IMG/VR virus record: IMGVR_UViG_3300025151_000116
Location: 1-38,061 of that record
Source: a virus
Length of the DNA stretch: 38,061 nucleotides
Direction: 5' to 3' (one strand)
The notes below the pieces were generated by a model, which was not told the DNA's origin, ran no database searches, and was given only the letters and a program-made list of their open reading frames with translations. Positions 1-38,061 of the stretch are shown in pieces; positions within the stretch are counted from its first letter, which is position 1; each line of letters begins with the position of its first letter. A program made the position numbers and the translations under genes.

Positions 1-84
1 CGTTATTGGGCATGCAAGCATTTGTGGGCAGGTAAAGGTGGAAGCACCAAGTCTTCTCCAAAATCAAAAAGAGGTAAATACTAA
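1..84 (+). CDS. Partial hypothetical protein, C-terminal 27 residues
   Basis: An open frame enters from the left edge and stops with TAA at 82-84. The visible tail contains WACKHLWAGKGG followed by a Ser/Lys-rich end (KSSPKSKRGKY). The rest of the gene lies outside the window, so no function can be given. The stop is 12 nt before the next start, and the basic C-terminal tail matches the basic character of the next genes, so this is probably the end of a gene in the same operon. Confidence 0.5.
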   Translation, partial: RYWACKHLWAGKGGSTKSSPKSKRGKY

Positions 85-96
85 AAACATATAATT

Positions 97-801
97 ATGT
101 CAATACCAGGTAAAAAGAAAAAAGTAACAAATCAACAAGCAAGCTCTGAGATTTCGAGAAGACTATCTAATACATTACCGTCTTTTTCAAGGGGTGAAGA
201 TAGAAGATACCCGTATCTTTCAAGCAAGTTTAATCTAAATAGACCCAACATACAAGACCCTTTTGCTAGAAGAGGTCCAGGCCAAAGAACATACAAGTAC
301 TCTATAAACGACGGGTCAGGAACCTCTAGAGTAGGCCAAGACACTCATGCTTTAGAACGTAAGTATAAGCAAGACCAAGCCTTGAAAGGTAAATATATTA
401 CTGACATGAGAGCTGTAAGAAAACCAGCAGAAAAACAAGCTAAAATTTCTGCTAAATTCACAGGAGACTACAAAAAGGGTATTTATAAGGCATCTAAATT
501 ATTAGCGCAAGGAAAAGAAAGTGAAGCAGATGATATGATGGCTAATCTAAAATCAACAGCATATAGAGCTCATGCTTATGGACACCCAGAAGCTGGCGGC
601 AAAAAAAGGGATAGACAAGTTGTAGCAGAGCAATTTAGAACTTTAGAAAAACTTTCTAGCGCATATTATAGCCCAAGAATACGTCAGCAAGCTAAAAATA
701 TGACTAAAGGAGTTCAAATGTCAAGTGTTAAAATTACTGCTCCTGATGCAAAAGAAATAAACGCTTCTTTAAGAAGTTTAACATCTAGAAAGAAAAAATA
801 A
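97..801 (+). CDS. Hypothetical basic phage protein, 234 aa
   Basis: I do not recognise this protein. It is strongly basic throughout, starting MSIPGKKKKVTNQQ and ending SLTSRKKK. It contains many Lys, Arg and Gln residues, a charged probably helical centre (residues 85-150) and no hydrophobic segment long enough to cross a membrane. The composition would suit a nucleic-acid-binding or internal virion protein, but that is inference only. The ATG follows an A/T-rich leader (AAAAACATATAATT), as is common in Bacteroidetes genes. It lies 12 nt after the preceding partial gene and 1 nt before the next small open frame, so it is almost certainly cotranscribed with them. Confidence 0.75.
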   Translation: MSIPGKKKKVTNQQASSEISRRLSNTLPSFSRGEDRRYPYLSSKFNLNRPNIQDPFARRGPGQRTYKYSINDGSGTSRVGQDTHALERKYKQDQALKGKYITDMRAVRKPAEKQAKISAKFTGDYKKGIYKASKLLAQGKESEADDMMANLKSTAYRAHAYGHPEAGGKKRDRQVVAEQFRTLEKLSSAYYSPRIRQQAKNMTKGVQMSSVKITAPDAKEINASLRSLTSRKKK

Positions 802-802
802 C

Positions 803-904
803 ATGGGGAAATTTTTTGTAAATTTGGGACTTAAGATACAGGCTTTTTGGAAGAAGTTTGTAGTAGGGTACAATAAATGTATCGAAAAACTAAAAATAAA
901 GTAA
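803..904 (+). CDS. Possible small protein, 33 aa
   Basis: An ATG one base after the preceding stop opens a 33-codon frame ending TAA at 902-904, and the next gene's ATG starts one base later. The product (MGKFFVNLGLKIQAFWKKF at its N-terminus) is amphipathic and basic with Phe and Trp residues. It has no recognisable domain. It fills the gap between two genes exactly and fits the tight spacing of the operon, which is the main support. It could be a chance frame. Confidence 0.45.
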   Translation: MGKFFVNLGLKIQAFWKKFVVGYNKCIEKLKIK

Positions 905-905
905 A

Positions 906-1061
906 ATGGCTGATAAAGGACTAGGCGATACTATAGAGAGATTCACGACAGCTACTGGTGTGAAAAAGGTTGCTGAAACTATTTCAAAAAAAATGGGTAA
1001 ACCTTGTGGTTGCGGAGAAAGACGTGATACACTTAACAGAATGTTTCCATATAAGAAGTAA
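906..1061 (+). CDS. Small conserved CGC-motif phage protein, 51 aa
   Basis: This 51-residue protein starts MADKGLGDTIERFTTATGVK and carries a compact Cys motif (PCGCGERR, Cys34 and Cys36) followed by LNRMFPYKK at the C-terminus. From memory, small proteins combining GLGD, a T-G-[IV]-K helix, a CGC-x-x-R motif and LN-x-x-FP occur near lysis and structural genes of many phages, with no assigned function. The two cysteines are too few for a complete zinc site in a monomer. The stop codon shares its last base with the start of the next gene (TAATG), which indicates translational coupling. Confidence 0.65.
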   Translation: MADKGLGDTIERFTTATGVKKVAETISKKMGKPCGCGERRDTLNRMFPYKK

Positions 1062-1306
1062 TGTTAAGTAGAACCGCCAGATATTACCGTGAAAATCCTG
1101 AAGCTAGAAAAAAGCACAGGAAAACCTCAGCGAAGGCTCAGAAGAAAAAAGAGGCTGTTCGCAAAAGAGTTGAATGTAATTTATTTAATAGAAAAAACAA
1201 AAAGTCGAAAAAAGGGGATAAATTAGATTGCTCACATAAAGGCGGACGTTTGGTTCTGGAGTCACAGAAGAAAAACAGAGCTAGAGGTGGAGGTAAAAAA
1301 AAATAA
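1061..1306 (+). CDS. Very basic small phage protein with a DCSH motif, 81 aa
   Basis: The protein is extremely rich in Lys and Arg, with an N-terminal ARYYRENPEARKKHRKTSAK segment, a central KRVECNLFNRK segment, a DCSH motif (residues 56-59), and a C-terminal KKNRARGGGKKK tail. The order K-R-V-E, D-x-S-H, then N-R resembles short basic phage proteins I have seen, none with a proven function. Cys39, Cys57 and His59 could bind a metal, but a fourth ligand is not obvious. Nucleic-acid binding is an inference from charge alone. It overlaps by one base with the genes on both sides (TAATG junctions). Confidence 0.7.
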   Translation: MLSRTARYYRENPEARKKHRKTSAKAQKKKEAVRKRVECNLFNRKNKKSKKGDKLDCSHKGGRLVLESQKKNRARGGGKKK

Positions 1307-1476
1307 TGAATTTGGATAGTAAAATATCATTTTTTGCAGGATACGTCTTCACGGCAGTATCATCGATAAGTCTTTTAGGGTTAGTTCAAGCAGCGCTGCT
1401 TGGGTTGATAGGTGGTTTTTTTGGTCTATTAGGCAAAGAACTTTTCTATATCCTAAGAGGTAAAATAAAGAAATGA
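1306..1476 (+). CDS. Small membrane protein, holin-like, 56 aa
   Basis: The open frame runs from ATG at 1306 to TGA at 1474-1476. The product has a short charged N-terminus (MNLDSK), then a nearly continuous hydrophobic stretch at about residues 9-50 that could form one or two membrane helices (rich in Gly, Leu, Phe and Ala). It ends with the basic tail RGKIKK. Size, topology and position directly before an endolysin suggest a holin or holin modulator. The start shares a base with the preceding stop, and the TGA overlaps the amidase ATG (ATGA), so the two are translationally coupled. No sequence family is assignable. It could also be an antiholin to the larger holin-like protein after the amidase. 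Confidence 0.6.
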   Translation: MNLDSKISFFAGYVFTAVSSISLLGLVQAALLGLIGGFFGLLGKELFYILRGKIKK

Positions 1477-1880
1477 GAAAAATAGATAAGATAATAGTAC
1501 ACTGCTCTGCAACACCAGAAGGCAGAGATGTTTCTGCGGCTACTATTGACAAGTGGCACAAGGAAAGAGGCTGGTCTGGTATTGGCTACCATTACGTAGT
1601 TAGACTAGATGGCTCTATTGAATATGGCAGAATGGTGGATAAAGTTGGAGCTCATTGCAAGGGACACAACAAGTCTTCTATTGGAATTTGCTACATAGGA
1701 GGTTGTGATTCCGATATGAACGCTAAAGACACCAGGACACCTCAGCAGATAGCTAGTATGCTAGAACTTATCAGAATATTAAAAAAACTGCATCCAGGCG
1801 TAGAGGTATTTGGACACAGAGACTTCTCTACCAAAGAGTGCCCAAGCTTCGATGCTAAAAACGAATATTGCAATGCCTAA
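1473..1880 (+). CDS. N-acetylmuramoyl-L-alanine amidase (T7-lysozyme-like endolysin)
   Basis: This 135-residue protein is a single Amidase_2 domain that cleaves the amide bond between N-acetylmuramic acid and L-alanine in peptidoglycan, releasing phage from the cell. Zinc ligands are His10 (VHCSAT), His115 (GHRDF) and Cys123 (KECPS). Tyr39 in GIGYHYVV and Lys121 match the catalytic Tyr46 and Lys128 of T7 lysozyme. All five residues keep a constant offset of 7 from T7 numbering, so the active site is complete. The N-terminus is about 7 residues shorter than T7 lysozyme, whose N-terminal region contacts T7 RNA polymerase, so that regulatory role is unlikely here. There is no signal peptide, so export should depend on a holin. 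It lies between two membrane proteins with overlaps on both sides. Confidence 0.93.
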   Translation: MRKIDKIIVHCSATPEGRDVSAATIDKWHKERGWSGIGYHYVVRLDGSIEYGRMVDKVGAHCKGHNKSSIGICYIGGCDSDMNAKDTRTPQQIASMLELIRILKKLHPGVEVFGHRDFSTKECPSFDAKNEYCNA

Positions 1881-2316
1881 GAAAAAATTTAAAGATACTA
1901 AAGTAGGTCAATTTCTATTAAAAAAATTGCCTGGAATAGTTGGAGATGTTCTACCCGATAAAGGTGCATTGGGTATTGTAAAGAACCTAATTGATAATGA
2001 CCCAGAAGTTTCTCCAGAAGAAAAAGCTCAAATGCACGATGAGCTTGTAAAACTTTATGAGTTAGAGGTTGCAGACAGGGATTCTGCTAGAAAAAGAGAG
2101 GTAGAGGTTAAGAAGACTGGCGACTATGACTTTATGATGTTAGCTACTGGAATATCAGGGCTAGCTTCGTTTATATTTATTATATACGCAGTGGTTTATG
2201 AGCCAGGCGTTTTAGAGAATGATTTATTCGTACATTTAATGGGTATGGTTGAGGGTGTTGTTATCAGCAATATATTTGCATACTACTACGGTACAAGCGC
2301 TCAAAACAGAAAATAG
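1873..2316 (+). CDS. Holin-like protein of the 3TMs type, 147 aa
   Basis: I choose the ATG at 1873, which overlaps the amidase stop, over an earlier in-frame ATG at 1810 deep inside the amidase gene. From this start the N-terminus is MPKKKFKDTKVGQFLLKKLP, with a Gly-rich segment, an acidic helix, and ADRDSARKRE at residues 67-76. The D-R-D-S-A-R signature and the following hydrophobic region resemble the Holin_3TMs family. Two clear membrane segments lie at about residues 88-109 and 119-139, and the first 40 residues may form a peripheral third one. The expected role is to permeabilise the inner membrane so that the amidase reaches the cell wall. The gene ends with TAG and is followed by a 55-nt gap holding a promoter-like box. 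Confidence 0.75.
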   Translation: MPKKKFKDTKVGQFLLKKLPGIVGDVLPDKGALGIVKNLIDNDPEVSPEEKAQMHDELVKLYELEVADRDSARKREVEVKKTGDYDFMMLATGISGLASFIFIIYAVVYEPGVLENDLFVHLMGMVEGVVISNIFAYYYGTSAQNRK

Positions 2317-2317
2317 G

Positions 2318-2351
2318 TTTACTTTTTGCTTTTATTAAAATATTATCTTTG
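2318..2351 (+). promoter_or_regulatory. Bacteroidetes-type promoter before the fibre genes
   Basis: TATCTTTG at 2344-2351 matches the Bacteroidetes -7 box TANNTTTG exactly. A TTTA at 2318-2321 lies 22 nt upstream and a TTTG at 2325-2328 lies 15 nt upstream; either could serve as the weaker -33 element. The box ends 20 nt before the ATG at 2372, in the only real gap between the lysis and fibre genes. Confidence 0.6.
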
Positions 2352-2371
2352 CATAAACGTATTCAAACTTT

Positions 2372-3040
2372 ATGGCAAGAATAAGCACTTATGCTTTAGA
2401 TACGAATGTAACTAAGAATGATAAGGTCATTGGAACGGACTCAGCTGGGTCGGTAACCAAGAACTTTAGATTGACTGATGTTGCTGGTATTGCAAATCAA
2501 GAGATAACAGTTGCTGGACAACTTGTATATCAATTTAAACAAAATATAACAGAAGGCTCTTTGACGGATTTGTCAGATGGAACTGCTTTTTCTAATGTCT
2601 CTGGATTTAGACTTAGTGAAGTAGATATACCAGGTCATAATGTAGAGAATTTTTTACAAGAATACGAAAAGAAAAGAATCATTGTTGTAGATATAGATGA
2701 TAAAAACAAGTATGGGATTTATGATGTCGAAGATATTATAGAAGACACAAACAACCCAAACTATTATTTTTTTACATTAAACTACCATAATGGAAACGGC
2801 TCTTTGACCTTGGATAATTATTTTATTGTAGCAATGTATTCACAAGACGCTACATATAGACACAGTCAGAGCTCTGCAAGCACACAATGGACGGTAAACC
2901 ATAATTTAAACAAATTCCCATCTGTTACAGTTACTCTTTCAACAGGGCAACAAGGAATTGCAGATGTAAATTATACAGATAAAAACAATTTAACGATAAA
3001 CTTTTCAGCTGCAAAAAGCGGATATGCATACCTAAACTAA
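2372..3040 (+). CDS. Tail-associated structural protein, 222 aa
   Basis: The N-terminus (MARISTYALD, then DKVIGTDSAGSVTKNF) resembles the short attachment segments at the start of phage tail-fibre and accessory proteins. The C-terminal part contains QWTVNHNLNKFPSVTVTL, then NNLTINFSAAKSGYAYLN. From memory this order is a recurring beta-rich terminal domain of phage fibre or baseplate accessory proteins. A virion-surface role is inferred from this and from position, directly upstream of two large fibre genes. There is no signal peptide or membrane segment. The 55-nt upstream gap carries a Bacteroidetes-type -7 box, so this is probably the first gene of the fibre transcript. The exact target and assembly position are unknown. 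Confidence 0.65.
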   Translation: MARISTYALDTNVTKNDKVIGTDSAGSVTKNFRLTDVAGIANQEITVAGQLVYQFKQNITEGSLTDLSDGTAFSNVSGFRLSEVDIPGHNVENFLQEYEKKRIIVVDIDDKNKYGIYDVEDIIEDTNNPNYYFFTLNYHNGNGSLTLDNYFIVAMYSQDATYRHSQSSASTQWTVNHNLNKFPSVTVTLSTGQQGIADVNYTDKNNLTINFSAAKSGYAYLN

Positions 3041-3047
3041 TAACACC

Positions 3048-4754
3048 ATGGCTATAAAATTTTTAAATCACTTAGACTTAACACAAAACGAGATTCAGAA
3101 TACCGCTCTGCATAATACAGAGTCTTCTGATATTACAACGCCTGTAGATGGACAGATTATATTTGATAATGGTTCGGGTGTAAACAAACTAAAGTATTAC
3201 GATGGCTCATCTTGGGTTTCAGTTGGCAGTTCTTATTCTCACCCGACTCATACAGCCCTTACAATAGACCTTGACGCTACTGGAGCTTCAGTCATAAGTA
3301 CAATTGATTTTACGAGTGATGGTCTTGGTCACGTGACTTCTGCAACCGCAACAACCAGAACTTTAACGCTATCTGATTTAGGTTACACGGGTGACTCTGA
3401 CGCAAACAACTATGTTCACCCCACACATCCTGGAGATGATTTTTCAGTAGACACAGGAGCTTTAGTAGGAGCAGTTGTTGTATCAGATATTGATATTAAT
3501 GTAACTACTGATACTTTAGGGCACGTAACGGATGCTAGCGGTACTGTAGCAACAAGAACATTAACATTATCTGATTTAGGCTATACAGGTGCAACAGATG
3601 CGAATAACTACGTTCACCCTAATCACACAGGTCATGTTACTTCTACAGGAGATGGAGCAACTGTATTAACTGTTTCTGCAATTACAGGCCAAACAGCTCT
3701 TACTTCTGGATTAGCCGCTACTGATGAATTTGTTATTAGCGATAATGGTGTGATTAAGAGAATGGATGTAAGTGTTTTAGAGACTTACATGCAAAACAAT
3801 CTTACTTTTACTAGTAATACAGACGTAGATGTTAGTGTTTCTAACCTCATCACAAGATTAGGTCAGATATCTGAAAACGTAACTATTGGTGATGCATCAG
3901 ATGTTACTGTAACTATTCCTGGGGATTTAGTTGTTACTGGTACAACAACAACAAACAATGTTGAAACTATTTCTACATCAAATGGAGTTATATTTGAAGG
4001 TAATAGTGCCGATTCAAATGAATTAACGCTTTTAGCTGGCACACTTACAGCAGACCGAACTATAACACTTCCAGATGCAACTGGTACTGTTGCTTTGACG
4101 TCCGACCTTCATGATGCTGTTACACTTTCTGGTTCTTACGATTACTTGACTATATCTGGTCAGGTTATTACTTTAAATCAGATTGATTACGACACTGACA
4201 TCGCAAACACTCCTACAATTCCTACAGTTAACAACGCTACAATTACACTTGCAGCTGGTAACGCTGGTATTACAATGGATGCTGACAATTCATTCACTAC
4301 CAACCAGTCAGGAAATGAAGAGATAACAATATCTCACGCAGATACATCGTCTCAGTCATCAGTAAATAACTCAGGAAGAACATATATTCAAGATATTACT
4401 CTTGATACATTTGGACACATCACAGGAATTACTTCTGCTACAGAAACTGTAACCAACACAGACACTCAGTTAGCAACAAAAGAAGCTGATATTGATGTTT
4501 CTAATACAACATTTATAGCAAACAAAAGGGCTACAATTAATCACGCTCTTAACTCTGAAAATGTAATTGTACAGATGTACGACAAAACTACTGGAGCTGT
4601 TGTTCATGCAGACGTGGAACACACAAGCGACGGAAGTACTATTAGCAAAAATCACGTAAGAATCGAGTTTGGAGTTGTTCCAGCTAACGATATTAGAGTA
4701 ATTATGATTGACGCAAAAGACGCAGCAGCATCAGTTACTCCATCTTACTCATAA
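3048..4754 (+). CDS. Tail fibre protein with internal repeats, 568 aa
   Basis: The N-terminus MAIKFLNHLDLTQNEIQN, followed by DGQIIFDNGSGVNKLKYYDG, is a typical virion-attachment region of long fibres. The next fibre starts in a similar way (KKFLSDIELD). Two copies of a unit reading D-x-LGHVT, TRTLTLSDLGYTG, DANNYVHP occupy about residues 91-193. Later segments contain TLDTFGHITGITSATETV and Thr/Val/Asp-rich beta-strand sequence expected of a trimeric fibre shaft. The C-terminus (HVRIEFGVVPANDIRVIMID) is a compact domain. The role is probably host-surface contact or a connecting shaft. No enzymatic motif is seen. It lies 7 nt after the preceding gene and 14 nt before the giant fibre gene. Confidence 0.75.
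   Translation: MAIKFLNHLDLTQNEIQNTALHNTESSDITTPVDGQIIFDNGSGVNKLKYYDGSSWVSVGSSYSHPTHTALTIDLDATGASVISTIDFTSDGLGHVTSATATTRTLTLSDLGYTGDSDANNYVHPTHPGDDFSVDTGALVGAVVVSDIDINVTTDTLGHVTDASGTVATRTLTLSDLGYTGATDANNYVHPNHTGHVTSTGDGATVLTVSAITGQTALTSGLAATDEFVISDNGVIKRMDVSVLETYMQNNLTFTSNTDVDVSVSNLITRLGQISENVTIGDASDVTVTIPGDLVVTGTTTTNNVETISTSNGVIFEGNSADSNELTLLAGTLTADRTITLPDATGTVALTSDLHDAVTLSGSYDYLTISGQVITLNQIDYDTDIANTPTIPTVNNATITLAAGNAGITMDADNSFTTNQSGNEEITISHADTSSQSSVNNSGRTYIQDITLDTFGHITGITSATETVTNTDTQLATKEADIDVSNTTFIANKRATINHALNSENVIVQMYDKTTGAVVHADVEHTSDGSTISKNHVRIEFGVVPANDIRVIMIDAKDAAASVTPSYS
3318..3428 (+). repeat. Fibre repeat unit, copy 1
   Basis: This encodes DGLGHVTSA, then TRTLTLSDLGYTG and DANNYVHPTH. 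It is similar to the unit at 3510-3626, although many third codon positions differ, so the similarity is mainly at protein level. Confidence 0.75.
3510..3626 (+). repeat. Fibre repeat unit, copy 2
   Basis: This encodes DTLGHVTDA, then TRTLTLSDLGYTG and DANNYVHPNH. It matches the unit at 3318-3428 at protein level, with a two-residue length difference in the variable middle. Confidence 0.75.
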
Positions 4755-4768
4755 TAATTAAATAAAAT

Positions 4769-7700
4769 ATGGCCAAGAAGTTTTTAAGCGACATAGAGCT
4801 TGATGCAGGATTAGTAGATGTAAATGGTAATACAGGTACGTCAGGCCAGATATTATCTTCTACAGGCTCTAGTGTGAGCTGGGTAAACCAAGGAGATGTA
4901 GTCGCTGGAGAAGCAGATAAAGCGCTTTCACTTACTATAACAGTAAAAAACACAGAATCTGTAGCACTTACAAAAGGACAAGTGGTATGTGCTGCGCCTT
5001 CTGCAACGCCACCATCTGGAAATGTTATTGAAGTGAAACGTGCTGACAATAACGGTACGGATAGTATGCCAGCTATTGGTGTACTAAACGAAGGGTTAGA
5101 TGCGGCAGGCGGGGCAAATGATGAGGGTGAAGCCATTATGTTTGGTCGTGTTTCTGGAATCAACACATCTGCATTCTCTGTAGGTGATGAGGTGTTTGTT
5201 TCTGACACAGCTGGAGGATTAACCACTACAAAACCTACTGGAGTAAAATACATTCAGAAAGTAGGTGTTGTAATACGTGATGACGCTACTAACGGCACAA
5301 TAGAAGTATTTGGCGCTGGAAGAACAAACGACGTCCCTACACCTTTATATGTAGACCACGCTTATCAAAGACTTGGGATTGGAACACCTAGTCCGACATC
5401 TTTACTTCACGTTTTAGGTTCTCCTGTCGCTACAAGCGGTGCGCTTATTACGGCAAGAAATAGCGACGCCACCTCGTCAAATACTACTTTTGGCGGTATT
5501 ATGTTTAATTCTTCTCCCGGCACGGATTATTCTATTGGAAAATCAAATGTAAACTCAGCAACAACATTAAGTTTTAGAAACGCAAACACAGGCGCTTCTT
5601 ATATGGATATCAACTCTTCAGGCTACGTCGGGATAGGCACGGCGAGTCCTAATGCCAAACTCACAGTACAAGGAGACGATGCTGATATTTACCTTAGGTC
5701 AAATGATTATACCATAGCTCGTATTATCAATAGAGGTTCAAGTGGTACGAATCTAGATACAGGTCTGTTTTCTTTAATGATTTCAGATGGCACTAATAAT
5801 AACGTAGAATCAGTTCGTTTAGATGCTGGAGGGAACAGTTGGTTGAATGGAGGCAACGTCGGGATTGGAACGGATAGTCCAAGTTCTGCTGCTGGATTTG
5901 ATGCTAAACTACAGCTTGAGTCTGCTAACCCAATGCTTGTATACAAAGAAACTGACCAATCTACAAAATGGGAGGTTGGAGCTTGGGGAGGCAACTATGT
6001 TGTATACAATGGCACTAACGAAAGAATGCGTATTACAAGTTCGGGTAATGTAGCTATATATGAAACTTTACAATTTTTTGACGATAGCTCTACACCTTCT
6101 GCAAGTGCTTTTATTCATAGACCCTCTTCAAATACTTTAGCTTTAGGTACAAATAGCACTGAACGGATGCGCATCGACTCAAGTGGCAACGTCGGGATTA
6201 AAACTCCTAGTCCAAGCTCAGACCTTCATATAAATAATAGCAATACATTACCAGTATTAAGATTGTCTTATGAGCCAGTTGGTGGATATGGAGGAGGAGG
6301 CTCTATTAGATTTCAAGGTGGAGCTTCGGATTATGTATATGGTGATATAAGCTGGTATAATGGCTCTAGTAGAGATGCTGATTTCAATTATGCTGCTGCA
6401 GTTAGAACAATGTCGTTTAAAGTCAACGAAAGAAATACTGCTACAAATGGATATTTTAAATTCTATAATGGCTCTACTGAAGTTGCTGAGATAAACGCAG
6501 CAGGAGTATACGGAAACGTATTCTACGACCAAGGCAATACAGCTTATTATGTAAACCCTGCTTCAACTGGAAATTCATTCAATTCTTTAGGATATGCACA
6601 TATACGTGGAGGTATTACTACAGACGGAAACGCAAGGAGCTACACATGGAGAGCGTTAGAAAACACTGGGAGTTCTGGGACTAGGTATCAGAAGATAGCA
6701 AGAATAACAAGTAGTCAATCATCTAGATTTGTTATAGAGCTCGCTGGAAGAAGCACTTCTTATTCAACTCCTTATTTACCAGCAATAGGTTATATTGTGG
6801 GTCAATTAAATAATGACAATGATTATGATTTAGTGTTTTACAACCACAGTGGTGAAGATACGGTTGTTGATGAAGTGGGACAGGTTGATGTAAGTACGAC
6901 TGCCACTGATATATATATAAAGGTTTCTAGTTTTTCAGAAGTAACAGCCCATGCTCATATAAGTGATGGAACTATTGCTGTAGAAAGTACAAGCGCTGGA
7001 GGTACGGAGCCTACTAATTACGTAGTCGCAACAATTATAGAAGTATGGAATAGTAGAAACGACGGAGCAGGTTCAGGTCTTGATGCTGATTTGCTAGACG
7101 GACAACAAGCATCATATTTTATTAATACCTCAGGAACAGCACAAATTAAATCGGGTGACCTTACAGTAGACCAATTAATTACTACTAATAACGGTAACGG
7201 TGCTAATGTAAGAATTGGAGATGATGCATGGATAGGTGACACCAATGTAGCTAACACCTTACAAATACAGGGTACTTCAGATTCTACCAAAGGTTATATA
7301 GTGTTTGGAAGTAGTGATAATACTGCTTTAGGTAGAAACGGTACAGGAGCATTAACTTACGGGGGCAACACAATATGGCACGCTGGTAATGACGGCTCTG
7401 GCTCAGGGCTGGATGCTGATACTTTAGATGGACAGCACGCTTCTGATTTTGCATCATCATCACACACGCATACATGGGCTAATATATCTGGAGAGACTGC
7501 CAACTCTGTTAATGGTTGGGGAGGATTAAGACATCAAACAAATGATGGGTATATAGATTTTGGTCCAGCAAATACAAGCCACGCTCATATCTATACAGAT
7601 AGGCCTAGTTTCTATATTAATACTCCATTAATTGTGGCAGGAGGGTCTACAATTAACTCTGGAGATATAAGGGCAAACTTATTCTATGATAAAAATAATA

Positions 7701-10255
7701 CAAATTACTATGTAAACCCAGGTGGCAATAGTGAGATGAGCACTATGTCTTTAGATAGTTGGCTTTATCATAGAGGAGATACAGATACTTTCATGGGGTT
7801 TGCAGCCGCAGACACTATTAGATTTGTTACAAACAGTGCTGAAAGGATGGAGATAGGCAACGGGGGAGTTGTTTTTGGTGGAGGAGCTACTGCTGCTAAG
7901 CCAGTTCACGTCGCTACTGCTGACCAAGGAACCGCTAGACTACGTATTGAGAATACTAATGCAAATGGAGATACTTTTGATTTAATTGCTGGTGTTCATA
8001 ACGTGACTCAAGAGGGATTCTCTATATATCAAGAAAACGCAAGTGCCACTAGACTTAGGATAGATGATGACGGAAATGTTAAGATAGGTAGTGGAGCACC
8101 GTCAGAAAAATTAGACGTAGATGGAAATATAACCGCTAGCGATATAACTGGAAACATATTTTATGATAAAAATAATACAGCTTACTATCTAAACCCAGCG
8201 GCCACCTCAAATTTACAAGAGTTAGAGATATTAAGAAACTCAAGCAATTATACGGTTAACCTAACAGATGCTCACGACAGGGCAGGGTTGATGATTAAAT
8301 CATCTACTGCTTTTGACAGTAAACTTGCATTTAGTTCTGGAGCGAGCTCTAGACAATACATACAAGCCTTAAATAACGCTCATACAACGGGTAGAGATAT
8401 TGTTTTAAACCCATATGGTGGCAACGTCGGGATTGGAATTACCGCACCAGTTAGTAAACTCCACGTGTATAATAACGATGGGCAAACAAGCACGGCTGCT
8501 GGTATAACCGTAGAACAAGACGGAGGCGGTGATGCTATTGTCCAGTATTTATTAACTGGAACAAAAAGATGGACAACTGGTATTGATAATTCTGATGGAG
8601 ATAAATTTAAAATATCTCAAAATACAGATTTAGCTACCGATAACGTAATGACTTTAGACACCTCAGGCAACGTTGGGATTGGGACTACTAGTCCAGGAGC
8701 TAAATTACAGATAAATAATGCCGCTACTGTTGGTTCTACCTCATCACATTTAAGTGGTTTAAATCCTATTTTATATTTAGACGCTGGTAATGCTGCTGGG
8801 CGAAGTATAGTTATAAAAAACCATTCAACTGGCAATGATACGGTAGCTGGAGCATTAAGATTTGCTGTTTCGCCTGATGGGGCGAACTTTAGCCATGCAT
8901 CAATAGAAGCCAAACAAGATGGAAATGGTGCTGTTGATACTTTAGAATTTAGAACTTCTAGTAGTAATACGCAGGCGACTACCAATAATTTAGCAATGAT
9001 TATTGAAGGCGGCGACGTCGGGATTGGTATAACTAGTCCTGGACAAAAACTCCACGTTAATGGGAATGTGGCTGCTGATATATACTATGACAGAAACAAC
9101 ACTGGATATTTCTTTAACGGAGACGCTTCTAAAGATAATGTAGACCTAACTTCAGGCGGTAATTTCGCCATAAACGTACTGGGAACAATTTCTGGCGGTC
9201 ATAGAAAGCATGGGAACTTAGAAACTCTTGAAATGCAGTGGAGTATTGGTGGTAGTACTGACCTCAACTGGAAGAAGCTTGTTGATGTAGTTATAAGTGA
9301 CGCTAACTACGCTGGATGGGGTGCTGAAATAGAGATTACAAACTTTAGCGGTAACTTTGGTAGCGCAACATACAATGGTGGTGAGCTCTTCAAGGGTGCA
9401 CTAAGTATTTATCACTGGGGAGGTTCAGGATACACTCCAGAAGTTCCTCATTCAAACATTCCTTACGAGATGAGGAGTCATGTAAGGTGGTATAAGATAC
9501 AAGAGTCTGGGCAAAACAGGTATCAGCTACAGGTTAAATCTCCTGGAAACTACCAACAGTTATATATAAAAGTAAAGCCAGGAATTGGTAATCAAGTAGC
9601 AGACCTTATATCATACGCTAACGACACAAACGGAGCTACTTCTGGAGGAACTGCATATACATCATCCCAAAGTGCTGATTTTAATCACGAGTTTGCAGGG
9701 GGTATTTGGACTAATAGTAGTCGTAATATAGGTTGGAAAACAATATATGGAAATCCTTACTTATCAACTTACTACGGAAGTATAATAACAAGCTCATCTG
9801 TTTATATTGGAGGTTCTACAGGAAATGGTCAAGATTTATTTTGCGACGACCTTCGTAGCAATAAAGTATTTGATAGAGCAGCTACAGCCTATTACTTTGA
9901 AGGTGGAAATACTGGAGACTCTATAAGGGTCGCTGGTGACGTTGTAGCGTATTACTCTTCGGATAAGAGACTTAAGGACAATATAAAGCCAATAGAAAAC
10001 GCATTAGATAAGGTTAATGCAATAAGTGGTGTTACGTTTGAATGGAATGAGAAGTCACACAAGACTACAGGAAGAAAAGACGTAGGTGTTGTTGCTCAAG
10101 AGGTGGAGGAAGTATTCCCAGAGATTGTAGAAACAAGAACTAACGGATTTAAGGCTGTAGACTATCAAAAACTAACAGCTGTTCTTATTGAGTCTGTAAA
10201 AGAGCTTACAGCTAAGGTTGAGGCTTTGGAATCAAAACAATGTAATTGTAAGTAG
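4769..10255 (+). CDS. Giant tail fibre with C-terminal S74 self-cleaving chaperone domain, 1828 aa
   Basis: The N-terminus (MAKKFLSDIELD) looks like a virion-attachment segment, followed to about residue 190 by a beta-rich domain. The shaft holds eight GNVGIGT-x-SP-type repeats (near residues 201, 285, 362, 473, 1101, 1218, 1300 and 1415), FYD-x-x-NT-x-YY-x-NP units (near 585, 971, 1131, 1437) and two LDAD-x-LDG-x-xAS motifs (near 770 and 880). A unique segment at about 1465-1635 is a candidate receptor-binding domain. The end is an intramolecular chaperone of the endosialidase type (Peptidase_S74): SDKRLKDNI holds Ser1731 and Lys1736, the five-residue spacing of the known catalytic Ser-Lys pair, and GVVAQEVEEVFPEIV follows. 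Cleavage before Ser1731 would release about 98 residues after trimer folding. The stop is TAG. Confidence 0.92.
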   Translation: MAKKFLSDIELDAGLVDVNGNTGTSGQILSSTGSSVSWVNQGDVVAGEADKALSLTITVKNTESVALTKGQVVCAAPSATPPSGNVIEVKRADNNGTDSMPAIGVLNEGLDAAGGANDEGEAIMFGRVSGINTSAFSVGDEVFVSDTAGGLTTTKPTGVKYIQKVGVVIRDDATNGTIEVFGAGRTNDVPTPLYVDHAYQRLGIGTPSPTSLLHVLGSPVATSGALITARNSDATSSNTTFGGIMFNSSPGTDYSIGKSNVNSATTLSFRNANTGASYMDINSSGYVGIGTASPNAKLTVQGDDADIYLRSNDYTIARIINRGSSGTNLDTGLFSLMISDGTNNNVESVRLDAGGNSWLNGGNVGIGTDSPSSAAGFDAKLQLESANPMLVYKETDQSTKWEVGAWGGNYVVYNGTNERMRITSSGNVAIYETLQFFDDSSTPSASAFIHRPSSNTLALGTNSTERMRIDSSGNVGIKTPSPSSDLHINNSNTLPVLRLSYEPVGGYGGGGSIRFQGGASDYVYGDISWYNGSSRDADFNYAAAVRTMSFKVNERNTATNGYFKFYNGSTEVAEINAAGVYGNVFYDQGNTAYYVNPASTGNSFNSLGYAHIRGGITTDGNARSYTWRALENTGSSGTRYQKIARITSSQSSRFVIELAGRSTSYSTPYLPAIGYIVGQLNNDNDYDLVFYNHSGEDTVVDEVGQVDVSTTATDIYIKVSSFSEVTAHAHISDGTIAVESTSAGGTEPTNYVVATIIEVWNSRNDGAGSGLDADLLDGQQASYFINTSGTAQIKSGDLTVDQLITTNNGNGANVRIGDDAWIGDTNVANTLQIQGTSDSTKGYIVFGSSDNTALGRNGTGALTYGGNTIWHAGNDGSGSGLDADTLDGQHASDFASSSHTHTWANISGETANSVNGWGGLRHQTNDGYIDFGPANTSHAHIYTDRPSFYINTPLIVAGGSTINSGDIRANLFYDKNNTNYYVNPGGNSEMSTMSLDSWLYHRGDTDTFMGFAAADTIRFVTNSAERMEIGNGGVVFGGGATAAKPVHVATADQGTARLRIENTNANGDTFDLIAGVHNVTQEGFSIYQENASATRLRIDDDGNVKIGSGAPSEKLDVDGNITASDITGNIFYDKNNTAYYLNPAATSNLQELEILRNSSNYTVNLTDAHDRAGLMIKSSTAFDSKLAFSSGASSRQYIQALNNAHTTGRDIVLNPYGGNVGIGITAPVSKLHVYNNDGQTSTAAGITVEQDGGGDAIVQYLLTGTKRWTTGIDNSDGDKFKISQNTDLATDNVMTLDTSGNVGIGTTSPGAKLQINNAATVGSTSSHLSGLNPILYLDAGNAAGRSIVIKNHSTGNDTVAGALRFAVSPDGANFSHASIEAKQDGNGAVDTLEFRTSSSNTQATTNNLAMIIEGGDVGIGITSPGQKLHVNGNVAADIYYDRNNTGYFFNGDASKDNVDLTSGGNFAINVLGTISGGHRKHGNLETLEMQWSIGGSTDLNWKKLVDVVISDANYAGWGAEIEITNFSGNFGSATYNGGELFKGALSIYHWGGSGYTPEVPHSNIPYEMRSHVRWYKIQESGQNRYQLQVKSPGNYQQLYIKVKPGIGNQVADLISYANDTNGATSGGTAYTSSQSADFNHEFAGGIWTNSSRNIGWKTIYGNPYLSTYYGSIITSSSVYIGGSTGNGQDLFCDDLRSNKVFDRAATAYYFEGGNTGDSIRVAGDVVAYYSSDKRLKDNIKPIENALDKVNAISGVTFEWNEKSHKTTGRKDVGVVAQEVEEVFPEIVETRTNGFKAVDYQKLTAVLIESVKELTAKVEALESKQCNCK
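5621..9040 (+). repeat. Dispersed GNVGIG shaft repeats with a conserved nucleotide core
   Basis: Units near 5621, 5851, 6184, 8420, 8666 and 9011 share a core close to ggcaacgtcgggattgg. They also share the same unusual codons GTC and GGG, which neighbouring genes mostly avoid. The unit at 5371 keeps only the later half (gggattgg), and the one at 8069 is changed at the DNA level while keeping the protein pattern. The feature spans the first to the last copy with the conserved core. Confidence 0.7.
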
Positions 10256-10257
10256 TT

Positions 10258-10818
10258 ATGGCAGTACCAGCGAGCGGTCAACTATCTTTAGGAAAGATAT
10301 ATAGAGAACTTATATATGATAATTATAATGCATCAACAGCTGTTTCTGGAGTTAGTGCATCTCTTAAAAATATGTCTACAGGAGATACAGAAACATTAAA
10401 CACTTCTGGTTCTACTTTAGTTCCAGATGGAAGTGCCCCTCACAAGATGAGTGAGTGGCGTGGATATGACCATGATGCTTCAACGGCAACTGCTCCGACT
10501 GTTACAACTGGAATCGTAAGTTGGAGTAGTAGTGAAGGAATAATAGAGGCTTTTGGTAGTGTTAGCAACGATGGAGGCGCAACCATAACACAAAGAGGAT
10601 TTGCGTTCTCAACATCATCAACAAGTCCCACAAGCCCTACTGTAAGCGCTACAGGCACAACAGGCATAATGAGTGCTGATATTTTTGTGATACAATCGTC
10701 AAGTAGTTATAATATGTATGTTAGAGCTTTTGCCACAAATAGTGTGGGCACAAGCTACGGGGTAACTAGAACTGTAACTGTACCTCGTGGTAGTGGCGGA
10801 GGGTTTATAAGCCCTTAA
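10258..10818 (+). CDS. Tail structural protein with C-terminal fibronectin-III-like domain, 186 aa
   Basis: Residues 1-75 (MAVPASGQLSLGKIYRELIY, then APHKMSEWRGYDHD) match a small domain common at the N-terminus of phage fibre and adhesin proteins. Residues about 79-175 form a beta-sandwich-like domain (VSNDGGATITQRGFAFS, then YNMYVRAFATNSVGTSYG), the pattern of fibronectin-III-like modules that recur in Bacteroidetes surface proteins and phage tails. The protein ends with a Gly-rich tip (PRGSGGGFISP). Its probable role is a short fibre or decoration that binds sugars or the host surface. The start is 2 nt after the giant fibre's stop, indicating cotranslation. Confidence 0.75.
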   Translation: MAVPASGQLSLGKIYRELIYDNYNASTAVSGVSASLKNMSTGDTETLNTSGSTLVPDGSAPHKMSEWRGYDHDASTATAPTVTTGIVSWSSSEGIIEAFGSVSNDGGATITQRGFAFSTSSTSPTSPTVSATGTTGIMSADIFVIQSSSSYNMYVRAFATNSVGTSYGVTRTVTVPRGSGGGFISP

Positions 10819-10836
10819 AAAAAATTAGTATATTTG
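10804..10836 (+). promoter_or_regulatory. Bacteroidetes-type promoter
   Basis: TATATTTG at 10829-10836 matches TANNTTTG, with TTTA (10804-10807) 21 nt upstream as a weak -33 element. The box ends 19 nt before the ATG at 10856. The downstream sequence (CAATATAAAT) is nearly the same as that after the box at 17306. Confidence 0.6.
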
Positions 10837-10855
10837 CAATATAAATATTTAAGTT

Positions 10856-11275
10856 ATGAATATATCATATGAATGGAAGATTACGGCTTTGAAGAAAGCA
10901 CCATCACTAGACGGATTGTCAGATGTAATCACACACGTAAGATTTGACTATACTGGAACCGACGCTGATTCTGGTGAGTCATACACATTTAGTGGCGCAT
11001 GCCCTATACTACCTCCAGACCCTAATGTATTTACCCCTCTAGCAGAGGTTTTAGAGTCTGATGTAATTTTATGGGCACAAGCAAATCACCCAACAGACCA
11101 CATGAACTCTGTTATTGAGAAAGCAATTTCAGATAAAATTACTCCTAAAAATGAGGATGTAGGCACTGATGAGGTTTCTTGGTTGGCGTCTCCAGAAGAA
11201 CAGGTAGAGGAATCTACAGAGGAACAAGTAGAGGAATCTACAGAGGAACAAGTAGAGGAATCTACAGAAGAATAA
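10856..11275 (+). CDS. Small phage protein with a repeated acidic tail, 139 aa
   Basis: The first 100 residues (MNISYEWKITALKKAPSLDG, then LSDVITHVRFDYTGTDADSG) form a beta-rich domain known from short conserved phage proteins with the start Y-x-W-x-I-x-x-LK. Their function is unknown to me. The region around PLAEVLESDVILWAQAN resembles the helical end of that domain. From about residue 112 the protein becomes a highly acidic tail of three perfect eight-residue repeats (EQVEESTE). Such a tail could act as a flexible charged linker or be disordered. It lies first after a Bacteroidetes-type promoter box and is followed 21 nt later by a small coiled-coil gene. Confidence 0.65.
   Translation: MNISYEWKITALKKAPSLDGLSDVITHVRFDYTGTDADSGESYTFSGACPILPPDPNVFTPLAEVLESDVILWAQANHPTDHMNSVIEKAISDKITPKNEDVGTDEVSWLASPEEQVEESTEEQVEESTEEQVEESTEE
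11198..11269 (+). repeat. Three tandem 24-bp coding repeats
   Basis: The unit gaacaagtagaggaatctac plus agag occurs three times in frame (11198-11221, 11222-11245, 11246-11269), with one or two third-position differences. It encodes EQVEESTE. The near identity at DNA level indicates recent expansion by slippage or unequal recombination. Confidence 0.9.
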
Positions 11276-11296
11276 TAATAATTAAAATCAAATAAA

Positions 11297-11575
11297 ATGG
11301 CTAAATCAACAAAGGACATTCCTGTCCAAGCAACAATTCAAATCGACGAAAAAATATTAAACAGTATTCGTCAAATCAGACAAACTCAGTCTAGCATACA
11401 GCTAGAAATTGGAGCTATGGAGGCTCAAAAACATTTAGCGCTTCATAAGCTGCATGAAGAAGGAGAAAAGCTTCAATCTATTATGATTGAGCTAGAAAAA
11501 GAGCACGGAAAAGGAAGTATCAACTTAGATACAGGAGAGCTCACTCTTGATTCCCCTGGTAATGGAAATTCGTAA
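11297..11575 (+). CDS. Small coiled-coil protein, 92 aa
   Basis: The protein starts MAKSTKDIPVQATIQIDEKI and has a heptad-like helical middle (residues 18-68, with SIRQIRQTQSSIQLEIGAME). It ends with a short polar tail (GSINLDTGELTLDSPGNGNS). No catalytic motif, membrane segment or cysteine is seen. Size and position, a few genes before the terminase, would suit a small virion or assembly accessory protein, but I do not recognise the family. Its last 14 nt overlap the start of the next gene in another frame. The ATG follows an A/T-rich leader ending AAATAAA. Confidence 0.65.
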   Translation: MAKSTKDIPVQATIQIDEKILNSIRQIRQTQSSIQLEIGAMEAQKHLALHKLHEEGEKLQSIMIELEKEHGKGSINLDTGELTLDSPGNGNS

Positions 11576-11786
11576 AATATCAATAGGAGCAGACTACAAG
11601 GGTAGCGCTATGCACTACATCTTAGGACAAGATGTTTTGAATGGTAGCCATACTATTCATCTTATTGACTTTGACAAAGACAAAGAATCATATCTTATAT
11701 ATATAGAAAAAGATAATGAGGTTTTTCTTTGGAAGGAATTTAACAAGAATATACCTGTATCCATAGAGTACAACATTTATTTCTAA
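11562..11786 (+). CDS. Hypothetical small protein, 74 aa
   Basis: I choose the ATG at 11562, giving MEIRKISIGADYKGSAMHYI. An earlier ATG at 11547 would add only five residues and a longer overlap with the preceding gene. The protein is compact, with GQDVLNGSHTIHLIDFD, then ESYLIYIEKDNEVFLWKEF, suggesting an alternating strand and loop fold. There is no membrane segment and no recognised catalytic motif. It ends one base before the co-chaperonin ATG, so the two are very probably translated together. The function is unknown. Confidence 0.65.
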   Translation: MEIRKISIGADYKGSAMHYILGQDVLNGSHTIHLIDFDKDKESYLIYIEKDNEVFLWKEFNKNIPVSIEYNIYF

Positions 11787-12344
11787 ATGAAATCACCGTA
11801 TTACTTCATCATTAAACCTGTTGGAGATGAATACGTGAACGAGGTCGAGATAGCTGGGAAGAAGATAATTGTAAATTCAAGTGTAGAGGACCACAAGCAC
11901 GTAAATCGTCTTGGAGAAATAGTGCATGTCCCTGGCAGATATAAAGGAAATATATCAGTTGGGGATATCATCATTGTACACCATAATATATTCAGGATTT
12001 ACTATGACATGAAGGGTAGGCCTAAAAAGTCACCAAACTTTTTCAAAGACGGTCTATATTTCATAGACGAAAGTCAGTTTTATCTTTATCATAATGGAGA
12101 CAGATGGAACTCTGTGGACAACTTCTGCTTTGTTAAACCTATCGACAAAGAAAATTCGTATCTTTATGAGGAGGGCGAAGAGCTCAATACAGGTGTTTTG
12201 ATTTATGGCAATGACAATCTGAGTAAGCTAGGCGTTAGTGAGGGAGATAAAATAAACTTTACAAAAAACAGCGAATATCGTTTTGACGTAGATGGAGAGG
12301 TTGTGTATAGAATGAGAACAAATGATATATGCACAGTATTATAG
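11787..12344 (+). CDS. Putative tandem GroES-like co-chaperonin, 185 aa
   Basis: The protein reads as two GroES-like barrels in one chain. Barrel 1 (residues about 5-105) starts YFIIKPVGDEY, has a mobile-loop-like AGKKIIVNSS with Ile27-Ile28-Val29 (GroES has Ile-Val-Leu), then RLGEIVHVPGRYKGNISVGD, and ends GLYFIDESQFYLY. Barrel 2 (about 115-185) starts FCFVKPIDKEN, has TGVLIYGN, LGVSEGDKINFTKN, and ends GEVVYRMRTNDICTVL. GroES hallmarks visible twice are the [VI]KPI start, the V-G-D or E-G-D turn and the closing E-[ST]-D-I-like strand. GroES is about 97 residues and T4 gp31 about 111, so 185 fits a duplicated unit, like the plant plastid Cpn20. It probably caps host GroEL to fold capsid or fibre proteins. 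The assignment rests on motif reading only. Confidence 0.72.
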   Translation: MKSPYYFIIKPVGDEYVNEVEIAGKKIIVNSSVEDHKHVNRLGEIVHVPGRYKGNISVGDIIIVHHNIFRIYYDMKGRPKKSPNFFKDGLYFIDESQFYLYHNGDRWNSVDNFCFVKPIDKENSYLYEEGEELNTGVLIYGNDNLSKLGVSEGDKINFTKNSEYRFDVDGEVVYRMRTNDICTVL

Positions 12345-12345
12345 T

Positions 12346-12624
12346 ATGGGTGATATAAAAGAAATAAAAGAAAGAATTATTCAGGCTGGACATGAAGCTG
12401 TAAAGCAACTAATCAAGGTTGCTGAAGAGGAGATTATAAAACCAGACCCAGATGATGAGTTGGCAGCAGATAGACTAAAAAACGCTGCAGCAACAAAAAA
12501 ACTTGCAATATTCGATGCTTTCGAGATTCTAAATCGAATTGAAAACGAAAAGAATATGCTAGAAAACCCAGAAGAGGAAAAGAAAAACTTAACAGGAGGA
12601 TTTGCAGAAAGAAGGTCTAAATAA
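12346..12624 (+). CDS. Candidate terminase small subunit, 92 aa
   Basis: The ATG at 12346 follows the co-chaperonin stop by one base. An earlier ATG at 12322 lies within that gene and is less likely. The product is almost fully helical and charged: MGDIKEIKERIIQAGHEAVK, then DDELAADRLKNAAATKKLAI and ILNRIENEKNMLE, with a polar tail. Small terminase subunits are short helical DNA-binding proteins encoded just before the large subunit, and no other candidate is present, so position is the main support. I cannot see a clear helix-turn-helix. Its 3' end overlaps the large terminase frame by 23 nt. Confidence 0.5.
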   Translation: MGDIKEIKERIIQAGHEAVKQLIKVAEEEIIKPDPDDELAADRLKNAAATKKLAIFDAFEILNRIENEKNMLENPEEEKKNLTGGFAERRSK

Positions 12625-14851
12625 TGATTTATGCGTAGTTTTAAAGGACTTTATACCATCTAAGGTATTGACATCCAGAAACAGGAAAAAGTCTTTTAAA
12701 TATGGTTATGACGCAGATTTAGACATTATTGTGATATCTAAGGACGGCATGGTTGGTGATGTCGTTCGCATCAATAGCCTCAACATAGCGCTTCCAAAAA
12801 AACCAAAAGAAGTATACAAAAGGGCATCTGACAAGAAAGACCAATATTGGGAAGCTTCAGAATACCCAAAAGCACTAAAACCTTTACAAACTATATTCCA
12901 ATGGAATGAAATGAACAAGGATTTCAAGGAAACTTGGGTTCCTTATATCGAGAATGAGTTTGACAGAAGGGAAAATGGTTTTTGGTTTATGAACAACGGA
13001 AAGCCTGTGTACATAACTGGCACACACTACATGTACTTACAGTGGACAAAGATTGATGTAGGTAAACCAGAATATAGGGAATCAAACAGAGTATTCTTTA
13101 TATATTGGGAAGCGTGTAAATCAGATGATAGATGTTACGGAATGTGCTATTTAAAAAACAGACGTTCTGGTTTTTCATTTATGTCCTCTGCTGAAATAGT
13201 AAATCAAGCAACAATAACATCAGACTCTAGATTTGGTATACTATCTAAAACGGGTAGTGATGCTAAAAAAATGTTTACAGATAAGGTTGTGCCTATATCA
13301 GTGAACTACCCATTCTTTTTCAAACCCATACAAGACGGTATGGATAGACCAAAGTCAGAGCTTGCATACAGGGTTCCAGCTTCTAAACTCACTAGGAAGT
13401 CCATATCAAACACCAGCGTTACAAATGACCTGCAAGGATTAGATACTACTATCGACTGGAAGAACACAGGAGACAATAGTTATGATGGGGAAAAACTAGC
13501 TTTACTAGTACATGATGAAAGCGGAAAGTGGGAAAAGCCAGATAATATTCTGAACAACTGGCGTGTAACAAAAACTTGCTTGCGTTTAGGTAGCAGGGTT
13601 ATAGGTAAATGTCTTATGGGTTCTACCTCTAACGCTTTGGATAAAGGAGGAGAAAACTTTAAAAAACTATACTACGACTCAGACCCAACCACACGTAATT
13701 CAAATGGACAAACAAAAAGCGGACTATACAATCTGTTTATTCCAATGGAATGGAATATGGAGGGCTTTATTGATATGTATGGACAGCCAGTTCTTGAAAC
13801 TCCAGAATCACAGATAATAAGTATAAACGGTGATTATATCAGCCAAAGCGCATTAGAATATTGGCAAAACGAAGTTGATAGTCTTAAAAACGACCCTGAT
13901 GCGCTAAACGAATATTACAGACAATTTCCTAGAACAGAGTCTCACGCTTTTAGAGATGAATCTAAAAATACCATATTCAACCTTACTAGAATATATGAGC
14001 AAATAGACTACAATGATTCTTTTGCTATAAAGTCCACGGTGTCAAGAGGTAACTTTCATTGGAGAAATGGTCAAAGAGATACTGAGGTTGTATTCAGTCC
14101 AGAGAACAAGGGAAGGTTTTTTCTGTCATGGATTCCTAGTAAGGAGCTAATGAACAATGTTACAGAAAAGAATGGTAGGAAATATCCTGGTAATGCACAC
14201 ATGGGTTCTTTTGGTTGTGACTCTTATGATATATCTGGAACTGTAAATGGAGGGGGTTCTAAGGGGTCTTTACATGGAATGACTAAATTTCATATGGAAG
14301 ACGGTCCAACGAATATGTTTTTCTTAGAATATATATCAAGACCTCAAACTGCCGAGCTTTTCTACGAAGATGTATTGATGGCTTTACATTTTTATGGTAT
14401 GCCGATACTAGTAGAAAACAATAAGCCAAGATTATTGTATTATTTAAAAGAAAGAGGATACAGAGCTTTCTCTTTAAATAGACCAGATAAACACAGAAAT
14501 GTTTTGTCAAAAGCAGAGCGTGAGCTGGGAGGAATACCATCTTCTTCTGCCGTAATCTCTGTACACGCAGAAGGTATAGAGAGTTATATAGAAAACCATG
14601 TGGGTGTACTTAGAGACCAAGCCAACATGGATTTTGGAAGCTGCGGTAATATGTTTTTTAATAGGACTTTGCTTGATTGGGCTAACTATGACATAAACAA
14701 TAGAACGAGGTTTGATGCCACTGTAAGTTCTGGGTTTGCTATTATGGCAAATCAATCACGCAAGAATATAGGACAAGAAAAACGTAATCAAATAAATATT
14801 AACTTTGCAAGATACAGTAACAAAGGTTTTGTTAGTGAAATTATTAAATAA
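12602..14851 (+). CDS. Terminase large subunit
   Basis: This protein of about 749 residues is the ATP-driven DNA-packaging motor. The ATPase part has a degenerate Walker A (LKNRRSGFSF, Lys185 to Gly190), a Walker B LALLVHDE ending Asp305-Glu306, and a coupling motif KCLMGSTSN. The C-terminal RNase-H-like nuclease part shows acidic residues in order: Asp540 (FGCDSYD), Glu605 (PILVENNKP) and Asp692 or Asp705 (LLDWANYD, RTRFDATVSS). The start is unclear. The frame has no ATG until residue 50 and opens after a TAA at 12590-12592, so TTG at 12602 is used here, with TTG at 12668 as an alternative. An AGGAGGA lies just upstream but very close to the first TTG. The portal gene follows after 2 nt. Confidence 0.9.
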   Translation: MQKEGLNNDLCVVLKDFIPSKVLTSRNRKKSFKYGYDADLDIIVISKDGMVGDVVRINSLNIALPKKPKEVYKRASDKKDQYWEASEYPKALKPLQTIFQWNEMNKDFKETWVPYIENEFDRRENGFWFMNNGKPVYITGTHYMYLQWTKIDVGKPEYRESNRVFFIYWEACKSDDRCYGMCYLKNRRSGFSFMSSAEIVNQATITSDSRFGILSKTGSDAKKMFTDKVVPISVNYPFFFKPIQDGMDRPKSELAYRVPASKLTRKSISNTSVTNDLQGLDTTIDWKNTGDNSYDGEKLALLVHDESGKWEKPDNILNNWRVTKTCLRLGSRVIGKCLMGSTSNALDKGGENFKKLYYDSDPTTRNSNGQTKSGLYNLFIPMEWNMEGFIDMYGQPVLETPESQIISINGDYISQSALEYWQNEVDSLKNDPDALNEYYRQFPRTESHAFRDESKNTIFNLTRIYEQIDYNDSFAIKSTVSRGNFHWRNGQRDTEVVFSPENKGRFFLSWIPSKELMNNVTEKNGRKYPGNAHMGSFGCDSYDISGTVNGGGSKGSLHGMTKFHMEDGPTNMFFLEYISRPQTAELFYEDVLMALHFYGMPILVENNKPRLLYYLKERGYRAFSLNRPDKHRNVLSKAERELGGIPSSSAVISVHAEGIESYIENHVGVLRDQANMDFGSCGNMFFNRTLLDWANYDINNRTRFDATVSSGFAIMANQSRKNIGQEKRNQININFARYSNKGFVSEIIK

Positions 14852-14853
14852 AT

Positions 14854-17295
14854 ATGATAAATAAGCCAAGATTCAATTCGGGTAGTGGTTTTCCTAATCA
14901 ATTTGTTCCAGACATCGAGAAGGACACATATGAGTATGGACTTCGAGTAGGTCATGCTATTGAGTCTGAGTGGTTTTCACGAGACTACGGAAGTAGTATG
15001 TATGGCGAAATACGTTCTGAGTTTCTAACCAGACGTTTGTATGCTAGAGGAGAACAGCCAGTAGATAAATATAAAAACGAGTTAGCCGTAAACGGTGACT
15101 TATCTTACCTCAACTTAGATTGGACGCCTGTTCCGATTATCCCTAAGTTTGTTGATGTCGTGGTCAATGGCATTCAAAATAGGCTTCTAGATGTTAAAGT
15201 AGAAGCTGTAGACGATTTGTCTTCTATGAAGAGGCAGATGTTTAGAAAGGAGATGCACACAGACATGCTTGGAAAAGACCTTTTGCAAAAAGTAAAGGCA
15301 GAAACGGGTGTTGATGCATTTAACATAAAAGAAGAAATTGTTCCTGACTCTGAAGAAGAGTTAAATCTATATATGGATTTAAGGTACAAACAAGCCATAG
15401 AAGTTGCTGAAGAATCAGCCATCAAAACTCTTATGGAGATAAACGAATATGATGAGATAAAAAGACGTGTAGATGAAGATAATGTTGTTTTAGGTATATC
15501 TGCACTCAAGCATTCTTTTGATGTTCATGACGGAGTCAGGATAGATTATGTTGACCCAGTGAATTTTGTTTATTCACCCACAGAAGACCCAAATTTCAGG
15601 GATTGTTATTATTTTGGGGAGTTAAAATCAGTTCATGTAACTGAAATAAAAAAGATAAATCCAAGTCTTACTCAGGAAGATATAGAAGAAATATCTAAGC
15701 TTGCTAGTAGATTCGATGGTTATAGAAGCACACAAAATTTGCAAAGCCAAAGCGGCCTTGATAAGGCAAATGTATCCTTACTTTATTTTTGTTATAAAAC
15801 AGACAAGGAAATAGTATACAAGGTTAAAGATACTTCAAATGGCGGAAAGAAAGCGCTAAAAAAGGATGGTTCCTTTAACCCTCCAGAAGGAGAACAGGAA
15901 AGATTTAAAAAAGTATCAAGAAGAATAGATGTTTGGTATGAGGGTGTTCTAGTAATGGGCACAAATCATTTACTAAAATGGGAGCTTATGCAGAATATGG
16001 TTAGACCTAATTCTTCATTTCAAAGAACTATACCTCCTTATATTGTTTCTTCTATTAAAATGTCTAAAGGCAACATAGATTCTTTGGTTAAAAGAATGAT
16101 ACCTTTTGCAGACCAAATACAACTTACTCATTTAAAATTACAGCAAGTAGTTGCTAAAATGATTCCAGATGGTGTGTTTATTGACGCAGATGGATTGAAT
16201 AGTGTAGATTTAGGTAATGGAGCTTCATACAATCCATCAGAAGCATTGTCTATGTATTTCCAAACAGGTAGTGTTATAGGGAGAAGTTACACTGAGGACG
16301 GAGATTTCAACAATGCTAGAGTGCCTATTCAAGAGCTTACTAGCAGTGGCTCAAATGCCAAGATACAGAGTTTGATTAATATGTATAATTATCAGCTCAA
16401 CATGATTAGAGCTGTAACGGGTATTAATGAAGCTAGAGATGGAAGTAATCCAGACCAATACGCTTTGGTTGGACTTCAGAAACTTGCTGCACTAAACAGT
16501 AATACAGCTACTAGACACGTAGTTCAATCTGGAATCAACATTACTAAAAGGCTTGCAGAGGCTCTTTCTTACAGAATATCTGATATTATGCAGTATTCTG
16601 ACTTTGCTGAAGATTTTGCTAAAATGATTGGTAAAAACAACATGGAAATTGTTGAAGAAATACTAGGAGTGCATCTTCACGATTTTGGTGTATTTATAGA
16701 AATAGAACCAGATGAAGAGGAGAAACAAAGACTAGAGCAAAACATACAGCAATCAATTCAAGCTAAACAAATTGATTTAGATGACGCTATAGATATTAGA
16801 ACCGTAAAGAACTTTACTCTTGCTAATTCTCTTCTAAAAATAAAGAAAAAGAAAAAGCAGAAGGAGGATATGGAGATTCAGCAAAGAAACATCCAAATGC
16901 AGAGTCAAGCAAACGCACAGTCTGCTCAAGCTGCATCTCAAGGAAGAATGCAAGAGCAGCAGATGAAATCTCAAATGGAATCTGAATTTGCTCAAATGAA
17001 GAGTCAATTAGAAATGCAGAAAATGCAGGCTCAGAAAGAAATTGACAAAGAGCTTCTTCAGTTAAAGCATCAATTCGAACTTCAATTGAAGCAAATGGAA
17101 AAAGATGTATCTACTTCTAAGGAAAAATATAAGGAAGACAGGAAAGATAACAGAACAGATAAACAAGCTACTCAACAGAGTAAACTAATAAGACAGAGAA
17201 AGCAAGATTTACCGCCTGTTGACTTTACGCAATCTGGAAAAGCAAATGAAGTTATGAGTAATCTTGCGGGAACAGTAGCTCCAGAAAACGTATAG
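14854..17295 (+). CDS. Portal protein, 813 aa
   Basis: The protein forms the dodecameric channel at one capsid vertex that docks the terminase and later the neck. Evidence is its place directly after the large terminase, its length, and the segment LDWTPVPIIPKFVDVVVNGI, which resembles portals of crAss-like and related short-tailed phages. A later helical core (QIQLTHLKLQQVVAKMIPDG, then VTGINEARDGSNPDQYALVG) is typical of portal clip and wing regions. From about residue 669 to 752 the chain becomes a long Gln/Met/Lys-rich coiled coil (QMKSQLEMQKMQAQKEIDKE), which may form the internal barrel. The end (DNRTDKQATQQSKLIRQRKQ) is basic and polar. No other portal candidate exists here. Confidence 0.85.
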   Translation: MINKPRFNSGSGFPNQFVPDIEKDTYEYGLRVGHAIESEWFSRDYGSSMYGEIRSEFLTRRLYARGEQPVDKYKNELAVNGDLSYLNLDWTPVPIIPKFVDVVVNGIQNRLLDVKVEAVDDLSSMKRQMFRKEMHTDMLGKDLLQKVKAETGVDAFNIKEEIVPDSEEELNLYMDLRYKQAIEVAEESAIKTLMEINEYDEIKRRVDEDNVVLGISALKHSFDVHDGVRIDYVDPVNFVYSPTEDPNFRDCYYFGELKSVHVTEIKKINPSLTQEDIEEISKLASRFDGYRSTQNLQSQSGLDKANVSLLYFCYKTDKEIVYKVKDTSNGGKKALKKDGSFNPPEGEQERFKKVSRRIDVWYEGVLVMGTNHLLKWELMQNMVRPNSSFQRTIPPYIVSSIKMSKGNIDSLVKRMIPFADQIQLTHLKLQQVVAKMIPDGVFIDADGLNSVDLGNGASYNPSEALSMYFQTGSVIGRSYTEDGDFNNARVPIQELTSSGSNAKIQSLINMYNYQLNMIRAVTGINEARDGSNPDQYALVGLQKLAALNSNTATRHVVQSGINITKRLAEALSYRISDIMQYSDFAEDFAKMIGKNNMEIVEEILGVHLHDFGVFIEIEPDEEEKQRLEQNIQQSIQAKQIDLDDAIDIRTVKNFTLANSLLKIKKKKKQKEDMEIQQRNIQMQSQANAQSAQAASQGRMQEQQMKSQMESEFAQMKSQLEMQKMQAQKEIDKELLQLKHQFELQLKQMEKDVSTSKEKYKEDRKDNRTDKQATQQSKLIRQRKQDLPPVDFTQSGKANEVMSNLAGTVAPENV

Positions 17296-17305
17296 TTTTT
17301 TTAAC

Positions 17306-17313
17306 TAATTTTG
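17306..17313 (+). promoter_or_regulatory. Bacteroidetes-type -7 box before the scaffold and capsid genes
   Basis: TAATTTTG matches TANNTTTG and is followed by CAGTATAAAT, nearly the same bases that follow the box at 10829. It lies 26 nt before the ATG at 17340. I see no good -33 element, so strength is uncertain. A dedicated promoter for capsid genes would make sense because capsid protein is needed in large amounts. Confidence 0.5.
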
Positions 17314-17339
17314 CAGTATAAATTTAAATTTAATCTATT

Positions 17340-18515
17340 ATGAGTGACGTAAATCAAGATGTCGACTTTAAAGTTGACCTATCTAAACCTCCTGTAAAAA
17401 AAGGAGAAGAAGATAAAAAAGAGCAAGAAACTGCCGAAGTCGGAAGTGAAAATACGACAAACTCGGAAGTTCAAGAAGAAAAAGCTCCTGAGCAACAGCC
17501 AGAAGCTGATGAAAATATTAAAGCAGAGGAAGAAGTCCCTGCGAAAAAAGAAGCCGATGAACCTCAACAACAAAAAGAGGTAAAGGTTTCTAAAGAAGAG
17601 ATAATTGCTGAGTTCCTTACTAGTAAATATAGTATGGGGCTTGAGGAATTAGAAAACGTTCTTTCAAATAAAGACAAAAATACACAAGAGCTTCCTGAGG
17701 AGGTTGAGAAGTATTTGCAATACAAAAACGATACTAAGCGTGGCTTAAAAGATTTTGTAAAAGCAAACGAGGATGTTTCTGAATATGAAGAAACAACTTT
17801 ACTGCGTGAATACTATAAGCAATCAAACCCTGAGCTTGACGATTCTGATATTGATTATTTAATAGAGGATAAATTCACTGTAGACGAAAGCACTGATACA
17901 GAGAAAGACGTTAAGAGGAAGAGTCTTGATAAAAAGCAAGAGCTACATAAAGCTAAGCAGTATTTTGAGCAGATGAGGGATAAGTATAAAGCACCGCTTG
18001 AGTCAAGTACGGATGCACTACCTGAAGACGCTAGAAAGGCTGTTGAGTTTTATAAGCAATACAATGATGAAAAATCTAAGGAACAAGAGGTTATAAACTC
18101 TCAAAGGAAAACTTTTGAAGAGAAAACCTCAAAGTTTTTTGGCGAGGAATTCAAAGGTTTTGAATTTAAAATCGGCGATAAAACTTTAAACTTTGAACCT
18201 AAAGACAAGAAAGAAGTTGTTGAAAGACAAATGAATTTAAACAACTTTGTACAATCGTTTTTAGATGAAAAAGGTGTTTTGAAGGATGCGCAGAAATATC
18301 ACACAGCTCTTAACATGGCTATGAACCCAGAAGCTTATGCTAAGTTCTTTTATGAGCAAGGTAAAGCAGATGCGGTAAATGAAGTTGTTAAGGATGGTAA
18401 AAATATAGATATGAATGTGCGTTCTAAAGTTGATTCATCGAAACCTGGGACTAAATTTAAAGTCGTCAATGACGGTGCTAACTTTGGTCGTGGGCTTAAA
18501 ATAAGAAAAAAATAA
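17340..18515 (+). CDS. Scaffold-like capsid assembly protein, 391 aa
   Basis: The position between portal and major capsid protein, the highly charged composition and the predicted mostly helical, low-complexity N-terminus (residues 1-80, rich in Glu, Lys and Gln with repeated EEKAPEQQ-like runs) are those of phage scaffolding proteins. The middle contains long charged helices (SNPELDDSDIDYLIEDKF, then KAKQYFEQMRDKYKAPLE). The C-terminus turns basic (KFKVVNDGANFGRGLKIRKK), as in other scaffolds where the C-terminal end contacts capsid protein. The expected role is a transient internal core guiding prohead assembly. No protease motif is seen. The sequence itself is not a family I can name, so the call rests on context and composition. 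Confidence 0.65.
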   Translation: MSDVNQDVDFKVDLSKPPVKKGEEDKKEQETAEVGSENTTNSEVQEEKAPEQQPEADENIKAEEEVPAKKEADEPQQQKEVKVSKEEIIAEFLTSKYSMGLEELENVLSNKDKNTQELPEEVEKYLQYKNDTKRGLKDFVKANEDVSEYEETTLLREYYKQSNPELDDSDIDYLIEDKFTVDESTDTEKDVKRKSLDKKQELHKAKQYFEQMRDKYKAPLESSTDALPEDARKAVEFYKQYNDEKSKEQEVINSQRKTFEEKTSKFFGEEFKGFEFKIGDKTLNFEPKDKKEVVERQMNLNNFVQSFLDEKGVLKDAQKYHTALNMAMNPEAYAKFFYEQGKADAVNEVVKDGKNIDMNVRSKVDSSKPGTKFKVVNDGANFGRGLKIRKK

Positions 18516-18542
18516 TTTTAAAACCTTAAACATTTTACAAAA

Positions 18543-19973
18543 ATGGCACAATCAATTAATTTTGACCAATCTGGAACTACTGGTACAGTAAGTATTGGCG
18601 GTTCCACTTCACTAACACCTGCACCTGGCAAGTCTTTGCAAAACAGCAACTACTTGACTAACGCAGATTACAACTTTGCTCAGCAATATTTACCAGATTT
18701 ATATGAGCAAGAATTTGAACGTTACGGAAATCGTTCTGTAGCTTCTTTCTTGCGTATGGTAGGAGCTGAGATTCCTTCTTCTTCTGATTTAATCAAGTGG
18801 AGTGAGCAAGGAAGACTACACGTACAGGCTTCTGGTAGTATTACAGACGCAAATACTATTGCAGTAACAGGACATAGCTTCCGCACAAACCAGACTATTA
18901 TTATTTCTGGACCAGGCGGTGTTCAAGCAAAAGCCCTTATTACTGATGCTTCTGCAGCTGACAGTATCGATGTTGCTTTGTATCAAAACTTCAGCTTAGT
19001 AGAAGTTACTTCTGGAGGAGACGCTTTATATACTGCAGATGACGATGTGACAATCTTCGTTTATGGTTCTGAATTCCGTAAAGGAGATAATGGCATGTCT
19101 GGTTCTCTTGAAGCTGATTTCGAAGCTAAAGAAAACAACCCAATTATCATCAAAGACAAGTACGAAGTATCTGGTTCTGAGATGGCACACGTTGGGTGGG
19201 TAGAAGTATCTACTGAAAACGGAGCTTCTGGATACCTTTGGTATTTGAAATCAGAAAGCGAAACTCGCCTACGTTTCGAGGATTACCTTGAAACTTCTAT
19301 GATTGAAGGTGAGCCTGCTGGAGCTGGTTCTGGTGTAGCTGCTATTGATGGAGCTTCTGTTGGAGATGGAGCTGGGTACAGAGGTACTAAAGGTCTTTTC
19401 TTCGAAGTACAACAAAACGGTAACGTTACTTCTGGTACTATTGATTCTAGAGAAGATTTAGAAGCTTTAGCTAAAGTTCTTGACAAAGAAGGAGCTATTC
19501 AAGAAAACGTAATTTTTGCTAATCGTGCAACATCTTTTGATGTTGATAAAGTATTGGCTGCTCAAAACAACTCTGGAGCTTCTACAGCTTCTTACGGTTT
19601 GTTTGACAACGACGAAGATATGGCTTTAAACCTTGGGTTTACAGGATTCCGTATCGGATATGACTTCTACAAGTCTGACTGGAAATACTTAAACGATGCT
19701 ACTACTCGTGGTAACGTAGGCGGTATTGATGGTATCGTTGTACCTGCTGGTACTACTACAGTATACGACCAAGTACTTGGAGAGAACGCTAAGAGACCAT
19801 TCTTACACGTTCGTTACCGAGTATCTCCAACTGAAGACAGAAAGTACAAGTCTTGGGTTGTTGGTTCTGCTGGAGGAGCTATGACTAGCGACAAAGATGC
19901 AATGGAAGTTCACTTCTTGTCAGAGCGAGCGCTTTGTACAATGGGAGCTAACAACTTCATCTTGATGCAATAA
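18543..19973 (+). CDS. Major capsid protein, 476 aa
   Basis: The protein is encoded after the scaffold-like gene and before a strong terminator. It contains QQYLPDLYEQEFERYGNRSV, SFLRMVGAEIPSSSDLIKWS and EQGRLH, which resemble major capsid proteins of crAss-like and related phages with the HK97 fold. Following residues are Gly/Ala/Thr-rich beta segments and a C-terminal YRVSPTEDRKYKSWVVGSAG. Codons here are richer in C-ending and preferred forms (AAC, TTC, GAC) than in neighbouring genes, consistent with high expression. The expected role is to form the icosahedral shell. The start follows an A-rich leader (ACATTTTACAAAA) 27 nt after the scaffold stop. The fold is inferred from similarity only. 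Confidence 0.85.
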   Translation: MAQSINFDQSGTTGTVSIGGSTSLTPAPGKSLQNSNYLTNADYNFAQQYLPDLYEQEFERYGNRSVASFLRMVGAEIPSSSDLIKWSEQGRLHVQASGSITDANTIAVTGHSFRTNQTIIISGPGGVQAKALITDASAADSIDVALYQNFSLVEVTSGGDALYTADDDVTIFVYGSEFRKGDNGMSGSLEADFEAKENNPIIIKDKYEVSGSEMAHVGWVEVSTENGASGYLWYLKSESETRLRFEDYLETSMIEGEPAGAGSGVAAIDGASVGDGAGYRGTKGLFFEVQQNGNVTSGTIDSREDLEALAKVLDKEGAIQENVIFANRATSFDVDKVLAAQNNSGASTASYGLFDNDEDMALNLGFTGFRIGYDFYKSDWKYLNDATTRGNVGGIDGIVVPAGTTTVYDQVLGENAKRPFLHVRYRVSPTEDRKYKSWVVGSAGGAMTSDKDAMEVHFLSERALCTMGANNFILMQ

Positions 19974-19986
19974 TCATTATAGGAGA

Positions 19987-20021
19987 GAGGGGCATATAAT
20001 TGCCCCTCATCTTCTTTTTTT
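19987..20021 (+). terminator. Rho-independent terminator after the major capsid gene
   Basis: GAGGGGCA (19987-19994) and TGCCCCTC (20001-20008) form a perfect 8-bp stem around a six-base loop (TATAAT). It is followed by a T-rich run ending at 20021. It closes the terminase-to-capsid transcript 13 nt after the capsid stop. Confidence 0.92.
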
Positions 20022-20045
20022 AAATCAAATTAAATTATAAATAAA

Positions 20046-20819
20046 ATGGCAACAAAAACTGCAAAAAGTTTTGGGTACAACTCAATATTACCCGACCTAG
20101 AACAAAAGAATAGAATATTTATATTAACTGGAAATAAATCTCCTATTCGAATGATGATTCCTGTAAAACATACAGGAAGAAAACCTCTCACATATTTTGA
20201 CGGAAAACTAAATAGAGCATTAAGGTATGCTACTAATCAAATCACCCCTTTCGTGGATGAGCAAGATGGAATAGTTACTTTAGAGCCTATTACATTTGAA
20301 AATGGAACGCTAATCGTACCAGATTGGAATGTAAACCTTCAGAAGTTCTTACTTATACATCCTTTATATGGGAAGAAGTTTATTGAGCTCGATAAAGAGA
20401 AGAATGCTTCTGTAGAGGTTGAAAGCTTGTATTCGGAGCTTGATGCTCAAATAGCAGCTAAAAACCTTGACATCAACGACCTAGAGGCTATTGCTCGTGT
20501 TGTGATGAAAGGAAATGTTTCTACTTTAACCTCATCAGAGCTTAGACGTGATATGATTCTTTGGGCTAAGAAAAACCCTGGAGAGTTTATGAACTTAGTA
20601 GACGATGAAAATCTAAAATTAAGAAACCTAGCAGTAAGAGCTGTAGAGATGGGAGTATTACACATCAAGGGAGATAATAGAACTGTTACATGGGCAGATG
20701 ACAAGAACAATAAGATTATGGTTGCTCCATTCGGAGAGAACGTATACGGAGCTCTTGCTATGTTCTTTAAGACAGACGAAGGTCTTGATGTTTTACAAAA
20801 CATTACAAACAAATTGTAA
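20046..20819 (+). CDS. Conserved structural or head-completion protein, 257 aa
   Basis: The protein starts MATKTAKSFGYNSILPDLEQ and includes RKPLTYFDGKLNRALRYATN, LTSSELRRDMILWAKKNPGE and PFGENVYGALAMFFKTDEGL. It is soluble, mixed alpha/beta, without membrane segments or catalytic motifs. Its place between the major capsid gene and the ring-like connectors, with terminators on both sides, suggests a virion or head-assembly component. I recall similar proteins at this position in crAss-like and other Bacteroidetes phages but cannot assign a role. The start follows an A/T-rich leader (AATTATAAATAAA) 24 nt after the T-run of the first terminator. No obvious promoter is seen, so it probably depends on read-through. 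Confidence 0.7.
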   Translation: MATKTAKSFGYNSILPDLEQKNRIFILTGNKSPIRMMIPVKHTGRKPLTYFDGKLNRALRYATNQITPFVDEQDGIVTLEPITFENGTLIVPDWNVNLQKFLLIHPLYGKKFIELDKEKNASVEVESLYSELDAQIAAKNLDINDLEAIARVVMKGNVSTLTSSELRRDMILWAKKNPGEFMNLVDDENLKLRNLAVRAVEMGVLHIKGDNRTVTWADDKNNKIMVAPFGENVYGALAMFFKTDEGLDVLQNITNKL

Positions 20820-20846
20820 TTACATTGTATACACCGTGAAAGGGAG

Positions 20847-20878
20847 AGGGGTCACAATTTGTGACCTCTTTTTTTTTG
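20847..20878 (+). terminator. Rho-independent terminator after the 257-aa structural gene
   Basis: GGTCACA (20850-20856) pairs with TGTGACC (20860-20866) around ATT. The stem is extended outward by G-T, G-C and A-T pairs to about 10 bp, and is followed by a run of nine T (20869-20877). Confidence 0.92.
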
Positions 20879-20886
20879 TACTTTTG
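20858..20886 (+). promoter_or_regulatory. Bacteroidetes-type promoter overlapping the terminator
   Basis: TTTG (20858-20861) and TACTTTTG (20879-20886) match the -33 and -7 elements with a 17-nt spacer, the best-formed promoter in the window. The -33 element lies inside the terminator hairpin and the spacer contains its T-run. The ATG of the ring-protein gene follows 15 nt after the box. Confidence 0.7.
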
Positions 20887-20901
20887 TAGAAAATATATCC
20901 T

Positions 20902-21648
20902 ATGATAAATAGCGTAAGAAATACTGTTATGTTTTTGCTGAACAAAGATAACAGAGGATATGTGTCCCCATCTGAGTTTGATTATTTTGCAAAACAAGCG
21001 CAGCTTGAAATATTTGAGTCATATTTTAATGATTACTCAAAGGCTGTTGCTCTGCAAAACTCAAGAAAAAAAGCTTTGAATTATGGAGACACAGTTCAGC
21101 ACATTCAAAATAAGATAGATAAATTTTATGCTAACGCTACTTTGGCGTATCGTGACCAAGACGCAACAACACCTGGTGAAGAACAAGATTATTTTGATTT
21201 ACCCACAAATCTATACAAGTTAATAAATATTACTTACGGAGGAGGATTTGGTACAGAAACAACAATGGGTGGTGGCAGAATTGTTCAGCCAGTCGCACCA
21301 CACAAGTTTGATATGATTGTGAATAGCAATTTAACGCAGCCTACTGTTACATATCCAATATACGTTCGTAGTTCTGATATTATTTATGTTAGACCTTTAT
21401 CAATACAGTCTAACGTACAAGCAAATTATATTAGAAAGCCAGCTGACCCGCATTGGGGTTATCAAACAATAAGCTCTGACCCTGTGTATAACGCTTCTAG
21501 TTCTGTGGATTTTGAAATATCAGAAGAGGAGGAAACAGAGTTGGTTATCAAGATATGCAAGTATGCTGGACTTAGTATTAGAGAAGCTGACATTGTACAA
21601 TTAACATCTCAGCAGGAGCAGTTAGAGTACACTAAAGAAAATTCGTAA
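20902..21648 (+). CDS. Ring-like head-tail connector protein, 248 aa
   Basis: The N-terminus contains FLLNKDNRGYVSPSEFDYFA and KQAQLEIFESYFNDYSKAV, a segment I associate with the small connector or ring proteins beneath the portal in crAss-like and related short-tailed phages. The C-terminal half has a beta-rich part (YPIYVRSSDIIYVRPL) and an acidic helix (EISEEEETELVIKICKYAGL) resembling T7-gp11-type adaptor subunits. The expected role is to extend the portal and form the neck. It is the first gene after a terminator plus promoter and is followed by another connector-like gene after 3 nt. The precise ring assignment is uncertain. Confidence 0.7.
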   Translation: MINSVRNTVMFLLNKDNRGYVSPSEFDYFAKQAQLEIFESYFNDYSKAVALQNSRKKALNYGDTVQHIQNKIDKFYANATLAYRDQDATTPGEEQDYFDLPTNLYKLINITYGGGFGTETTMGGGRIVQPVAPHKFDMIVNSNLTQPTVTYPIYVRSSDIIYVRPLSIQSNVQANYIRKPADPHWGYQTISSDPVYNASSSVDFEISEEEETELVIKICKYAGLSIREADIVQLTSQQEQLEYTKENS

Positions 21649-21651
21649 CGT

Positions 21652-22539
21652 ATGCCAATAATCGGAACACCTATAGACCAAAGAGAATACTACCAAAATA
21701 GTGGTAATAACCCAACTTATGACAACTGGGGTACATATCAGTACTTGCTTTTACAGGACGTCATCAATAATTTTTTACTGACATATGTTGGAGACGACAA
21801 GGTTATAAACAAAATTGACAGAAATGAAGTTGTTTTTCATGCTAAGCGTGGACTTCAAGAATTACATTATGATGCCCTAAGAGAAATACGAGGGTTTGAA
21901 GCAGAGCTTCCTGACAACCTTAAGATGCACCTACCACACGACTTTGTAAGCGCCGTAAAGATATCTTACGTTGGTGATGATGGTACGACTAGACAGATAC
22001 CACAAAACTACAACACAGCGACTCCTACGAGTTATTTGCAAGACAATAGCGCTCAGAAAAACATCCTGATGGATAATAATGATAATGCTTTGACAGGAAC
22101 ACCAGTAATCGAAACAAACTGGTCTAACAAGTCAAATAAAGGTGTAGTTGAGCCTGATACGAATCTTTTAGGCAAGCGTTTTGGTATGGATACTGCATCA
22201 GCAAACCACAATGGAAGTTATGTGTTAGATAAAAACCAAGGATTCATACTTTTTAGTTCCGACTTGTCTGGAAAGAATATTGTTATTCAATATGTTTCTG
22301 ACGGCATGTATGCTCTTGCAGATGATGAAATAAAAGTTCATAAATTAGCAGAGAACTTTATGTACGACTACTTAGTGTCTAGTATATTGAAGCAAAAGTT
22401 TGGAGTACAAGAATACATTGTACGAAGAGCTCAAAAGCAAGCTTCAGCATCATTAAGAAATACAAAGATTCGATTAAATTCAATAAAACTAGGCGAGCTT
22501 ACTCAAATTCTACGAGGAAGAGATAAGTGGATAAAATAG
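21652..22539 (+). CDS. Second ring-like head-tail connector protein, 295 aa
   Basis: The protein includes GTYQYLLLQDVINNFLLTYV, VVFHAKRGLQELHYDALREI and DNLKMHLPHDFVSAVKISYV. I recognise this arrangement from tail-tubular or ring proteins of crAss-like and other Bacteroidetes phages. A beta-rich middle and a C-terminal helical segment (AENFMYDYLVSSILKQKF, then RRAQKQASASLRNTKIRLNS) follow. Together with the preceding gene it probably forms stacked rings between portal and muzzle. The stop is TAG and the large muzzle-like gene starts one base later, supporting joint translation and assembly. There is no enzymatic motif. Confidence 0.72.
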   Translation: MPIIGTPIDQREYYQNSGNNPTYDNWGTYQYLLLQDVINNFLLTYVGDDKVINKIDRNEVVFHAKRGLQELHYDALREIRGFEAELPDNLKMHLPHDFVSAVKISYVGDDGTTRQIPQNYNTATPTSYLQDNSAQKNILMDNNDNALTGTPVIETNWSNKSNKGVVEPDTNLLGKRFGMDTASANHNGSYVLDKNQGFILFSSDLSGKNIVIQYVSDGMYALADDEIKVHKLAENFMYDYLVSSILKQKFGVQEYIVRRAQKQASASLRNTKIRLNSIKLGELTQILRGRDKWIK

Positions 22540-22540
22540 T

Positions 22541-25500
22541 ATGAAGATTAAAAACACATTTAGTACTGGTAAAATGAATAAAGACGTTGATGAACGTCTT
22601 ATTCAAAATGGCGAGTTTATTGACGCAAACAACATACGTATTTTAAATACAGCTGGTTCTGATGCTGGCGCTATTGAAAACGAAAAAGGAAACGTCAAAC
22701 TAACCAACCTAGCTATATCTAACAACCCAGAATGTATCGGCTCTGTTGCAGATGAAGCAGAGGAAAAGATATATTGGTTTATCGTTAATGACGATGGATT
22801 TTCATACATATATGAGTATGATAGAACAAATGAGATTACATCTCAGGTTTTGGCAGACGAAAGAGTTGGTGACCAACAGGTACTAGGGTTTAGTAAAGAT
22901 TATAAAATTACTGGTGTAAATGTAGTATATAACGCATCAAAAAAATCAAAACTTTTGTTGTTTACAGATGGCCTTAACCAGCCTAGAATGATTGACATCA
23001 AGAGGTCAAAGTCATATGGACTGAATAATTTTTACGAAGATGATATTTCTTTGTATAAGAAACCTCCTTTTGAAGCTCCTTTAGTTACGCCATATAATAC
23101 AGGTTTTGCAACAGAAAATGCTGTAAAAGAAAATTTTTTCGCTTTTGCTACTAGATATAGATATTTAGATGGAGGTTATTCCGCTTGTTCTTCTTTCACT
23201 TATTTTAAATTTTCACCAAAGAAATTTGAAATAGACTATGCGTCTATGGAAAACAAAGGAATGGAGAACGTTTTTAATGGGTATAAAATAAATTACAATA
23301 GTGGAGACCACAGGGTCACAGATATTCAATTATTATTTAAATATCCAACGGAGCCAACAATATATATAATAGACAATATAAATAAAAAAGAAAGCTCCAT
23401 ATTAGACAATACCACTCAGTCGTATGATTTTGCTAATAAAAAAATATACAAAACACTTCCTCAGGATGAAGTTTTTAGGACTTTTGATGATGTTCCTTTA
23501 ACAGCAAAAGCACAGGACTTTATTAACGATAGACTTGTTTTAGGAAACACAACTAGTCAGTATGATTTAGTAGAAGAAGAGGGTTCAGATGATTTAATTA
23601 AAATAAATTATACTGTTTCTTTAGAATCAAAGTCACAAGAAGGAGATGTTGTTGAGGGCTCTAGGACTTCTAATAACACTAAGATAACTTTTGATTTTGA
23701 TGGGTATGAGTTAAACGAAGGATTTACTATATCTGTGTTTTTACAATTAGAGTCTGATGAAGCAGGTACGGCGCCTAATGAGTATTTTGGTGGAGAAGGA
23801 GATGTTCAAGGTGCATTTGTTTTATCTCAAGATTATACATCTTTTGATGATATAACTGAGTCTAATGAGTTTACAGACTTCCTGACATCTCTTAGTGGTT
23901 CTTTTGCAGCAGTAGTAAATACAACTCCTCCAGATGATGTTACTGATACAGAATATGGTGACTTTGTTTTGGATTCTAACACAGAAACATCTTTTACCCT
24001 TATAGCACCTATACTAACACATACAGTAGATAATACTCCAGCTATTCCCGATGATGATGATTTCACAGATATAGATGAGCCATATAAATTTAAAACAGAC
24101 AACGTTGCAACTATAAGGGATGATTCTAGTAATGTTTCTTTAAAATCTCTAAGAAGTTATGAAGTCGGCCTTGTTTATTTAGACTCTTATGGAAGATATT
24201 CTAGTGTTTTGCTTCCAAAAGAATCTTTAGGCGAGGCTTCTAGTGAGGTTTTTGTTCCTATACAAAACAGTATAGATATAAATAAACTTAAAGTATCTAT
24301 ATCTAATCCTCCTCCTTTTTGGGCTAATAGGTATAAGTATTTTGTAAAAGTAAACAAAACACCTCATTTTACTTTGTATTCAACAATTTTTTATGAAGAT
24401 GACCTATATAGATGGGTTTTACTTCAGGGTGCAAATCTAGGAAAAATAGAGGCTGGTACGATTTTAATTGTAAAATCAGATGATGATGGACCATTGGACC
24501 AAGAAGTAAAATGTAAAGTTCTTGAGGTTACGACTAAAAATGCAGCTGACGAGCCACAAGGAGAAAAAGGATGGATACCAGGTAATGATATACTTGAGAA
24601 GTCAGGTACTTATATGAAAATAAGGCCATTTAATTTCAACATGGACTTCAATCCTAATAATTTTTTAAATTACCATAAAAGAAGTAAAAAAAGCAGGACC
24701 AGCAGCGGCTATAACAACCATTTTCTTCCACATTACCAACTTCCAGGTTTTGGAGGTATTTTCGGTTATGGACAATTTGACAAAGGAGTTTTGCAGATAT
24801 TAGATGAAGAAAGTGATACATATATTAATCAAGACTTAAACACTGGTTCAAAAATAAAATTAGACTTTAAGTACGAAGAAATAGATGATAATTTTAATTG
24901 GAACGGAGAATTTACTGTAAACGGAAACTACACTTGTTCAGCTAATTCACCAACAAGCCAAAATACATTTGTTCAGTGGATGGAAAACGAAACTCCGTTT
25001 CCTAGTGAGGAGCTCTCTTACAGGGGAGACGCGACAGCCGTTCGTTTTAGAATAGAATCTTTTCAGCAAAATCCTAGTGATGAATTTGTATTGACTTTTT
25101 ATAAAGCAGATGCAACAAGAGATTTAACTTTGTTGAACGTTACAACAACAGAAAGAACAAGTGGATTGGAAAGGTCATATCTGACATCTACTATAGATAT
25201 AACTCTTACTAACGGGGTTTTGATATTCGAAACAGAACCAACAGAAATAGATGATGAGGTTTATTATGAAACAGAAGAAACTTTTTTAATAGAAAACGGT
25301 TTACACAAAGGAAATGAACAAGACCAAACAGCTACAGACCCCGCTATCTCTATACTTGGGTTTGGAAACTGTTTTAGTTTTGGAAATGGAGCTGAATCAA
25401 TAAGAGTTAAAGATGATAGATTTAAACCTCTTTTTGACATAAAATCTAGACCGAACATCGCTATTGTAGAAGGTTATGAAAGAAAAAAAGACACAAACAA

Positions 25501-27823
25501 AATAATTTATAGCGGTTCTTTTAATGAAAACACAGGGTACAACACTTTGAATGAATTTAACTCTAGTAGGGGTATTACCAAGTACATGGACATGAAATAT
25601 GGTTCTGTGCAAAAATTATTTGCTAGAGAATCTGATTTAATTGTTTTTCAAGAAGATAGGGTTTCTAAAGTATTGTATGGAAAAAATATTTTAAACAGCC
25701 CTGATGGAAGTGGTAGTATATCTCAGATAGAAAAAGTTTTAGGTCAAGATGTTCCTTTTTCTGGGGAATATGGTATATCTACAGACCCTGAGTCTTTTGC
25801 CTTTTACGAGGGAAGAATGTACTTTGCAGATGCTAATAGAGGTGCGGTCTTAAGACTTGGAGCAGACGGAATAACACCAATATCTTATGCAGGAATGAAA
25901 GCTTTCTTTAAGAGAGAGTTATATAACAACAAAGGTAACTGGAATATAGGAGGATTTGACCCTAAATTCCATCAGTATGTACTTACTATAGGCAGCGAAC
26001 AAAAACCTGCAGACCCATTAGAATTAGATTGTGCTTCTAATTTTGTTAGAACAATTACCTCAGCATTTAATTATGATTTAAATCTTGGTTCTTTTCCAGG
26101 AACAGCTACAATAGCATATACAACATCTAGTTCTATAGATATTGTCATAGTTTATAATGGTAATACATATACAAACAGCGGATTAACAGGAACAGGTAGC
26201 GTGACTTTCCCTGTAACCTCAACAGACCTTGAAACTACAAATATTGCTGATGTTACTATAACACCTGCATCTTCTGCTCAAGTAACAATAACACACACTT
26301 GTCCAGAGCCAGAAACACTTGAAATTATATTAGTTGTTGTAAATGACGAGGGAGAAGCTAATGAAACTATCATCAACAGATATAAGCATGATGGTGCTAA
26401 TGGAAATATTTATAATTCTGATTTAGATGTTTTTGATGCTGACGAACTAACTAGATATGAGGTTATATCTGGTTTTATGGGAACTGATATTATTCCAGAT
26501 AACGGGGATACTGTAACACTTTCTTCTCTGAAGCAAACTGGAGTTCATACAGGTGACTTCAATGACTGTAATAGTTTGGGTTATTTAGTTTCTGCTGCAA
26601 GCGGACTAACTGTTCAAAATATTATAGACCAAGCTACCTATCCATCAGTTACAGGACAAACACTATCTAATGGTGATGAAGAAAATACTGTTTCATTTAC
26701 TTTTAATAGAAGTAATACAAGTCAAAAGCTATACTTAGTATGGAATTATATAGATACATTGCCTGTTTTAGTTGATGACTCTGTAACAGGAATTACTAAT
26801 GGTGGAAGTAGTACAATCAATGTTATTGCTAACGACACAATTCCTTCACCATACACTATTACAATAGGAACGCAGCCAACTAACGGAACTGCTGTTGTTA
26901 ATGCTGATAACACCATCACATATACTCACACAGCAGAGGCTGGCTTAGATGATAGTTTTACATATATTGTAGATAGAGGGGGAACATGTACCGCAGAGGC
27001 AACAGTAACTACGCAAGCACTAGCTATTAGTGTTGATACATATATTTACATATATTTTGATGCTTCAGGCTCCATGAATACTACTCTTTCAGAACTTCAA
27101 ACTTTGCGTACTGGAGGTTTAAAATCAACGCTTCAAGATTTATATGCAACAGGAGGTACAGAGTCAAGTGGTAATACAGACCCAGCAACCAATGGTAGTG
27201 ATGAGTATGATAATAAGGTTTCTATTGTTTATAATCCAACTCCCACAGGAAGTTGGTCAAATGAACGTACCCTTGCTGCTCTTTCTGATAACGATGTTAA
27301 TGATTTCTTAGCTACAAGCACACACAATGCATTTCCCACAGACGCATCTAATGTTATAGTAATGGTTTTCCAAGATGAATCTTCTCCATATAACGCTGAA
27401 GGTTCAGGGACTACTGCTCCAACACCCACAACCGATTACAACACAGACATTGCCGATTTAAGGTCAAGAGTTAGCTCTCTAAACAGCACAAACTCTGGTT
27501 TTTATAGAGGGGTTGTGTTTAATGTTACTGGATATGCACAATTTGGCGCTTTTTTACAGGCTGTAGAAAACGGCACAGGAAGTTATAGTGGTACATCTGG
27601 GTTGAGCGATTTAATGGGAGGTACTAATCCAACATTCTCATTTGCTTATAGTGTTGAAGAGAGTGATAATAACGATGCAAATGCACCATTTAAACCAGGC
27701 TCCACAACTGACAGGTTTGACCAATGGCAATATTATTACCTATGGCATATAACAAATGAACTTAATTTTCTAGGTTTCACTCCAGATGGTGTAACTTGGC
27801 CAGTAATAGAAGACGACGATTAA
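22541..27823 (+). CDS. Large muzzle-like tail protein with cadherin-like and VWA-like domains, 1760 aa
   Basis: Residues 1-60 (FSTGKMNKDVDERLIQNGEF, then IDANNIRI, GAIENEKGN) match the start of tail-stabilisation or muzzle proteins of short-tailed phages, the beta-rich tail tip below the rings. The body to about residue 1150 fits that role (FARESDLIVFQEDRVSKVLY). After it come added domains: a beta-sandwich region, a cadherin/VCBS-like domain at about 1408-1490 (VDDSVTGI, NVIANDT, DDSFTYIVDRGG) and a C-terminal von Willebrand A-like domain from about 1497. The latter opens with YIYIYFDASGSMNTTLSEL, which contains the metal-site motif D-x-S-x-S (Asp1507, Ser1509, Ser1511), followed by NVIVMVFQDESSPYN. 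The added part may bind host surface ligands in a metal-dependent way. The next gene starts 1 nt after the stop. Confidence 0.8.
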   Translation: MKIKNTFSTGKMNKDVDERLIQNGEFIDANNIRILNTAGSDAGAIENEKGNVKLTNLAISNNPECIGSVADEAEEKIYWFIVNDDGFSYIYEYDRTNEITSQVLADERVGDQQVLGFSKDYKITGVNVVYNASKKSKLLLFTDGLNQPRMIDIKRSKSYGLNNFYEDDISLYKKPPFEAPLVTPYNTGFATENAVKENFFAFATRYRYLDGGYSACSSFTYFKFSPKKFEIDYASMENKGMENVFNGYKINYNSGDHRVTDIQLLFKYPTEPTIYIIDNINKKESSILDNTTQSYDFANKKIYKTLPQDEVFRTFDDVPLTAKAQDFINDRLVLGNTTSQYDLVEEEGSDDLIKINYTVSLESKSQEGDVVEGSRTSNNTKITFDFDGYELNEGFTISVFLQLESDEAGTAPNEYFGGEGDVQGAFVLSQDYTSFDDITESNEFTDFLTSLSGSFAAVVNTTPPDDVTDTEYGDFVLDSNTETSFTLIAPILTHTVDNTPAIPDDDDFTDIDEPYKFKTDNVATIRDDSSNVSLKSLRSYEVGLVYLDSYGRYSSVLLPKESLGEASSEVFVPIQNSIDINKLKVSISNPPPFWANRYKYFVKVNKTPHFTLYSTIFYEDDLYRWVLLQGANLGKIEAGTILIVKSDDDGPLDQEVKCKVLEVTTKNAADEPQGEKGWIPGNDILEKSGTYMKIRPFNFNMDFNPNNFLNYHKRSKKSRTSSGYNNHFLPHYQLPGFGGIFGYGQFDKGVLQILDEESDTYINQDLNTGSKIKLDFKYEEIDDNFNWNGEFTVNGNYTCSANSPTSQNTFVQWMENETPFPSEELSYRGDATAVRFRIESFQQNPSDEFVLTFYKADATRDLTLLNVTTTERTSGLERSYLTSTIDITLTNGVLIFETEPTEIDDEVYYETEETFLIENGLHKGNEQDQTATDPAISILGFGNCFSFGNGAESIRVKDDRFKPLFDIKSRPNIAIVEGYERKKDTNKIIYSGSFNENTGYNTLNEFNSSRGITKYMDMKYGSVQKLFARESDLIVFQEDRVSKVLYGKNILNSPDGSGSISQIEKVLGQDVPFSGEYGISTDPESFAFYEGRMYFADANRGAVLRLGADGITPISYAGMKAFFKRELYNNKGNWNIGGFDPKFHQYVLTIGSEQKPADPLELDCASNFVRTITSAFNYDLNLGSFPGTATIAYTTSSSIDIVIVYNGNTYTNSGLTGTGSVTFPVTSTDLETTNIADVTITPASSAQVTITHTCPEPETLEIILVVVNDEGEANETIINRYKHDGANGNIYNSDLDVFDADELTRYEVISGFMGTDIIPDNGDTVTLSSLKQTGVHTGDFNDCNSLGYLVSAASGLTVQNIIDQATYPSVTGQTLSNGDEENTVSFTFNRSNTSQKLYLVWNYIDTLPVLVDDSVTGITNGGSSTINVIANDTIPSPYTITIGTQPTNGTAVVNADNTITYTHTAEAGLDDSFTYIVDRGGTCTAEATVTTQALAISVDTYIYIYFDASGSMNTTLSELQTLRTGGLKSTLQDLYATGGTESSGNTDPATNGSDEYDNKVSIVYNPTPTGSWSNERTLAALSDNDVNDFLATSTHNAFPTDASNVIVMVFQDESSPYNAEGSGTTAPTPTTDYNTDIADLRSRVSSLNSTNSGFYRGVVFNVTGYAQFGAFLQAVENGTGSYSGTSGLSDLMGGTNPTFSFAYSVEESDNNDANAPFKPGSTTDRFDQWQYYYLWHITNELNFLGFTPDGVTWPVIEDDD

Positions 27824-27824
27824 T

Positions 27825-28586
27825 ATGGGACTAACATCAAACACAAGGACGATTACATGGGATGAGGTTTACAATGCGTGGACTTCATTCCATTCGTATG
27901 TCCCAGAGTGGACAGAACGACTAGGAACAAACTTTTACACGTTCAAGAATGGAGAGTTGTATATTCACGATGAAAACAGCTCTAGAACAAACTTCTACGG
28001 AACGACATATGGTTGCTCTGTAACGTTTTCTGCTAATCAAAACCCATCAGACATCAAGTTATTCAAAACTATTGGCCTTGAGAGCAATACAAGCTCTTGG
28101 GACGCTACAATAAATTCTGAAATGGAAGCTGGTAGAATAAACAATAAGTTTGAAGATAAAGAGGGAATTAGATATGGATATATAAGAAGAAACTCTGGTA
28201 ATGAGCTAGATTTCAATAAACTATCCATTTTAGGTATAGGAGAGCTACAGGCCATTCCTGGAGCTAATGAATATGAATTTTCAACTGACATTCCTAATCA
28301 AGTATCTGCAAACGCAGGTGATGGTGTCGGTGGGGATAAATTATTTTTTAACGATGGAAGCACAAAAGAAATAGGTGTTATTGACTCTTTTAGTGGAGGC
28401 ACTATAACTACTGTTTCTTCTATAAACACTCCATCTGTAAACGATTTCTGCTTTGTAGTTAAAAACTCAGAGTCAGAATCATATGGACTGCGTGGATATC
28501 ATGCAAAAATAAAACTTTACAATAATTCAACAAGCTTTGTAGAACTCTATGGTGCGAACTCTGAGGTCTTTAAGAGCTACATGTAA
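27825..28586 (+). CDS. Muzzle-associated tail protein, 253 aa
   Basis: The N-terminus contains TITWDEVYNAWTSFHSYVPE and NFYTFKNGELYIHDENS, followed by FYGTTYGCSVTFSANQNPSD and IKLFKTIGLES. From memory this block is the C-terminal part of the large tail-tip protein in many related phages; here it is a separate gene. The remainder is beta-rich (KLFFNDGSTKEIGVID, then RGYHAKIKLYNNSTSFVELY). It probably completes the muzzle or the tail tip together with the 1760-residue protein just upstream, whose stop is one base away. No enzymatic or membrane features are visible. Confidence 0.72.
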   Translation: MGLTSNTRTITWDEVYNAWTSFHSYVPEWTERLGTNFYTFKNGELYIHDENSSRTNFYGTTYGCSVTFSANQNPSDIKLFKTIGLESNTSSWDATINSEMEAGRINNKFEDKEGIRYGYIRRNSGNELDFNKLSILGIGELQAIPGANEYEFSTDIPNQVSANAGDGVGGDKLFFNDGSTKEIGVIDSFSGGTITTVSSINTPSVNDFCFVVKNSESESYGLRGYHAKIKLYNNSTSFVELYGANSEVFKSYM

Positions 28587-28600
28587 TTTTTGTATATTTG
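28569..28600 (+). promoter_or_regulatory. Bacteroidetes-type promoter before the internal-protein genes
   Basis: TATATTTG at 28593-28600 matches TANNTTTG, with TTTA (28569-28572) 20 nt upstream as a weak -33 element. It lies 15 nt before the ATG at 28616, and most of it falls in the end of the preceding gene. Confidence 0.55.
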
Positions 28601-28615
28601 TAAAAACTAATTAAT

Positions 28616-29209
28616 ATGGCTATATTAAGTGCAATTGGAATGGGTATTGGAGCTATTGGCTCTGGTGTTCAGTTTTTTCAAGGAGCAAAAATGAAAAGAG
28701 AGGCTGAGGCTAAATTATCTCAATTCCGCCATCAAGAGCTAACAAATTTAGCTGAAAACTTAAAACCATCTTTAGAGGCGGAAAGACAAATGCAAGTTGC
28801 GGCTTCAAAACAAAGAGCTGCTGTTGTGGATGTTTCACAAGGCATGGACGCTGCTCAAGCGATGGGTATGATGGCTATGGGACTAGGTCAGACTCAAGAT
28901 ATGGAAATGAAAGCATTTTCAAGTATGATGGAAAAAGAGTATGAGGCCGACAAGATTAGAGTTCAAGAAGAACAGAACATGAGAGCTATGATTGAGAAGA
29001 GAAAAATGGAAGAACTTCAATCTCTTAAGGCTCAAAAAATGGCTGGAATGCAGATGCAATCTAGCGCAATAAAAGATTTAGGAAGTATGGCTTTAGGAGC
29101 TGGAATGGCTTCTGATAAATTAGCTGCTTCTCAAGGGAAAAGTACAAGTTTATTTGGAGCGGCTGGTAAGACAGCATCCTTTAATCCAGTAACTGGCGAA
29201 AAATACTAA
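28616..29209 (+). CDS. Small internal virion protein (T7 gp14-like by position), 197 aa
   Basis: The N-terminus (MAILSAIGMGIGAIGSGVQF) is Gly/Ala/Ile-rich and could insert in or span a membrane. The rest is a long Met/Gln/Glu/Lys-rich helix (AEAKLSQFRHQELTNLAENL, then MRAMIEKRKMEELQSLKAQK), and the end is small and polar. T7 gp14, the smallest ejected core protein, is also about 196 residues, with a hydrophobic N-terminal region and helical remainder, and lies upstream of two progressively larger ejected proteins, exactly as here. No sequence homology is claimed. The probable role is forming an outer-membrane pore or internal core during DNA injection. It is first after a promoter-like box. 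Confidence 0.6.
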   Translation: MAILSAIGMGIGAIGSGVQFFQGAKMKREAEAKLSQFRHQELTNLAENLKPSLEAERQMQVAASKQRAAVVDVSQGMDAAQAMGMMAMGLGQTQDMEMKAFSSMMEKEYEADKIRVQEEQNMRAMIEKRKMEELQSLKAQKMAGMQMQSSAIKDLGSMALGAGMASDKLAASQGKSTSLFGAAGKTASFNPVTGEKY

Positions 29210-29215
29210 TAAGAT

Positions 29216-31255
29216 ATGTCATACGCAGGAGGAACTGTAACACAACCAATACTAGGAGGGTTTGGAGATTTAGCAAATATGCTTCTTCAAGGCTCTTCTG
29301 AAATAGCTCAGATAAACTTAGAGATAGGAAAAAGAAGAGATAAGCAAGCGGCTGACTTAGCTCAGAGAATATCTCAAATTACTTCTACTGGTATTACCAC
29401 ACATGATAAGCTTATTCAATCAGGAGCAAGAGATGCTGTTAATGAGCTGTATAAAGCTTTTGAAGCTAATAAGAGAGGAGAAATATCTTTGAGCGAAGTG
29501 TCTGCTCGTTATTCTCAATTAGACTCTGAGATAGGAATTATGGCTAATATGGCTAAGTTGCAAGATGAAAACATAAAAAATGTAACTAAAGGTATTGAAG
29601 ATGAATCATTTGATTCAATATCTTTTGATTTTCAGAATAGTTTGTGGTACAACGACCCTAACTTAAGAAATGATATTTATCTTACTCCAGCTGTAGACTC
29701 CGAAGGGAATGTCAAGAAAAATCCAGACGGAAGCACTATGATGGTCAGAAGACCAGCTGTAGAAGGGCTTCAGTATAAAAGGGGTGATGATGGAATTCAG
29801 TATGTTGTAAAATACAAAGAAGTTCCTAAAAGAAATGAAAATGGCGATGTAATGTATGACGCAAATGGCGCACCTTTAACCACAAACAAGACGTTTATGC
29901 TGCCTTTGACAGAATACTTAAATCCAGCACTTAAAAAAGTAGACAGATACGACCTTGTAGATGACGTAAAAGGATTTCAGTCTATTACAGGTAAACAATT
30001 TTCTTATGTAGATAAAAACACTGGAGAGATTACAGAAATGCCTTATAGTCAGCTGGGTCAAACTGCTAACGGCACTATAATTCAAGGATACACTATAGCT
30101 CCACAAAATTTTCCTAGTATGATTAGGAAAGTAGAAAGCTATATAGGGACTCCAAAAGATGATGAAGTTATATCTATACTTCATAGTTATATGGGTGCAA
30201 GAGCTGATTGGCAACCAGATTACGGATTACCAAGAAGTTCAGATGAGGTTAATAATGATAATATGATGGAAATTATGGTTAACAATGAGTTGACTATCAT
30301 TCCAAAATACTATGATATGAATGGCGACCCTCTACAGTTCACATCAGACCCTCTAGACCTTCAAACAGATGGTTCAGGAAAAATAATTATTACTGATGAG
30401 CAAAGAGAATTGGCAAAGGCGTTCAAAAGAGACCAAATATTAACTTCTTTCAACGTTGATTATAAAGATTTTAAAGAATATATAGACGGTAAAAAGACAA
30501 CAACAAAAATTCCTCCAAATTTTTCTTATAATCAAGCAGTTTACTCAAAATCGACGCCAACTGGAATGAACAATACAAACGCACTTGACTCTGATTATTT
30601 AAGCAATAGACTTAGTATAGCTATGATAGGTAGAGATGAGTTTAGTTCTGGTGTTTCAGCGTCGGCTAACGATACAAGAGATGCTATCGCCACACATAAT
30701 AATGGACAGATAGTATCACCAACTGCATTAGCAGGTGCAACAGGTCAAGTTAAAAATCTTTACAAAAGAAGAAACGATATTTTGGGAGGATTCTCTTTGG
30801 TTTATGCATCCACTCCTAGCAAGTCATCAGATGATATTAGGACAAAAATAATGCAAGATTTAAAAGGAACTACCGCTTCAGGTGGGGTTTTAAAATCTGT
30901 TCAAAACATATTGTTTATGGAGGAGGGTATTGTTGATGGTAAAAGAGCAGCGCCTCAAGTATTAATTGAGGGCACTATAGATTTAGCCACGACAGGAACT
31001 TCTGTAACAGACCCAACTGGACAAGGAACTGGCTCTATGGCTCAAAAACAATCTATTACAGTAAATGATTTTTATGTTGTTGATACAACAGAATTACCTA
31101 GTTTATATAATAAATTATGGACACAAGGAAAAGGGCCAAAATCATTTAAAACAATATTGAGTAATGCAGGGTATGATATAGATGCTAATTTTAATGGAGC
31201 TAAAAATCAATGGCTTTCTGCATTCGAGTATTACACTGACCAAATGAATAACTAA
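29216..31255 (+). CDS. Putative internal virion protein (T7 gp15-like by position), 679 aa
   Basis: The protein starts MSYAGGTVTQPILGGFGDLA and is helical at first (GKRRDKQAADLAQRISQITS), then carries mixed alpha/beta segments such as YDLVDDVKGFQSITGKQFSY and NEDGNV-like loop sequence. Its length is near T7 gp15 (747 residues). It sits between a short hydrophobic-start protein and a giant protein, the layout of an ejected internal-protein set. No protease, lysozyme or membrane motif is visible. The stop shares a base with the next ATG (TAATG), so it is translated together with the 2167-residue protein. The assignment is by position and size. Confidence 0.55.
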   Translation: MSYAGGTVTQPILGGFGDLANMLLQGSSEIAQINLEIGKRRDKQAADLAQRISQITSTGITTHDKLIQSGARDAVNELYKAFEANKRGEISLSEVSARYSQLDSEIGIMANMAKLQDENIKNVTKGIEDESFDSISFDFQNSLWYNDPNLRNDIYLTPAVDSEGNVKKNPDGSTMMVRRPAVEGLQYKRGDDGIQYVVKYKEVPKRNENGDVMYDANGAPLTTNKTFMLPLTEYLNPALKKVDRYDLVDDVKGFQSITGKQFSYVDKNTGEITEMPYSQLGQTANGTIIQGYTIAPQNFPSMIRKVESYIGTPKDDEVISILHSYMGARADWQPDYGLPRSSDEVNNDNMMEIMVNNELTIIPKYYDMNGDPLQFTSDPLDLQTDGSGKIIITDEQRELAKAFKRDQILTSFNVDYKDFKEYIDGKKTTTKIPPNFSYNQAVYSKSTPTGMNNTNALDSDYLSNRLSIAMIGRDEFSSGVSASANDTRDAIATHNNGQIVSPTALAGATGQVKNLYKRRNDILGGFSLVYASTPSKSSDDIRTKIMQDLKGTTASGGVLKSVQNILFMEEGIVDGKRAAPQVLIEGTIDLATTGTSVTDPTGQGTGSMAQKQSITVNDFYVVDTTELPSLYNKLWTQGKGPKSFKTILSNAGYDIDANFNGAKNQWLSAFEYYTDQMNN

Positions 31256-34200
31256 TGATTGTGAACACAGAAAATCAAACTGGAGTTTCAACTCCCGAAG
31301 AATTAAATACAGACATAGCTCCTATAGAGGAGGCTAGTGATGTTCAGGATGTTTCTAATACTGATGTAAAAACAGACCCAGACCCGCCTGTAAACAAGGA
31401 AAAGGTTTATTCTTATTTAGTGTCTTTATATGATAATGCTGGGAAAAGATATAATAAGGAGAAACTAAGACAAATATCTTCTACTTCAGACCTAAAATAC
31501 TGGGTGAATTGGGCTCATAAAAAAACAGGGCAACCTGCTTTAGATGACAATGCTTATTTAAAGCTATCGTCGTCTTGGACTGACAATCAAAAGGTTGAAA
31601 AAAAAAATCAAGTTCAGACTTTAAAAGACTCGTTTCAGGAAAATGCGATTGTACCAACGGAAGTAGATACGGATTCTCCATCCATATTGGAAAATATTCC
31701 TTCAACATCGGATTCTCAAGAGCCGACTAGCTTATCACAAATACCTAAGCCGAAAGTTGCAGAGTATTACACAGAGCAACTTAACGAAAATAATAGCATA
31801 CTTCCAGTAATAAAACAACTCCCAAGAGACTTGCTAACCATGTCAGAAGGAGATGCTGCTTTGGCTTTTAATAATATTCTTGGAGATTTTGGTTACAAAG
31901 CTATGGAAACAGATACTGGTTCTAACAGCTTGAAAGTTTTGAGGCCAGATGGAAGCTCTATGGAGATAAATTTAATGTCTGACCTTGGAGATAATATATT
32001 AGAACTTTTTAAGTCAGATGATTTCAACCAAAGACTAAATCTGAAACACAATAGATTTGTTATGGATTTATCTCTTGGTAAGCAAAACCTTGTACAGGTT
32101 ATGGCGGACCAATTTGACAGTAATCCTTATGGTGTTAATGAGGGAATGAAAGTCTTTACAAGACACATGAACAAGCCAGAGGAATCGGATTTACTTTTTC
32201 TCTCAAAAGCTCTTACTGGTCAAGAAAATGCAACAATATTTGACACAGGAGGCTCTTTCAATTCAGATTTATTTATGGCTGCTTTACAGCAGCTTAAAGG
32301 CAACCTAACGCCTGCTTATGATGAGATAGTATCATCTGAATCTAATTACCAACAGGAAGTTAGAATGGCTACACTGTCAAGTGTCAAGACAGATAACTTG
32401 CGTTTACCAGAAGACCCACAAGCCTCTCTTTCAGAAAAAGAAATTGAAAGCAACAATAGAGTAAAATCTACATATAGAAAAGTAGATGAAATATTAAAAA
32501 AATACGAAACTACTAAAAGAAACACATCAAAGATTCTAGGAAAGGCACTAAAAAGAAGTGTTGCTTTAGGTCAAATTGACTTGCATGACGAGAAAACTAT
32601 TGGTGGGCTAGTAAATAGTGGTCTTGACATGCTAGATATGCCACTTCCCTCTCTACTTATAAATGACAAGCAAGCTTCATTTCAGGATGTGTATGATTTA
32701 ATATCGAGACCTAAAGACCTAGGCTACATACAAAGAGGAGAAATAAAAGTTTCTATAGACGATACTGTTGATGTTGGGTTATTCAACGATTTGGTTTCAA
32801 AGTTAAAAAACACACAAGAAAGAAACACTGCTTTTTTAGATGAAGGAAATCCAAGACTAAATTCTTTTCTTAGAGGTATTCTAGATGTTCCTCAAGGTAT
32901 TTATGCTAACACATTAGACATATTAAATAATTTTGGTGTAAGCATTTCTGATACACTTGTTGGTCTTGGCATGAGTAGAGAAGTTGCTGATTTTGCAGTT
33001 TTTCAAGAAATGGGTGTAGTTGTTGGAGCTTCTAATTTTTCACCTGGTTTTGCTATAACAAAATACGCTTTACCATCAAAAAAAGATGTTGAAGAAGCGT
33101 TTGCATTACTCCCAGAATACAGTGGCTCTATATCAGACTCAAGAGGTATGGGTGAATTTTTGTCTTATGGAATGCAAGGATTTACATCATCAGTACCATA
33201 TATAGCTGCTTTTATGGCTCACCCAACTGTGGGTTTAGCTGTTACTTTCGGAAGCACCTATGGTGGTAGTATTGAGGAGGTTAGGGATGCAAAAGACGCT
33301 GCTAAAGAAGCACAGGCTTCAGGAGCTATACTAACAGAAAAACAAAAGGATTTGCTTAAAATGTCAGGCGCAGAAGCTAGAGCATATGCTTTTTCTAAGG
33401 CGGGTATTGAAACTGCTATTACAGCTGCATTTACTGGCCGTTATTTTCAGCAATTAAAACTTGCAAATGGATTCAAAAACTTACCAAAAACTCAAGAATC
33501 TGCTCAGCAACTATCAGACGCTTTTGCTAGAGCAAACAGAAAAGGGTTGGTTGCTTCTTTTGCTAAGTATACAGGATTAGACCCAAAAGTTATAGCAAAA
33601 GAATTACCTGAAGAACAATTTATAGCGTACACGGGTTACTTAACTGACGTGGCTTTTGGGTTGCAGGAATATGACTCAAAAACCGCTTTAAAATTAGCTT
33701 CTGATGCTGGATTAAACTCTTTATTCAGTAGTTCAGCGATGTCTGTTGGAGGTAAAATGATTACGCCAAGTACTACAGAAATTGCAAATCAAACCATAAA
33801 TAGAAAAATAACCCTTGACGGTGAAATGGAAGCTGTTAAAGACAAGCTTCAGTCGGATTTGATTGTTTCAGAACTTGAGTCTTCTGGAGTAGCTAAAAGC
33901 ACGCCAAAATTCAAAGCTGCTCTACAAATGCAACAAGATGCGGATAACCGCATAATGAATATTCAAAAAAGAAAAGAAGAGCTTGTAAATCAGATGAGCG
34001 TTAGTGACAAAAAAGCATTTTTACAAGGCATTGCTGATTTAGAAGGGTTTCAAGCACAGATTGAAGAAGGTGGTAAGCCAGAAGAAATAAACTCTACACA
34101 GAAACTTATAGATGAAAAGAAGGAGAAGATGAGAAGACTCCTTTCTAAATATCCTAGCGAGCTTAGTTACTATTTCTTACCAAAAGAAACACAAACAAAA

Positions 34201-37200
34201 CTCATCGACAGAGCTCTTAAAGAGCTTTCTGATGAAGCTGGTCCAGACGAAACATTTAGTCTTACAAGTGAAGATTCAAAGGTTATTGAGAGAGCATCTC
34301 AGATATATAAGAAAGATGTTTTGGAGCGAATGGTGGAGCCAGAAGAAAAAGTAGATGTTTCTGGATATTTTAATAATGTTACAGATTACTATGCAGAAAC
34401 CTCGCAACCAGCAGAAGCTGATTTTGACATTGATGCTGCTATATCTGCAATAGAACAAAAAGCAACTACAGAAAAGCCACCTTCTCAAACCGAACTAGAC
34501 TTAGAGCAAGAAGCAGAAGACAAACAAAAAGAATCTGATACTAGTGGTTTAGAGCAAGAAGATAAAGATAGAACAAACAATATTATTTCTAGAATCAAAG
34601 ACCTAAACATGTCAAAAGGTCTTTACAACTCCCTAAGCGAAAGTCAGAAGAAAATATTAAAGGGATTCCTTACAGATGTTCAAAATGGCAAAAGACCAAA
34701 GTTTGCGAGACTAGAAACTATTTTAGATGCACAACAAACGATACTTGAGCTGAAAGTTTTAAACAACAACAGCCCGATAAGTATTTTAGACAACCCAAAT
34801 GCCAACCTAAAAAATAAAAAGCCAGTTGATTTTGTCAAAGACTTGTACCCATATCTCAACAACCTAGGGAGAAAAGTAATGATGGGCGGTTCTGTTTTGA
34901 ACTCTAAAAACTTAATGACTTCGGATATATTTTTGGGTGCTATATTCAGAAACACAACAAAAGGCAAGCCATTTATAGACTTAGTCTCTTCAGCAAACAG
35001 AAGTGTTGCTTCAGCAATTAACACCTCGCAAGAGTTTATTAATCAAGACTCTAGCTTGTTTATAAATGAAATAAAAGCATACAACAAAGCTAATCCAAAA
35101 GCCAAAATGTCTACAGACCTAAGAAGTCTAGAAACCTCATATGAAATGCAAGTGTTGGCGCATTTGAGAAGACGTTCTGGAGAAATAGACCAAACAACTG
35201 GACTTGATACAGAGTTCCAAAGACAGAAAAACAGTCTATTGAAAGAGCTGCAGTTAAGAAAACAAGAGTATGAAAAAGATACATCTGACTCAACAAAAGA
35301 AGTTTTATATAGACAGCTTGAAGATACATTAAATCGACTAGGTGTTACAAACGCTCTATCGTATGATGATGTAAGTAAAAATGCAAAAGAACCAATAGTA
35401 AATGCTTTAAATAGACTATCTGATAGGTTTCCTCATGCAGAAGCTAAAAAAAGAAAGCAAGATTACGATGGACAGGACACTTACTTCGTAGATGGAACTT
35501 ATGTTCCTAGCTTTAGAAGAGGTGATGATGGTAACGAAAGGTCAGACAACGGAAACGGGGGAAAGAAATCAAACTACGGAACGATAGCTGGTGTTTTTCA
35601 AGATGTTGTAATGGATGACACACTAGAAAGTTCTAGATTATCTTTTGGCAACTACTTTGAAAGAGCATATCAGCAAATGCAAGGTTCTTTTATAGACATG
35701 AACTCTAGAAGCGACTTTGAGCAGATAGATATGATTGTGAAGTCAGCTGATTTTGAGGGACTTTTCAAAAACACAAAGGAGTACGAAATGGTCAAAAAGT
35801 ATTTTGGCTCTAGAATGGATGTTTTCAACTTTATGATAAGCCAAGGTCAAAACGTAAACGTAGATTTTGGTTCTATGAACAAAGTAGTTCTAAATCCACT
35901 AAAAATGAAAAAGGCTGGAGCTGCATTCTACTCTACTCTTTCTGCAATAGGCCTTGCTAGACTTAACCAACCAGCATCTCAGTTTTATAGTGCAACATCT
36001 GGCACATTACCTATGTTAACTGACGCTAGAGCAAAAAACCACTTACAGTTGGCTAACGCAAGGTTTTTATATTCGATGGCTGGTGTTGGAAATGGTCAAA
36101 AAACTTCAAAATACGCACAATGGGCTAATAATATTATTGGAGGTGGTCATCTTCAAAACATATACAAAAACTCTAGAACTGGGCTTCGTAATGCTTTGAA
36201 AGCTGAGTTTGCTATAGGAGACAAAACAAAACTACCTCTTGATTACTATGTAAGTAAATTTAACATGGATAGTAGTGTTTTCTCTGACACAATGAGAGGA
36301 ATGAAGTATACTGTTGATTCTTTTTTAGACACGATTACTAAAAGCTCAGAGCTATCTTTGGAGTTCTTTTTAGCTAACGCAGATAGAGCTGCTGCTAACT
36401 CCGCTTTTGAAGCACACTACATGCAAAGTAGGATAGACCAAGGGGCTGTTATACCTAAGGATGTTGGTGCTTGGTGGGCTAAGGAAAACGAAAACCCTAA
36501 CACAGAAGCTATCGAGTACGCAGATAGAAGGATAGCGGAAACAATGAGGCAGACAGAGCCAACTTCTGAGGCTGAATTTTATGATGTAAACGCAAGTGAT
36601 AATACTAAGTTTGCACAAAGAACTGTTTTCCCTTGGGGTAAATTTATGTTGAATGCAAAAGCAAACTTCGCTAATCAATACGCTAGGATGATGGACCCAA
36701 ATCTTCCAGAGTTACAAAAGGAAGAAGCTAGGAGAAGAATGCAGGGTATTGTTAATGAGATTGCAGTTTTTAATGGAATAAAACTTACGACAAACAACAT
36801 AACTACAATGGGGTTGATTGGCGGTATAGTTTCGTTATTCGGTACAGATGAAGACGATATAAAGAGATATGAAGGCGGTATGACAAAGCTTATATCGGAC
36901 GCAATTGGAATAGAGGACCCTGATTACGCAGAAAGCTTATCTGACATGCCTAGAGCTCAAAGAGAAACTTTAGAAGGATTCAGAAACTCTATGATAGAAT
37001 CTACAAGTGGTATTGACAACACTTTGTTGGAGATATACAAGCATTCTATGGAGTATGAAAATAAATATAAAATCTCAGAAAATTACAGTGTTTTAGTTCA
37101 AACAGCAGTCGATGTTCTTCAGAATGCCTCTCCTATTCCTGCGCCAGAGCCTTTGTATGATTTGGCGTATATGGCAATGAATGAGATGTATGGAGATGAA

Positions 37201-37758
37201 ATCATTCCAGAGTACATTTCTGCCGACTTAGAAAGAATGGGCACAGATAGTGATGAGGTTGTTTTACTTGTTAAAGAGAATTTAGGTATGTATGGTGTCG
37301 CTTTTGAGCAATTTGACAAATGGAGAAGAGCTAGGATATTATACAACGAAGGTGTTTTTAGAAAAGGTAAATCTGGTGTTGGTAGTGGAGAGGTAATTGA
37401 GTACATAGCAGCAGATACTCCTGCTATTCAAGAAAAAATAGACAAAACAATTAAGTTTTTGTATCACGCAAGAACGATGAATCTTTTGTTGCCTGGTCCA
37501 AAAGGAGATATGAATAAGCTGTTGAACAAACTAGAGCGAGAAATAGAGAAAAACTACACAAGGTCAGCTCCATCTATAAAGGGAACAAATAATGCTTTCT
37601 TCAAGGCTTATTTAGACTTCAGAGTAAACCAACAAGGAATAGAAGTTGATAAGCTTAAATTAGCTGATTGGTGGGAGAAAGAGCAGAAGAATATGAATGG
37701 AGCAGCTAGAAAACATGCAATTGAAAAGATAGAAGAGATAAGAAAGTCTAGACTATAA
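31255..37758 (+). CDS. Giant internal (ejected) virion protein, 2167 aa
   Basis: The N-terminal 170 residues are polar and probably flexible, with KVYSYLVSLYDNAGKRYNKE and WVNWAHKKTGQP. A long mainly helical body follows. Residues about 640-675 are hydrophobic (TSSVPYIAAFMAHPTVGLAV) and may contact membrane. Acidic and Gln-rich linkers occur near 1040-1110. The C-terminal third contains EFFLANADRAAANSAFEAHY, then TVFPWGKFMLNAKANFANQY, a pattern of large polyvalent proteins that phages inject with their DNA. I see no lysozyme or transglycosylase motif of the T7 gp16 kind and no RNA polymerase metal site. The role is inferred: part of the ejected core or trans-envelope channel, with possible further activities. 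The gene ends with TAA immediately before a converging gene. Confidence 0.65.
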   Translation: MIVNTENQTGVSTPEELNTDIAPIEEASDVQDVSNTDVKTDPDPPVNKEKVYSYLVSLYDNAGKRYNKEKLRQISSTSDLKYWVNWAHKKTGQPALDDNAYLKLSSSWTDNQKVEKKNQVQTLKDSFQENAIVPTEVDTDSPSILENIPSTSDSQEPTSLSQIPKPKVAEYYTEQLNENNSILPVIKQLPRDLLTMSEGDAALAFNNILGDFGYKAMETDTGSNSLKVLRPDGSSMEINLMSDLGDNILELFKSDDFNQRLNLKHNRFVMDLSLGKQNLVQVMADQFDSNPYGVNEGMKVFTRHMNKPEESDLLFLSKALTGQENATIFDTGGSFNSDLFMAALQQLKGNLTPAYDEIVSSESNYQQEVRMATLSSVKTDNLRLPEDPQASLSEKEIESNNRVKSTYRKVDEILKKYETTKRNTSKILGKALKRSVALGQIDLHDEKTIGGLVNSGLDMLDMPLPSLLINDKQASFQDVYDLISRPKDLGYIQRGEIKVSIDDTVDVGLFNDLVSKLKNTQERNTAFLDEGNPRLNSFLRGILDVPQGIYANTLDILNNFGVSISDTLVGLGMSREVADFAVFQEMGVVVGASNFSPGFAITKYALPSKKDVEEAFALLPEYSGSISDSRGMGEFLSYGMQGFTSSVPYIAAFMAHPTVGLAVTFGSTYGGSIEEVRDAKDAAKEAQASGAILTEKQKDLLKMSGAEARAYAFSKAGIETAITAAFTGRYFQQLKLANGFKNLPKTQESAQQLSDAFARANRKGLVASFAKYTGLDPKVIAKELPEEQFIAYTGYLTDVAFGLQEYDSKTALKLASDAGLNSLFSSSAMSVGGKMITPSTTEIANQTINRKITLDGEMEAVKDKLQSDLIVSELESSGVAKSTPKFKAALQMQQDADNRIMNIQKRKEELVNQMSVSDKKAFLQGIADLEGFQAQIEEGGKPEEINSTQKLIDEKKEKMRRLLSKYPSELSYYFLPKETQTKLIDRALKELSDEAGPDETFSLTSEDSKVIERASQIYKKDVLERMVEPEEKVDVSGYFNNVTDYYAETSQPAEADFDIDAAISAIEQKATTEKPPSQTELDLEQEAEDKQKESDTSGLEQEDKDRTNNIISRIKDLNMSKGLYNSLSESQKKILKGFLTDVQNGKRPKFARLETILDAQQTILELKVLNNNSPISILDNPNANLKNKKPVDFVKDLYPYLNNLGRKVMMGGSVLNSKNLMTSDIFLGAIFRNTTKGKPFIDLVSSANRSVASAINTSQEFINQDSSLFINEIKAYNKANPKAKMSTDLRSLETSYEMQVLAHLRRRSGEIDQTTGLDTEFQRQKNSLLKELQLRKQEYEKDTSDSTKEVLYRQLEDTLNRLGVTNALSYDDVSKNAKEPIVNALNRLSDRFPHAEAKKRKQDYDGQDTYFVDGTYVPSFRRGDDGNERSDNGNGGKKSNYGTIAGVFQDVVMDDTLESSRLSFGNYFERAYQQMQGSFIDMNSRSDFEQIDMIVKSADFEGLFKNTKEYEMVKKYFGSRMDVFNFMISQGQNVNVDFGSMNKVVLNPLKMKKAGAAFYSTLSAIGLARLNQPASQFYSATSGTLPMLTDARAKNHLQLANARFLYSMAGVGNGQKTSKYAQWANNIIGGGHLQNIYKNSRTGLRNALKAEFAIGDKTKLPLDYYVSKFNMDSSVFSDTMRGMKYTVDSFLDTITKSSELSLEFFLANADRAAANSAFEAHYMQSRIDQGAVIPKDVGAWWAKENENPNTEAIEYADRRIAETMRQTEPTSEAEFYDVNASDNTKFAQRTVFPWGKFMLNAKANFANQYARMMDPNLPELQKEEARRRMQGIVNEIAVFNGIKLTTNNITTMGLIGGIVSLFGTDEDDIKRYEGGMTKLISDAIGIEDPDYAESLSDMPRAQRETLEGFRNSMIESTSGIDNTLLEIYKHSMEYENKYKISENYSVLVQTAVDVLQNASPIPAPEPLYDLAYMAMNEMYGDEIIPEYISADLERMGTDSDEVVLLVKENLGMYGVAFEQFDKWRRARILYNEGVFRKGKSGVGSGEVIEYIAADTPAIQEKIDKTIKFLYHARTMNLLLPGPKGDMNKLLNKLEREIEKNYTRSAPSIKGTNNAFFKAYLDFRVNQQGIEVDKLKLADWWEKEQKNMNGAARKHAIEKIEEIRKSRL

Positions 37759-38061
37759 CTAATAGTATTTCTCTTTTATAATATTAATTACTTCTTGACA
37801 GTCTTTCTGGTTTCTAGGGACAAATAAGTCCGTTTTCCACCCTTTTAGCATTATATAACGCTTAAAAAGCTTCCATACCATAGGAAAACGCTCATTTGGA
37901 TTCCCCTTGCACTCTATTATATATCGAGGCGGGTTTTGTAAGTCTACAAAGTCTGGAGTGTATGTTATAGGCAGTATTTTTTTATGACCTCTGTCGTGTA
38001 AGTATTTTTTAGCTGGAGTTTTTTCGTATGAAGAAAAGTTCGCCTCAAATCCGTCGATGAT
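37759..38061 (-). CDS. PD-(D/E)XK family endonuclease, partial (C-terminal 100 aa)
   Basis: On the minus strand an open frame enters from the right edge and stops with TAG at 37759-37761. The visible sequence has ITYTPDFVDLQNPPRYIIEC followed by KGNPNERFPMVWKLFKRYIM. The order Pro-Asp (visible residues 36-37), then Glu50-Cys-Lys52 fits the PD-(D/E)XK nuclease core (D...E-x-K). An upstream acidic or helical segment (GFEANFSSYEKTPAKKYL) is consistent with such enzymes, including resolvase-type phage nucleases such as T7 endonuclease I and related families. The likely role is processing branched or concatemeric DNA. The start lies outside the window. It converges on the giant internal-protein gene with no bases between the two stop codons. 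Confidence 0.8.
   Translation of the reverse strand: MIDGFEANFSSYEKTPAKKYLHDRGHKKILPITYTPDFVDLQNPPRYIIECKGNPNERFPMVWKLFKRYIMLKGWKTDLFVPRNQKDCQEVINIIKEKYY

Follow-up and report, generated by a model that had tools for sequence, protein, structure and literature searches.

A VWA-like domain with a MIDAS signature at the end of a split muzzle protein is a candidate exchangeable host-recognition module in marine crAss-related phages

The muzzle of phage phiCrAss001 is hexameric and sits at the tail tip, with a distal portion that is presumed to contact the host cell; the tail-tip protein gp44 of that phage carries the muzzle body and a C-terminal domain on a single chain (PMC10172136). Fast-evolving, modular surface-binding domains are known from the BACON-domain tail proteins of gut crAssphage (PMC6949934, PMC10136315), and the rapid change of these tail proteins has been described in gut crAss phages (PMC10136315). 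VWA domains have been reported in the tail fibers of extracellular contractile injection systems (eCIS), where they occur with phage-derived tail fibers and Ig-like domains (PMC12923769). The protein that we describe here resembles each of these and differs from each. Its body and C-terminal domain are homologous to those of gp44 but are encoded by two open reading frames (ORFs), and it has an appendage of about 600 residues with a VWA-like end that was not described for phiCrAss001 (PMC10172136). The BACON domain is a different type of domain, binds carbohydrate, and sits on another protein, and the eCIS domains belong to contractile injection systems rather than phage muzzles and are recognized by the Pfam VWA model. 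In the open-access literature, we found no paper joining the terms crAss-like, muzzle, and von Willebrand.

We analyzed a 38-kb virus record (IMGVR_UViG_3300025151_000116, positions 1 to 38,061; here called the window) from a marine, crAss-related phage. Its nearest named relatives are flavobacterial, namely, Cellulophaga phages phi18:3 (Pachyviridae) and phi40:1 (Pervagoviridae) and the Flavobacterium elemo phages. The ORF at 22541 to 27823 encodes 1760 amino acids; Pfam detected crAss_MUZ (PF25731) at its N terminus (E 2.5e-14), and PHROG 14478 covered residues 3 to 1514 (E 3.6e-278). By homology, this is a crAss-type muzzle protein. All muzzle features located here and below, as well as the crAss_MUZ_C ORF, are on the + strand. 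The crAss_MUZ homology and an alignment with the muzzles of phi18:3, phi40:1, and elemoF delimit a body of residues 1 to 1153 (22541 to 25999), which closes with GGFDPKFHQYVLTIG, the final conserved stretch ahead of the split. The appendage begins with residues 1154 to 1406 (26000 to 26758), which are missing from the alignment in phi40:1 and elemoF, where MUZ_C is fused, and for which no fold was identified. A Big_9 Ig-like domain follows as a spacer (residues 1407 to 1490, 26759 to 27010; PF17963, E 2.3e-9), and the VWA-like domain forms the C-terminal end (residues 1492 to 1760, 27014 to 27820). The separate crAss_MUZ_C ORF (27825 to 28586, 253 amino acids; PF25729, E 5.2e-11) begins 1 base past the muzzle stop codon in the junction sequence. 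Pfam finds both crAss_MUZ and crAss_MUZ_C among the window genes. Elsewhere in the window, an 1828-amino-acid ORF (4769 to 10255) ends with a Peptidase_S74 chaperone domain and is likely a tail spike or fiber, a competing receptor-binding protein; the principal role in receptor binding could fall to tail fiber or spike genes in other parts of the genome. A 2167-amino-acid ORF (31255 to 37758) closes the structural gene block.

The muzzle is fused in some relatives and split in others. In phi40:1 and elemoF, a single ORF covers the body and the MUZ_C that directly follows it, and in phi18:3, as in the window, the gene is split and MUZ_C is the next ORF. Both phi18:3 halves, gp114 and gp115, are annotated as virion proteins by tandem mass spectrometry, and an Ig-like stretch of this phage aligns with Big_9 in the appendage, but another C-terminal domain stands in the place of the VWA-like domain. 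The split site is a loop between QYVLTIG and TITWDEVYNAWTSF that is short in the fused homologues. By analogy with the description of phiCrAss001 (PMC10172136), we infer that this loop probably lies within the last beta-propeller blade; the larger muzzle half bears its appendage beyond this point.

Among 93 distinct muzzles, a set for which the domain itself served in part as the search query and which therefore gives no prevalence, the VWA-like domain was found in 34, and MUZ_C was a separate ORF in all 34. The other 59 comprised 15 fused muzzles, 16 that were split with adjacent ORFs, 16 that were split with intervening genes, and 12 with no MUZ_C found. Since many split muzzles have no VWA-like domain, we ruled out the idea that the domain caused the split. 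Where a muzzle tail lacks the domain, other modules take its place, some of which look BACON-like or Ig-like by eye; in three loci (L098, L105, and L130), the split-muzzle appendage has BACON-like repeats, judged by eye, at the position of the window's VWA-like domain. Six others (L112, L125, L129, L146, L152, and L154) have 1.9 to 4.7 kb of other genes between the body ORF and the MUZ_C ORF, showing that the split muzzle can be interrupted. The muzzle of Maribacter phage Panino (L069, 7001 to 10914) lies in two ORFs with a break inside the body, away from the usual split point, which is either real or a sequencing or annotation break.

The domain starts at 27014 with TYIYIYFDASGSMN and continues further on with NVIVMVFQDESS. 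The original prediction, made from the DNA sequence, described a C-terminal domain that opens with a hydrophobic strand and D-A-S-G-S and later has a central strand, and this description agrees with the sequence; the location at the C-terminal end also stands, while the size is 269 residues after Big_9 rather than the 260 claimed. The D-A-S-G-S motif (27059 to 27073), the presumed first segment of a metal ion-dependent adhesion site (MIDAS) of the DxSxS type, lies at the end of strand 1, with the strand at residues 9 to 15 and a helix from residue 19 in the AlphaFold2 (AF2) model. The Thr and Asp that would complete a MIDAS are both present as Thr86 of NERT (27269 to 27271) and Asp121 of FQDE (27374 to 27376), the latter after a strand at residues 113 to 120. 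In an alignment of 45 relatives that takes in distant fibers and cellular proteins, D16 and S20 were invariant (45/45), and position 18 was S in 40 and T in 5 (S/T in 45/45). Position 86 was T in 35 and S in 5 (T/S in 40/45), with A, P, G, or Q in five distant members, and D121 was kept in 44 of the 45. D16, G19, S20, M21, E84, D121, and E122 were invariant in the first alignment of 18 sequences. The five sequences with T18, called type B, are the same five that have S86; this joint change belongs to one clade and so is a single event, yet it fits two residues sharing a site. The MIDAS-like set is thus retained across the 45 sequences, and the neighboring loops are variable. A single-sequence search of IMG/VR returned 31 loci, and a profile search returned 61 viral loci encoding the domain. 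Because of these 61 loci and the conservation across the 45 representatives, the motif set is far from a chance occurrence.

AF2 predicted the window domain (18 sequences) with a pLDDT of 90.0 and a pTM of 0.90 and a compact 199-residue relative with a pLDDT of 93.7 and a pTM of 0.90. Both models run in the order strand, DxSxS, long helix, short strand, NERT loop with short helices, strand, FQDE, helix, strand, helix, strand, helix. This is an alternating beta/alpha fold with DxSxS directly past strand 1, so the structure-prediction check bears out a Rossmann-like alpha/beta fold with the motif at the junction of strand 1 and helix 1. The order of elements is that of the VWA fold, save for a missing or collapsed beta2-beta3 hairpin. 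The VWA sheet has six strands in the order 3-2-1-4-5-6 with an antiparallel beta3, whereas the models have five main strands and no clear beta3. Like the VWA or integrin I domain (PF00092 and relatives), the window domain has DxSxS ending strand 1, a downstream Thr and Asp, and alternating beta/alpha elements, and it presumably has in common with it an extracellular use in adhesion proteins. Unlike it, the window domain has no profile match and no visible beta2-beta3 hairpin, is carried on a phage tail, and has DE at the last metal Asp in place of the DG that is usual in VWA domains.

A Foldseek search of the PDB gave VWA chains near the top (TRAP, Rpn10, integrin beta, RGLG1, and ANTXR1), and a second search gave Rpn10 first (E 0.023, TM 0.41). 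These lists mix VWA domains with other Rossmann-like folds, and no PDB hit reached E 0.001, with VWA at E values of about 0.02 or worse and TM scores of about 0.3 to 0.44. Against viral models, Foldseek gave three strong matches, one of which (A0A7S9SU38, E 6.9e-9) is named "VWFA domain-containing" in UniProt. In an hhalign comparison with seven bacterial VWA domains, only 12 to 13 columns around DxSGSM aligned (P 3.5e-4, control 0.2), and global hhalign gave no useful alignment. The Pfam VWA model did not match the domain, NCBIfam gave no match for the phage domains, and PDB sequence searches with the single protein or a profile found nothing relevant; a snake venom metalloproteinase match (E 0.37) was discarded as chance. 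The original claim of a VWA domain with a MIDAS therefore holds for a MIDAS-like site on a Rossmann-like alpha/beta domain and not for formal VWA membership, given the lack of a Pfam match, a significant PDB fold match, and a beta3 hairpin. The description "VWA-like with MIDAS signature" is justified, and "member of Pfam VWA" is not. We consider it very probable that this is a VWA-like metal-site domain.

The last 269 residues of the window muzzle had no match in any named phage, and the same was true of four relatives of the domain. The domain also occurs outside muzzles. It ends a 1297-amino-acid protein with Big_9 in L031, a 116-kb contig with no muzzle match, and proteins of about 800 amino acids in L055 to L060, one of which (L059, 800 amino acids) lies in a contig with an intact muzzle elsewhere. 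In L052, it is encoded by a separate 417-amino-acid gene immediately downstream of an intact muzzle that has its MUZ_C, and in L061, it is on a further nonmuzzle protein. One 94-kb IMG/VR contig with the domain (L048, IMGVR_UViG_3300015263_000599) has kinase-DnaJ, aldolase, and ADP-ribosylglycohydrolase genes nearby and may be cellular rather than viral. The domain of L063 is identical to that of the window; the labels of two metagenome-assembled genomes (MAGs), Epsilonproteobacteria (L063) and Maricaulis (L064), were set aside as hosts because both contigs carry a phage muzzle and are likely misbinned.

Cellular homologues were found in 3 of 129 genomes of one Bacteroidota order, one of them a MAG titled Chitinophagaceae, and a phylum-wide search of Bacteroidota found the domain in 2 of 395 genomes. 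At least two cellular copies are chromosomal, one on an 816-kb contig and one with housekeeping genes. Two of the cellular proteins open with a lipoprotein-like signal (...LTAC and ...MTSC), two contain a Big_2 Ig domain, and the three cellular domains form one clade beside the compact phage forms in the domain tree. These data do not establish the proposal that the phage acquired the domain from host surface proteins: the lipoprotein-like homologues are rare, and the tree gives no direction. The cellular carriers of the VWA-like domain are L161 and L162 (G080 and G044) and L065. The first two have the lipoprotein-like starts and the pattern WCLEW...REIQxVxWS, which by eye resembles a Cys-Gln thioester; a reading of the cellular proteins as thioester adhesins (Cys ... 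IQxxxW by eye) was dropped when Pfam found no thioester domain. The MAG of L065 also encodes a degenerate relative without DxSxS (L163, 1162 to 2499), accompanied by fn3 and repeated PENFNV-like units.

We compared the window muzzle with that of a close relative, L018. Windowed amino acid identity was 92 to 100% along residues 1 to 1490 and then 38 to 66% across residues 1510 to 1762. At the DNA level, blastn gave 92.7% identity over 18993 to 27226, no match over 27227 to 27682, and 88.0% over 27683 to 31092, so the stretch of collapsed identity (27227 to 27682) lies inside the domain between flanks at 88 to 93%. Within the domain, strands 1, 4, and 5 (75 to 86%) and the last helix and tail (73 to 94%) are kept, and the T-loop (19%), residues 76 to 85 (30%), and residues 121 to 139 (37%) are divergent. 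Trees of the muzzle body (about 306 columns) and of the domain (about 277 columns) conflict. The type B domains (L016, L018, L019, L020, and L023) form a single clade in the domain tree (support 100/100), and the type B label requires at least four changes on the body tree, each of them imposed by supported branches. L014 is 35% identical to the window in the body and 67% identical in the domain, and its domain pairs with that of L003 (support 99/93). The presence of the domain requires seven changes on the body tree, five forced by well-supported branches. The comparison of muzzle homologues supports a lineage-specific domain. Because local divergence is combined with conflicting domain and body trees, we conclude that the domain is exchanged by recombination. 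Variation and exchange are localized relative to other virion genes, as looked for in a receptor-binding module, and in behaving like a swappable recognition module the domain supports this part of the original prediction.

Fast mutation in place, through strong selection or a diversity-generating retroelement, would explain the difference between the window and L018 with no domain exchange. As this explanation would have it, the divergence is confined to a short stretch with similarity still recognizable at both ends, but the type B clade is fully supported against the body tree, L014 has a near-window-type domain on a distant body, and neither a template repeat nor a YxDD reverse-transcriptase motif was found in the window, which is only part of the genome. 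We regard mutation in place as very unlikely. A role inside the virion is a different matter: the domain could be a docking or assembly element that binds a phage partner (the tail fiber hub, the MUZ_C half, or a fiber) and diversifies with it. The domain adjoins the MUZ_C gene, the two muzzle halves must associate, a separate MUZ_C ORF accompanies every one of the 34 domain-bearing muzzles, and the last 17 domain residues, 94% identical between the window and L018, could be a docking segment. Yet many split muzzles have other modules instead of the domain, the domain is found as well at the end of unrelated proteins and of lipoprotein-like proteins of cells, and it differs between phages whose flanking virion genes remain about 90% identical, which argues against a covarying neighbor as partner. 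Docking thus seems unlikely to be its function.

The DxSGS motif could also be a MIDAS look-alike on a Rossmann-like enzyme, for example, a surface-polysaccharide hydrolase, or on some other fold. Foldseek returned esterases and flavodoxin-like and dehydrogenase folds at E values similar to those of VWA, and the conserved acidic residues E84, E122, and D145 exceed a plain MIDAS. Against catalysis of the SGNH or cysteine type, the alignments have no invariant histidine or cysteine, and an SGNH hydrolase identity was dropped for the lack of the histidine. The ordered D-x-S-x-S ... T ... D is the MIDAS pattern, positions 18 (S to T) and 86 (T to S) change together in type B (in one clade, hence in one event), and the match to A0A7S9SU38 is structurally significant. 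An enzyme or other fold is, in our judgment, quite unlikely.

We therefore favor the reading that the 3' end of the muzzle gene is an exchangeable host-recognition module, which we consider probable. In this phage group, the muzzle would be made as two polypeptides split at the loop, and the new C terminus of the larger half would carry the appendage ending in the Ig spacer and the VWA-like domain. Through D16, S18, S20, T86, and D121, this domain probably coordinates a divalent metal, the spacer would expose it at the tail tip, and the variable loops around the metal site may bind a host-surface ligand. Exchange of the domain by recombination would change binding, and the muzzle may pass ligand contact to the gate, so that binding would help to trigger gate opening. 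A broader proposal is tentative and has less than even prospects: that marine crAss-related phages have a socket for recognition-domain swaps, in which a break in a loop, probably one in the last propeller blade, divides the muzzle chain, two proteins together rebuild it, and a C terminus is freed at the tail tip. One swapped head would then be a new minimal MIDAS-domain family, common to tail fibers of other phages and Bacteroidota surface lipoproteins, giving metal-dependent, integrin-like receptor binding.

The crAss-like muzzle is believed to make contact with the cell and to open the gate. Its specificity may reside in a small, separable metal-site domain, a concrete candidate for the determinant because near-identical phages swap it, and naturally occurring pairs, the window and L018 among them, mark the exact candidate segment. 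If the proposal is true, it would extend MIDAS-type adhesion to phage tail tips.
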